Source: Polytrichum commune (taxonomy: Eukaryota > Streptophyta > Polytrichopsida > Polytrichales > Polytrichaceae). From it: DNA of 64,000 bases. The position numbers were made by a program, and so were the translations under genes. Of the stretch, positions 1 through 64,000 are shown piece by piece (position 1 is the first letter of the stretch; every line of letters starts with the position of its first letter). The notes under the pieces were generated by a model, which ran no database searches, was not told where the DNA came from, and saw only the letters and a program-made list of their open reading frames with translations. The stretch spans positions 40,103,501-40,167,500 of the forward strand of contig OX485805.1 in NCBI GenBank assembly GCA_950295325.1, in the 5' to 3' direction.

Positions 1-3000
1 GTCCAGAATAGACAACCTTCCTTCCACTTTGGTTTATATTGGACAATATAGTTTTAACACAAGAAACCTTACACTGGGCCAAGGTGTCAAAACAACCCAT
101 AGTTTTTTTAAAGCTAGATCTTTCTAAAGCATGTGACAAGGTATTGTGAAAGTTTTTTTCAGCACTATGCATAAGAAGAGTATCAATGAGAAATTTATCA
201 AATGGGTTAAACTGTTGTTTGAAGGAGCATCAGCAGCAGTCAATCTTAATGGCAGTCTGGGCACTAGTTTAAGATAGAAAGAGGAGTGAGACAAGGATGC
301 CCACTTGCCCCTTACATTTTCCTCATTGTAGGGGAGGCACTTACACACATAATCAGAAAAGCGGTTACCGAAGGAAGGTTGTGGGGAATCATACTGCCAG
401 GATGTTCCAAACAACAAAGTATCTCACAATACGTAGACGACTCATCCTTCATGGTTGAGAAGAGAAACGATGTGTCGATGAGCTAGTACGCCTCCTTAAA
501 GTATTTAGAGCGGCCTCGGGCATGGATATTAACTAGGAAAAATCATGTGTATACTGGTTTGACAAATACATCCACAAACCGCAATGGCTCAACGGGTACA
601 ATTGGCAATGGGCAAACGAAGGTGACCTATCAAAGCCTCTTGGCACCCCCTTTAGATTGAATCTTAATACACATGATGTGGATAACTTTCTTTATCGCAA
701 AATAACCAAGAAGTTGGATTACTGGAGGACTATGAAACTTCACTAGCCGGAAAAGCAATAATCTGTAATCATGTGTTACTTTCCACTATTTGGTTCTTTA
801 TCACGGTTTGGCGGGGATCTAACAAGATCTCAGGAAAGATTAGGGGGGCAATGCGTAACTACCTATGGTCAGGAAATGAGCAACTTACCCGCACCATAGT
901 TAGTTGGAGAGAATGTTGCTTAAAGAAGAAAAAATGCGACCTAGGGTTAGTGGATCCGGAGGCAGCTAAGACTAGCCTTTTATTCAAGTGGATTGCGAAG
1001 GCAATGGAACCAGGCGAATTTAATCTCCAACTTATGCTAAGGTATAGATTGGCAAGGTTCAACCCATAGAGAGGCCGTAGCTAGGGGTTAGTTTGGAATG
1101 GTTCACTAGCAAAACGCACCAAGGCTTCCCGGGATCTAAGATATGGGGCCATATTAGTAAAGCATGGAAGGTCATGGTTAAAGGGATTTACCAAATCCCG
1201 CCACACACCCAGATGGAATTGTTGAACTCTAATTTATGGTGGTCAAATGGGGTGGAAATCCTCAAAATAGGGTTCACCTATGCTAAAGGTCTTCACCTTT
1301 ACCGCAAAGGTTAACGGTGCATTGACGATATATGGGATCACGGGTAGATCACTTAGTGCATTTTAAAAACGACATGCGGCATAATATAGAGAGGATTAAA
1401 ATCATTTGAAATAAAAATTATAAAGGAATTCCAAATAATGAAGGGACCATTAAATGTAGACAATCCCATTATAAGTAAGTTAGATGAACATAAAATGTGG
1501 GCCATTATTTTTTTGTAAAATTAATATAGGTGCTGAAGATAAGGATCCTAGAAGGTATGTTTAGTATGGTATGTAAATGGGTTTAGGACTCACGGGGATG
1601 GATGATAATTGGGATTTCCGTCTCTCCAAAATTACTTAAAAGGAATATAGAGTACAAAAAATTACAGTGACTTGGACAATATAAGTAATGGAAGGGTGCA
1701 AACAAATGGGCCATTTTTTAAATTTAAGTAATTATAGGGAGGCTTTAATTCAACCATTGAAGGTAAATAGCCCCAAAACAAAAAGCCCCCAGCCGCACGT
1801 GGTGCACAAAAATGCCTTAGAGTGATCTACCCGTGTATGGGATAGCATTGAACAATATTTTCTTACATGGGAGCAAGCACAAGAGCAATTTAACTTAACA
1901 ATCCCAGAGGAAAATGACTGGGAGATATTGACTAATACAATTGCGGGGCAGTGGCGCCACCTTCTGGACATTGATGAGGACACCGCCTACGTGAGACAAT
2001 AGCTCGGATTTTATGAGAATGGTGAAGATGACCCGACCTTCGTGTTAGGATGTGATACAAAATTTACACCCGAATGCCTGCAATGGCACAATGTCACGCT
2101 GCCTCTCCCAGTGCAATGTTTTACGGTCGGCACTCACTCACAGTGCCTCAGGGAATGGGAACGCCCTCTAGGGGAGGTCGTAGGCTTTTTTCATAAGGTC
2201 AAAATTATCTACACTACTAGAGGTCCGAAAAAGGAGGGGAAGAAAGAAGAAATCATCTTCTATGGCAAAATAGCCACCCTCGGTTGGGATCCGGACCGTT
2301 GGTGTTGGATTGATGGCGGCCATTTTCTTAATTACACAACCAAGGATGGTCGTGACTCCATTATAAATAGGAACCCCAGCACCACCCGAGCGGCGGATAA
2401 ATGGCAAGGTTTTATTGGTCGCAAGTTTGGGACCCCATCCGGGCCGCGAAAGAAGCCACGTTCATGTGGTCAATCTGGCATAAGGCGGTGGTTGTTAATG
2501 AGTGGAGAGCCCGCATTGCCCCGGTCTTTATTTCTAAGCAATGCATTTTTTGTCTCCCCAACACCAGTGAATCGGTTAAATATAAATTTTGGGACTGCAT
2601 TCAAGCTAGGAGGGCATGGAGATGGGCCACGTTCATTATGCATGAACTCTGCGGGGTACACACGGGCAATTATGACAACTTCAACTGGAAGCAAGCACTC
2701 TTCGGGGAAAGAATTCCAAAGAAATACGGTAAAATGATAAAAGTTTGGCACCTCCTTAGAGGTATTACGTTGTGGACCATCTGGATCGAGCATAATGACA
2801 AAGTGTTTAATCTTACACAATGGCATGAGTCTAGGGTCAAGCAGCAAACTTGGGACGAACTTATCATCTACGGTAAAATGGCTTGGAAACGGGTGACAGA
2901 ACTCAGTAAGATTAGCAGTTTCTCAGCGATGGCTCTGCTTCAAGGTTTTGACAAGACCTGGGGTGCCAGAAGTGTTCTTTGTAGGAGGCACAATTGCACA

Positions 3001-3320
3001 TTGAATGGAACTGGAAAAAGCAAAGTAGATAGGAGGGTAGGCAGGCAGGTCTTGGGTCTCTTGGGTTTCTTGGGTTTCTTGGGTTTCTTGGGGGTTTGGG
3101 GGTTTGGGGGTTGTCCTTGGCCGGTGGGGTGGGGGTGGTCCTTGGTTTGGTGGGTCCCGGGGGTTGTCCTTGGTGGTGGTGGTTGTTTGTTCTCTTTACG
3201 TGGCGTTGTTTCGCGCCCGAGGGGCCCCGCCTCCCCTCAGTGAAGGCACGTTTTCCTTTTTGGTTTCAATTCATTTGGCGTTGGCCGGTTTGACCTTCTC
3301 TCTCAAAATAATAATATAAA
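1..3320 (+). mobile_element. Degenerate L1-type LINE, 3' half (copy 1)
   Basis: This is the decayed ORF2 of a plant non-LTR retrotransposon, cut by the window's left edge. Conceptual reading across frames gives reverse-transcriptase motif A (LKLDLSKACDKV, near 108-145), motif B (RGVRQGCPLAPYIF, near 280-325) and the catalytic box as YVDDS (430-444, normally YADDS). A thumb region follows (GMDIN*EKSCVYW, with a stop in place of Trp), and near 2400-2660 a C-terminal zf-RVT-like part with spaced Cys (CIFCLPNTSES) and Trp residues. Stops and frameshifts break it throughout, so it is a fossil. The 3' end has a G-rich tract and an A/T-rich tail near 3300-3325. A second copy in the same orientation lies at 14430-17590 and matches segment by segment. 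The family assignment is firm; the exact 3' end is approximate. Confidence 0.9.
3044..3186 (+). repeat. G-rich 3' UTR tract of LINE copy 1
   Basis: Tandem TTGGGTTTC units pass into runs of 3-5 G separated by short T-rich spacers, ending in TGGTGGTGG. The strand carries many closely spaced GGG runs, so G-quadruplex formation is possible. The same kind of tract sits at the matching place in copy 2 (17340-17440). It therefore belongs to the element's 3' UTR and is not a random microsatellite. Confidence 0.75.
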
Positions 3321-3321
3321 T

Positions 3322-3575
3322 AAAATGAAGACGTCACTTGAAGTCCTCAATATAATTTGCCCACCACAAGAACCAACAAGCATAGGGCATTGTCACTACA
3401 AGAAGTCGAGTTAGATGGTCAATTCTCAATTCTTCACATTACACTGGAAGCATGTACCATATAATTCATGCACAATTTTAATACGAGTTTTGTATTTCAT
3501 TTCTATATTCTTGGTTTGACGTTTGGGATTTGAACCAACCCTTCAACTGAAGGGCTTCAATCTTGAACATTGCTA
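3322..3575. repeat. Dispersed repeat, inverted partner of 8855-9092
   Basis: This ~250-bp stretch (starting GACGTCACTTGAAGTCCTC) reappears in reverse complement at 8855-9092, ending there GAGGACTTCAAGTGATGTC. Shared blocks include the 'CATAGGGCATTGTCA' area and the 'TATAGAAATGAAATACAAAA' block. No coding potential was seen. It is probably a non-autonomous transposon, but no clear terminal repeats or target duplication were found. Confidence 0.7.
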
Positions 3576-3576
3576 A

Positions 3577-3800
3577 GGGCCACTTCACACACACACACAA
3601 GCCAAGAGTTGTGACCTTGTAATGGTGAGAATCCTTGACTCTCATTGAAAGGCCGTTCCATAGGTGTTGGGAAAGTCATTTTATGTAGTCACGGGCCCTC
3701 AAGCATAGCGTGAAGTGAGAATGGACCATATTGTGGGACCATTGCATATTTTATTGGCTAGAAAAAGAGGGGAGGGTTTGGTTTACTATAATATGTCTCA
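3577..3800. mobile_element. Fragment of Harbinger-like element (GGCCACTTCACAC family)
   Basis: It begins GGGCCACTTCACACAC directly after TAA (3574-3576), as expected for PIF/Harbinger-type TWA targets. About 220 bp match the left part of the complete element at 18306-18896, including the block around GGGCCCTCAAGCATAG and AAAAAGAGGGGAGG. The right end is missing. Confidence 0.65.
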
Positions 3801-4152
3801 AACTCTTCACTTGCCTACACATGCCTTTACTTATCTTGTCACTTAGTTTTTTCTTCTTTTTGCCTTAAAATTCAACAAGTATGGTCGAAATGGAGGTGAG
3901 GAGGAGGAAGCTAGTCGTGCTACTAGGATTGTACATATTTTTGTACATGTTGGTGAAGAATGTTGTGGGCATTCAAACACTGATTTTGCAAGGAGAATGG
4001 GAAAAATTTGCAATTTTGAGCGTGGTTTACGAAAGCATTGGACGTAGAGAGAGGAACATATGGAGTCAAGAGAGGTCCTCTCACAACAATTTTTACAAAA
4101 AAAAATAAGTGATTCAATTTGTACATGTGACATGTACCTTGTGTTGTCACTA

Positions 4153-4285
4153 CACTAAATAGAATATTTAGTGTATGATTATATCTAATGTTGTTACCAC
4201 CCTACTTTGCTCAACATTAAATTTCAATTCTTTGATAATTAATGTTAGAAGATTTCCCATTGCGCTTCTTTTGACCACCCTGATC
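4153..4285. mobile_element. Truncated TA-flanked MITE (CACTAAATAG family)
   Basis: It starts CACTAAATAGAATATTTAGTG after a TA, and its following ~110 bp match the left part of the full copy at 9269-9584 and, inverted, the right part of 7691-7991. The other end is lost. Confidence 0.65.
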
Positions 4286-4299
4286 TACAGTCACTAAAT

Positions 4300-4455
4300 G
4301 ACTACAGTTTTTGTTTTTGTTTTGCAACTATATTTTTAAACAATTATGGGGCGTGTAATATACCGTTGGAAAGATATTTTCAAGACCTTTCCAACGGTAT
4401 ATTACAAGCCCCAAAATTCCAAACATTGTAGTTGGTAGACCAAAAAAACAAATAT
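4300..4455. repeat. Fold-back (inverted repeat) element
   Basis: The arms 4324-4373 and 4387-4434 are near-perfect reverse complements; the core is TATACCGTTGGAAAG against CTTTCCAACGGTATA, separated by 13 bp. Weaker complementarity (T-rich against A-rich) continues outward on both sides. It would fold into a stem of about 50 bp. No ORF and no clear target duplication were found. Confidence 0.75.
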
Positions 4456-4597
4456 GCACTTGAATTCTTGAGTTCTAGATGTCCCGCGTTGTTTGATGAA
4501 ACACGTGTAAGCCGGTTTAAGAGGTAGGGCAAGGTAGTGCTGGTATGTCTCATGGGATATAATATAATTAAGTCACATAAAAGGTAGATTCATTAAA

Positions 4598-4876
4598 ACA
4601 TTCTTGAAATGGCATTCCTCTGACATGGGCCCTTGCCTTTTCCTACCAGACCACCTCTCTTGCCTCTGTCACCACAAAACCCATTGGACCATGCCAGTGC
4701 ATTTGTTAGGCCTTAAAAATTACATTTTGGGGACCTCAACCTCCATGGTCCCTCTGCCATTTTTTCCTTAGTGTAAACCGAAGTTGTCCCGGGACAACTT
4801 CAAGAGCCAATCAGGGCCAATCAGCTGCCTTGCAGAGCCCTGATCCAACTTCATGGTCCATAGTGTAAACCAACCC
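4598..4876. mobile_element. Partial copy of the 5162-6164 Harbinger-like family
   Basis: It matches 5899-6164 in the same orientation along its length, from the 'TCTGACATGGGCCCTTGC' block to the terminal 'ATGGTCCATAGTGTAAACC'. The right end, GTGTAAACCAACCC, abuts TTA (4877-4879). No left terminus was found upstream, so it is a truncated or strongly diverged copy. Confidence 0.65.
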
Positions 4877-5161
4877 TTAGTTTATCTAGATAAAATACCT
4901 AATATCCGACGATGGGCAATTGTAGACCCCTAATGCTTTTTGGTGCCCAACACAAACAATTTGACACAATCCCTAATATTTAATTGTACCATGTTATTAG
5001 CCACTGCAAACCCTAATTATAAATTTTGCCTCCTAGTGACATTCTCAATATAGGGTTACATTAACCGTTTCTTCATGTCTCATATATATGCGACCCACAT
5101 CGGTGGTCTTAGTTATACATGGCCGACATCACTATGAGTTACAATGATTCGTCCCATATAA

Positions 5162-6164
5162 GGGGCGGTTTACACTATGGACCATGAAGTCGTCCCACGT
5201 AAGAGGCCTATTTTGCGTGGGACGACTTCATGGGACGACTTCCATGGTCCGAGTTACTAAAATATTAGTTTTCATGGTTCATGGGCCCTTCACTAGGTGT
5301 AAACTGAATGTGGACCATGAAGAATGACCATGCACCAAAAAGTGGAGGTGCTGATTTTTTTAATAATAATAATAAATGCAGTTTTTGGAAAAAGTCAAGT
5401 TTGACCATTCTCAAGAGTTGATCTTCCAACCATTCCTTTTTTTCCTACTTCTTCCTTGCCTTCAAAAATTCCAACTTCAATAGTGGAAAGAGGAGGAGGA
5501 GGAGGAGGAAATGCACTCAAAGAAGATGGAAGCAAACTAGGTCTCTGTAGCATTTATGAAATTGAATAATGAGGTCTGAAAATTGGAGCTGCCATTTCTT
5601 GCATCCACTCAGAATTTTGTGACCACTCTCCTTGTGACTCTCTTTGTGATCCCCCATCACCGCCATAACCCTCCATTTTCTACCTCAAAAATATCACACA
5701 CTACTAGTTGAAGTACACCAAAACAGTGATGAAATGAACAAATACAAACAATCCATTTCTTGCAAAAAAACGGGTTTTTTCTACTATGCTTTCAACCATA
5801 ACGGATATATGTATTTACAGTGTTACAGCCTTGTAACTGTAGCCAAAGAAAATCATTAATTAAGTCGGGAAAAAAATCATTAAAAAATAAAAAATAAAAT
5901 CATTAAAACGACATTTTTCTGACATGGGCCCTTGCTGTTTTTCCAAGACCACCTCTTTTGCTTGTCCCAACAGAAAACCCGTTGGACCATGGCAGTGGAT
6001 AGAGTAGGCTTAAAAATATATATTTTGTGGACCTCAACCTCCGTGGTCACTCTGCCATTTTTTCCTTGGTGTAAACCCAAGTCGTCCCGGGACGACTTCA
6101 ACGTCCAATCACATCGCTTAGACGGCCGTGGGACGACTTCATGGTCCATAGTGTAAACCGCCCC
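5162..6164. mobile_element. Complete PIF/Harbinger-like non-autonomous element, 1003 bp
   Basis: A perfect 38-bp terminal inverted repeat, starting GGGGCGGTTTACACTATGG, bounds the element (5162-5199 and its reverse complement ending at 6164). TAA occurs immediately outside both ends (5159-5161 and 6165-6167), the three-base target duplication typical of PIF/Harbinger and Tourist elements. There is no transposase ORF, so it depends on an enzyme encoded elsewhere. Inside the left end a second inversion of the TIR sequence (5200-5260) gives a sub-terminal hairpin. The intact TIR suggests a fairly recent insertion. Confidence 0.85.
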
Positions 6165-6623
6165 TAAGTAACTTCCTAGTTGTTTTGCTTGTCATAAAAC
6201 CACAAATAGCTTCTAGTGAGTGGGCTACAATGATTCTCCCAATTAGTGCATGCTACGATTTGGAGTGTTATGACTATTTATTGAGAATATAATATTTTAG
6301 TAAGCAAAGTCATTGTGTTCTATTGAACAATCTGTTGAATTTTTGATAGTTAAAATTGAACTCATGAGTAAAGCGGTATTACATTACGTAACTCTGAGTA
6401 GTAATACGCACTAATTGGGATAATCAGTGTAGTCGAAGAATGTAAGACCCACCTTCCTTAGAGTTGGTGAAAAAAACATGGGTTAATATATTTCATGAAC
6501 CATCGTCTATCAATGGAATAGGTACACTAAATATCCCAATTAGTGAAGGTGGGAAAGTAGTGAAGGTGCTACTAAATTGGTTTTACTTTATGGATTAATG
6601 CCACCAAAAAGATCTAGGAAGCA

Positions 6624-7035
6624 TTGTTCATCTTGGCATTTGGCACTTGGCATGAAAGTTTCGGCACTTGGCATTGTTCTTCCTGGCACTTGGCATTGTT
6701 CACTAAAGTGCCGACACTTGGCGCTATTCAGTTAAAGTACCGGCACTTGGCACTTTCCAATGAAAGTATTAGCACTTGGCACTGTTCAATGAGAGTATTG
6801 GCACTTGGTACACTAATATATACCAAGTAGTGAGTGTGGGAAATTATTGAATGATATTGAATTCCTTTTATGCTATGAATTAGTGCCACCAAGAAATCTC
6901 AGGAAGCATTATTCATCTTGGCGCTTGCCACTATTTACTTAAATTATTGGCATCGGGCATGAAAGTATCAGCATTGGGGATGAAAGTATCAATGTTGGGC
7001 ATGAAAGTATCATCACTTGGTACTACTCACTGACA
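6624..7035. repeat. Minisatellite, unit ~33 bp (GGCACTTGGCA...)
   Basis: Direct imperfect units on the pattern GGCACTTGGCATTGTTCA + (A/T)GAAAGTA repeat about six times in 6635-6815. A degenerate second block (GGGCATGAAAGTATCA, 6935-7035) follows after ~110 bp. A 68-codon open frame crosses part of it but is just the translated repeat. Confidence 0.8.
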
Positions 7036-7367
7036 AGCATATGGCATGCACTAATTACAAGCACGCATTTTTTTTTCTTGAAATCTATGATAAATGAGCA
7101 TAGAATTGACCCTCTTTGTGAATGTAGTGTCACTCAGTAGCAACTTCATCCCTCAGTAACTTTGAGATTTGGCTAGATTGTTACATGTGACTTGAATTAG
7201 TACCACCCTCACTAATTGGTATATTTAGTATATTATTCATTGACAAGCATGCGACTCGCATTAATTTTCTTGAAACCTATGGTAAATGAGCAAAACAATT
7301 ACCGTAGTCATGAATTTAGTGTCACTTGGTCACAATTTCACCTCAATGTCACTTTGCAATTCAACTA

Positions 7368-8043
7368 CACTAAATATGAAATTTAGTGTCATATGGTATT
7401 TTATGTCACTATGGTAACTTTTCGGGATGACCCTTACGAATAAGTGAACAAATATTTTTGTGGATGGTGGATGAGTTCATCCATTGGCCAACACCCCTAC
7501 CTTCTCTTTGTCAGCAACTTGTGATGAATATATTGTCACGGATGCTTGAACCTTGGATGAAAAACGACTCGGTGAGTGATAGTAATCACAACACTATAAA
7601 TCTCTAATCCCCCGAATTTTGTACAAGGAATGACAAATAATGTTGGGTTAGCATTTAGTGTTGGTGACACTATTCTGCGGTTTACAACTATACTAAATAG
7701 GATATTTAGTGTTTAATACACTAAATACAAACACATACACTAAATATCAATAACCTTATAAAAGTAAGTAACATTAAATGTAAACTCAAACACTAAATAT
7801 CAACTATGGTAATATGCAAAAATTACATGTTTGAATTTACTGTTCGTAAGGATATGAAATAAAGGATATAATAAGGGAAGTGGCAGTAGGGAAGATAGCA
7901 GCACATTCATGTCTAACACTAACTGCCAAGGGATTGAAAATTAGTGTTGAGCAGGGTAGGGTAGTAACAACACTAAATATCCTATTTAGTATAGTATTGA
8001 GCCAAACAATTAGAGTTGGTGACACTCAACATCATATTGAGTG
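7368..8043. mobile_element. TA-flanked TIR element, host of a nested MITE
   Basis: The left end is CACTAAATATGAAATTTAGTG and the right end (reverse complement) CACTCAATATGATGTTGAGTG, each bordered by TA (7366-7367, 8044-8045). Without the nested insertion (7691-7991 plus one TA) it is ~373 bp. An inverted, truncated copy lies at 42059-42340, and a short terminal fragment at 25460-25515. No ORF. TA target duplication plus TIRs fits the Tc1/mariner/pogo supergroup. Confidence 0.75.
7691..7991. mobile_element. Nested MITE, 301 bp, with TA target duplication
   Basis: The ends are TACTAAATAGGATATTTAG and its reverse complement, flanked by TA (7689-7690, 7992-7993). The copy of the host element at 42059-42340 has an unfilled site: its sequence runs straight through a single TA at 42109-42110. 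This direct filled/empty comparison fixes the borders. The terminal repeat is itself a near-palindrome (CTAAATAGGATATTTAG). A full homologue in the opposite orientation is at 9269-9584. Confidence 0.85.
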
Positions 8044-8098
8044 TAGGTTTTGTGTGCGAGTGACTTGAACTAGTACCGCCCTCACTAATTGGGATCAA

Positions 8099-8318
8099 TG
8101 ATCGGGGAGAACCGGCAGTTAGTTACAAATGAACCGGTTGGGTTTGAGAAATAACCAGTTGAAATTCAAAACTGCAGGAAAATTACCAATCATTTAAGAA
8201 GAATCTATAGAATATACCCCAATTTAATAAAAGAAAACCGGAGGATGTCAACATGTAACCGGTTGGACTTTCAAACACTAGGATCTCAACCGATTATGCC
8301 CTAAAATCTCCCCGATCA
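8099..8318. mobile_element. 'GGGGAGA' MITE, complete copy, ~220 bp
   Basis: Twelve-base terminal inverted repeats TGATCGGGGAGA / TCTCCCCGATCA bound the element. Interior landmarks recur in every copy: ATGAACCGGTTG, GAGAAATAACC, CATGTAACCGGTTGGAC and AACACTAGGATCTC. Other copies: 8583-8774, 9600-9690 (partial, inverted), 45427-46680 (a cluster, inverted), 51379-51562 and 58983-59194. No coding capacity. Confidence 0.75.
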
Positions 8319-8582
8319 CTGATTGGGATAAAAATTAGTATAGTCAACGGTAATGAAGTTACGTAACTTAAATAGAATACACTCTTGGGTGACAGAAGGA
8401 GGCCGTGCTATTATGGAGCCCCCCCCCCCCCTCTGAACAGGAGACTCAATTTGGTCTCTTCTGTCTGTCGGTCACAGTGGCCCCTAAAAAAGAATAAATT
8501 AAAAAAAAAATCAGTGCCGCTGCCCGGGAATGTTTTTGGGCACAACCAGTGGAGAATCCCAGTGTTTCCAACTCCAACGCGA

Positions 8583-8774
8583 TGAACTGGTTGAGTTTTG
8601 AAGAATAGCCGGTTGATTGAAGTTCAATACTATACAATTGGTTTCGAGGAATCTAATATGGAATATACACACCACTTTCAATGGAGGAAAACGGAAAGAT
8701 CACGACATCGTGTACCCGGTTGGACTTGGAAACACTAGGATTTTGACCAATTATGCCCCAAAATTCTTCCCGGA
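8583..8774. mobile_element. 'GGGGAGA' MITE family, diverged copy
   Basis: It carries the same ordered blocks as 8099-8318 (GAACTGGTTGAG, GAGGAATCTA, GGAAAACGGAAAGAT, ACCCGGTTGGACTTGGAAAC). The left terminus is eroded; the end CAAAATTCTTCCCGGA corresponds to AAAATCTCCCCGA. Confidence 0.6.
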
Positions 8775-8854
8775 CGAACACTGGTCCGCTTGGTACCAAT
8801 ATCAAGATTGAAGCTCTCATATGAGTTTCATTTTGAAGGGCTCTCAAATTTCAA

Positions 8855-9092
8855 CCTTTCAATTGAAGGTTTGGTTCAAATCCAAGACGTCAATTCAAGA
8901 ATATAGAAATGAAATACAAAATTGACATTAAACTTGTGCATGATTTATATGGTACATGTTTCCAAGACAATGTGATGAATTAAGAATCAACCAACTTTCT
9001 CCACTTCTTGTAATGACAATGCCCTACGCTTGCCGGTTCTTGTGACACGCAAATTATATTGAGGACTTCAAGTGATGTCTTCATTGTCAATT
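8855..9092. repeat. Dispersed repeat, inverted partner of 3322-3575
   Basis: Reverse-complement match to 3322-3575 over ~240 bp. The two copies point toward each other across the intervening cluster of small transposons. No ORF. Confidence 0.7.
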
Positions 9093-9268
9093 AGGGGTTG
9101 CGTTTTGAAGGTTTTTTTTTTGAGAGAAGTATAGTTTGAAAGGCCATATCGCGTTTGAAGAGCGTTGAAGACTTCAATCTTGAACATGGCCTGGTATGTG
9201 TTGTGATCTTTCGGTTGTCCTTAATTAGATGGGGGAATATTTCATTGATTCCTCTCAAATGACCACTA

Positions 9269-9584
9269 CACTAAATAGGATATTTAGTGTTTGTTTAAAT
9301 TTAGTGTTGTTATCACCCTACCCTGATCAATACTAATTTTAAATTCCTCAAAATTTAGTGTTAGACATAAATGTGCCGCTACCTTCCCTGCCACCTCCCT
9401 TATTATATCCTCTTTTTCCATATCCTTACTAACACTAAAATCAAACATGTAACTTCCGCATAGTATCATAGTTGATATTTAGTGTTTGAGTTTACATTTG
9501 ATGTTACTTACTTTCATAGGATTATTGATATTTAGTGTATGCGTTCGTATTTAGTGTAGGAAACACGAAATTTCCTATTTAGTG
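9269..9584. mobile_element. TA-flanked MITE, 316 bp (homologue of 7691-7991, inverted)
   Basis: The ends are CACTAAATAGGATATTTAGTG and CCTATTTAGTG, bordered by TA (9267-9268, 9585-9586). The interior aligns in reverse complement with 7691-7991, including the block TATTATATCC and the TTAGTGTTTGAGTTTACAT run. No ORF. Confidence 0.8.
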
Positions 9585-9937
9585 TAGTGTGGTTTTTTTT
9601 TAATTTTTTTTTTACTGAAGTCTTCAACTTCAACCGGTTATTTCTCAAACTTGACCGGTTCATCTGTAACTGAGCAGTAGTTTGTCGTCATTCTGGGGAG
9701 CCCAACCGCCAAAGGACACTGATTTCCCAATGAAAGTGTTCAGGTTGTTATGTAAGGTAAAGGAAGACATTTGTTATTTGGGTACTTTTATTTGGGTACT
9801 TTTATTTCTGCACCCGCTTTCTCGTAGGATATACACCTTAGCCTCCGTAATGTCACTCCCTCTCTTATATCCCGAAACCCTAGGGAACATATGTGTGCTT
9901 AGTTTAAATGTTCCTCTTTGTTGTCACATTTCCCTCG

Positions 9938-10698
9938 AGGGGCCATTCACGGTTGGGGTACTACTTTTGGGACAAAGGACTTAAGGACTTTGTCGCTTTG
10001 ATCTTGGTTTTTATCATGATTTACTATTATTTGATCAATAAATTTTACATAAATAAGTAGATAGTTCATAAGCTTTATCAAGAAAGATTTTTATTATTAT
10101 TTAATAATCACCCTAAACCCTAAACCCTAAGCCCTAGGCCACATCAGTGGCATTTTTTTTCTATTTAGGTGTGCATTGGTGGTCAATTATTTCCTGTTAT
10201 GTATCTTGGTACCTTGGTAAAAGTGTCATGTGTCCATTCATATAAATTTTTTTGTCCAATTCTAATACTAGACGTTCCTTTTACGTGTGGCCGTGACTAT
10301 ATGTATATTTGGACATGTTTGGTGCCACATGTAAAGTTGGGCAATTGCTATTCAATACATATTTGGTTCTATTAGTACACACTTGAACGATAATTGTGAG
10401 GAAAAAAATTGGGATCATTTTGATTAATTCTTGTTGTCCTTTTCGTTCCTTGATCCTAAGGTCAGGAAGTAAGACAACACTCCTGAATGTCCTGTAAGGA
10501 ATCAAATGGATATCATAGATGACCCTATTACTTCTAAATTAACTTTGTCGTTGTACTCAATATGGAGGATGAAATGTAGGTATGATCCAAAATATGCTCC
10601 ACAATACAAATCCAATTATACCAAGTATGTGAAGTTATCAAAAAAAGTCCTTAAACCGTTAGACACCCAAAAGTAGTACCCCAACCGTGAATGGCCTC
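9938..10698. mobile_element. TIR-bounded non-autonomous element, ~760 bp
   Basis: A ~33-bp inverted repeat (GGCCATTCACGGTTGGGGTA at the left, near 9940) recurs in reverse complement at ~10663-10698 (TACCCCAACCGTGAATGGCC). The match continues into TACTTTTGGG on the inner side. The interior has no plausible transposase; short ORFs there resemble nothing known. CTCGA and CTCGT occur just outside the two ends, but this is too weak to call a target duplication. Confidence 0.65.
10111..10138. repeat. Short interstitial telomere-like repeat
   Basis: About three CCCTAAA units in tandem followed by degenerate CCCTAAG and CCCTAGG. This is the plant (Arabidopsis-type) telomere heptamer, here inside a TIR element. 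It is too short to indicate a chromosome end. Confidence 0.6.
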
Positions 10699-12289
10699 TC
10701 TCGTATATATCACTAATTCTTGACATTACAGTATTTCGTCGAACATTTCAAACCACACACTCACATGCATCATGTTGTCATCGTTGTCATTATTGTAGTG
10801 TTGACTTTGTGTTATTCCATGATGTTACATGCTACGCTGATTCTCTATTATCATTTTGTTGTCACTAAATGATCCAGGGCATACCCACTCCTAAAATAGA
10901 ATCAAATCACATGAAACTTCTTCATAGACTTATCAAAAAAGAAAGGAAAGGGGTTTCAATGGACCTTGGTTAGCATACTTTGCAAAGACTTTTTAAAACA
11001 AATGTTAGCAAACATAACAGTCTCCACACATGTTGTGCCAAAGGACAATAAAGACGTGGTCCATTTTTGAAGATAATCATCACGTAGTGATCGTGATGGG
11101 ATTATTTCTTTTCCATCATGACTTTGAGAAGCAGGTAAGCCACCCAACAAGGGCTCAATGCAATGCTGGCGAAAACTTATCTTCAATATGACCCTGGCAG
11201 TCTATGCCGTAAACGACGAGTGTTCGTTATGCAATCAATATTTTGATTGGCAAAAGCTCATAAAGCCGTTTGAATAGTAGAAAAGAATAAGAGCGGACAA
11301 TAAATATGTATATATTCTTCTCTTCCACTTGATCCGCAAAGCAATTCAACAGGGAAGAAGAATAACCCCTGGCTAAATGATTCAAAATAGAGTGGACTGT
11401 TAATATACTAGTGTTGGGCCACCGAATTGCACATATCATTCTAGAAGACAAAGAAATAAACAATTGGCAAGAGCCTTGAATTGAGTTGGACGATGTGGTC
11501 TTGAGCAGGGCTTGAGATTCATGGCATCTATGTAAACTTATCCACCGTGGATGAACGGATTCCAGTAAAAAACAAGTGCATACAAAGTCGAAGCTTGATT
11601 CATTCCCAATCGAACCCCACTAGACTAAGGTAGAAATACCATACCCCATCAACCACCCTCTAGCCGTGCACTAGACCGCCGTCATAATGGTGAAGTGCCA
11701 TTTCTAAAACCGATCACGGCTCGTCAGCAACTTCAATACGTGTACACTTAGTGTAGGCAATGGGAGTCAAGTGTTAATGCACACTCATGAGGTAACCGAT
11801 TTAGACGATGTTTTGTATGGAAATGCGGATTACCATGTTCAGTGTAGGGAGAATCTAGTGAACGAGTAGGGGTTTGGACAACCTTCCACTTTGAAAAATT
11901 GTAGCATTTTTTTTGTAGGAGGCAGAAATACATGAGACAACTTGCAATCTTCACGAATCCTTCTCGTCTATGTTGGAAAATCATCTCATGATTGTCAGAC
12001 CAGATCTTCAATGCGAGTCACCTTATTTTCACGGTTCATGGTGTGTTTCCACCTTAGACTAATTTCAGACCTCCAACACTATTTCGGCGCTCGATTCGTC
12101 TTACAACATTCGGACACGTGGTATTCTGCGATTCATTACGTTTTCACCTCCGCAATGGACAGCTTTACACAGACCCCACGAATCCCAAGCCCTTGAGCAG
12201 AGATCCAGAAAATGATCATGAAGTCTTCCCTGTCAGTCGAGGAAATAGACACAGCCTCCCTCTCTCCATGGTTGAGGGGAGTGCAACCT

Positions 12290-12351
<62 letters not shown>

Positions 12352-12855
12352 CTGTGCATCCAATAATTGAAAGCTCGCATTCCAGAGTCTGCCATTTTAC
12401 AATTACCGATTTCAAGCCGAGACATGCGTGGACTGACGTGAGTTAGTGCCTGCAACACTGCATGCCTTATTTCTGTTGTTCTGTTCCTGTCTCTGGCCCA
12501 ACCAATGCCTTTGACCAGGGGTAGGAACTTGTTTGAGCTTTCCAGGTATATACGTGGGTGTTATACATTTGGAAACTCTGTTTACTTCTTTGTTGTTTTG
12601 GGTGTTGTGTGTTTGTGTTTGTGTTTGTGTAGCAATTGAAATTTACGCAACAGTGTTTGTGTTGCATTCGCAAGGCTTCGATGAAGCTTCGTCGGGAACC
12701 GGACCTCCGGTGATTTAGTTGTGGTTACCGGAAGTGCATGTGTCTGTATGGTGTTTGTTCTTTGATCCTCACCTGATCGCATGCCAAGTAGATGTGGATG
12801 TTTGATCAAGAAGATTAGTTGATTGACACCCTATCTTTAGATTCTAGGGGGGGTG

Positions 12856-12887
<32 letters not shown>

Positions 12888-14429
12888 AAGGTAAGGAGGT
12901 GCTAATTGGCCACTTTGAGTTTTGCACATAGTTTTTTAGAAGTTCTTAAACACACAATTAATGTGAGATGACTGTTGATTCCAAATCATGCGTGTCGTCA
13001 TTTGTCTCATAGTCTTCAGAGGTTATGTGATTGTCTTATTCATTGTTAAAGTGCAACTAAGGGGGTGAGGGTTTGAACCCAACACATCCCTTGTGAGTAA
13101 TAATGCATGTGCATGGGTGGTACAAGCTATGACAACATGGATCCAAGCTACATTTTCTACAATACTTTGCACATACCATTATAATTTTGGTCAACAAACC
13201 TTTTCTAGACCCATATCATCATGAGCTCACACAATCATATCTTCAAAATTGAGAATATGAAATTTTCATTTCTTACATAAAATTTATTAGTGTGGTTTGA
13301 AAGATATGATATCAATGAAATGTCTATATTATGCCAATATATCAACATTTGGTTTTGAATTTTTATATTTGAATAATATTCGTTATACATCTATAAACTA
13401 CCCTAATTTGCACCCCATACATAAAATATAGTGGACCACGGTATTGTCTGCCCACACAAACTTCCAACCAATAAATTTAGGCGTGAAAGGTGTGCTACTC
13501 ATTCATGTTGCCTCATTCATTGAGGATGTGCCTAAATCAAACAAAACAATAATCTAGACACGTTCCTTTTGGAGCCGGGGTATCTTTCTATTTAGCAATC
13601 TATCTACTCATATATCCAAAAACTACATGATTATCCAAGCTAACTTTGTTATCAAGAACTTGCTTGCAATATGTTGGAAAGGCATCAAGAGTCATCAACA
13701 ACCCTAATTGGTTCATATTGTTTGAACATAATACAAAACATAGCTTGAAACCATAACGGTCTTCAAATCAAAAAATTCAAGTGACCGATGTAAACTTTAG
13801 AGCAGCATGTACCCAAAATCCAGGATAACTTTAACTATCAATTATAAATGAATGATGAGGAGAGCGGTAGTAGAAAACATGGTCTCAAACAACACGATTT
13901 CAAAGAACTACTTTGTTAGATTTACATGTCCAATCTAGACCCCTCGTAGAGACGACTGTGCATCATTTTTTTCCATCAAATTTCAATATTGAAACATCTA
14001 ACTAATCATCGCCCAGTCATTGGAGATTTTAGTGATGATGTACGTTCTTCAACTCAATATGTACTTACATGTGCAAGATTTTGCGGTGTTGGTGTTGAGT
14101 GGGGTCGGTGTTCATTCTAGTACTATCTCCACTATAGTTTGTGAAAAAAGTGGCAAATGATTCCGAGAAGCCATTGACAATGAGAGTATAAGGCATTTGA
14201 GAAGTTGAGCTAACTTACCTCATGAAATCCAGAGTCCAAGTCCAAATATCACATGGGCCTTCATGATGGTCCCTTAAAATATAATTATAATAATTGTTAT
14301 TATTAAAATCAATCAATCAATCAATCAATCAATAATTAGTTTTTAGATTGCACTTATACATGGCACACCGACACAGTGTATGAATTTGAGGCCATGGTCA
14401 CTTTTCTCATAATGGTAATAATATTCGGT
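10699..14429. other. Gene-free stretch with microsatellites
   Basis: I see no supported gene here. Present are a long (CT)n run at 12296-12341 with a short GT tail, a TG-rich run near 12600-12630, a second (CT)n at 12858-12883 and an AATC repeat at 14310-14333. All ORFs are short and lack recognisable domains. Near 12720-12800 the motif GGAAGTGCATGTGT recurs at 29418, marking another dispersed repeat. Confidence 0.5.
12296..12341. repeat. (CT)n microsatellite
   Basis: An uninterrupted CT dinucleotide run of about 23 units, then GTGTGTGTCTGTG. The Ser-Leu or Arg-Glu reading frames it opens are artefacts of the repeat. Confidence 0.9.
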
Positions 14430-17400
14430 AATCCTTCCTCGAGACATGACAGAAAGAGAGCTAATGACTACAGTTAATGCCATGGCAAAAGGGAAAGCAC
14501 CAGGATATGATAGGGTGCCAATAGAAATTTTCCAGAGGTTATGGCCACCTATTAAGCAAGATTATTATCATATGATACTTAGAGGCATGGGAACAGGGGC
14601 ATTCTATGAAGGGGTCACTAAAGGCCTTATTAGGCTTATACCTAAGGAAGGGGATACAAACTATTTAAACTATTGGACACCGATTACCTTGCTCATGATA
14701 AGTTACAAAGTTTTTGCCAAAGCCCTGGAACTTAGGTTGCAACCAATTCTGTGAGATGTGCTTAATCCAGAGCAAACGGCATTCTTACCACTCCGGTTCA
14801 TCTTGGACAACATTGTGTTGACTCAAGAGTCTTTGCATTGGGCCAGATCATCTAAGCAATCTACGGTGTTCTTGAAACTAGATTTTTCTAAAGCATATGA
14901 TAAGGTTTAGTGGAGGTTTTTGTTTCCAGTAATGCAAAAGATGAAGATTAGTGGGACATACATCACTTGGGTCAAACTCATGTTTGAGAACACCTCAGCA
15001 GTGGTCAACCTTAATGATAACCTATGCAACAACTTTAAAGTCAAGAGAGGGGTAAGGCAAGGCTGTCCAATTGCCCCGTATCTTTTTCTCATTGTGGGAG
15101 AGGTGCTCACACACATAATCAAGAAAGCAGTAGCAAACGGGAGGTTGAAAGGAATTACCCTCCCGGGGGCGGGGGACAACAAAGCATATCCCCGTATGCA
15201 GATGACTCTTCGTTCATGGTTAAGGGGGACAAACAGTACATTGATGAGTTGGTTCACCTGCTCAAAGTCTTTAGTGCGCATTAGGATTGGAAATTAAGTG
15301 GGAGAAATCCTACGCATACTAGTTCGACAAGTACAAGCATAAACTGGAGTGGCTTGCAGGATACAACTGGCAATGGGCAAAGGAAGGAGATTTATCTAAG
15401 TTGTTGGGTACCCCGTTCGGACTTATTCTCCATACCCCGGATGTAGACCAGTTTCTCTATAACAAGATTTCTAAAAAATTGGACTACTAGAGTAAGATGA
15501 TGCTTTCTTTAGGAAGAGTGGTCATATGCAACCAAGTATTTCTCTCCACTCTGTGGTTCTTTGTCACGGTCTTGGGGGGGGGGGTCCAATAAGATTCTTA
15601 GGAAAATTAGAGGCGCAATCCGCAACTACTTGTGGTCAAGCAAGGAGCAACTCACTCGCACTAGGGTTAGCTGAAAGGATTGCTGCATGAAGAAGAAATA
15701 TGGCTAATTGGGACTAGTTGACCCTGAGGTAGCCAAAATCAATCTCCTCTACAAGTGGATTATTGAAGCAATTGAGCCTAGCAAATCTAACCTCTAATTG
15801 ATGCTTAGATATAGGTTGACAAGGTTTTATCCCCAAAGAGGACAAAGCTGAGGGGTCGGTCTAGACTGGTTCATCAACAAACAACATCAAAGTGTCACGA
15901 GGCCAAGGGTATGGGGGCACATTAGCAGTATGGAAAGTGATGGTGAAAGGCACCTATCAATTCCCCCCCCCCCCCCACACACACACACACAAGAATGGAA
16001 TTGCTTCACTCAAACATATGATGGTGAGATGGAATGGAACTCATCAATAAAGGTTTTAACTATGAAAAAGGTCGCACCCTTTATTGCAAGGGGATTCAAT
16101 GCATGGATGATATTTGGGATAGTGAGCAGAGGGATTTCCTTACTTGGGATAGAGCTCAGGAGGAATTTAGCCTCACACCAATGGAGATTGGCGATTGGAC
16201 CAAACTTACCGGTTAAATTGCGGAACAATGGAGACAAAAGCTGGAAGATGATTCAGATGCCACCCACCCTAGACAATGGATGGGGTTCTATGTGAGTGGA
16301 GAAGAGGATCATGTTTTTGTCATGAAATGTGTTACGTACCGACTTTTCACCACCTTGTATGCAATTACACAACCTCTCTATGCAATGCTTCACGGTCCAC
16401 ACTCACTCCCGTTGCCTTAGAGAATGGGAAAAACGGACAGGAGTATGGGTAGGTTTCTTTCATGAGGTTAAAATCATCCATACCACTAGAGGTCAGAAAA
16501 AGGAAGGAGAAAGGGAAGAAATCATTTTCTTCTATGGTAAAACTACTACACTTAATTGGGACCCGGATCGGTGGCGATGGATTGATTGATCTCGGTTCCT
16601 TAATTACACCACCAAGCTTGGTAGGTATTCAATTATTAATAGGAACTTGGGTACCACAAGCGTGGCAGACAAGTGGCAAGGCTATCTTCCCAGTAATTAT
16701 AGATATTACTAGTCTCGGGTCTGGGACTCATTCTAGGCCGGGAAGGAAGCCGCCTTCATGTGGTTCATTTGGCACAAGGTGGTGGCAGTCAATGAATGGA
16801 GGGCTCGCATCGCTCCAGCTTCCATTACCAAACAATGCCCCTTTTGTTTCCCTAACACAAGCGAATCCATCAAACATAAGTTCTAGGATTGCATTCAAGC
16901 TAGGAGGGCGTAGAGATGGGCCACTGACATTATGCATGAAATTTGTGGAGTTAGATTTGGCAACTATGACTGTTTTAAATAAAAGCAAGCCATCTTTGGG
17001 GAAAGGATTCTTAAGAAGTACAGGAAAAACATCAAAATTTGGCACCTCCTTAGAGGCATTACACTATGGTTCATTTGGATTGAGCATAATGATATAGTGT
17101 TCATTCACGAACACTGGCATGAATTGAAGGTCAAGCACCGCATTTGGGATGAACTCATCATCTATGCCAAGGCGGCTTGGTAACTGGTACTCAAACAAAT
17201 TAAGATTAGCAGCTTCTCCGTTGTGGCCATGCTCCAAGGGTTTGACAAAACATGGGAGTGAGGAATGTTCTTTGAAGGAGGAATAGTTTACATATTGAGT
17301 GCAATTGGAAGAGACAACGTAGGTAGGTTGAGTGGCAGTGGTGGCAGGTTTCTTTGTGGCTAGGGGGTTGTCCTTGGTAGGTGGGGTGGGGGGTGGCCCT

Positions 17401-17590
17401 TGGTTGGGTGGGTTCTCCTTGGTGGGGTTGGTTGTTGTTACTCTTTACGTGGCAATGTTCCGCATCCGAAGGGCCCCGCCCCCCCCCCCCTCTTTGTGGG
17501 CGCGTCTTCCTAGTTTTTATGCATTTGGCGTTGGCTGTGCTAGCCTTCTATCTCTGAGGGAAAAAAATTATAGAAAAAAATCCTCATAAT
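14430..17590 (+). mobile_element. 5'-truncated degenerate L1-type LINE (copy 2)
   Basis: A LINE ORF2 remnant in the same orientation as 1-3320 but extending further 5'. In 14446-14754 one open stretch gives the RT finger region (KGKAPGYDRVPIEI, LIRLIPKEGDTN, YWTPITLLMISYKVFAKALE). Motif A reads LKLDFSKAYDKV followed by a stop at 14908; motif B is VKRGVRQGCPIAPYLF near 15040. The YADDS box (near 15190) survives only after a frameshift. The zf-RVT-like region is at ~16700-16900, the G-rich 3' UTR at 17340-17440, and the A-rich tail near 17565-17582. It starts inside ORF2, with no endonuclease region seen, as expected for incomplete target-primed insertion. Many stops make it inactive. Confidence 0.9.
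17340..17440 (+). repeat. G-rich 3' UTR tract of LINE copy 2
   Basis: Runs of GGG to GGGGGG separated by TT/TCC spacers, aligned with the tract at 3044-3186 of copy 1 and followed in both by the CTTTACGTGGC block. Confidence 0.7.
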
Positions 17591-17597
17591 GTTTGGA

Positions 17598-17836
17598 GCT
17601 CATATGAATATCTTAATCATTGTCAAAGCGAAGATTCTCATAGTCATAGAGGTCCCCAAAAAATAAGAATAATTATTGTATTGACTATTGAGCTTAGAAT
17701 GGTTATAACATTTTGAGCAAGAAGTCCAATCTCTTTCACACAAATGCCTTTTTGGTTACCTTTCTTGGAGACACACCTAACCATATACCACCCATATAAA
17801 TATGTCCAAATAAGATAAGTAACCGAATTAGGCACA
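17598..17836. repeat. Abundant dispersed repeat 'R1', copy
   Basis: A ~230-bp non-coding repeat recognised by an ordered set of phrases: ATGAATATCTTA, CAAAGTGAAGATTCTC, AGGTCCCC, TTGACTATTGAGCT, AGTCCAATCTCTTT, CACACCTAACCA and CCAAATAAGATAAGT. Further copies: 33255-33450, 47662-47905 and 55375-55570 (same orientation); 23360-23560, 23860-24050, 56110-56275 and 60690-60895 (reverse). Partial pieces occur near 17925-18095 and 37490-37575. No ORF or terminal repeats were recognised; the element class is unknown. Confidence 0.75.
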
Positions 17837-18305
17837 TCTACCTTAGGCACACCAGATGAAGTTGTGTAAGTTAGCTAAGTTGTTGCCATTGCACAGACTC
17901 ACACAATTGCACCTCCACAACGCTATGTCTAAGGTAGACATGCCTAATTTGGTTACTTATATCTATATGGCACCTATATTTAAGTTGCTAGACTCAACAA
18001 TCAATCAAATGGGAGGGGGGGGGAACTTATATGACCACTTAATGACCATGAGAATCTTTAGTTTGAAATGAATATCAAGATATTCATATGAGCTCCAAAA
18101 TTTTTAAAGAAAGTTGCTACGATTTCGATTTCGATTTCGATTTGCTAACCATCTCGAGATTAGTAGTGTGTTTTGTATCCTAGTAAGATTGCACTAGTTG
18201 GAATGAACAACCATTCAAAACTCATGTACATCATACTAATGTTGGACCAGTACATATATAGACGATTGCATGGTATCATCAATAATGATGTGAAACACCT
18301 ACTTA

Positions 18306-18896
18306 GGGTCACTTCACACATGAGCCAAGAGCCGTAACCTTGTAATGGTGAGGACCCTTGACTCTCATCCAAAGGCCGTACCATGGATGTTGGGAAAGCC
18401 ATTTTATGTAGCCTTGGGCCCTCAAGCATAGTGTGAAGTGAGAATGAACCATGTTGCGGGACCATTGCATATTTTGTTGGTAGAAAAAGAGGGGAGGATT
18501 TCGTTTAATATAATATGTCTCCAAGTTTATCAATTTAAGATAATTACTTGGTGGTGTTTGTTTGTCCTGGAATCTATTTTGGAATCTGCCATGCAATCTG
18601 TCCTGAAATCTGTCCTGCTGGAAAAAATATTAAAAAAAACATGGTCTACCAGAATTTGCGTCAAGCCCACCTCATGGAGGTGGGTCTGACACAAATTCCA
18701 GTAGACCATGTACCCTTATCCACAACCAACCATGTAGGACTCCATGTAGACTTTTCATCCACAAACTTTTCTTTGGACCTTTAGGCCTTCACCTCCTAGT
18801 GTGAAGTGAACTTGGACGGTCTCCGCCTTTTCAACCAATGAGAGCTCTTACATTGCCATGGTCAAGGGCCTTCAGCCTTTGTGTGTGAAGTGGCCT
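18306..18896. mobile_element. Harbinger-like non-autonomous element, 591 bp, TTA duplication
   Basis: The left end GGGTCACTTCACACA and right end TGTGTGAAGTGGCCT are inverted repeats, each bordered by TTA (18303-18305, 18897-18899). The left ~210 bp match the fragment at 3577-3800. The middle has a separate 73-bp perfect-looking hairpin (18639-18711). No transposase ORF. Confidence 0.75.
18639..18711. repeat. Compact hairpin inside the 18306-18896 element
   Basis: The arms ACATGGTCTACCAGAATTTG.. (18639-18673) and ..CAAATTCCAGTAGACCATGT (18677-18711) pair almost completely around a 3-bp loop (CACCTC-ATG-GAGGTG). The length and loop resemble a pre-miRNA-like fold. It is absent from the related fragment at 3577-3800, so it may be a separate insertion. 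Confidence 0.7.
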
Positions 18897-21800
18897 TTAG
18901 CTCGTATGAAATGTGTAATACCAATAAAAATTTGATACTTGATGGGCATCGCAAGATGATAGAATCTTTGAACATGAGTTATTGTTTAGTTCAATGCAAT
19001 CCCGATATCATATTTCATACAAGCGTATATTTAGTGCCATACACAAAAGGTCTATGGACAAGTAGATAAACTACACATCCCCATCACACAAACCCAAATA
19101 TTCATAATGCACATGCAAGACCAAATCAATATTAAATACCTAACCTCCATAATTCTTAACCAAAACATTATTCAAATCCATAACAATGTTATGCGGACTG
19201 ACAATATTCTATAGAATATTCCCTTCTATTCCCACATTCAATCTGAATGTGGGAAATATCACATAATATTTTGTGAATATTTTCAATCCCACAAAACAAT
19301 GTTGTGGAAATGATAATGTTATGACGAAAGGAAACTAGCTAATAAACAAAACCTGGTCCCACCCCCAAGAAAAATTATAGACTACTGAAGCTAGATGATC
19401 CAACCCAACGGAGCAATCCTCTTGGAAGGGAGGCAATAAACCCTAAAATGATACTTGGTTCACTCACGTACATTGTAGGGAAAACATGCTCATGTTCACA
19501 TTGGTGTCATAATATTACTTAGCTATTTGGATGCGTTATGTGGCACTAAGTATCAATCAAGAATTATTCTTCTCTAATTTTGAGATTCCCCTTTTATGGG
19601 GAGCACTCTAATTGTAAACTATAGAATTTTCAACAAAGAACTTTAGATTCATAGTTTTTTTTTAATTGTAGTCTCTTTCTTTCCAAAGAGATCATCATCT
19701 AGCTGCGTAATAATGTTATGATAAATACACCAATGTTCACTTCTTCTTTTTGCATGCAAATCATTAAAATGGCTTCTTCTTTTTTGCTCTAAGTATGAAA
19801 TTATACACCCAAAGTTGTTTAGAGAAGGGTTTGAACACATGGTAATAAAGGCCAACTTTTAGAACCACGCATTCAAATCACCAAGTCTCTAGTACTTGTT
19901 GAGTAACCTTCAATTGGTACTAAATCAAGTTAGAAAGCAACTTTAGACTTTCCAACATTCATGTCATGTTTGTCGCTAGGATTTAATCTATGTAAACTCA
20001 AAACCAACTTGAACACTAGACCTAAAACCAATACTATGTACCATTATCATACATTTGGTACTTTTCCAAGCTCCCCCCAATTGTAGGATTATGATAGATT
20101 TTGTGTCATTTTGGGATAAGGTGTGTGGTCCTATTGTGGACATTTTGGAATGTGATTGGATAAGCCCCACATACCTTACATGTACCTTAGTCATGTCCAA
20201 AGTCAAAAGCACATAAAAGCAAATGCTTATAAGGATACTCTTCTCACGAGACTCACCCCCAGTAAGTTAGGTATTGGAGGCGAGCGAGTACCCCTAGGAG
20301 CATGTGGGTTCGGACCATATAAGGTATGTGGGCATTATGTGGTCACTCTTCTGAATTGGACACCTATTTGAGTGGTATATGGCAAGGCTTCTAGTGAAGA
20401 ATGGATGTCAAAAAGACAATTGTTATAATGAGATTGAACTAATTGTTCATATTATATAGACTATCATAGGTTTATGAGTTAACACAATTTTGGAGGGCTT
20501 GTGTGATCATCTAAAGAGAAAGAGAATCTTATCTTTCTCTTTTTATAACTTTTGCATCTCAACTCCAATTTTGAAACTTGAAATGTTAGTTTGCATGATT
20601 CGCTATTGCTAACTAGATGAAACAATTTTTGATTTGATCTAAAGGTCAAATACTATAGATTGGATGACATGACCCATACAATATTACATCTAAAATAGTC
20701 TAGGTGAAAAGTTTAGGTCATCTTTAATTTTTTTACTAATAAAGCAGGGTCTGTAATATTTGGAGGAACAAAGAATTTATGTGAGGTTCTTTGAATGCCT
20801 TTGGATTGGATGAGAAATTGCCTCAATTGACTAGAAGTCATTGAATTTAGATGTTGGTTATGCATGAACCTTAGATGTATTGAAGGTTGAATTATTTGTC
20901 ATGAAGGTAAAGTCTCCTCGTGACAAAACTAACATCAAGTGACAATGAAGTTTAATAACTTTTTATTTCCGTTTTCATGGTTTCTAATAACTTGTAACTT
21001 TTTATTCTTATATTTTTTTGATAAGAGCAACACACAAGCGGACTTAGGGCAAGGCGTACTTATTGGGGTTTGAAGGGTTGCGAGGGGGCTCCTTGTTGAA
21101 GTCTTGGGGAAGAGCCAAGTTTGAGAGAGAGGGAAAGAGAGAGAGATTCCAACATCATAGAGGGTTGCCAAGTAGATAATAAATGAAAGCATTAACTTAG
21201 TAATGATTTTGTCTTGTGTGCAAGCTTTGGGTGGTCATTAAGAGTTTCAAAATAGTGTTGCAACCAAGTACCATTCAATTTTGTTTGCATGTACCATTAA
21301 CATATTGTTGTTGCTTTGTTACGTTCAATGCAATTTATGTCAAAATTTCAAGATTTTGATGAATGGCACAATTTACACATCGAATTCAAGAAATTTAGAT
21401 GAATTACCCATCTTTAACTAACCCCCAACTGCATGTGGCTTACAAAAGTATATAGCTTGTTTGTCAAGGTTTGTGTGTAATCTCTTGGCATGAGTATGTT
21501 CAATAGTGTCATGAGATGTATGCTTATGTTACACCTTGGTTTACAAGATGACTTCAAATGTACACAAACGACACTTGACATAACTATGCTCAAGATTATC
21601 TTCCTCTTGCATACTAAAATAAAAGCATGTCACACTTGGCATCAGTATGCTCAAAAATATCCTCCCCTTGCATACTACATTAAATGTCATAAAGTAAACA
21701 ATTGTTTCATTAAAAATGTTACCGATGTTGATGAATAATATCATAATAACAACTAGCAAACGTGACACTTTGAGACTTCTAGACATCTAAGTTAGGCCCT

Positions 21801-24252
21801 TCGCAAATAGGGTGCATGATGCTATATACCATAATAAACAGCGTACTATGAATACGGAGACCACCGCTCACACCACACGGTGCAAAATGTGAAGGTTATA
21901 AAGGACCCCATTATTCCTACTAGTGTTAGTAGCAAAGTCCGGGGAGTTATGTAGAGAAAACGGCTAATTGCCGAGCTTTCTGGAGGTGGCTCGGATTTTA
22001 CAATTTTTACCCAGAAGTGGGCCTAGAGAGTGCAAAATTTATCGGTTGATAGCCCCCATTTCCTAATGTATTTAGGCAATTAGCCGACTTTTGTTTTTTC
22101 ATTTATGCAATTTCCGAAAGGTCTAAAGTGGGGTGGTTTTATATTTTGGTGGTGGATGTGTCATTGTCATTTATTATTATTATTTTTCAAGTGTTTAGGA
22201 TTAAATAATGTGGGCATTCACTCTCCATTTTTTCCATCTAAACAATATCCTTAGCAGGAGTTGAACCTGGCAAAACCCCTACCATATTAGGGCTAAGGAT
22301 TTAGCCTTCAGAAAATACAAGCACCACAAAAGGATCCAAGTATTATCCGGAGGCTAGTTGGTATTGAAAAATCACAAAATTTGCGTACCATTGCCCTTAG
22401 TATCAATTGCCCCAAACGAACAAGACACATCACTCACACTCACTGTATTAGGAGAATCCAAATAAGAAGAGGGATTAGGATACAAAAACGGTATTTACTG
22501 TCCTTCTTCCAAAGTGGGATAGCATCACCAATTATGTCATCTACCTCCTCATCTGGCCCTTCCAAGGCAATTCGCAGCATTGCATCGAGATTCTTACTAC
22601 CCAACCTACTTCTAACTCTGAAAAATTTACCTAAAATATATATATTTGGTCGGCTGCCCACCATGAAAATAAATTTTCAATCGGTAATTTGCCGTGGATA
22701 CTCTAGGACAACTTGCCTTAATGCTGGCATTTTTTTTCTTCTAATCGGCCCATTTCCGTAAACCTTGATTTTCATCCGGAACCCCTTCCTAAACTTTCCA
22801 ACTGCATTCGGAAATTCTCAAAATCAACCGGCTAGCTTGTAACTAACTACCGGCACTACCCGTTCATTGGTTAGGAGGACCACTTTCGGGTAGTTTTGCG
22901 GTCCTTTTGGAGACAAGGCTTAATTAGAAAGGGTGTGGGATAAACAAGCCTAGTACTAAAGGTTCCGTGAAGTCAAAGAAGACAAAGAGACCGTAGTGGT
23001 GTGGCAGGCAAAAGGCCTGGTGGAGGGGCCAACCCTTCTTTAAACACCGACTAAGGGTGGCTAGCTAGTTGCGCTAACCTGTCACCAAGGACGGCGTCGG
23101 CCTGCAAACTAGTGGGACGCCAACGAGTAGTTGTGGTCCTTAAGTTTCCATTATACAAGCCCCCGAGAATGTAAATGGGATCGCGCTTCCCAATGTGGGC
23201 TTGGCTGTGCGGGAGACAATTCTCGCATATACATGAGTGAATCTTTCTCCTTTATCTAACATTAAAAACTTGTGCCCATTGTTTATGGCCGATTCATCTC
23301 GAGTTACTTCATCTAGAGTAATTTTGGGGTTTTTTTTGAAGCTACGGTGTGTGGTCCTTAGTTTAGTTATTCACTTCAAATCGGACACTTACATTTGAGT
23401 GGTGTGTTCTTAGGTTTAGTTATTCACTTCAATCGGACGCTTACATTTGAGTGGTGTGTTGTTAGGTTGGATCTAAGAAATGTGTTATAAAGAGACTAGA
23501 CTCTGCGTTTAGAATATGTCAATCATTCTAGACTGAATAGTCAACACAATTGGGAGAAATTAAGGAGTCGTTTACAAAACCAACATACGTGTACTTTTGA
23601 TGATCATAACTAGATCAAGGGGAGTTTGATTTTCAATATGATTCGTGTTGGTTTCACCGTGGATTTGCATGTGCAACACAAGTTTTGTTGCATAAATGTG
23701 ACCATTAGAAGTTGGAGAACGTGCAAAACAAGTCACTTAGCAACCCACATACCCTAATCCTAGTGTCAAATCAATCAAGGATATATATATATATATATTC
23801 TATGTTGGGTGATTGAGAGTGCTTGAATCAAACATAACTATTATTTGTAGACACCTATATTATGAGTGGTATGTGGTTAGATGTGAATCTAAGTACGGAC
23901 ACCAAAATCATGACACATGTTTAAAAGAGATTGGACAACATACTGAAAATATGCTAACCATTATGAGCTCAATAGTGAATTTGATTGGGACGACCTATAT
24001 GACGAGTTAATGAGCATGATAATCTTCCTTTTGATGAAGAATAATATCTTTATGAACCCCGAAACTTATGAGGCAACGGCTACGGACATGATTCGAATTT
24101 GTTAATCACCTCGTGCTAAATTGCGTGTTTCCACATCCTACGAGAAATTGGTGCAAAGAGAACAACATCCAAGTAACACACACCTACCTTCCTTATGCAA
24201 GAGCTCTCTCTCACCTCTACCCACATCCCAACATACATGCCCTACCCTCCAC
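18897..24252. other. Repeat-derived, gene-free stretch
   Basis: No supported gene. A 12-bp-arm hairpin (TTCCCACATTC / GAATGTGGGAA) lies at 19230-19255. R1 repeats lie at 23360-23560 and 23860-24050, a TA run near 23778-23798, and a short repeated CTTGCATACTA block at 21607-21680. GC-richer sequence at 22900-23230 may be a degraded retroelement but shows no coding frame or paired LTR. Confidence 0.4.
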
Positions 24253-24370
24253 AACATTATTAAGCAACGTGCGCTCGTTCTTGTGGGATGTAGAGTCATA
24301 GTGGGGCGCATCCATGGTTTTATTCTTGGGGCCCACATGAACAGACGAACGCACACTACTTAATAATGTT
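24253..24370. repeat. Fold-back element, ~118 bp
   Basis: The left arm ACATTATTAAGCAACGTGCG and right arm (reverse complement) ACATTATTAAGTAGTGTGCG pair, continuing through CTCGTTC..TGTGGG. No ORF; target duplication not clear. Confidence 0.6.
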
Positions 24371-24522
24371 ACGTTGCATTGGGAAGCACGAATAGCATGT
24401 ACATCCTCAGGGGTTCGTAAATGTGAGGGACTCATGGGTTATTAATGTTACATATATAGAATTATGCTTTGCTTGCCTGCTTAATCAAGTACCGACCCTG
24501 GGTCTCCAACCCGACCCACATG

Positions 24523-24644
24523 CACTAGTAGGAAAGGTGGGTCCACATGACACGACAAATGGATGGGACCAAATCTAACTGGTGTCCTTCTGAACACTTT
24601 GTGTGAGATTGGCGTGTCATGTAGGCCCACCTTTCCTACTAGTG
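24523..24644. mobile_element. Short TIR element, 122 bp (CACTAGTAGGAAAGG ends)
   Basis: The ends CACTAGTAGGAAAGGTGGG and CCCACCTTTCCTACTAGTG are inverted repeats extending ~32 bp with one or two mismatches (inner part CACATGACACG / CGTGTCATGT). The 5'-CACTA start resembles CACTA-superfamily termini. The flanking triplets (ATG and CCA) do not match, so the superfamily is uncertain. Confidence 0.65.
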
Positions 24645-24954
24645 CCAAGTTCCTACCCCGACTATTAATTAGTTAGCTAGCTAGCGCACCTCTATCTGTG
24701 TGCGAAGTTGACTAGTTATCTAGGCACTACGCCTTTATCTGCGTGCATAGTTGACTCCTTTGCCTTGGAGAGTGTGTGTGTGTTTTGTTTTGTGCTATTT
24801 CTCTTTTAGAATATATGTGTACTTGGAATGATACATATCGTGGTACCAGGTCGGCGTGTAAGGCTGCCAAATGGTACGTTGGTTTTTTGGCTTTCTTAAC
24901 TCCTAAATCTTTGAGAGACCCAAAATGACTCATTATTGATGGTCTTTGTTTTGA

Positions 24955-25347
24955 ATGAGACATTTGACTATTTCAAACGGAGGTGAAATTTCTGTTAGAA
25001 TTCATGAATTTCATTTTGCATTCCATGCCCCAAGTTTCATTGGTTTTGGACTAAACCTCAATCTTGTGGAGTTTTTCAAAGTCATCCAGTGCCCTGGATT
25101 CCATTGGATTTGGATTAAACCTCATGATACATTAAGAAAATGTGTCAGATCGGAGGAAACAACACTCATGTGTACTTGGAAAGCTATGAAATATTTTCAA
25201 GGATTTAGTTTATTTTATGCTTCAAATATCAACAAATATTATATAAGATTGGATGTAAAACGGAGTGGTACACATTCCAAGGGCTCTCAAAAAAATCACA
25301 TTTGGTGCAAACATAAGAAATTCAAGCCTCAAAGGTTCATGATTTAG
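24955..25347 (+). CDS. Unrecognised 130-codon ORF, probably not a gene
   Basis: An ATG-initiated open frame with no family I recognise. It contains an internal DNA duplication: two ~35-bp stretches reading CCAAGTTTCATTGGTTTTGG and CCTGGATTCCATTGGATTTGG, both running into TAAACCTCA, about 65 bp apart. The protein is rich in aromatic and basic residues and ends in a Lys-rich tail. Its surroundings are repeats, and no splice-compatible neighbour exon was found. It may be a decayed retroelement fragment or chance. Confidence 0.15.
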   Translation: MRHLTISNGGEISVRIHEFHFAFHAPSFIGFGLNLNLVEFFKVIQCPGFHWIWIKPHDTLRKCVRSEETTLMCTWKAMKYFQGFSLFYASNINKYYIRLDVKRSGTHSKGSQKNHIWCKHKKFKPQRFMI

Positions 25348-25459
25348 TTGGAAATGTCATCCCAATTGGGTCCCATCCCTCATCCATCTGATGATGTCAG
25401 CAAGGTTAAAGTTTGTTTTCAATCATCTTCCCTGCCCATTGTATGTTCACATATGTACT

Positions 25460-25515
25460 ACACTAAATAGGATATTTAGTATCATATGGTGTATAATGTC
25501 ACTATGGTAACTTAA
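25460..25515. mobile_element. Terminal fragment of the 7368-8043 TIR element family
   Basis: It reads CACTAAATAGGATATTTAGTA then ATCATATGGT and GTCACTATGGTAACT, matching the first ~55 bp of 7368-8043 and then diverging. It is preceded by TA. Confidence 0.55.
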
Positions 25516-26084
25516 TTAGTATTAAGTGCAGTTTCTCATTCACTTGGCCACGTAGACAGTTAATGATTTTGGATAGCTCATACAAAGGCTGATATCATAT
25601 CTATATGGTTGGATGCTCAAAAACACCTATAGATTGAGTCCTAAATTATCTCTTTTAGAAACAATGATTTGAGGCCAATTTTGAGGAGAATGATGCTTAG
25701 GGATTTAGGATGTCCGTTGGCTTCTATGTATGTATATCAAAGCATCTCGAACCTCTACCCCAAGTGTTGAGGTAGATGAGTCTTAAATGGTTACTCCCCC
25801 CCCCCCTCCCCCCCCCCGCCCGCAACTAGCTCACTTCTCATAGGATATGAAACATTTGATAGTACAAGATGGTGAGCAAATCCAAGTCAAGGCTATAGCC
25901 ACTTTCCTCATAAATTTTGAACATCACATGACTATATAATTTGATTCCAAGATGAAGATTTTCGTGTTCAATAAAACAAACATCAACAATTTGAGAATTG
26001 TAATCTCCCCATGAATAAGAATTTAAATGTCATATATATATATATATATATATATATGAAAATTTAATGTGCATTCCAGAAAAG

Positions 26085-26840
26085 TCGCTAGTCGAGACAT
26101 GTATGTTAAAAGATTGATGCAAAAAAATTCCCAAGTGTATGGGTCCATGCTATTTTAATGTGTGATCGTGTATAATGTGGGCCACACTATAGTGCAACAA
26201 AGGGTCTATCACACTATAAGTATCCCCATAGTATCTACCCTAAAAGAAAGGTACATTGCTTATGGTAAACACTACGAGCCACACTAAAAATGAGGAAACT
26301 AACACTCAAACCATCTAGGATATTGTTGTGGATGAATAATGTATCCCAACCTACCATATATATAATATTATAGGTCTACCTAGTAGGTTACAATCTTTCT
26401 AATGGATGGAAAATAGTGTGCACTTGGGAGACTTCCAACAAAGTCACTCCGATTCAGACCCGTCCTACAGGGGCATTTTTAAGTCTAATATCAGAACATT
26501 TAATTTGTTTTCAAATGTAAACTCCAACAAATTGAAATTCGCCATTTCCCCAAAGATTTCCTTGTTTGATGTTATTTATCTTAAAATGGTTTTTTTTGGT
26601 AAATTTTGATATTTTACGGAGTAATATAGTTTCCATTGAAGCCACCTAGGTAGGACATGTATATGAAGAGTCGGTGGTCCCTAAAGTATAATGCTCCACA
26701 TTATTTTAATGTGCATTGGTGTATAATGTGGGCCACACTAGCTATAGTGCATCAAAGGGAAGTCACACTATAAGCATGCCCACAATCACCATAAACATGT
26801 AGACATAGTACATTTCATATGCAAGAATCTACTCATGGTT
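26085..26840. repeat. Dispersed repeat family, two internal copies; relative at 32480-33060
   Basis: Two related blocks (26140-26240 and 26690-26780) share TTTTAATGTG, GTATAATGTGGGCCACACTA and CACACTATAAG. The block 26260-26460 (ATGAGGAAAC, GATATTGTTGTGGATG, GGAAAATAG.GTGCACTTGGGAGACTT) reappears in the same order at 32520-32740, and 26620-26700 (TAGTTTCCATTGAAG) at 32945-33020. No transposase or RT motif is visible. A TA microsatellite (26030-26058) lies at the left edge. Confidence 0.65.
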
Positions 26841-26992
26841 CCATCAATTAATGCTACTTCCATATGCCAAGGACACGGATGATGGTACTATTCCCAACAC
26901 AAAAGTACAATGGAAGCCATGGGATTGGTCATAAATTCTCAACCAAGGGGCTTTATGGCATTGCAATAGAAAACGCAATGCAATACACCCTA

Positions 26993-28955
26993 ACCTTGAT
27001 AATGTCACACCCTCCGTTTCACCAAAAAGTGTGATATAAACAAGGTGTGCCATACTTGATAATGTCACATTTTGTACATAATGTGATATTATCAAAAAAT
27101 ATGTAGAAAATCAAAATATAATTACAATTTTTTTTTAAATAACAAATACGAGACTTCAATGTTTTTGAATGTAAAATCTAATTCAAAATTGTGAATAACA
27201 ATAAGAGCACATCATAATGTGTCATTGAGATCAGGTAAAGACCTCTCACTAGAGACAAAGAAGCTTCTAATGTCACATTGTTTTGTTGATGTTAAATGTG
27301 CAACACCAATTCTAATGAGTTTGTCATGGATTTTTTCCATTTCTAACAACTCATGAGTGCTAAAAATCTGAGAACCTTGGCTAGCCATAAAATTCAAAAC
27401 ATCTTTAGCATATTTTTGTGCATCGCTTAGCTTCACTACTTTAGACTCATCATCACTGCTATCAACAATCAATGGGTCCACTTCCATGGAATCAAGAACT
27501 TGTTCGCCATCTTGCACAAATTGCACAAGCTCCTCAGTAGAAAACTCCACCTCAAAATCATCTTCACCTTCCATGTTTATGTACTCCAAAGGACAAAGCT
27601 TTTCTACAGGCTTGCCTTCAACATCCAAACCCAAATTTAATGCGGCGATGAGTCTACCCAATTCCAAAGTTGCTTCCTCCATTTTCGACTTCATACGTTC
27701 ATCAAGATTGTTTATATCTGCATTCCACTCAGCAGGCAATATGGCGGACTTTCTCCAACAATTTCTAATGGTTTGATCATCTAATTCATGCCATGCCGCC
27801 ACACACCATAGCATAGCTTGAAATACATCAACATTCAATTTCCCCAAATCTTCATTTGAGTTGTTATCAATTTGTTGCAAAGTCCAGGCAACAAGCTTGC
27901 GCTTATAGCACATTTTGAATGCTGCAATCACTCCTTGATCCAAAGGCTGAACAACTGAAGTCACATTTGGTGGAAGGAACAAGACAGTGATATGGGAGAG
28001 TACAAAAGCATTAAACCCATCTATAACTTTCTTGACCTCACCATGAATATCATGGCTTCCTGCATTATCCATAATAATGCAAATCTTTCTGCCTTTCAAT
28101 GCCATTCTTCGGTTCTCACTCTTCACCCAATGTGTAAAAACATCATCATTCATCCAAGCTGAATTGTTAGAATAATAGTGTACTGTCCTATTTGGATCAA
28201 AATTCCGAGGAAAACATCTGGGACGCGCTGCTTTGTGAATGAAAACAAGCTTCAATCGCTCCTTCCCTGAGATATTAGTGCAAAGCCCCAATGTCACACG
28301 GTCCTTCTTTTTCTTATTTCCTTTCGCCTTCCCAATATTCAAAGTCTTATAAGGAGAGGCTCTATAATACAAACCTGTCTCATCAAAATTGAAGATGTCT
28401 TCTGGATCATATTTCTTCAATATGAATGGGATCTTTGCCATGGCCAATGCAACTCCAACTCCATCTGCATCTCCACTTTCTCCACGCAGATAATAACACT
28501 TTATTCCATGTCGAGTTTTGAAATTTTGCAACCACCCATTAGAAAGCTTGAATTCGGTATCAGATATGCCAAATGAATCCCTCAATTCCTTAGCCTTATG
28601 CATAATGACATCATCAGTTGCTACTCCCCTCCGTGCTCTAACTTGTCCAAACCATAAAAGCAAAGCTTTTTCAAGCTGAGGCCATTTTCCAACTCGAGCA
28701 TGTCGTACATTGCCTTCACGCACACATGTATCCACGTTCACCCACTTCTCTTTTGAACGAAGAATCTTGGAAATAGTGGTCCGATCCACAAGCTTGAATT
28801 TATGTTGATCCACCATATATTGTGCAAGTTCTTCATGTTTCAAACTTGGATGAGCTTTGTGGACTTCACAAATTTTCCTCTTATCAGACGCAGATAAATC
28901 CACTCGTTTGCGTGTGGAATTGCTTGCCATTAACAAGTGTGATATTATTAAGGTT
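26993..28955 (-). mobile_element. Candidate pogo/Tigger-type DNA transposon
   Basis: This region encloses the transposase at 27212-28930. The proposed ends are AACCTTGATAATGTCACAC (26993) and, inverted, AACCTTAATAATATCACAC (ending 28955). Related motifs occur at ~27028-27045 (reverse), 27053-27070 (forward) and 27079-27096 (reverse), the last two forming a hairpin. Repeated inverted sites next to a transposase suit binding sites for its paired HTH domains. The left end abuts TA, but the right end does not, so the borders are provisional. The start codon of the 572-codon reading lies only 26 bp inside the right end, a very short leader. Confidence 0.55.
27212..28930 (-). CDS. Pogo/Tigger-type (CENP-B-like) transposase, intact ORF
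   Basis: A 572-codon uninterrupted frame, starting at the ATG at 28930; an in-frame ATG at 28966 would add 12 residues but falls outside the proposed element. Residues ~10-63 form a psq/CENP-B N-terminal helix-turn-helix. Residues ~80-145 look like the Tc5/CENP-B-type second HTH, with NGWLQNFKTRHGI. The DDE_1 nuclease follows, with Asp183 in FNFDETGLYYRASP, Asp288 in CIIMDNAGSHD and Asp331 in LPPNVTSVVQPLDQGVIAAF, a complete acidic triad. The C-terminal ~130 residues are acidic (EGEDDFEVEF), with a final SDDES patch. Known family role: cut-and-paste transposition at TA sites; domesticated relatives bind DNA. Lack of stops in otherwise decayed DNA suggests recent activity or selection. Confidence in the family is high; present activity is unknown. 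Confidence 0.9.
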   Translation of the reverse strand: MASNSTRKRVDLSASDKRKICEVHKAHPSLKHEELAQYMVDQHKFKLVDRTTISKILRSKEKWVNVDTCVREGNVRHARVGKWPQLEKALLLWFGQVRARRGVATDDVIMHKAKELRDSFGISDTEFKLSNGWLQNFKTRHGIKCYYLRGESGDADGVGVALAMAKIPFILKKYDPEDIFNFDETGLYYRASPYKTLNIGKAKGNKKKKDRVTLGLCTNISGKERLKLVFIHKAARPRCFPRNFDPNRTVHYYSNNSAWMNDDVFTHWVKSENRRMALKGRKICIIMDNAGSHDIHGEVKKVIDGFNAFVLSHITVLFLPPNVTSVVQPLDQGVIAAFKMCYKRKLVAWTLQQIDNNSNEDLGKLNVDVFQAMLWCVAAWHELDDQTIRNCWRKSAILPAEWNADINNLDERMKSKMEEATLELGRLIAALNLGLDVEGKPVEKLCPLEYINMEGEDDFEVEFSTEELVQFVQDGEQVLDSMEVDPLIVDSSDDESKVVKLSDAQKYAKDVLNFMASQGSQIFSTHELLEMEKIHDKLIRIGVAHLTSTKQCDIRSFFVSSERSLPDLNDTL

Positions 28956-29689
28956 CCACTTAACATTTCAAAGTAAAAATTGTAGAAATGTTAGGAATGT
29001 TTAGGGCATTGGAAGTTTATTTGAGAATATAGTAGGTATATTCCATTATAAATCGTCAATATATGTGGAATATCCCATAAATATGCCCATTGCTTCATAG
29101 ATCCCTTGGAAGCACCCCTTCATCATAGGTGGATTGTATCTTTACAAGGGAGTGACCACCCTGTGTTATCAACCAAAACAACTCCACCAATGTCCAACAA
29201 GAACTAATAAAGATAGTGCTAATGTGTTGTTTTCAATTGGTGTTTAGCTCAAACATTATGGACAACCAACTTGTTGGAGTTATTTGGTTAGATTTTCTTG
29301 TTCCCCTCTCCAATTGATCATGTTTTCATATAGAATCTATAATATATGTTGCATTAGCACATATGTGATGAAACATCATAGAAATTAGACCGTGAACCGA
29401 TCTCTCCTTATGTGGTAGTGGTTATAGGAAGTGCATGTGTGTTCATTCTAATATGAGTATAGAGCACCCTCCCCCCTACTATGCTAAGTATTGAGTGTAA
29501 AGTAATAAATAAAATTTGATGACATAGTCCGATCTTTGCTAAAAATGTATTGATTATAGTGTTTGGTCTTAAATCCATACCTAACCAAATATCGGTCAAA
29601 TATAGACGTTCGATTAGGAAAAATTGTCAAATAACACTCTCATACCTTAAGCCTAGGTCTCATTGACACCAACCTTCAGTTGGGTGAAT

Positions 29690-29915
29690 GCTCACAACAC
29701 CTACTGAGGGGGAGCGGTGAACAAGGGAAGGGGAGGGTGAAACACTTAGTTACTGTTATAGAAACCCAAATGTTTTTATTTAAGGAAAAACCAACCCTAA
29801 ATCAAGGTCAAAGACTCCAATTCATTATATTTTGCATAAACAGGATTGAATCAACAACCAACTCATAAGGAGCTCGGTTTTTAGTACCCTCCCCTTGGTA
29901 GGTGTTAGGAAAGCA
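29690..29915. repeat. Dispersed repeat, paired with 40870-41125
   Basis: Shared ordered blocks in the same orientation: CACCTAC.GAGGGGGAG, CAAGGGAAGG, TTACTATTGT-like, GTTTTTATTTA, AAATCA..GT.AAAGAC, and near the end CC..CGGTAGGT or CCTTGGTAGGTGTTAGGAA. No ORF is common to both copies. Confidence 0.55.
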
Positions 29916-31111
29916 AAATGCCTTCAATCGACATCACCTTTCTCATTTATGAACCACAATGAAATATGTATAAAATTTGCGCAAAAGTGATGCAACACTT
30001 CCAAATTATTCGAAATGCAACGTGTCACACAAGTTTCAAGTAGCTCTAGCGTTTAATGCGATCGAAAAAGAAACAAATAAAAATAAGAAGAAAGGTCCAT
30101 GAAACATACCGATTGGATGCTCATGAGACACTTTAGGCTCTCTTTCATAGCTTTGCATGCCCAATAATTCGTGCCCAATTCATTCCTTTGAAAGAAAATG
30201 GTGGCCATGAGCGTGGTAGGTGTTTCAATATATATGCTTCTATCCCCTTTTGTGCGTCCATGTCGTAGCTAGATACATAAGTTCGATGGGAGGGCTTAAA
30301 TTTCTTCAACAAACACACACTCACAAAACTTGCAGACAGGTGGTGCCTTTAAGCCTTATTGCTAAGAGAATAACACTTTAAAAAGCGTTCTTTCTACAAC
30401 TATCGAGGAAATGAATTGCCCACTGAGCCATTAATGAATGATGCAATCTCGCACGGTGGTTGCAAGCTATAATTGCGACCCATGCAGGGTTCGGGAGATT
30501 TTTTGAGCTCAACCAGCTAAAATCCGCCCCTTCACAACTTCTACTGGTTTTTTTAGGATTTTACCGGTTGTAAACTTGTTGTCATTAATTTGGACCAGCC
30601 AATATCCTATATTTTTTTTTCAAGTGCCGGCTAATTTCCTCTTCATTGTAATGAGAACCAGCCAACAACTTGGGCATTGATAAGTAAGCCGGTTTCTAAT
30701 GTAGCAAAATTATATCTACAAACAAGATACACCATTCAACAACAACATCCAAAGAACATATCAACATACAACAATAATATGTAATGATATCAACGTCCAA
30801 CAATAATGATCAACAATTCATTACATACAAGAAACAATAACAATGATCAACAATTTATTCAACCCTTTTCACAAAACCAACTGGCCGCCATTACACTAAA
30901 TTATGGTTCTCCCCGGACATTGGACTCATGTCCCTGCCCCCCTCCGCAATCGACCCCCACGTCCAAGGCTTCACAAAATTGAGCTAGCCTTGGTCTAGAT
31001 AACTACACCAATATATGTGCAATTAGGTTGTCTCATATTAATTTATTGACATTTCACAATACTGAAATACAAGAAAGAGTTTTTGTTACAGTGGTCACCA
31101 CACGGAACCTT
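29916..31111. other. Gene-free stretch
   Basis: I see no gene or structured repeat that I can define. At 30490-30720 short CCGGTT/CAGCCA motifs recall the GGGGAGA MITE interior but are too diverged to call. At 30715-30860 an ACAACAAT-rich low-complexity run is present. Confidence 0.35.
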
Positions 31112-31458
31112 GAGCTAAATCACATTTGTGTTTGGCTGGGCCCCGCCCCTCCCACGCCTCCTTCACTGCTTGGTCTTCCTGCCCGCACCTACATGGGAAC
31201 TCATCCCTGTTGGGAACCTATGTGACAATACTCGGTCACTTAAGTCATTAAGCTCCTTTGGCATGTGAAGGAACTCTATCAATTAACTTGGGAATAATTT
31301 AAGTGTTGTCAACTTGAATATTTGTAATTTTGACTTGGTATTGTCACATTGGTTCCCAACGAGGAAGAGTTCCCACGCATGTGTGGGCAAGAAGACCGGG
31401 CAGTGAAGGAGGCGTGGGAGGGACGGGGCCCAGCTGAACACATATGTGGTTAGCCTAA
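31112..31458. repeat. Fold-back element with ~115-bp arms
   Basis: The left arm (31115-31235: GCTGGGCCCCGCCCCTCCCA, then CGCCTCCTTCACTGC, then TTGGGAACC.ATGTGACAAT) and the right arm (31345-31450: ATTGTCACAT.GGTTCCCAA ... GCAGTGAAGGAGGCG ... GGGCCCAGC) pair over most of their length, around a ~105-bp loop. Reverse translations on both strands yield mirror-image short ORFs, explained by the palindrome. Confidence 0.75.
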
Positions 31459-31537
31459 AGCCCACACGGATTGGTACCGTAGGCTCATAGCTGGTTCGAC
31501 ACATGTTAGCCGAATAATTAATTAAAGTTCAAAAAGT

Positions 31538-32404
31538 AGGTTCGGCACCTAAAAATAGTATATTCATATTTTTGGCAATTTTCTCTTTTAATTCTTAAAA
31601 ATTCAGCCTAAATTCATTTTTAATTTTCTATTTAAGCTTATATCTTGTACATCTCTCTTCCATTGAATGACAAGTAAGATGTGAGTGAAGAGTTGAGAAT
31701 GCTCTGTGCTTTATTCAAGTAGAGTGGAGTTGTGTTCAACAATGCATATGGGATATGTCAACTTTGAGGTGAAGCACCGAGTTAGACTTCATTTTTATAA
31801 TACGCATAACTTTTGCATAGAGTCTTCAAATGACATAAAATTTGTTGGAGGTGAAAGATTACTTGATTTCTAAACTTTTCTTAGACCAACAAAATTCCAA
31901 AAAAGTTGATCTTCTATGCACAAATGAGCTCCGAAAAACTGTTATGAACGCATTTTAATTTTTTGATCTTTACACGGCAGCAATGTTTTGTCCATATCTT
32001 TTGCATAAAGACTTATTTTGACACAAAACTTGTTGGAGGTGGAAGAAGGATTGATTTCTCAACTTTTGTTAGTTGGACAAAATTCTATAAAACTTCATCT
32101 TCTATGCTCAATTGGACTCCAAAAATTTGTGTACAACACATTTGAAAAGCCTCACCTAGAGTCTTGCTACTTCTTAACCCATATTCTTTGTAGACTAATG
32201 TAAGTGAGCTTGATTACAAAAGGAGCACCTTCTCTCTTTCAAAATTCACATATGCTTCCACTGTAAGTAAAACTCTAGTGAGAAGTAAAAATATCTTACT
32301 TTTTGGCAATTTTGAAAATTAATAAATTTTATATTCGGCAAAAAATGCCAATAATATTCCAAAATTTTAGGCATCTATTTTTAGAATTATTTTGTGCCGA
32401 ACCT
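31538..32404. mobile_element. TIR element with internal direct repeat, ~870 bp
   Basis: The left end GTAGGTTCGGCACCTAAAAA and right end (reverse complement) GCAGGTTCGGCACAAAATAA are inverted and extend into ...AAAAATAG and ..TTTTGGCAATTTT blocks. Inside, 31793-31960 and 31990-32140 are diverged direct repeats (ACTTTTGCATA.AG, AA.TTGTTGGAGGTG.AAGA, TGATTTCT.AACTTTT, CTTCTATGC). No transposase. No target duplication was recognised. Confidence 0.6.
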
Positions 32405-32479
32405 GCTATTAAACTACGGTAAACAAAGTTATAATTTTTATTGATCTAATTCTGACCTAAGGTAATTTGTTTGCATGGG

Positions 32480-33060
32480 TAAAGAGGAAACCCATTCGCA
32501 AAGGCAACCTAATCACACACATCACTATACATTGTTTATGGTAATTATTGTGGGTCACACAAAACATGAGGAAACCAACAGTAAAGATGAGGAGACCGAC
32601 ACTAAAGATTGTAGGGATATTATTGTGGATGCGCATTATTCCAACTCTATATAGTATAATATCAAAGGTCTACATTGAAAGTTACAATATTTTTATTGAA
32701 TGGAAAACACCGTATGTTTGGGAGACTTTCAACGAAGTGAGATCCACCTCATACCCATCCCACCTAGGCGGTGGTATCACATCAAAGATTCAAAGATTCA
32801 TTTTGTTACTACAAAATGAACTTCAACATAAATAAATAAAAATCGACAGCTTTTGAAAGGATTCCATGTTTGAATGTTATTCAAGTCTATAAATATAGTG
32901 TCCGAAAATTCGTTTTAAAAAAAAAAAAAATTTAAACCAAATAATGTAGTTTCCATTGAAGTTGCTTCGGATAGGACTGGTGTGTGAAGAAATTGGTACA
33001 ATTAAAGAAAATTCCTTTGAGTATAATATTCCACATACTTTCAAGTATAAAATTGAAGGG
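32480..33060. repeat. Dispersed repeat, relative of 26085-26840
   Basis: It shares the ordered blocks GGTAA.TATTGTGGGTCACAC, ATGAGGAAACCAAC, GGGATATTATTGTGGATG, TTGGGAGACTTTCAAC and TAGTTTCCATTGAAG with the 26-kb repeat, in the same orientation, with small indels. Confidence 0.65.
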
Positions 33061-33254
33061 TATCTCAACCTCAAACCGCTCCATCTATAACTAGTGATTG
33101 GCTCTCCACATGCGTAGATTTCAGTGCACCAAATCCTTCAACTTGGACACTTTAAGCTCTCCACCCACTTCTCCTCGGATGCGAATCATGCAATAGTGCG
33201 AGATGATTGCCAATTCTAAATCGTGTGTGTAGCCGATTGCCTCATGATTTTTTG

Positions 33255-33450
33255 GATTTCATGTGAATATCTTATTCATTGCCAAAGTGAAGATTCTCGT
33301 GGACATTAAATGGTCATATAGGTCCCCCAATAATGTTGATTATTTAATTAAAAATAGTGAACATATTTTGGCTATATAGTCGAATTTACATGTTTGGTGT
33401 ATGTTCTTACCTCCACACCTAACCACACATTGGCACTTAAATATAGATGT
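33255..33450. repeat. R1 dispersed repeat, copy
   Basis: It shows ATGTGAATATCTTATTCATTG, CAAAGTGAAGATTCTCGTGG, CATTAAATGGTCATATAGGT, then CACACCTAACCACACA and AAATATAGATGTCCAAATA in the R1 order. Confidence 0.75.
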
Positions 33451-35880
33451 CCAAATAGAGAAAGTGAATATGAAAGGCCCAGTTGCCTTATTTGAACTCC
33501 GTAAGAAAAAAATTATATAAGTCAAGAATTTCATTGGTGGATGATCCAAAACCAACACATGAGCTTGACATTAAGGTGTTTGACATTTGTTGAGTCAATG
33601 TGTGTTTATTTTGCAAAAAATTAGGGTGTTGATCTCGAGAAACCATAGCTTCTTGATCATGAAAGAATTCATGTTGGCCAGTATTACATGAGCTTCATGT
33701 AACCAAATTTTGGGTGAGATTTGGTTTTGGTACCCTCTACCTTAGGTGCGTTAGGCTACATACTTAAATACCAAACCCTAGTGGACACTATAGAAGATGC
33801 CGGATGGTATGTCACACTCATTGTCTTCACCTCATGCATCCGAGGAGACATCCACACAAATAGTATCACCAATGCTAAAATCCCCCTAATATCCATGCAT
33901 GCATGTATGCAACAAATTCACTTAATAGCCATCAAATATCTTACCTTACTCATGCTCAACAAACAAAAATTGGAAAGCCACCAAGAAGTTACAATATTTC
34001 CCTCCTCGGCAACCACCAAAAACCCCCACCACACGCACACCTAAACCTCAAGGATGAATCCTACAACATGAATCCTACAACATGAATCCTAATAATTAGC
34101 TCATATAAAGGGATAGACGACTTCTTGAGGTTAGCCCCGATAATCAAACCCAACACATGCTACAACAAGTATAAACACCCTGCCCTCATAACACCAACAC
34201 TTGAGGTACATAGAGCATCACACAAAAACTCATTTACCAATAAACATGCCAAGAAAAAAAAACATACATGGCCAACCCCCCCCCCCCCCCAACCCCTTTG
34301 TCTATGGTTACTAAGAGGGACCATCTCCGACATGACCGACAAGCGACAACAACACTTGTCCCATAGCCATGCTATGTAAATCTGTCTCGGGTGAGGTGTC
34401 CCTCATTCACGCCAACACTAAAGGTTGTGTATGTGTGTGTGTGTGTGTGTGTGGGGGGGGGGGGGGTGGGTGAGTGGGTGGCTACATTTATTTTGAGAAG
34501 CATAAACAAAGGATTGACTCACCTTGCCACCACTTCCTCCAAGTAGCCAATGTATTTTTGAGGTGTTCATAGTTGAGCCTTCAATGTTTTGCTTTGTAAG
34601 CCCATCATGGTGTATTTTTGAAAAAGTTTTTGCAATGTCTTGACATTTGACATGCAAATCTTGCATTAAAAAAATGCATGTCAATTCACGCACACAACTT
34701 AGAATTTGAGATGTAGTGTGACTTGTGGAGAAAAAAATCACACGCCAATTGACACACATAAAATTAAAGTGACATGCACTACTAGGCTTGTGACATTGAG
34801 GTGACATTTTAGAAGAAAATGTTGATATCCATTGACATTCATTTTTGACATTTCACATGACACTTTGGATTTGATTCATTTGAATTTGAGCATCAAATGA
34901 AATTTGTCAAACATACACACTAAAACGCATATTAAAAGGTGGAATGGGATGGAGTTTAATACATAATTGCTATTCTTAAAAAATATGTTCTTCATGGATT
35001 TATTGATGACATCAACATTTTGGTTTTGCTTCCTCAACATAGTTCCATATGTAAGGTATGCATGTGTTATTTGGCTTGTTTTTCTTGTTCTCTATCTTCT
35101 CTTGATAAACGTTATGTCTTCAAATTGATGTTGCATTTGCACACTTATGATGAAACATCAACAACAACAAAAAAGGACCTCCTTTGATATAGTTTTGGTT
35201 GTTGCAAGTGAAAGTTTGCTGATTCCTTAGATGAATATATAGTCCCCAACCCCTATAACAAAACAACAACAATGCATCAATGGTACATGCAAATAAAGTA
35301 GTATGGTGCATGGTGTGAGGCCAAACCACCCACCCTTATGCGTCGTAGTCCGGGTGGGGGCATGTAGCTCACATTCATTGCCTACAACATTCTATTTCTT
35401 CGACGTCATCAACCTCCACCGCATCAATATTGGCACACTGTTTTATTCCATAATAAGAGTACAAGCATTGAAAAATGCTCTTCTCTATCATTACCCTCTC
35501 CTTACACTCGCTCACAACCCCACTCACAATTTCCCACCTAAGGTCCACTCCCTAATGTCACCACCTTGCCCTTGGTGGCCCTCTAATTCCCCACTAATCT
35601 ATTTTCCTAGTTTTAACCCTTCGCATTTAGCCTAATTAACTAGTCCACACTATAATATAGTATTAATAATACCCATCCCCCACCCTAAGTCAACTTCAGT
35701 TTTGGTATTTAGTCCGGAATTCAACACTGTTGGGCTCGGGGCCCAGCCCGTCACTGCCCGTCACTAGTACATGTGTCATAGTTTCGGTGACCAGGGACCT
35801 TCTTCGGACCCAGGAGCTTCTCTCAGCTCCTTCGCAACCCCGCAATCGGCCTAGGGCTCACTCCGAGCTCGGAGCCTCAC
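33451..35880. other. Repeat-derived, gene-free stretch
   Basis: No supported gene. It contains a C homopolymer (34277-34290), a GT run passing into G (34427-34465) and GTGACATTGAGGTGACATTT sequence at 34770-34915. The last reappears inverted at 53708-53860 (AAATGTCACCTCAATGTCAC), so it is another dispersed family. Confidence 0.45.
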
Positions 35881-36300
35881 CTTCGACCTTCAATCCAGGA
35901 GCTTAGCTGCTCCAGCCCTCGCATCAACCTTCGACCTTCAATCCCAGGAGCTTAGCTGCTCCAGCCCTCAGATTAACCTTCGACCTTCAATCCCAGGAGC
36001 TTAGCTGCTCCAGCCCTCGCATTAACCTTCGACCTTCAATCCCAGGAGCTTAGCTGCTCCAGCCCTCGCATTAATCTTCGACCTTCAATCCCAGGAGCTT
36101 AGCTCTAGCCCTCGCATTAACCTTCGACCTTCAATCCCATGAGCTTAGCTGCTCCAGCCCTCACATCAACCTTCGACCTTCAATCCCAGGAGCTTAGCTG
36201 CTCCAACCCTTGCATTAATCTTCGACCTTCAATCCCAGGAGCTTAGCTTCTCCAACCCTCGCATTAACCTTCGACCTTCAATCCCAGGACCTTAGCTCCA
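35881..36300. repeat. Tandem array, ~53-bp unit, about 9 copies
   Basis: Each unit reads CTTCGACCTTCAATCCCAGG then AGCTTAGCTGCTCCAGCC then CTCGCATTAA. Units begin near 35882, 35928, 35981, 36034, 36076, 36121, 36171, 36223 and 36268, with lengths of about 45-53 bp owing to small deletions. Each unit contains GGAGC...GCTCC, able to form a small stem. The array sits in GC-richer DNA (35720-36560) unlike its surroundings. No long ORF persists across it. Confidence 0.85.
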
Positions 36301-38425
36301 GGACTTCAAAAGAGAGAGAGAAAGAGCTTTCTTCAGCGGCTGCTGCTCCTAACTACCTCGCAGCTGATCCATTCCGAAAATCCAGTGTTCTCTCCGCCTG
36401 CAAAGCTTGCCACTTACCTAATTCGAACAAGGCTACAACCTAATTCAATCAACCCCCGATCCCAATGTGGGCAGCTTCCACGCCCAATTCGGACACCTAT
36501 CCCAACCTTAAAGCCCCAAGCTCACATTCCCTTCCCGAATAGCAAAAGTACTAACTACCATCACTTTAACTAAATCTAATTAACACTAACCCTCTCTCAA
36601 CACACAAGTGACGTAAATCACTTGTTAACACAAAAACACACTAAACCCAAGGGTTACACTCTTTTTAGTTTTGAAATAGCAATCACAATAAAAAGGAACA
36701 AATCCTAATAACTTTTGAGGGTAACCACACATGTGGGCACCGTTTTGGGCTCACACATGGTTGCAACACTATCTTAAAACTCTTAATGACCACCCCAAGT
36801 GTGCACACATGACCAAATCATTAGTGAGTTAATGCTTCCAGTTACTATTTGCTTGGTGACCCTTTGTAATGTTGGAACCTCTCTCTCTCTCTCTCTCTCT
36901 CTCTAACAAACTCAACTATTCCCCAAGTCTTTGACAAACAACCCCCTCGTGGCCCCTCAAACCCTAGTAAGTTTGCCCTACCCTAAGTACCCTTGTAAGT
37001 TCTCCTTATAGAATAATATTTTTGTAATCTCTTATGAATCATGAAAACATAATTAAGAAGATGGAGGGTCTAAACCTCATTGATCACCTAATGTCAGATT
37101 TGTCACAAGGAGACTTTTCCTTAAAGCAAATAATTCAACCTCCAAAACATCTAAGGTCCATCCATGACCAACATCTAAATTCAATAACTTTTAGTCAATT
37201 GAGGCAATTTCTCATCCAATCCAAAGACATTCATTGAACCTCACATAACTTCTTCGTTCCTCCAGATATTACACCCTAATTTATTAGTAAAAAATAAATA
37301 TAAGCTATACTTTTCACCTAACCTATTTTAGATATAATATTGTATGGGTCATCTCATCAAAGCTATAGTATTTCCAAATTTGTATACATTTTGCTCTATT
37401 CAACTATAAGTACCCTATGTTTTTTCTCATGTGGTTTAATAAAAGTTCAACAATGACCTCCCCGTGGGATCCATTATCTTTCAAACATGTGTCTTTACTG
37501 TGTATGTTCTTAGACCCACACCTAACAACACAATACATCATTCAAATATAAGTCCAATCACAAAATTTAATTAATTGACACATGGATACCTTAGTATCCA
37601 TGTTGTCGCAACCCTTGCTAGCCCCCTAACAATCTTTCCAATTTTTGTTTCTAATAGAGGTTATGAGCGCTAACCCTTCGCATTCTGCCATGCTAATGGT
37701 TAGCTCCTCCTACCCCGGACCTTATAGTTCATAAGAGGGAAACCAATCCTCCTACTTTGCTTTCAGGACTCACCCCTTAATCGGTAACCAATTTCTAGAT
37801 GTGGACTTCCATCCATGTAAGTCCAATCCTATGTTGATCATCGCGTTGCCGGAGCAACACTATAACAACCCGAACCATACTAGGCAACTATGGCTTCACA
37901 TTGGGCCAATGCCCATGGAGGCCATGCCATTCAGCCTCGGGTGGGTGAGGCCACACCACCTCACTCATATAAGCCTCTAGGACTCTACGCGGGGCCCCTA
38001 CCCCACCGTCAAGAAACCTTTTGTCTCTCTACCAAGAGTTGGGGCCAAGTAAGTTAGACATTTTCCCTTAGCCGCTGGGCCTAGAAGCCCCCAGCAGCTT
38101 CAGACCATCATAACTTCCTTGTATGATGTTTGATGCTAACAAACAACCACTCCATGTTCATCTACGCTTCACGTAGATGCCGATGGACTCCTCACTTGTC
38201 CAATTCAGGCAAGTATTGAGGAAGTTATACCTGTTCGAACCTTGGCAGTCCCGGGAATCACTCCCAGGCACTGCTGTACCAGGGCGCTGTCGCCCCACTC
38301 AATTTGGCATAAGCTTAACTCTTAGCTCACACCTCCGATTAAGGTGATCTTGTGCATTCTAGAAACACCACGCCATGAGCTACGCATTGCTTATGGCTTT
38401 ACCCTCATGCCTCCTAGTCTCCATG
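36301..38425. other. Gene-free stretch, partly GC-rich
   Basis: It holds a (CT)n microsatellite at 36881-36903, an R1 fragment near 37490-37575, and a GC-richer block 37660-38340 of uncertain origin (possibly a degraded LTR retroelement). No paired LTR, primer-binding site or coding domain was identified. Confidence 0.35.
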
Positions 38426-39761
38426 GGCGGACGCTAAATACCCCCCCACGAACATTTCGGGGGGGGGGGGGGGGGGGGGCGATATTATGTCAGGGGCAGC
38501 CCCTGACATTTTTTCTGCACCCGACCGAAAACTGCTGCCCGCCCGCCCGATTTCGAAAAAACTAGTGTACTTGCATTTTTGAAGGCTACTTGTCCACAAA
38601 TCCCATATTGAGTGCACTTCATTTTCAAGGTCTCAAATCCAATATATATGTTCACTTCCATTGAGTAAATAAGCAATTGACTAGATTTCATTTTCAAAGT
38701 GAAACTGCCAATAAAGCATGTAATTAACTTGGAAGTCAAAAATATTACAAAATCCTCATTACCACTGAGGTTATCATTTTTGTCACTTACAATTGAAAGG
38801 GACTTTGTCATTCTAAAATGAAATTGAAATTTATGATTTTTTTTGTTTTTCATATTTTCATATTTTAATATAATATAGTTAATACCTTCTACTATCACAA
38901 AGTTTTCATATACATTTAAACTAGTTAAGTAAGATTGAATGCAACTAAGTCTAATATATTCCGATTAATCCTAATTAAGCCCAATTAAATCAGAAAATAT
39001 GCTTACCAAAATAATTAAGCCTAATTAATCATAAATTATATTTACTGGAGTCAATTCCATTTAAATCATGACTAATTCCAGTAAATACATTTTATAATTA
39101 ATTAGGGTCAATTAATTTGGTACGCATATTTTCTGATTTAATTGGGCTTGAATAGGATTAATTAGGGTTAATCAGAAATTATTAGACTTAGTTGCATTCA
39201 ATCTTACTTAACTAGTTCAAATGCGTATGAAAACTTTGTGACTGAAGAAGGTATTAAATATATATTAGATATTAGATATAGTATAGTATATAGTATATAG
39301 TATAGTATAGTATTATATATAATATATTAGAATACATTATATTATATGAAAAATAAAAAATCATAAATTTTAGTTTCATTTTAGAATGACAAAGTCCCTT
39401 TCAATTGTAAGTGACAAAAATGATAACCTCAGTGGTAATGAGGATTTTGTAATATTTTTGACTTCCAAGTTAATTACATGCTTTATTGATGGTTTCACTT
39501 TGAAAATGAAATCTAGTCAATTACTTATTTACTCAATGGAAGTGAACATATATATTGGATTTGAGATCTTGAAAATGAAGTGCACTCAATATGGGATTTG
39601 TGGACAAGTAGCCTTCAAAAATGCAAGTACACTAGTTTTTTCGAAATCAGGCGGGCGGGCAGCAGTTTTCGGTCGGGTGCAGAAAAAATGTCAGGGGTTG
39701 CCCTTGACAGAATATTCCCCCCCCGAAAAGTTCGTTGGGGGGGGGGTATTTAGCGTCTGCC
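38426..39761. mobile_element. 1.34-kb near-complete palindrome (fold-back element)
   Basis: Two arms of ~620-680 bp meet near 39062 with almost no loop. Outer ends: GGCGGACGCTAAATACCCC (38426) and, inverted, GGCAGACGCTAAATACCCC (ending 39761). Homology runs continuously: GTCAGGGG, GACCGAAAACTGCTGCCCGC, CGAAAAAACTAGTGTACTTG, the ATTACCACTGAGGTTATCAT block, and GTAAGATTGAATGCAAC near the centre. The right arm has a TA-rich expansion (39245-39340), and the left arm a 20-odd G run (38459-38479). Mirror ORFs on opposite strands (38485-38898 minus, 39386-39886 plus) give the same protein and have no known domain; they result from the symmetry. Long-TIR Mutator-like or Foldback-type elements look like this. 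A possible flanking pair is TCTCCATGGG / TCTCTGTGGG (two mismatches). Confidence 0.9.
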
Positions 39762-41545
39762 ATCTCTGTGGGTGGGAAGCGTTCTCAACGCCCGGGGCCC
39801 TCGCCCACACTAGGATCACTTGGGCCCTCTCACCAACGACGCCACAAGTCCCGGGTGTCACTCCGGGGTCCCCCTTGTGCCCATGATGTTTCGGGCACTC
39901 CTCATAGAGAGGTGTGCGACACATGTGCTTTACTGTAGAAGTTTGTTGACCCCTACATGTTAAGAAGCTTTTTTATTTTTCTTTTATTTTTTTTAAGACA
40001 ATTGAAATGCTTTACTTCAATGCCACAAACCAATACCAAGCCACCATGTGCTCGTTAAAGAGAGTGTGGGTTAAAAAGCATTTCTCACATAACAACACAT
40101 ATTTGTTGACTTTCTATAAAAGGATGGTTGGAAGGCTAAAACATAAAGAACAAAGTTGCCGATACATGTTGATCTAGAGATCACATCCATGCAAATGATC
40201 TCCTCATATACATGTGGAGAAACTCTATGTAGCCATTTTAGGATCACAATGAAGCCGAGGGGGGACATGGTGAAAGAATATCACATATGATTGAGTCCAA
40301 GTTTCATAAAGCATAATGAGTGCATGCATGTTTATGATGTGCCAAAAATTGAGAGTGGAAAATGGTTGATCCAAATAATTTAGTGCGAATCATATAAATG
40401 ACAATCATTCAAAGAATTTGTGTGTAAATTGTTATTGTGGCATTCATGATGAACATTAAGGTCTGTGTATCAAGTTTCACACAATTGTCATGTAATGTGG
40501 GTTTCTTATGAATTATGATGCTGTAAAGCATTTGAGATATATTTTGAGACACTAATATTCAAGCAATATTTTAGTTGCATGAATGACTTATATGAAGCTC
40601 ACCTACAATTATTGTTCTATGTGAAGTGACTTGTGAACATGGAAATCTCGTTTCCTAAAGATTTTATGGTTTTGTTGCATTTAACTAATGACAAGGGACT
40701 AACATCTCCTCAAATATTTGAACATGTTTGTGATGAAAAAGGATATAACCTTATAAAACATCTAATACAACCTTTACTCACAAACGTGTGTCAATTGTTG
40801 CCAGAGCAAGAATTGAACCAATATGAATCTATTCATGTTCCCTTCCACCAGATGAATGTTCATATCACCTACCGAGGGGGAGGAACATGAGGACGAATCA
40901 TGACAAGGGAAGGATGCAAACACTGATTACTATTGTGAATCTTATGCGTTTTTATTTATGACCTATTTGACCCTTAAATCAGACTTTGTAATCAAAGACC
41001 CTAAATTAATCTTGTGAATATGTTGTGAACTTAAGTTGGCCCATGAATTTAAAATGAATAAGCAACCAACCTATGGTGAATTTTTTTTCTTATTACCCCA
41101 TCGGTAGGTATTAAGAACCCAAACCCCCATCCACCCTTCCCTAATTTCTTATTGGAAGCACCCCCAAAAAATCACCATATTATGTGTCACGATCTGCTCA
41201 AATAAAACTTAGAAATATCAACAATGACATCAAATCTACTAGCTGGCCACTCAAAGTGTCCTGTGTACGCTAGAGCCATAATACAATGTTGTATTTTAAT
41301 GATCATAATAAATGACAATAAGCAACCAACAACACAAATCCGCAAAACTCCAGTCATTGGGCTTTACTACTATATATCATACATCTAGAGCACAGGCATA
41401 ACCGATTAATGAAGAGATTTTGCACCAAATCTGGAGAAGTATAAGACGGTGCAACTTTTTGCCGTGTAGGATGATAGAAATTAGGAGGACTGCATTTTTT
41501 TTGGTAAATTTATTCTTAAGTTGAAATTACTGTGAATTTTTTAAG
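39762..41545. other. Gene-free stretch with one dispersed repeat
   Basis: GC-rich sequence 39762-39915 continues the context interrupted by the palindrome. 40870-41125 is the partner of the repeat at 29690-29915. Elsewhere I see nothing definable; an 85-codon ORF at 40633-40890 has no recognisable domain. Confidence 0.4.
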
Positions 41546-41915
41546 CCAAAAGTTGGCATGAACATATTACCAATGTCTAGAGTGTGCCATGACCACTCGT
41601 TTTAACAGCTTATTCCTTGTTACTTTAGCACTCCAAACCAAGACATGTGTCATGGCACTATTGGTTGCGGCCTGATAGAAATCCAATCCCAGCTTGATCA
41701 AACTTCAATCCCAACTTGATTGAAACCCCGGTACCAAAAGTTGGCATGAACATATTACCAATGTCCAGATTATGCCATGACCACTCGTTTTAACTGCTCA
41801 TTCCTCGTTACTTTGGCACTCAAAACCAAGACATGTGTCATGGCACTGTTGGTTGTGGTCTGATTGAAATCTAGTCCCAACTTGATCAAACTTCAGTCCC
41901 AACCTGATTGATATT
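41546..41915. repeat. Tandem duplication, 2 x 188 bp
   Basis: CCAAAAGTTGGCATGAACAT starts at 41546 and again at 41734, and the two units match along their length (CCATGACCACTCGTTTTAAC, CCAAGACATGTGTCATGGCA, TCCCAACTTGAT) with scattered substitutions. An internal shorter repeat (CAATCCCAGCTTGATCAAAC, then CAATCCCAACTTGATTG) is visible in each. Confidence 0.85.
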
Positions 41916-42058
41916 TTATATACCCTACAGATTGCCGATGGGGTCTTGATCAGGAATAGGCGCCTCTCCTACACATCTTAGATTTCACTTCCAAGACAAT
42001 CAATTTTATTTATTATTATTTTAATTCATTCTATTTCTGACTACACTCTGCCAAAGTA

Positions 42059-42340
42059 CACTAAACATGATATTTAGTGTCACCAACTCTAATTGTCTTG
42101 CTCAATACTAATTGTAAACCACATTATAGTGTCACCAACACTAAATGTTAACCCAACATTATTTGTCATTTCTTGTAGATTTTTTTTGGGGACTATAGAT
42201 TTATGATGTTGCAGTTACTGTCACTTACCAAGTGATTTTTCATCCAAATCCCAATCATCTAGGATAATATCTCATCACAAGTTGTTGACAAGAGAAGGTA
42301 GGGGTTTGGCCAATGGATGAACTCATCCATCATCCATGAT
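42059..42340. mobile_element. Truncated inverted copy of the 7368-8043 TIR element (empty site)
   Basis: It begins CACTAAACATGATATTTAGTG after TA (42057-42058) and aligns in reverse complement to 7368-8043 from the right terminus through GGCCAATGGATGAACTCATC, then stops near 42340. It lacks the 301-bp MITE: the corresponding position is a single TA (42109-42110). Confidence 0.75.
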
Positions 42341-43400
42341 AAGATCTACTGGTAAAGGCTCTAATTCAACCTCCTTGAAACTAAAGGCTACCACAAGGTG
42401 TGGAGATCCCAAGATTCTCACAAATGCAATGAAGTCTTTTCCTATGGCGGATGATCTTAACATAAGGGATTGTGCATTGAAGGGCTCGGAGTTGTTTGGG
42501 ACCACCAAACGGAAGTTAGACTTGCCACCCGGTGTTGTTTGTGACTCACATTGATCCAACAAATTGAATTATTCAACTCCTCGCCCTAATGATTGTGCTG
42601 AAAGGGTGTGCACAAAGGAGGATTTGAATTCTGCAGACCATGGTGTGGCTCATACTACATTAGTTTTAGAGATAGGTTGCCTTGCTCCACATTGTTACAC
42701 ATTGTTAGATTGCCCTCTAACTCATCAAAATGATGTTGGGCAATGCAAGCCAATACAAATACTATGTGTATTGCCAAATTTGGTACTGGCGAGCATGGAA
42801 ATGTTGCTCCAACTTACAAAGGATTGAAGAAAGAATTCTTCTCCATCAACAATGTACAATACATGTTTTAGTTTTGCCATCAAGTATTGTGTGAAGCGCA
42901 ACAAGTAGAAGTATGTGGTAAACTGACCTATAGTACCCAACACGTGGCTGGTAAGGATAAGTATGAATTTTTGCAAAAGAATAGATGTTGGCTTGAAGAC
43001 ACTAGGTTCTAATTGTAGCAGAGGGAGGCCCTCTTGCCATGTTGTAGGCTTTCAACAATTGTAAAACTCTCTATCCCTCAGACTCATTTTCGTGTACCTC
43101 CAAATCCATATGCCCCTCCGACTTCCAGGTTCTCAAAGGTAGTGCGTTGCAATCCAGCTAAACCCACAACATATCACAAAAAACGAGAGAGTGTTGAATT
43201 CTTGGAGGGTTACTATGTGGTTGGAGTCACAACCATTCCATATCCTGGATTTGGAGTGATAATCAACATTGTCTCCATGGAGGACAACTCTTACTGTGTC
43301 ACAATCGTAGACATTCCGCATTGCACAACCCGAACTTCACAAAAACGGCATTGGGAAAGAGAAGAAATAAATGTACTAAAAACATCTATATTAAGTGTTT
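42341..43400 (+). pseudogene. Degenerate coding-like tract, family not identified
   Basis: Several plus-strand frames in series look protein-like but are separated by stops and shifts. These are 42341-42550 (KLDLPPGVVCDSH end), 42560-42830, then about 42750-43010 (FGTGEHGNVAPTYKG, EVCGKLTYSTQHVAGKDKYEF) and 43010-43400. In the last, VTIVDIPHC resembles the start of a SWIM-type zinc-finger segment, but the following Cys/His pattern is missing. I cannot assign a family. It could be a dead retroelement or a dead host gene. Confidence 0.35.
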
Positions 43401-45426
43401 AGATTTTTGTGCAAAGTGGATTACGACATTGACAAGTTCATTCATGCCTTGACGTTCACCTACAACGAGGTCATATGTCTACTTGAACTTGTTGGAGTTG
43501 TAGGGATTGAGTGTTGCTCCAAGTGATGTGTTTGATGGTATGCTTATAATGTTTGTAATTGCCACGTATATGTGTGAATTATTATAATAAAATCCAGCAA
43601 TGGAGTGATAGTTTTTAAAAGTATCTATGGTAATAGGCCTCCAACAATCTTGTTCTTTCATAATGTCATAACTTTACACTTGGGATGATGCAATCAAATT
43701 AGAGCCAAATTTAGAGTGTAGACCCTTAGACCATGGGCATTTATCTAATGCGGATTCATTACTCACATGTTGCCACTCACTGCTTATGCGACTTGGGGGG
43801 GGGGGTCCACTCCCTCCTATATTAATGCATACATGTGCGCTTAGGACCTATTTATCGGGGGGCTATTACCTTGCAGAAAAGATTATAATGTATGATATTT
43901 TTTAAAATATAGGTAAATGCTTGTATTTTAATTTATCCTATTAGTAATTATGAAATTTTGGGGGAATTATTTAAAAATACCCTATTTTACTTATGCTGGC
44001 AAAGAAAATTGGAAAGAAAATTTCAATTCAAACAACACGCTTGAATTTTCCCTCCCGGCACGTAGGTAGAGAACATTAACTCCACCTTTGATATGTTGGT
44101 TCAATAAAGTTCAAGCCAACCAACTTGCAAAGTCATCCATCCAAGTTTTTTCAACAAAATATTACCTCTTTTCATCCACTCGCACAAACCCTACCCTAGA
44201 CCCGCTACCCCTAATAAATGTTTCTACACTATTTTACATGTACTGACTATAAAAGAGGGCACTATATGTGATGGTATTTTATATGTAAACATGTTTCACT
44301 ATTTTAAAACCCCCTATATTATATGTATGTTTTTTTGCAAAATTTATCTACAATGATTATTAGACCCTCTCTTTTTATTGCAAGTTGTTTCTACGATTTT
44401 CGCCAGTGACCCCCCCGAGTCATGCGATACCGCCACTCCTCATTGTTCACCACTCACCTTCCTTCTAAACAACGTAGTCATTGAGGACTATTACCATATG
44501 ACAACAATGGATGAAAACTTGGATAAGATGAAACTAACACATCTACTGTCAATAAAATTTCTCAACAGACTAGGGCCCCCTAAACCCTTTTGTACACCTA
44601 CCTTTACTTCAACATTCTTTCTAGCCTTTTTAAATTTACACACTAGAGAAAAATAATACCTCTCCCTTGTGTATAATATGTAGTATGTACGCTAATGCCT
44701 CAAATCGTACTCCTTGTTATACTAAGATCATACGTGGTAAGAAGAGTCCACCCTCACCGCCCCCCCCCCCCAAGTTTTAGCATTCTAATTAGTGATTCAA
44801 CCCCTTCGATTGAACTATCAACATCCTAGTAATATTCAATGAAGGCATGTAAGTTTTGTGGAGCATATAATCCAATCTCCTCATAAGTGACTTGACGTTT
44901 TGATGTTTGTTCTTGTCTACAAGCCTTGCCATAAGGTAGACATATCTTATTCAAACACCAACCTTGTTCAAACACCTACTTTTGGGTACAAAATGGTTTA
45001 ATGTTCTTATGAAAAGCACACTTGTATTATTCTGAAGAGTAATATGACAGCTCATTGATTGGGAACGCAAAAGTCAACACTCGACACCCACTCAATATTG
45101 ACCAATTTAACCACACATCTATATAACCACTTCAAGAAGATTGCATAACACTCTTTGTAAATTTGTCATGAATCAACTTTCAGTTGCCTTGATCTTATTC
45201 TTGTGACATTGAAATAGTCTAAGATTACTTTTGTTTGATTGATTTTTTTTCCTAGATTTAGTGCAAATAAAAAAGATTGGCAGTCCTTCTTGAAGTAACT
45301 ACAATAAACTTGTCTACTTTATACCACTCAAATATAGGCATATGATTAAGAAGTTTGACCACATAAGACCCACATACCTTCCATGCAGATGAAAAAATAT
45401 GTATTATGGAGATTTGACCTTAAAAA
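43401..45426. other. Gene-free stretch
   Basis: There are poly-G (43796-43806) and poly-C (44761-44772) runs and AT-rich sequence. A 92-codon ORF at 44378-44656 has no recognisable domain. The phrase near 44880-45000 (GACGTTTTGATG, AAGGTAGACATATCTTATTC) is R1-like but too fragmentary to call. Confidence 0.35.
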
Positions 45427-46680
45427 CATGGTTGAGATCCTAGTGTTTCCAAGTCCAACCGGTTACATGTTGATTTCCTTCGGTTTTTTGCTTTATTAAT
45501 TTAAGATATGTTCCATAGAATCCTCTAAAACAATCAAGGATTTGCCTAAAGTCTTGCACCTCAACCGGTTATTTAAAAAAATAAACAGTCACTTTGTAAC
45601 TAGCGGTCGGCTCTCCCCGATTGTAGGTACCTACACAAGATGGTCGAGATCCTAGTGTTTCCGAGTCCAACTGGTTACATGTTGATTTCTTTCACTTTTT
45701 TGGCTTTATTGATTTAAAGTATATTTCATAGGTTACTCAATGTTCAACTTTCATTGTGTGGGTCCTCATAATATAATAGTTGGATGTTCAAAAAGTTGCG
45801 CAGGGAGACTCAAATTTATATTGAGTTCCCAACATCCCATTGTTATATTCTAAAGGCTCACATCGTTGAGTAATGTTATGAAGTCCAATTGATTACATGT
45901 TCTTTACTTTTGGTTTTAGCTCTATGATTTAAGGTATATTCCATAGATTCCTCTAAACCAAATGACGTTTCGCCAAAGTCTTGCACTTGAACCGGTTACT
46001 TCTCAAACTCAACTAGCTCATCTGCTATCAAGGCAACAACATCTTAAACCAAGAAGCTAAGGTATTTGACATACACATGGTAGCCCTATGAACCGAAAAA
46101 ATTACTCCTAGGTAGAAAAAAAGATAAACGACGTGTACTCCAAGTCTTAATATGAATTTTCCCCAAAATTTTAAAACAAAGATAAAATTTTGAAGTGAAA
46201 ACTGTGTTGTCAACCAAACCATTAGGAGGGCATGATGTCCACATGGTGAAACACTCTCATAATCAATATGTACTTATTATGCATGATTTCAGGGTGTTGG
46301 TTTTGATTGAAATATTAGCTTTAACATCCCTCTACCTCAGCAGTTAACTCTCCCCGTTTCTAGGCACCCGTACACAAGATGATTGAGATCCTGGCAGTGT
46401 TTCCAACTCCAATCGATTACAAGTTGATTTCTTTCAGGTTTTTGCTTTACTAACTTAAACTGTAGTTTGTAGATTCCTCTAAAACCATCAACAATTTCCC
46501 CTAAAGCCTTGAACTTGAACTGAGATTTGGGCGAACCAACCCATACACTTGTTCCTTGTTGGATGCCTAAACCCTTGCCTCCAAGAAACCAGTGTACGGG
46601 TTGGTTCGCCCCAGGCCTTGAACCGGCTAGTTCTCAAACTCAATTGGCTGAGCTGTAACTAGTAGTTGGCTCTCACCGTT
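45427..46680. mobile_element. Cluster of four 'GGGGAGA' MITE copies, inverted
   Basis: Copies at 45427-45622, 45640-45733 (truncated), 45888-46025 and 46335-46680 each read GATCCTAGTGTTTCC, AAGTCCAACCGGTTACATG, CCATAGATTCCTCTAAA, GTCTTGCAC/GAAC, ACCGGTTA, and end near CTCTCCCCG. All point the same way, opposite to the copies at 8099, 51379 and 58983. The fourth is split by a 96-bp fold-back. Confidence 0.7.
46521..46616. mobile_element. 96-bp fold-back inserted in a MITE, with CTTGAAC duplication
   Basis: The arms GGGCGAACCAACCCATACAC and GTGTACGGGTTGGTTCGCCC flank a ~45-bp loop. CTTGAAC is present on both sides (46514-46520 and 46617-46623), whereas other MITE copies have it once at this position. 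A duplication of 7-8 bp suits hAT-like insertion (8 bp). This makes a two-level nesting. Confidence 0.75.
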
Positions 46681-46689
46681 CGTAGGCAC

Positions 46690-49192
46690 CTACACAAATC
46701 CACGGTGGGAGAGCACCGTCACCGTCTATTCCAAAATTCATTGTCACCTCAACCGTTTACTTACAAACTAACTTGTTGGAAAAAGAAAGGGACCGACACC
46801 AACTACTCACAAGCCTATCTAGGTCTAGGTGAAGCCGATCTCACGGCCATGCCCATTTTTTCTTGGTGTTGAGTACCTTACGAGTACCGTTTTTACGGAG
46901 AGAGAGAGAGATAGAGATTTTCACATCTCACCCACACACAAATTTTGTGCAACTAGTGGGTAAACGAAAGAGATGATTCATCAACCCCAACCAAGGAATT
47001 TCGATGTCCGGCTTTCAATGTGTGGACGTGTTACTTTCATTTGCCCCTCTCCGGCCAAGTCGGCGAAAACCACTAAATGACAAAAACTTGAAGTGATTCC
47101 TTTTGTTTTCACACAGAAGCATGCATATATGTTTTTTAAAGATTGAGAATCGGTGGTTGACATAGTGTGCATGGATTCTAGTGATGGAGCTGAATTCCAT
47201 TTTCATTTTTTCATTTTTCATTTTTTATTTTTATATATTTTACAAACAAGAGCCCACCCACCGCAAGGTAGGTAGTAAACCCCACCATGCACCAAGGGGA
47301 TTCTTGAGCAGGGTAGGGCCAATAGGCTCAAATTCACATTGGATTGCATGATGTTGATTTTTCTTTTCTTTTCTTTGATTGTAGCCAAAGTTTTCATGTT
47401 TTGAAGGGGGGGTGGGGGGCTATGGTAAATCATGTCATCCCTCCCAAGTTTGTTGTTGATTATAATTCTATCTAATTTGGATTTCTCTATACTGAGTTGT
47501 TGTCTCTGGCAAACAAATACTATATGGTAAGTGGGCCTTGAATGGACAATTTTATCTTTGCACCACTTCTCTCGTAAAATATGAAACAAGCAGTAAGTGC
47601 CAAAGTGATTAGCTAATCCAAATGGTGCACGTAACTACTTTCGTCATAATTTTTACAACTTGCATGAATATCCTATTGATTGTCAAAGTGAAAATTCTAT
47701 AAGTTATTAAATGCTCATCTCTAGGTCCCCCTGATTATAATCAACGATAGTTAGCAACTTTAGAGCAGATAGTCTAATATGTTTTCAAAGCACGTCTTGT
47801 TGGTGGTGTCCATTCTTAGTTTCACACCCAACCATACACCACTCAAATATAGGTGTCCGTTTCAGATCATACACCAAATTAGGCACATCCACCTTACAAT
47901 AGACCACAGACGGGTGGTGACATAATTACCATTCCAAAGTTCCAAAATAATCAACCTGATCAACATTGGTATGTTGAGCGGATGGTGTGGAGATGACTTG
48001 GGACATTAATTCACATGCACGGGTGAAATGGACTGGGATGGCACGGGTCCAAACTAGTGCCACACAATGGTTTCTATGTGTTTTCACGTGTCATGAAACT
48101 TTGCCCCTAGTTTTCATAGTACAACATAGTTTACAAATGTAATTTTCTATTATGAATACACCAAATAGTCCTATCAGTGTAGGTGGAAAATTAGCACGAA
48201 AAAAATCAGCGTGGGGCCACATTGATTTTCTAGTCAAGGTGGACTTAATGTGGGTCCAAGACCCCGGGTCTTCCCCCAAGTCTTCATTCAGACCTTTGAC
48301 CAACACATTGAATACTAGTCATAGGACAAAAGTAGCACAAAATAAAATAATCACCCATACTAATTTTCTAGAAAAACAATCAATACAACCCACACTAATT
48401 TTCTACTAGAAAATGAGTGTGAGTTGACAATTAGTGTTGCTCACGTTAGTTTTTCAATAGAAGAATTAGTGTGGGCTCTAGAAAATTAATGCGGCCCACT
48501 ATTTAGTGTAGATTTGATGCACGTGGCTTTGTGTGGTGCCATGTCTGCAAGTTTGATGGCATTGAAAAGGTCGAGGATCGATTCACATAATTTTGGTTCT
48601 TGGCCCACAAGAAAATAATAGGGATGTGGGGATTTGAAAGCCAACACTGCAACTGAGAAGGACTGAGAACGACAGCACAATTAGTGTTTGTCAATTGGCA
48701 ATTTAGGGTTGAAATGTGATACCAAAAAGATATGTGTTACGATGAGATTGGACTACGTGCTTAAAATGCAAAAACCATTCAAGTTGCACTAGTGATGAGT
48801 AGTACCACGGGGAGAGTAAGAGAATATTCACTTTTGGACTCCCATAATTGTTGCACCCATATTCCAATTCTTTGCGATTCGCAATTGTTCACTAGATGCA
48901 ACAATTTCAGTACCCATCAATGTCAATGGAGTTGGAAGTGCCCACAATAAGGCCACATACCTTATATAGACCAATGCCGGAACTTTGTCTCATACTTGAA
49001 CCACTTAGGTAGTTGAGTCTGAAAGCAACACTTCAACCTTATTGCGGGTGAGAGTCTTCTATTAAATGAAGGAGTTGTCCCCCTTTTGTGGATCACTTCT
49101 TACACCACCTCGTTGAGTGGATAGATCCCCATTTAGCCGTTGTGATTGGCCAAAGTTGGTGCTTTTCTTAAAGAGTTCTTGCATCCTTCTTA
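46690..49192. other. Repeat-derived, gene-free stretch
   Basis: R1 copy at 47662-47905 (AATATCCTATTGATTGTC, AAAGTGAAAATTCTATAAG, AGGTCCCCCTGATTAT, CACACCCAACCATACACC). The block 48150-48500 has several CACACTAATTTTCTA motifs in both orientations (48390-48415 and 48440-48490) with no defined element ends. (GA)n lies at 46895-46917. No supported gene. Confidence 0.4.
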
Positions 49193-49587
49193 GAGCATCC
49201 TCAGTCGGTCTAGGTAAAGCTCACTGCAAACCAAGACCTATCTTGCTTAAAATTGCTCAAAATTTAGAGGGAGTGCACCAAATCTTGCTTAAAAATGGAC
49301 AGATCCTCCCACACTCCCTCTAAATGTCAAAAATTTGGAGGGAGTGTGGGAGGATCTTTCTATTTTAAAGCAAGATTTGGTGCACTCCCTCTAAATTTTG
49401 AAAATGTGGTGTTTTCAATGAGGGATTTCACCTACGTCAAATTTTTACAATTCTTTTTTCTTGAGAAATATCTCACGTTTATTTAGGTGTGCTTCTAATG
49501 ATGGTAATTTCAGTTTCTAATTTTAGGTCAGTCAAAAGATAGGTTTTGGTTTGCAGTGAGCTTTACCTAGACCGACTGAGGATGCTC
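49193..49587. mobile_element. Tourist-like MITE, 395 bp, with TTA duplication
   Basis: A terminal inverted repeat of about 50 bp starting GAGCATCCTCAGTCGGTC is bordered by TTA (49190-49192, 49588-49590). A second inverted repeat lies inside: 49268-49335 pairs with 49340-49402 (core GAGGGAGTGCACCAAATCTT and AAGATTTGGTGCACTCCCTC), so the DNA can form a cruciform. No ORF. TTA target plus GAGCATC termini fits a PIF/Harbinger-dependent MITE. Confidence 0.8.
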
Positions 49588-50220
49588 TTACATTGCTATT
49601 GTGAATGGCAAAAGTGTTGCTATTTTGTACTTTAAGCCACATACGATTGATCACTTTTAACAATGACTTACCCAATGGCACTATTAATGCACTCACTTGT
49701 TGACGACTTAAGAATAAAAAAACATGTGTCGCTAAAAGGAAGGTGTTACTTTAAGGCCTTAATACCTTACATGCATCCCTTGGTCTTACCACACGTTCTC
49801 TTCCACTTGATGGTTTCATAATCTAATAGGATAGTAGACTACATGTCCATATCATAGGATTTAGAAGCTTTTAGTGGAAGGCAAAAAATTGATGGTACGG
49901 CCAGTTCATTCCCACAATGAACATCAAAATAATGAAATCAAATATTGTATTAATCTAGTTGTGGAGTGTTAAAGAGTGATGTATCTCCACTCCCACATGC
50001 AAAGAGCCCCTATGACTATGGGAATCACCTCCGACATGAGACAATAATAGTCGGTCCATAGTTCAGATCTTATGAATTTGTGTCAATTCCCACTCTATTC
50101 CAAAGGATGAAGAAAACATCACAAGGATGAAGGATGAAAAAAAACAAGAGAAGTCGGACCTCCTGTGAATTAGCTATGGTTATTGGAAACACATGTTTGT
50201 TACTTCCTTCAACTACAACA

Positions 50221-50851
50221 ATCTCCCGCTTAAGTACGCACCTGTTCAAGTACGGATCCCAATTAAGTGCGCAATTTTTTTGGCAAAAAATAGGGTCCAT
50301 ACTTTATTGTTTGAACATGTCATGCATAGTCATTTGGCACGAGTGCATGAATTTTTAATGGTTGAAATTCAATGTCAGTTTGTTAAACTTTTGCTGAAAC
50401 GTCTCAAACAATCGTCGCAGTTCATCATACATATGTTTAGCTTCCGTTTGAACATCGGAGAAAAGCAATTGGTCGTCAATGTCAAGGACATTGTTGTGTA
50501 GAGCTTCAAGGCCTTTGAAGTTGGTAGCACTTTCACATTTAGCAAATGTCTCGATAGGCTGGATTTTGTTGCAGTACGTTCTCCCGATTGTCCTAGACTT
50601 TCCGGATGGCACCTTCACTCACTTCATACTCCCGCCCCAGTGCCCACTTGCTTGGCACATTCGGTTTGCTCAACTTTGCAATGATTTCACATTGTTGGGC
50701 TTCGGTCAAGCATGTCGCCTCATGTTTCATCCGTTTCCTGTTGCGATTCATCAAATCACAGGCTCTAGAAAGCAATATGAGTAAAATGCGCACCTACCAA
50801 CTAAGTGCGCACCAACGGCTCCGGTTCAAAGTGCATACTTAAGCGGGAGAT
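50221..50851 (-). mobile_element. Deletion derivative of a second pogo-type transposon, 631 bp
   Basis: The ends ATCTCCCGCTTAAGTACGCA and (inverted) ATCTCCCGCTTAAGTATGCA form a ~22-bp TIR. The right border is TA (50852-50853), the left CA (50219-50220), consistent with a TA duplication with one mutation. Sub-terminal repeats AAGTGCGCA / AGTGCGCACC lie inside each end. The interior keeps minus-strand pieces of a pogo transposase. It is unrelated at its ends to the 27-kb element, so two pogo lineages are present. Confidence 0.8.
50480..50760 (-). pseudogene. Remnant of pogo/Tigger-type transposase N-terminus
   Basis: The minus-strand reading LTEAQQCEIIAKLSKPN then VPSKWALGREYEVSEGAIRKV is a CENP-B/psq-type helix-turn-helix. 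The next codon is a stop (TAG where relatives have Trp), followed in frame by DNRENVLQQNP. A second frame continues downstream (KTFAKCES..., then DIDDQLLFSDV and ELRRLFETFQQK). No DDE catalytic core lies between the termini, so the element has lost most of its coding region. Inactive. Confidence 0.75.
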
Positions 50852-51378
50852 TACTGGAATACATAAATCTTACTTGAATACATAAGTCCTCTAATTTGTG
50901 CATGGAATAGATAACAAAGATTTGAAAACGTTGTCCAATCTCTTCTAATTATGTGTCTTTATGATGTTTGTTCTTCGGTCCTCACCTAACCACACCACGT
51001 ACCAATCAAACATACTAGGTGTCTGATTGCAAAAAGTATCTGAATAACACCCGCATATCTTAAAGGAGATTAGGTTTGAGAGTATATTGATGTGTGGGTG
51101 TCCGGATTCGCAATGTTGACAGGTTGAGAAACTTCACTCACTCAACGCAGTACGACTCACTTAAGCTTACCTTTGTGCATGTGAGAATTCGGAGCTTCAC
51201 ATCAAACTTGTGACAAAACAAAAACAAAAAAAAAAAAAAAAAAAAAATTGCGTCGGTTGGATTCGCGAAAGGGAAACCCAAGCTTGAAGACAAAACTTTT
51301 CTACGACTACTATTGTACTCGCATTCCAACTGCGCAATTTTCAAAGATCTGTAAGGAGTTGTCAACGATGAACGAGTG

Positions 51379-51562
51379 GAAACCGACGGTTAGTTACAGA
51401 TGAGCCGACTGGTCGAAGTTGAAGATGACTTCAGGAAGTTTATCCATCATTTTAGAGAAATCTATGGAACATGCTTCGAATTAACGAAGAAAACCTCTGA
51501 AAGATTGCAGGATGTAACCGGTTGGACTTGGAAACACACGAGGATTGTGACCGATTTACTGG
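51379..51562. mobile_element. 'GGGGAGA' MITE family, partial copy
   Basis: Blocks AACCGACGGTTAGTTACAGA, GATGAGCCGACTGG, TTTTAGAGAAATCTATGGAA, GATGTAACCGGTTGGACTTG and GGATTGTGACCGATT follow the family order in plus orientation. The right terminus is missing. Confidence 0.6.
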
Positions 51563-51881
51563 TTGTCAATTTTGGTTCTTGAAAAGTGATCATCTCGACG
51601 TCTCCATGGATTCGAAGGTTGGCAACATTCGACAACTTTAGCTTGCTCCTTGCTTTTCCAAATGCATGATTCAATAAATACAACCCACTCATAGACACGT
51701 TTCTCAGTTGATGAGTTGTGTTCAACTACCCCAATTTCAGATTCGGTTTGAAACACTAGGATTCTGGCATCCGGAGGCTTTATACTGACATCTACTGCGG
51801 GGCCCGTGAACACAGCTCATCAATTGAGTAATGTTATGCCTCCGACGACAAGGATGGAAAGTGAATCCACTCGACTTTCAG

Positions 51882-52004
51882 AGGGTTGGTTTCCATGTAG
51901 GCCGCTCACCCACCAGATTCTAGTGGAAAAGCAAAATCCACTTGGTGGCAACTAAATTTCCACTAGAATCTCATGGGCGAGTGGCCTACATGGAAACTTA
52001 ACCC
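51882..52004. repeat. Fold-back element, ~123 bp
   Basis: The left arm (TTTCCATGTAGGCC, CTCACCC, GATTCTAGTGGAAA) pairs with the right arm (TTTCCACTAGAATC, GGGCGAGTGGCCTACATGGA) around a ~27-bp loop. The outer AGGGTT and AACCCT also pair. Confidence 0.75.
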
Positions 52005-52116
52005 TAACCGATGGAGTTCGGGAAGGGCCATCCACATCCTCACACCTATATATTTTGATGCACTAAAATTATCGAAACGCATCATCAAGTCACTCATGGA
52101 TAAACTGCAACATTTC

Positions 52117-52158
52117 ATACATATATACATATATATATACATATATACATATATATAT

Positions 52159-52202
<44 letters not shown>

Positions 52203-52203
52203 C
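52117..52203. repeat. AT-rich microsatellite (ATACAT/AT)n
   Basis: Alternating ATATATAC and ATACAT units. The apparent Tyr-Ile repeat ORFs across it are artefacts. Confidence 0.9.
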
Positions 52204-52205
52204 AA

Positions 52206-55200
52206 ATACTCAACTTACATCATCCAAAACAAAGGACAACTAGAATGAAACCGACCATCTATTCAAATCGCAACAGAATTGAAACTTGGATTCCAACATA
52301 CAGATCTGTACGTTCGACAAATTAATGGCCATGATAGTGAAGGTATGTTTTTGTAACCGATTTTGGGCAAGGTAACAAATTACGTACACAACGAAGATCA
52401 CTTGACAATTGAGGTCGAAATTTCTGGTGCTAGAATTACGAACTGGAAAATATGGCTTGGCGAGGTTTTATGAGTTTCCATATTGGCGAGGTTTGTAAAA
52501 TCCTCATAAACATCTTCATTACAACCGACTCTCATATCAGAATTCATGTCAAAATGAAAGAAAGCAAATTATCGATCTCCCAACACTACATTTTCACAAT
52601 TTGGCATACCAATTATAACTGTAGGTTTCCAGAACCATTTTTTAGTGTTGAAGCTCACAAGAATCCCATGTGGCAACTCCTTGTAATATAAACCCGTGTG
52701 TATTTTGGTTTAAGGACGTTTATAGGTAATAGTCACATATGCAAATTGCTTTGATTTGGTGTTTATTGTAGAAATTAGATAGCTAATTTCAAAATGACAT
52801 CTTTATATTACATTGAGACATGTTGTACTACGATTGTATGCTTTTAAAACTCTTATTTTTTGAATGTTGAATGGCAAGTTTCATGGGAAGGGAAGATAAG
52901 ATATGAGTAATGAGCAGTGAGCAATGAGTGGTGAGCAATAACATATGAGGGTTGAGCAGTAACATGTGAGTGGTGAGTTCAAAATAATGAAATCTTCATG
53001 GTTAGGGTTTATGATGTAAATTTACACTTAGTTTGACAATTGTGTTACAAGATACAAATATAATGTTCTCATTTTAACACATGAAAAATGATCTATAACC
53101 ACGTACTATAGTATATGTGGCAAATCATGATGCAGTTTATTAAAATCCAAATAGATGATTGGTTGTAGCCACTGTAGATTACAAACATTTGTGACATCCA
53201 TTATCAATAAAAAAAATCATGGAACAACCTAAAAAAATCATGGGGATTTCACTAGATGAAAATAGGAAATTCATTTGATTTGAAACAAAGGGTTCAATTT
53301 ATTCCTTCAAGACAATTATTATATTTGGAGGGGAAGTCACACAATTTCAATAAAATCCCCAAATAATCATTATATGTAATATAGCATTCTCCAAATGCCA
53401 CTAAATGTAGGTTTTCATTTTTCCCAATGTATTTCCACAAAATATTTTCCTACAGTTAGGTTTAGTGGAAATGGATGCAAAATTTCTACATTTATGTCAA
53501 AATATGGATATGCCATGGATGACAAAGGTTAAAAGTCATTATGAGCTTTGTAGTGTGGACATTCTCTTGCAAGAGGGCATTTACAACCATGTAGCTAATC
53601 ATTCAAACACATATTAAGGTACTAAGGCCTTAAAGTAACACCTCTCCTTTGTTGACACCTGCTTTTAATCCCTAACCCATCAACAAGTGAGTGCAACCAA
53701 TCTGAATGTTTGGCAAATTTCATTTGGCATTCAACTTCAAATCCAACGTGTCACGTGACACTTTAAAAACAAAAATGAATGTCAATTGACATCAATATTT
53801 CCTTCTAAAATGTCACCTCAATGTCACATGCCTATTAGTATATGTCATTCAATTTCTAACATCAATCCCACAATTTTTGCAATTGGAACATGAATCTGAC
53901 TATTATGAGTATTGAAAATGTCATGTCAATCTCTTGGTTATTGACTTATAACTTTTGAGAGGGATTTCATCATTGCACATTGTTTAGTATTTGCAAATTT
54001 CACATGATTCCTATTATTAGTATTTATAACAAAATACGACGGCTATAGGATACTAGTGGATGTAATTCTAAATATTTATTTTTCCTCATTGCTCACAAGG
54101 TACCACTTATTGCTTATTTGCTCAGTGCTCACCACTCATATGATAGCACTCCCCATATCCTAGGGCAAGCTCCTAAAAAAACCATCATTTAAAAAAAGAA
54201 AAAGAAAATAATACACATTTAAAAGAAATTATAAAAAAGCTAGTGCCCAACCTCAGGGTACAATGTACAATGTACAGAGGTTCAAGGTTTAAGTTATTAT
54301 TAGCACAAACAACTCCAAGGGACCTTAATGTGTTTGTAATTTAATGTTAGATTTTATTATTTTTATTTTAAGAAAAGCCAACTCTAACTTTCGAAGCTCT
54401 ATATAACATGATTTCGAAATGATGAAATCCAACCCTAAACTTGTTTTCAATGCCGAAGAATTTTGCCTACAATATGAGAGTTGCCGTCACCCGGGCACAA
54501 GAGGACTCGATAAATGAAGTAATAAGGTGGGTGGGAAGGTGGGGAGTGATAGTTCCTTGCTAATGTACCCGAAGGTTCATCCTTGTCATTCGAGCTCTTT
54601 GTGAACCGGCTATGTCATTGGCTATGGTAAAAGAACTCATATTAGACATAAAGGGTTAATATTTGAAGTGTTTGTAAGGAGCTCTATGCATGGTAGAATA
54701 ATGGACTTTGTATGATACATACAACCGCTCAATAATGGGAGAGTGTTTTCAAATGTCCCGAAAGTGACGTGACACACAATCACTTGTAATTTTTGTCACG
54801 TCACTAAGTACAAGAATATGCTTAAGAGGGGTGTGTACAAAAGTTGACATTCTTTAACATTGACATTATCGAGGATTATGATCCTTCCCTCATGATTATG
54901 TTTTGGGGTACAAATTCGCTCGTTGGTCATGTCATTGACCACTTTACGTTTGGTGTTTGTATTGGGCTTACAAAGCTAGGAGGGTGGACTCTAAATACCA
55001 AGTACAAAGTAATGTGAGTGTAGAAAGGGAGGCAATAGCATACAAAATACACATAAGAAAGAGGTCTTGTTTTTTTCTAGATTGTGTGTATGTATATATA
55101 AGGCTATTAAGAATTTTGAAGTATACGTAGATGTATAAAAGGGGGCAGGAAGGTTTAGAGAAAAAATTGACAATAGATGTGTTAGATCCATCCAATTCAC

Positions 55201-58120
55201 TTTTTTCATCATCATTATCATATGGTTATAATCCCCACTAACTAGAACCTTGTCCAGTTTCTTGTTAGGGTTTGCATTTGGATTCTAGGAATGTACAAAT
55301 TTGAGGTTCTTGCTAAATCTACATCATAGTCCATAGTCATTTTCCTAAGTCATAATCTTTAGAACCCATATAAACATTGTATACACTGTCAAAGTGAAGA
55401 TTCTCGTACTCATTAACTGACCATACAAGTCTCCTCGATTGTGTTGACTATTGAGCTCAGAATGGTCAGCAAATTTTGAGCTCGCAGTCCAATCTCTTTT
55501 AAACACATGTCTTGTTGGTGTCCACTATTATATCCATACCTAACCACACACCACACACCACTAAAATTCAAATTTTTGTTAAGTCAAGTCACAGAGTAAA
55601 GTCTGTATATATATACATACATATATTATACATATACACCTGAGGTACCATATTTGCTGACAAGTAACAATGTCAAAGTACCTTATCCTTTGGCACTTTG
55701 TAGATGTGATTTTTGCTCCTTGGCCTGAGTGTGTCAATAATTTCGCATGGCAATCCAATTTTGATATTGCCGAAGCCCCAAGTCCTTTTCAATTTGTGCA
55801 ACATGATTGTCATCGTCACCTTCGTATATATTTTCTGACAACATGAATGTCATCTAGTGTGAAAAGATCATATCCGGGTGCATGTTTTTTGTTTAATGTT
55901 TTGGAGTATATATTCCCATCAAATAGTTGTCATTTGCTAAGAGATTGTTGGTTAACAAAGGCAACCATGATCAATTTAAGGAAAATGGGCTCACAATCAT
56001 GTCAGGGCATAAACACTAATGTTTTTTTTCCTTTTCTTTATCTTGTTGGTTGATGACATTTCTAGAGTTAATGTAATATGCGGTAGTGAAGTGAACATGC
56101 ATAACATGGTTACTTATCTTATTTGAACACCTATATTTCAACAATGTGTGATTAGGTGTGGATCTAAGAATGGACACCAAAAAGCTTGTGTATAAAGAGA
56201 TTGGTCTCTGTGCTCAAAACTTGTTAATCATTCTAGGCTCAAGAGTCAACATGATTGGGGGAGTCTGCCTACCTTGTTGTTTTCATGATTCCACCACTTT
56301 TGACTTTGAAAAATCATAGCAATAACATGGGAGATCGCATGTTCCATAGATTGTTGTGAAAATTTGTCATATCACATTCGTGGATACCAAAAAAAAAAAC
56401 CCTTAACTTTGAAAGCCTAGTTGAGAATCGTGGGAAACAACAAAAACTGTAACCATTTGAGACTCGTGTACCTTAGACTCAAAACTTGCCTAATCTTTCA
56501 GCATTTCATCACGTTGTTTGTACCTGTGGAGATGGTGATTCGTCATCAATTATAACATGTAAATGTGAAGAGTCTGATTTCCAAGGTTTGGATTAAACTC
56601 GAAAATGATAAAGACTAATTACTAAGATTGTGGGGCTCAACCTGTTGATCAAGCAACAATGTATCCATACCCAAAACCCAAATTCCTAATCCCCCCAAAA
56701 ACAGTTTTTTAAATTTTATGATGGAAAGTGGATGCTTATGTTTGTGACATCACCAACACCTAGTTATCAACAACATTGCTGATACACTTGTATGACGTCA
56801 AGTGCATCAATGAATTTTGAAGATTTTAGAAAAATAGAGATAGTACTTTGGCTTGCATATATGTTTGGCTTCTCAATCACTGGGTATATCAAGAAGATCA
56901 AAATGGAGAATGAGGTCCTATTGCAAGCACTTCCAACTCCACAGGTAGTTTTGGCTGTCACATCAGATGGAATTGTCTCATTTGGTTAACAATTGCAAAT
57001 TAGGAGGTTTGTCATTTCAAGTCTCAAGATCACAATTGGAATGCAAAAATTATATGAGATGAAAGTGAAGAATCCCTTTGCCTTTAGAGGATAGACCCTC
57101 TTCATTTCATTGCTACCTAAATGAACCTAGGTATTAGTGTCTATATTCCCAGCACATAGTCCAATTCCATCGTAACACATGTATTTTTAATGTGCATCTT
57201 AACTTATAAAAGATCACCATCTTTAAAGCAAGTCCTATTTTTCTTGAAAACATAGATAATACTTCAACTTGCATATATCTCTAGCTTCTCAATCACTTTC
57301 TTAAAACCACACTCCTCAATTTTCATGTTTCACTACAAAAATCACGTGTTCAAGTCATTGGCAAATCAACTAGTTTTGAAGGTGGAAATGGCTCATATCA
57401 CTGGTCTATTTCTATAGCATTATGTAGTATAGTGCAGGGGATAGAGCTAGTGGTGATGCCCTCCCACAATGCAACATTGACCTTGGAAAGGCAATTTCTG
57501 GAGCATAACAAATAATGTGAACAATGACAAAGAGGACAGGTAGTCTGGTGAGGAGAACTACCGCAAGGGATTTGTCATTGAAGTTATTATTCAAGTTATC
57601 ATACTCCTAGTTGAACAAAGAGGTAAAAATTTGCACTGCACTTTTCAGAACAAGTGGATAAATATTGTCAGCCCGTCTACTAATCGAGTAGTTTCTAAAC
57701 AGCATCCAAAAGTACTTCACTTGACAAAACCTGCAAATCTTCTCTCAACATTGAAGGAAATTAGAGAGAGTGAAGCTCAACCTCCTGGTAGCTTTCTACC
57801 ACGGAGTCAAGAAAAAAAACTTTGTACAAAATTGATTGCAAGCAAACACTTGCATGCACTGCTCAAGGTGCGAAAAATATGCAACCAAACATCTAACTTA
57901 CTCTGTAATTTAGATCCATGATCTAAGTTAATTAGGTCACTTGAATCAGCTTACCACCCCCTGCATCACTTACGACAGTCTATCTATAATTCGTTTGACC
58001 AAGCCCATAAACATTATTTATGAGCTCAAGTTCAAACAGTCGTAGTGGGCAATGATGAATTGAAGTAAGCCTGTACAATGAGAACTATTGAAACTTGAAA
58101 TATTAATTAATTACTATTTA
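52206..58120. other. Mostly featureless intergenic DNA downstream of the bHLH gene
   Basis: No supported gene. R1 repeats lie at 55375-55570 and 56110-56275 (opposite orientations). The inverted partner of 34770-34915 lies at 53708-53860. A piece near 53625-53700 matches 49660-49790 inverted (AAGGCCTTAAAGTAACACCT). GAGCAGTGAGCAATGAGTGG low-complexity sequence occurs at 52905-52975. A 96-codon plus ORF at 57631-57921 looks compositionally coding-like (Lys/Leu-rich, few aromatic runs) but has no domain I recognise and no visible partner exon. Confidence 0.4.
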
Positions 58121-58354
58121 TTAGAGGGACTGCATAGAGTGAAGCCTGGTTGATCTTGGGTGGCCACTGAAATTTCCAGCCCCTGACAGCTGGGCTTCCA
58201 ACTCCTTGTTCCTATGTTCCAGCTCCTTGTATTTTCTTTTCAAATTCTCATGACGTTCATCCACATCCTTCTTGCTCTCCTCCAAGTCTGTAATTTTGTT
58301 CTGTAAATCCTTCAAGTACACAATGGCATCACCAAGGATGGAAGCTTTGTCTGC
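58121..58354 (-). CDS. bHLH gene, last exon (helix 2 + coiled coil + stop)
   Basis: Acceptor TTACAG ends at 58355; the exon begins with the codon for Ala of ADKASILGDA. It encodes helix 2, a leucine-zipper-like coiled coil (ITDLEESKKDVDE.., ELEHRNKELEAQL) and a short Ser/Gly/His-rich tail ending MQSL before TAA at 58121-58123. An extra upstream ATG makes the frame look longer, but that part is intron. Confidence 0.85.
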   Translation of the reverse strand, partial: ADKASILGDAIVYLKDLQNKITDLEESKKDVDERHENLKRKYKELEHRNKELEAQLSGAGNFSGHPRSTRLHSMQSL

Positions 58355-61300
58355 CTGTAACACATGCACAAACAAATTAAACTTCAATTAGATCATCACC
58401 ATGTAGACAATTATATAGGTCATTTCTAAATTACTTTTCACATGAAGAACAAGACTCCTTTTTCTTTCTTTCTTTCTTTTTTAAAATAGAAATAAAGTAT
58501 GCCGAATGAACTTGCATGTGGGGCGGTAAACATTTCCACATAAATCACTATATTGCTGATACACGCAGACTGTCAAGGGAGAATATTTTAATAAACAATC
58601 TTTTGAATGAAGTGGATGTTTCAACAAAGAGGTAGGAGAGAACCCATGTTGGACTCCTATATAGGTGAAAGCATGCTATCAATAATAAACATCAATTATG
58701 GTATCAAAGAACCTACCCATGGGATTCAATATTGTATTACTGGTCAAATATGGATATTTGGTGGGTATCTCAAGGCAAGAGAATCTTTGCATACTGAGCT
58801 TTTGTTTGGGTCAATACATTCTAGACCATATTGATAATAGGGAAATTTTACAAAGATATGAGGGCTCTTGCATGGTATATAGACCTGAACGGTATTGAAA
58901 ACAAAACATCCTCAAATACCCATACCCTGATGGTACTCAAAAAAGATGGAATCCTCATTATAATACCCAATGTAATATGAATGGGGAGAACCGCCCCACT
59001 AGTTCCAAATGAACCAGTTGAGTTTGAGAATAACTGGCTGAAGTTCAAGACTTCAGGAAAATTACCAATCATTTTAGAGGAATTTAGAGAATATACCTCA
59101 AATAAATAAGGAAAAACCAAAAGATGTCAATGTGTAATCTGCTGGACTTGGAAACACTAGGATCTCGACCAATTATGTCTAAAAATCTCCCCCGACACTG
59201 CCCAAAAGGTATAATAAAAAGATGATACAAGTCCAATAGAGGAGAGAACCTTCGAAAGTAAAAAGCGCTCAACAGATCCGGGGAAAATTAAACAGGATGA
59301 TGAATGCCTCAAACAACACCTTCCAAAAATCCTAACTTTATGAAATGAAAGCTATGTGTCTTATTTATATATTAAAGTAGTTTCTAATTCATGAAAGTAG
59401 TTCACTCTTTTAAAGTCTTCCAAGAGCTTCTTTGATTATATCTACTCAGATTGACTGATCATTTGACTCAACGCTTTCAAACATCTACAAGCACTTTCTG
59501 CACTAAGTTGTGGTCCATTGTATAGACTTCAGGGTAGAATAGAAACATTAGATTCATACATAATGGAGTTATCCATATACTGAAGAGGGGCTTTTAGCAC
59601 TTCTTGACATGCAAAATTGAGCTTGACCATCAATGAACCAAAACAGTATGTTCTATTGTTCAAACCTCCACAATACCTCTGAGTATGCACCAAAACCTTA
59701 CTGAACATGGAACGTGTGTATGTAAAATAACCAGATCCTGACCAAAAGTCCAGTTTAGCTAAAGGATGAATCTTTAGACTTTTTCAGTCTTTAGAGTTAT
59801 TTTTTAACTCAATGGTTCTTTGTTGAGAGTTGGTCCCCTATGATTTTCCATTGGTTGTTTTGCATACTAAATCAAAGATTTCTTTCCACTTGTGGCCCAT
59901 GCTCAAAGGTACTGTTTGAATTTTAATGAAGAGCAACCTATTTTGGTTCATTGAGGGCCAAAGTCATTTTAGAACCTTTTTGGCATGCTAAAATGAGTTT
60001 GACCCTCAATGAACTGATATAGAATTTTCTTCATTCAAACCTCTAAATGACTACCTTCACGAATGCAATGGAAACTTACTGCACTTCGAAGGGCTAAAAT
60101 GCAAAACAACCAACTCCCAACCAAAAGCCATGCTGAGTTAAGGGATAACTCTAATGTGTCAACATTGGAAGCACTTCAAAATTGCAGGGTACCTTAGAAT
60201 GATGGTAACTTACCATACATGGAAGGGCTTTAATGCAAAACAACCAACTCTCATCAAAGTTATGTTGAATTAGAGGATAACTCTAATGTATCAATGCTGG
60301 ATGCACTTAAAACTTGAAGTGTACCTTAGAAATGATGGGAACCAATTTCCTCAAGGCGGTGAAATTCTCCTTTTGTTTCACTCGGCGGCGCCTTTCTGCC
60401 AACATGTGACTCATAGCTGCTTCATCATGGCCAGCATGTACTGCACCGCTGGCACTCGCTGGAAGACCTGAACTTGCCATCCTAGCCCCCCCTCGACCCG
60501 GACGATTCCTAATTCGGGGTGGACCAACCTGAATTTGCGTCTCATATTGTGCCTGGAAATTATTACATGGGCATAATACATAATCATCAGCACTTAAACT
60601 TAAAACAAATTTTCATGTGCAAAACTCATCAAAGACTCAGGTACACTATCTAGAAAGTAATCTAAACTGGGCTATTTCTGTTACTTATCTTAATCAGGCA
60701 TCTTCACTTGAGTGGCGTGTGGTTGGTTGAGTATGGATCTAAGAACAGACACCAAAAAGATGTGTTTAAAAGAGACTAGACTACGTGCTTGAATTTTAGT
60801 AACTGTTCTAGATTCAATTTTTCAACTTAATTGGGAGAGGGTGACTTATTTGATCTTTTTGAGTCTTCACTTTCACAATGAATAAGATATTCATATGAAG
60901 ACATTAGAGTTATCCTCTGATTCAACTGGAGGTTTGGTCGGGAGTTGGTTGTTTTACATATAAAAATTTCATGTTTGGTAAGTTTCCAGTGCAGACTTGG
61001 AGTCAGTGTAGAGGTTTGAATGAAGAACATTCTATATCTATTCATTGGAGCCCAAACCCATTTTAGCACCTATTGGCATGTCAAAATGAGTTTGGCCCTC
61101 AATGAACCAATGTAGAAAGTTCTTTGTTCAAACCTCCACATAGACTCTAAGCATGTACCGAATATTTACTGAACTTGCAAAACAACCAACTCCCGACCAA
61201 AGCTCTGGTTGAATTAAAGGATAACTCTAGATTCCCTTGGAAGGATTTGGGTTTCTTTTTGTTACCTGGAAAACAGGGATAGGCTCCAGAACCTGTGCAA

Positions 61301-63715
61301 TCTCTTGCACTGTCTCGGGAGACTCCGAACTTGTGGTTGGTGGCCCTTGTTGGTTCATAGTTTCCACCAAAGTTGTGCCTTCCGTCTGAACTATCCTCGA
61401 CTGGTGTATGAGAGGTATTTTTTTCATCAAATTAATGCAGCGGCGCAGAAGCAACTGATTTGTAGCACAGTTATTATTTTCCAACACAGGTGCTAAAATC
61501 TTGGTATGCCGCCACGACTTGAATGGCCCATGCATTTGTGGGACCAACAACTCTTGAGCATTATTTTTCATCATTGAATCAGTATTGGGATTATCGAAAC
61601 CAGAGGCTGTGGCGGCTGGTCCCTGCAAATTCATGATTGTCTCCTCCGCAGTAATTTCCTGGGACGATGGGTTGTAATTAATTTCTCGCCATTGGTTTTG
61701 GTTGTCCATAGGTGTGGCTTCCGCAAGCATAAGGCTAAGAGCTTTCTGAATGTCGTGATCTTCGCGCAAATGATGTAAAGTAGTTGACGCAGGAACTAGC
61801 TGACCCTCTGGATTATTGTGGGAGGAAGACGTTGCTCTGAACATCATCATTTGAAAAGAAATTTGAAGTTAATACAAAACCAACACAAAAAAAACACAAG
61901 GTTATTAAACATCATCAACGTCCAGAAAATCAAGTGAAAAAAGAAATAAAGACAATTCTGATGTTGGCACTGGCGTGAATTATGGTGTTGCTTATTTTCA
62001 AGTTGGTCTAAGCCCAGATGTAATCCGAAATGGGCATTATGAGAATCAGAGGGTTCCCGTAGACTACTGTCCCTTTCCAAAGGTGAACACCTTGAAGAGA
62101 TGAGGGTGGACAAGCAGGCACCTATCTCCCCCTAAGGGCAAGCCCCTAGGTTCTCACATGGTTGGTTGCAAATACCATGTTCGCCTGGGTACCCCCACTG
62201 TGATTGGGTGGACCGTAGGTGGGAGGGTGCACCGGATATCAAGTGCTAGGAAGGTCACCCATCCGAGCTCTCCTCCGGCCACAAGCGGGTTAACCTCGGA
62301 GTTCCTATGGGATCTTGGTTAAGGCCTTGGGTTTAAGCCACCCTTCATCAACATCTATCATGCATCACAGCTCATGATAGTACATCATATCAGCGTAGTT
62401 TCTTAATTAAAACATGGTCAAAATTCTTCAGAAACTTAATGTTCAAGAATTGATTAACGAAAGGGCTCACATTTTTTACTTCATGCTGACTAGTTTGCTT
62501 CTCTTAGATTGAAGTATGAGAGATTGACAAATGGTAGTGGTTTCAGAAGCAAAGAGAGGTGAACATTAAAAGGCTTTCTTCCCGTTAAATGATGTACCGG
62601 AGTGATTCCTAACCTCTTGATGCAGAACTATCAAAGGAACAAGGAAAACATTGCATGCAGGTGCAGGATGTCTAAACATATGGTCCAGATTTTACAGAAA
62701 CTATATGTTCAAGATTTAACCCAAAGGTTCACACTTCACTGGCCACTTTGCTTTTGTTACGTTAGAGAGTTCGAGATTGACATATGATAAGGTGTTAGTA
62801 GCATCTAAAACCTCTCTTGCTTCTAAAACTACTATCATATGTCAATCTCTAATTCTTCACCCTAACAAAACCAAAGTGGTCAGTAAAGTGTGAACCTTTG
62901 GGTTAATTCTTGAACACTTAGTTTCTGTAGAATCTTGACCATATATTTAGATATCACGCCTAACCTCTTGAAGCAGACGTATAAAAGGACCACGGAACAC
63001 ATTGCATGTAGGTGCAGGATATCTTAGCAAATTGTCGAGATTCTTCAGGAACTAAATGCTCAAGAACCCATGAAAAGGGCGAAATGACACTTCGCTGACC
63101 TGTTTGCTTCTGCTAGGTTGAAGAATTATTGGTTGCAACTACTAATGGTTCCAGAATCAAGAGAGGTCAAAGACGCAAGGGACACATCAATATGACGAAA
63201 CAGTATGTTTCCAGGTATCTATTTCATCATACTGGCCAGTGATTCCCAACCTCTTGATGTAGAATTGTGAAATTTTATTTAAGGACCAAGAAAAGATTAC
63301 ATGCAGACTGAAAATGTTTGAGACAGATTTGTAAACATACTGTATTTACCTTCTTTGTGTAGATGAAGTTGAATTTGAAGGTGAGTTGGAGGTCTTGAGA
63401 GGCGCATGACCAGGATCTTCAGGGGAGTCAATTGACAACGTCCTTGCAGATGCATAATCCTCTTGGCTGCTTACACTTGAAGTACTAGTTCCTGACAAAG
63501 ATCTGTACTGGCCAGCTGTGCCCTGCGCCATTAACCCAGTAGACCTAGTTGTAATTGCAGTAGTACTAGGTAACCTCCAACCTTGGTCCAGCATGTCAAA
63601 ATCTAGTCCGGAATTAGCTGCTGGCATTATTCGCCTACCGTTGTCTGAATCTCTTCTTTGGACGACCGGGTGCTCCATGAACATGTCTCTGTTCAAGCTG
63701 GACATGCTGGTCGAA
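58121..63715 (-). CDS. bHLH transcription factor gene, 3' four exons (5' end outside window)
   Basis: Four exons join in frame: 63715-63350, 61836-61266, 60552-60325 and 58354-58121, giving about 465 C-terminal residues. All introns are GT..AG and the phases agree (2, 0, 0). The basic region reads SHMLAERRRRVKQKENF, with the His, Glu and Arg positions of E-box (CANNTG) binders. Helix 1 is TALRKLVPIISK and helix 2 starts ADKASILGDAIVYLKDL. A Glu/Lys-rich coiled coil (~30 residues) follows, then a stop; there is no ACT-like domain. The long upstream part is Ser/Thr/Pro/Gln-rich. The first visible exon starts at an acceptor, so at least one exon lies beyond 64000, perhaps with the MYC N-terminal domain. 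By the DNA-binding sequence I place it near the plant group III (GL3/TT8/MYC-like) bHLHs; the subgroup is uncertain. Expected role: nuclear, dimeric regulator. Confidence 0.85.
58983..59194. mobile_element. 'GGGGAGA' MITE in the last intron of the bHLH gene
   Basis: Complete copy: GGGGAGAACCG at the left, AAAATCTCCCCCGA at the right, with the family's ATGAACCAGTTGAGTTTGAG and GGACTTGGAAACACTAGGAT blocks in between. Confidence 0.7.
59794..60151. mobile_element. TA-flanked fold-back MITE (GAGTTATCC family), copy 1
   Basis: The left end GAGTTATTTTTTAACTCA and right end (inverted) GAGTTATCCCTTAACTCA are both bordered by TA (59792-59793, 60152-60153). The interior carries GAGAGTTGGT..GGTTGTTTTGCAT against ATGCAAAACAACCAACTC and the TCAATGAACC / GGTTCATTGAGGG blocks. 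A diverged relative is at 59580-59760. It lies in the last intron. Confidence 0.7.
60101..60368. repeat. 134-bp tandem duplication spanning a MITE end and an exon border
   Basis: GCAAAACAACCAACTC starts at 60101 and 60235. Both units continue through GGATAACTCTAATGT, TGGA.GCACTT.AAA, then GTACCTTAGAA.TGATGG. In unit 2 the last phrase is the 3' border of the exon at 60325-60552; in unit 1 (60190-60210) it is a 20-bp intronic copy that keeps the donor (CTAAG|GTACC). Confidence 0.75.
60325..60552 (-). CDS. bHLH gene, exon with basic region and helix 1
   Basis: 76 codons. Acceptor TTCCAG ends at 60553; the donor is AAG|GTACAC at 60324. The N-terminal part is Gly/Arg/Pro-rich (IRNRPGRGGARMASS), followed by the basic region and helix 1. 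There is no ORF longer than 60 codons in this frame because the exon is short, so it is easily missed. A copy of its 3' border lies 131 bp downstream. Confidence 0.85.
60690..60895. repeat. R1 dispersed repeat, inverted, in a bHLH intron
   Basis: It reads TTGAGTGGCGTGTGGTTGGTTG, GGATCTAAGAACAGACACCAA, GATGTGTTTAAAAGAGACTAGACTACGTGCTTGAA and ends GTCTTCACTTTCACAATG, the reverse order of the R1 landmarks. Confidence 0.7.
60907..61227. mobile_element. TA-flanked fold-back MITE (GAGTTATCC family), copy 2, 321 bp
   Basis: The ends GAGTTATCCTCTGATTCAAC and (inverted) GAGTTATCCTTTAATTCAAC are bordered by TA (60905-60906, 61228-61229). The arms run ~50 bp further through GGTTTGGTCGGGAGTTGGTT. The right end is 38 bp from the donor of the middle exon, so it sits very close to the splice site. 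Confidence 0.8.
61266..61836 (-). CDS. bHLH gene, middle exon (linker, 190 codons)
   Basis: Acceptor GATGTTCAG ends at 61837; donor CCAG|GTAACA at 61265. It starts in phase 2, completing an Arg codon with the upstream exon. The three ATG codons just before the acceptor are intronic if this splice is used. The encoded region is Asn/Gln/Pro/Thr-rich with no known domain (e.g. LHHLREDHDIQKALSLMLAE, a possible amphipathic helix, and PETVQEIAQVLEPIPVFQ before the junction). Confidence 0.75.
62224..62313 (-). repeat. 5S rRNA-derived sequence (Cassandra-type or SINE3-type repeat)
   Basis: The minus strand reads ATCCCATAGGAACTCCGAGG, then TTAACCCGCTTG, then GGATGGGTGACCTTCC and GGTGCACCC. It follows the order and spacing of plant 5S rRNA from its middle to the 3' end, including the pol III internal box A-like and box C regions. 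The 5' quarter of 5S is absent and mismatches are many, so this is not a functional 5S gene. Cassandra TRIM elements carry such 5S regions in their LTRs, and 5S-derived SINEs also exist; flanking GC-rich sequence (62120-62345) probably belongs to the same element. It lies in a bHLH intron. Confidence 0.75.
62420..63290. repeat. Local direct and inverted repeats in the upstream bHLH intron
   Basis: A ~110-bp module (TTC.AGAAACT.AATGTTCAAGA, CACTTC..TG, TTTGCTTCT.TTAG, GAGAGATTGACA) occurs forward at 62430-62545, 62690-62785 and 63045-63150, and inverted at 62830-62950. The 62677-62785 and 62826-62950 copies form a fold-back of ~275 bp. The phrase CCTAACCTCTTGATGCAGAA recurs at 62608, 62968 and 63249. 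Confidence 0.65.
63350..63715 (-). CDS. bHLH gene, first visible exon (Ser/Thr-rich)
   Basis: A strong acceptor (pyrimidine-rich tract, then TTGTGGCAG) ends at 63716, so the exon starts at 63715 in phase 2 and needs an upstream exon. Donor AAG|GTAAAT at 63349. It encodes a disordered Ser/Thr-rich segment (SLSGTSTSSVSSQEDYASAR, SIDSPEDPG). If no upstream exon exists, MSSLNRDMFMEH would be the first Met. The remaining 63717-64000 reads as intron, with no ORF. Confidence 0.75.
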
Positions 63716-64000
63716 CTGCCACAAGAACACAAACAGACAAGAATTTTCAGTTCAGAGTATACTAAAATGTTGGATCTACTTATGTGGCTTCCATCTTAGT
63801 AACACTCATGACAAACCTAAGTTAATTTTCACAAAAGGGTCATAGAGTGCATGTGACTGTCATGGAGAAAGTAACCAGTACCATCCTCTCATGCATGGCA
63901 ACAAAATTCAAACAGTCGTATTTATGCTTATATTTCAACAGTATCAGAAAAAACTACAATATTTACTAAACTTTGACTGAATCAGTGCTGTTAATTAACC

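Follow-up and report, generated by a model that had tools for sequence, protein, structure and literature searches.

A spacerless, non-coding Mutator-like element of Polytrichum commune with mirrored end changes and probable arm-to-arm copying in its outer arms

A palindrome of 1336 bp in a 64,000-nucleotide stretch of Polytrichum commune DNA (the whole stretch analysed, hereafter the window) is a non-autonomous Mutator-like element (MULE), of a known kind in a spacerless form. Very probably it is a non-coding MULE composed of two arms only, which inserted in a high-copy repeat and whose two ends were kept matched by end repair, while the mirroring of DNA from outside the element gave rise to two of its sub-families, types C and B.

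Structure of the palindrome

An earlier reading, made from the sequence alone, had described an inverted repeat with arms of more than 600 bp and almost no spacer; it was confirmed at 38426–39761, with 608 aligned positions and the arms, of 637 bp (left) and 699 bp (right), joined without any spacer at ATTTAAAT. The term 'near-perfect' used in that reading is somewhat generous. Identity extended to 572 of the 608 aligned positions, leaving 36 mismatches (23 transitions and 13 transversions) and eight gap events that amount to 94 columns. Half of the mismatches (18) fell in the outer arm at 38429–38864 and 18 in the inner arm at 38878–39038, and the longest gap-free perfect pairing, taken from the mismatch list, spanned 115 bp (38709–38823). 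As had also been noticed, the G run and the TA-rich tract are of unequal length in the two arms of the window copy. Read inward, the left and right termini are GGCGGACGCTAAATACC and GGCAGACGCTAAATACC, and their sole difference is of CpG type. The terminal 17-mer, with up to three mismatches, was found three times in the window against 0.01 expected, two of these being the element's own ends. The third, an end-like match at 54983 with two mismatches and no arm match adjoining, was rejected as a copy. The two longest reading frames of the arms matched no Pfam family at E values up to 1. The features of the element are:

38426..39062, + strand: left arm of the palindromic MULE (arm alignment; centre position)
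38426..38442, + strand: left terminus GGCGGACGCTAAATACC, type A end (end matches in the window, copies, genome)
38426..38870, + strand: outer left arm, domain with arm-to-arm copying in the family (family arm comparison)
38459..38479, + strand: G21 run, of a length that varies between arms and between copies (sequence)
38872..39060, + strand: inner left arm, span of 19 left/right diagnostic sites (family arm comparison)
39059..39066, no strand: palindrome centre ATTTAAAT (motif unchanged in 29 of 31 copies, with a single-base change in L019 and in L024)
39063..39761, - strand: right arm of the palindromic MULE (arm alignment)
39258..39347, no strand: TA-rich expansion of the right arm, at the boundary of outer and inner arm (tandem-repeat finding; arm alignment)
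39717..39724, - strand: C8 run, right-arm equivalent of the G run (sequence)
39745..39761, - strand: right terminus GGCAGACGCTAAATACC, one CpG-type change relative to the left end (end matches; arm alignment)

Copies in the genome

Copies were sought in the assembly to which the window belongs (64 contigs with a total of 407.8 Mb, seven of them large, 42–78 Mb). A 32-mer of the arm, with up to three mismatches, gave 161 forward and 169 reverse matches genome-wide (0 + 0 for the reversed control), which at two arms per copy corresponds to about 165 copies. The end, with up to one mismatch, gave 145 matches (78 + 67; control, 0 + 1), some of which do not belong to this palindrome. The sequence-only reading had named a lack of further genomic copies with these termini among the findings that would refute it; the 145 end matches and roughly 165 arm pairs show the opposite. 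Since the same palindrome is present at many loci with different flanks, it is not an assembly artefact of the window locus.

A genome search with the left arm gave 84 matches inside the best 40 scored of 2282 candidates. With their flanks, 39 further copies were taken, making 40 with the window copy; the sample is biased, because it is the best 40 of 2282 by likeness to the window's left arm and the same likeness served for orientation. Both ends were located by the criterion used in 31 of the 40. No end pair was found in L029, L033, L034, L036 and L041, and L028, L035, L051 and L053, with five mismatches in one end, were dropped by hand, L028 nonetheless having a target duplication matching at all nine bases. 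The 31 elements measured 1218–1600 bp. An extra set comprised eight elements (16 arms), the inner values being unusable in L080, L061 and L084, where the centre was misplaced. Among thirteen loci fetched for the end GGCGGACGTTAAATACC and for one short copy (L054–L066), only L061 and L062 proved to be two-ended copies of this kind. L068 and L071 are apparent half-elements with 9-bp matches, and a reading frame of L071 matches Plant_tran (PF04827).

In about ten listed copies, for example C1:62343429-62344353 and C2:24524300-24525221, the arm 32-mers spanned some 880–950 bp rather than 980–1110 or so, perhaps marking a shorter sub-type. Viral contigs held no exact match to the 17-bp end; six exact matches in bacterial or archaeal contigs were taken as chance, because no further arm match better than E 0.04 was found in those loci. 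The two end sequences did not occur in the full text of open-licence papers, and no account of this palindromic MULE family was found within those papers.

Target-site duplication and empty sites

Flanking duplications matched at all nine bases in 21 of the 31 two-ended copies and at eight or more in 25, counts for which ends were picked partly by flank match and one-base shifts were permitted; under a stricter count, with ends set by the terminus motifs of types A and A' (see below) alone and no shift, 12 of 23 matched at all nine. Full matches were also found in ten further copies or derivatives (L061, L067, L078, L079, L080, L081, L083, L085, L086 and L087), and fewer than eight bases matched in the window copy, in L022, L026, L030, L040 and L043, and in L084 of the extra set. 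The 12 copies whose flanks agreed fully at 9 bp had no full match at any other length between 3 and 13 bp (two of them were also full at 2 bp).

In the window copy, the pair GTCTCCATG/ATCTCTGTG agrees at six of nine bases and all its differences are transitions, as is the case for 0.07% of 9-mer pairs drawn at random from the window. CpG decay of a single ancestor, GTCTCCGTG, can account for all three differences, the third of them where the duplication abuts the terminal C of the element; this ancestor was derived and written down before the empty-site test. The joined flanks gave 41 listed matches to a high-copy repeat, of which 40 crossed the junction at 89–90% identity and the remaining one covered positions 1–218 at 79% identity. 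Eight empty sites were fetched out of 40 scored: seven read GTCTCCGTG and the eighth GTCTCAGTG. Insertion with a 9-bp duplication is therefore demonstrated directly, and GTCTCCATG/ATCTCTGTG is a decayed target duplication. The Mutator-like insertion hinted at in the sequence-only reading is thus borne out by duplications across the family and by the empty sites for the window copy; of the 10-bp flank pair on which the hint was based, the duplication exists, but its true length is 9 bp, and the proposed pair began one base late and ended two too far. Several copies of the host repeat are paired about 6 kb apart, which suggests that it is LTR-like. The features of the insertion site are:

38226..38425, no strand: host sequence on the left, high-copy repeat (joined-flank matches)
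38417..38425, + strand: left target-site duplication GTCTCCATG, ancestral GTCTCCGTG (seven of eight fetched empty sites)
39762..39770, + strand: right target-site duplication ATCTCTGTG (flank comparison; empty sites)
39771..39922, no strand: host sequence on the right, same high-copy repeat (query matched from 1 to 351–360 of 400, with the junction at 200)

Classification and hairpin RNA

The element has the target duplication expected of MULEs (8–11 bp, here 9 bp) and long terminal inverted repeats (TIRs), its two arms. The hAT, PIF/Harbinger and CACTA superfamilies, with duplications of 8, 3 and 3 bp, were rejected, 9 bp being the only length of 3–13 bp that fitted in the 12 full-match copies, and a Pack-MULE was rejected in view of the missing internal region and the arm frames without Pfam match. 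MITEs are usually smaller than about 800 bp; the palindrome is non-coding, as judged by the lack of a Pfam match, and of high copy number, and at 1336 bp (1218–1600 bp in the copies) exceeds that size. Its arms pair along their full length, as in foldback elements, but are not built of short tandem repeats, the TA-rich tract being the only such stretch reported within the element. The FARE elements of Arabidopsis are likewise plant foldback elements with long arms. Tm1, a Mutator/Foldback element of root-knot nematodes, likewise shows 9-bp duplications, long TIRs (composite in Tm1) and many non-coding copies, and its TIRs within one element are 93.15% identical on average; the Tm1 arms, however, consist largely of tandem repeats of about 14 bp and the ends are asymmetric, neither of which was seen here (available parts of PMC3169594). 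Within the best-listed subsets compared (type A ends at 87 positions, typed among the 100 listed of 145 end matches, and 142 matches to the MULE transposase domain PF10551 from the best 150 scored of 271 candidates), no PF10551 domain lay within 9 kb of a type A end, the nearest being at 9.1 kb, and among the matches listed no autonomous partner with the same ends was found.

The RNA of the palindrome is predicted to fold as one long hairpin of -923 kcal/mol, a value given without a shuffle control at that length. The palindrome might accordingly be explained as primarily an RNA-producing locus, whose read-through hairpin RNA would be cut by DCL into siRNAs that silence its own MULE family; long double-stranded RNA as a source of such siRNAs had been envisaged in the sequence-only reading. 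This fold, with its 115-bp perfect duplex, favours the explanation, and silencing of this kind has a proposed precedent in Mu killer and MuDR of maize: for Mu killer, with a partial inverted duplication of mudrA and two copies of TIRA, a hairpin RNA of about 4 kb is proposed in the part of PMC3440606 available. Both are inverted MULE sequences able to give hairpin RNA; Mu killer, however, is a rearranged MuDR with transposase sequence, whereas the palindrome belongs to a mobile family without known coding sequence (same source, in part). We consider the explanation doubtful. Other copies could form the same hairpin, so that nothing singles out the window copy, and a search of the window found no Rfam family at the gathering score; moreover, a hairpin locus accounts for neither the target duplications nor the copies and would therefore be at best an added effect of the transposon. 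As such, the hairpin may in addition contribute to the silencing of the MULE family through RNA.

End types and mirrored termini

A single palindrome is common to the 31 copies and carries four kinds of end: type A, that of the window copy (11 copies), type A' (GGAGGACGTTAAGTACC; nine), type C (four) and type B (seven). Type C begins with a different 133-bp terminus, GGCTAGGGTGAACCA...GAAATATAG, followed directly by the A' end; this arrangement is mirrored on both arms in all four copies, and the junction, GAAATATAG followed by GGAGGA, is identical on both arms in each. Type B has the type C outer terminus minus about 100 bp at one place, as deduced from arm lengths, and its joint was found on both arms in six of the seven copies, the right arm of L046 being unmatched by the script. 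L080 shows a third deletion, which its two arms share. In the arm tree, B falls within C on both sides, the support for the B+C clade being 0.993 for right and 0.976 for left arms. Changes of the terminus are thus mirrored on both arms across sub-families.

Ends of a putative donor were recognised in a search with the 133-bp terminus (best 40 scored of 231 candidates): in L072, L073, L074 and L075 this terminus continues as GACCT-type sequence, with no A' end at the point where type C has one. An A-type end follows in L073, 87 bp deeper into the sequence, and the likeness of L076 to the terminus is confined to roughly its first 130 bp. In L075, a decayed domain of a MULE transposase is located about 1.7 kb inward of the donor-type terminus. 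A MULE domain within 12 kb was met at two further donor-type positions, which form both ends of a single type C copy, and the domain is outside that copy. The right-hand end of the donor family was not found for L072 and L075. Since the donor-type ends are uninterrupted by A', type C would seem to stem from an A' insertion behind the nine-base GAAATATAG inside another MULE-like family, the outer side of which would then have been mirrored. L067 is a type C derivative of 4366 bp, with an exact duplication, AAGAAAAGG, and an internal reading frame of the DDE_Tnp_4 kind.

Recombination of two separate MULE-like copies in opposite orientation, in place of mirroring, could also be imagined as the origin of type C. 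Donor-type ends are indeed present in several places, and for Galileo the available parts of PMC3573991 include exchange between copies as one of the possible explanations. We judge this origin improbable: the junction is the same on both arms in all four type C copies, and under recombination another A' copy would have to have inserted at the very same base, oppositely oriented. Mirroring of outside sequence, the reading we prefer, has a counterpart in Galileo itself, a P-superfamily element of Drosophila mojavensis whose TIRs were likewise extended in mirror form from neighbouring sequence and for which TIR-to-TIR copying is proposed (PMC3573991, in part). Superfamily and host are different, however, and Galileo recruits internal sequence, whereas here the sequence comes from outside and changes the terminus (same source, in part); the available part of a further Galileo paper (PMC4168063) adds nothing on this point.

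Arm-to-arm copying

The 62 arms of the 31 copies were aligned and compared. For 60 arms the nearest neighbour was the same-side arm of another copy, and for two, both of L020, it was the own partner, so copying must have been partial or infrequent. All 19 sites diagnostic of left or right arms (80% threshold) lay within the inner 190 bp. Over the outer 420 columns, the distance between the left and right arms of one element was 0.0431, against 0.0544 when arms were shuffled within type, and none of 5000 shuffles was as low. By contrast, over the inner 192 columns the distances were 0.1362 and 0.1374, with 173 of 5000 shuffles as low, or 1010 of 5000 without L020. The contrast persisted after removal of gap and CpG-like columns (outer, 0 of 5000; inner, 545 of 5000). 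Taken by type, the outer result was reached in 0 (A), 1 (A'), 1 (B) and 192 (C) of 5000 shuffles, type C, with four copies, being weaker. Element-private states present on both own arms numbered 22 in the outer and two in the inner region, while mispaired outer arms shared 0.83 on average and four at most (300 draws); in the window copy, one private state is common to both arms. In the extra set, the own arm was nearer in the outer region than the mean of other arms in eight of eight elements, a mean taken over all types mixed, and ranked first in four of eight; three of the 16 arms (both of L061 and one of L080) were nearest to their own partner.

These results support arm-to-arm copying in the outer 420 or so columns only, with little or none in the inner 190 or so, although some signal is left in the inner arms (173 of 5000 with L020 included). 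Two causes had been advanced from the sequence for the likeness of the arms. Gene conversion between arms can be upheld for the outer arms, at the level of the family and through the shuffle tests and private states, and hardly or not at all for the inner ones. Youth finds no support: the arms of the window copy differ at 18 of the 19 inner diagnostic sites, which are common to the four sub-families, so that these differences were inherited and did not arise at the locus.

Left-type runs extend inward from the outermost diagnostic site in the right arms of L020, L047 and L018 (12, 3 and 2 sites, respectively). The left arm of L042 carries an internal patch at sites 4–6 that opposes this end polarity, and scattered single-site departures occur at diagnostic sites of other arms. 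The clearest tracts start on the outer side, at which a transposase would cut; towards the centre the signal weakens in the neighbourhood of the TA-rich tract. L020 (C1:53953203-53955403) is the only one of the 31 copies whose arms are mutually nearest, its right arm being left-type almost to the centre.

The same data bear on the proposal that the copies are young and free of arm copying, mirrored ends having come from re-duplication of a whole arm at the founding of each sub-family. The same-side nearest neighbours of 60 of the 62 arms would be expected under it, whole-arm re-duplication would likewise mirror a change of terminus, and L020 is near to having a fully re-duplicated arm. Nevertheless, it is very unlikely. 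The 19 diagnostic sites are kept in A, A', B and C, which means that complete re-duplication of an arm did not take place in any sub-family founder; no founder of the four types is perfectly palindromic to the centre, and private states occur on both outer arms at 22 against the 0.83 of mispaired arms. A local inverted duplication with no mobile history, through template switching, of which spacerless palindromes are a typical product, or through assembly error, would suit the spacerless form and the arm frames without Pfam match, but is refuted to near certainty by the approximately 165 copies, the 9-bp duplications and the empty sites.

Proposed mechanism and implications

A mechanism in which end repair keeps the arms alike would run as follows. 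Insertion would presumably be effected by a MULE transposase acting in trans, and a break at an element end could result from transposition or from failed excision. The broken end would be repaired by copying the opposite arm, which would keep the two ends matched; copy tracts would begin at the ends and mostly halt near the TA-rich tract, about 445 bp in, leaving the inner arms to diverge. If copying went on outward beyond an intact end, the DNA next to it would be mirrored as well. A type A' copy lying 133 bp inside a foreign MULE-like end may thereby have gained that end on both sides and become type C, a descendant of which would have lost about 100 bp from both arms to become type B, both types then spreading. 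The palindrome, its insertion and copies, the target duplications, the empty sites, the sub-families with different ends, the mirrored joints and the tract pattern are observed steps of this scheme, linked through a putative break, a putative repair and a presumed acting transposase.

The family keeps these steps side by side, with plain ends in A and A', donor-type ends in L072–L075, engulfed ends in C, trimmed ends in B and L080, and tracts with inner limits; its traces of arm-to-arm copying and end replacement are unusually clear. Both bear on how MULEs gain tandem or swapped ends. According to the available parts of PMC3310237, binding sites for the transposase and promoters reside in the long MULE ends, and Ferguson and Jiang (2012) state there that the origin of tandem or second TIRs is unclear. 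The plant MULEs with tandem long TIRs treated in that source (seen in part) resemble the present family in their MULE ends, the duplication outside the outer TIR, the internal TIR on each side and their many copies; in the family described here, however, there is no internal region, the two arms adjoining at the centre, and the joint, the donor-type ends and the arm copying suggest a route for the second TIR. As a tentative generalisation, which we hold to be possible without thinking it the likelier outcome, palindromic MULEs may renew or exchange their transposase-recognition ends by end-initiated foldback repair: a copy inserted close to a foreign MULE end would reproduce that end on its other arm and so gain mobility under a different transposase. 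If so, arm pairing would be a device to escape the loss of the original autonomous partner.

Other features of the window and of related loci

Elsewhere in the window, an uninterrupted frame of 592 amino acids at 27212–28990 (- strand) encodes a transposase of the pogo/Tigger type (DDE_1, 3.7e-37; HTH_Tnp_Tc5, 1.2e-13). Nested inverted repeats at 49192–49588, in which a pair of 69-nt arms (94% complementary) lies between a pair of 53-nt arms (98% complementary), are probably another hairpin element. A repeat of about 620 bp forms an inverted pair at 20648–21269 and 36755–37373 (about 79% alike overall), and a 49-bp tandem repeat of 8.6 copies occupies 35879–36297. Remnants of LINE type (zf-RVT and RVT_1, below cut-off) lie at 2401–3243 and 14911–15297, among direct repeats spaced 14.2–14.8 kb.

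Among the related loci, ferric-reductase single frames were found in L055 (3281–5557, - strand, 759 amino acids) and L054 (2127–4415, + strand, 763 amino acids), each between two inverted 1.45-kb elements that are 99.7% and 94.3% alike, respectively. The end GGCGGACGTTAAATACC in L054 and L055 lies within those 1.45-kb elements, and the arrangement may be either a composite mobile unit or a gene-cluster duplication. L077 contains at 2181–7001 three long frames in one register with single stops between them, the middle one matching a C-5 cytosine DNA methylase (1.3e-11, above cut-off).
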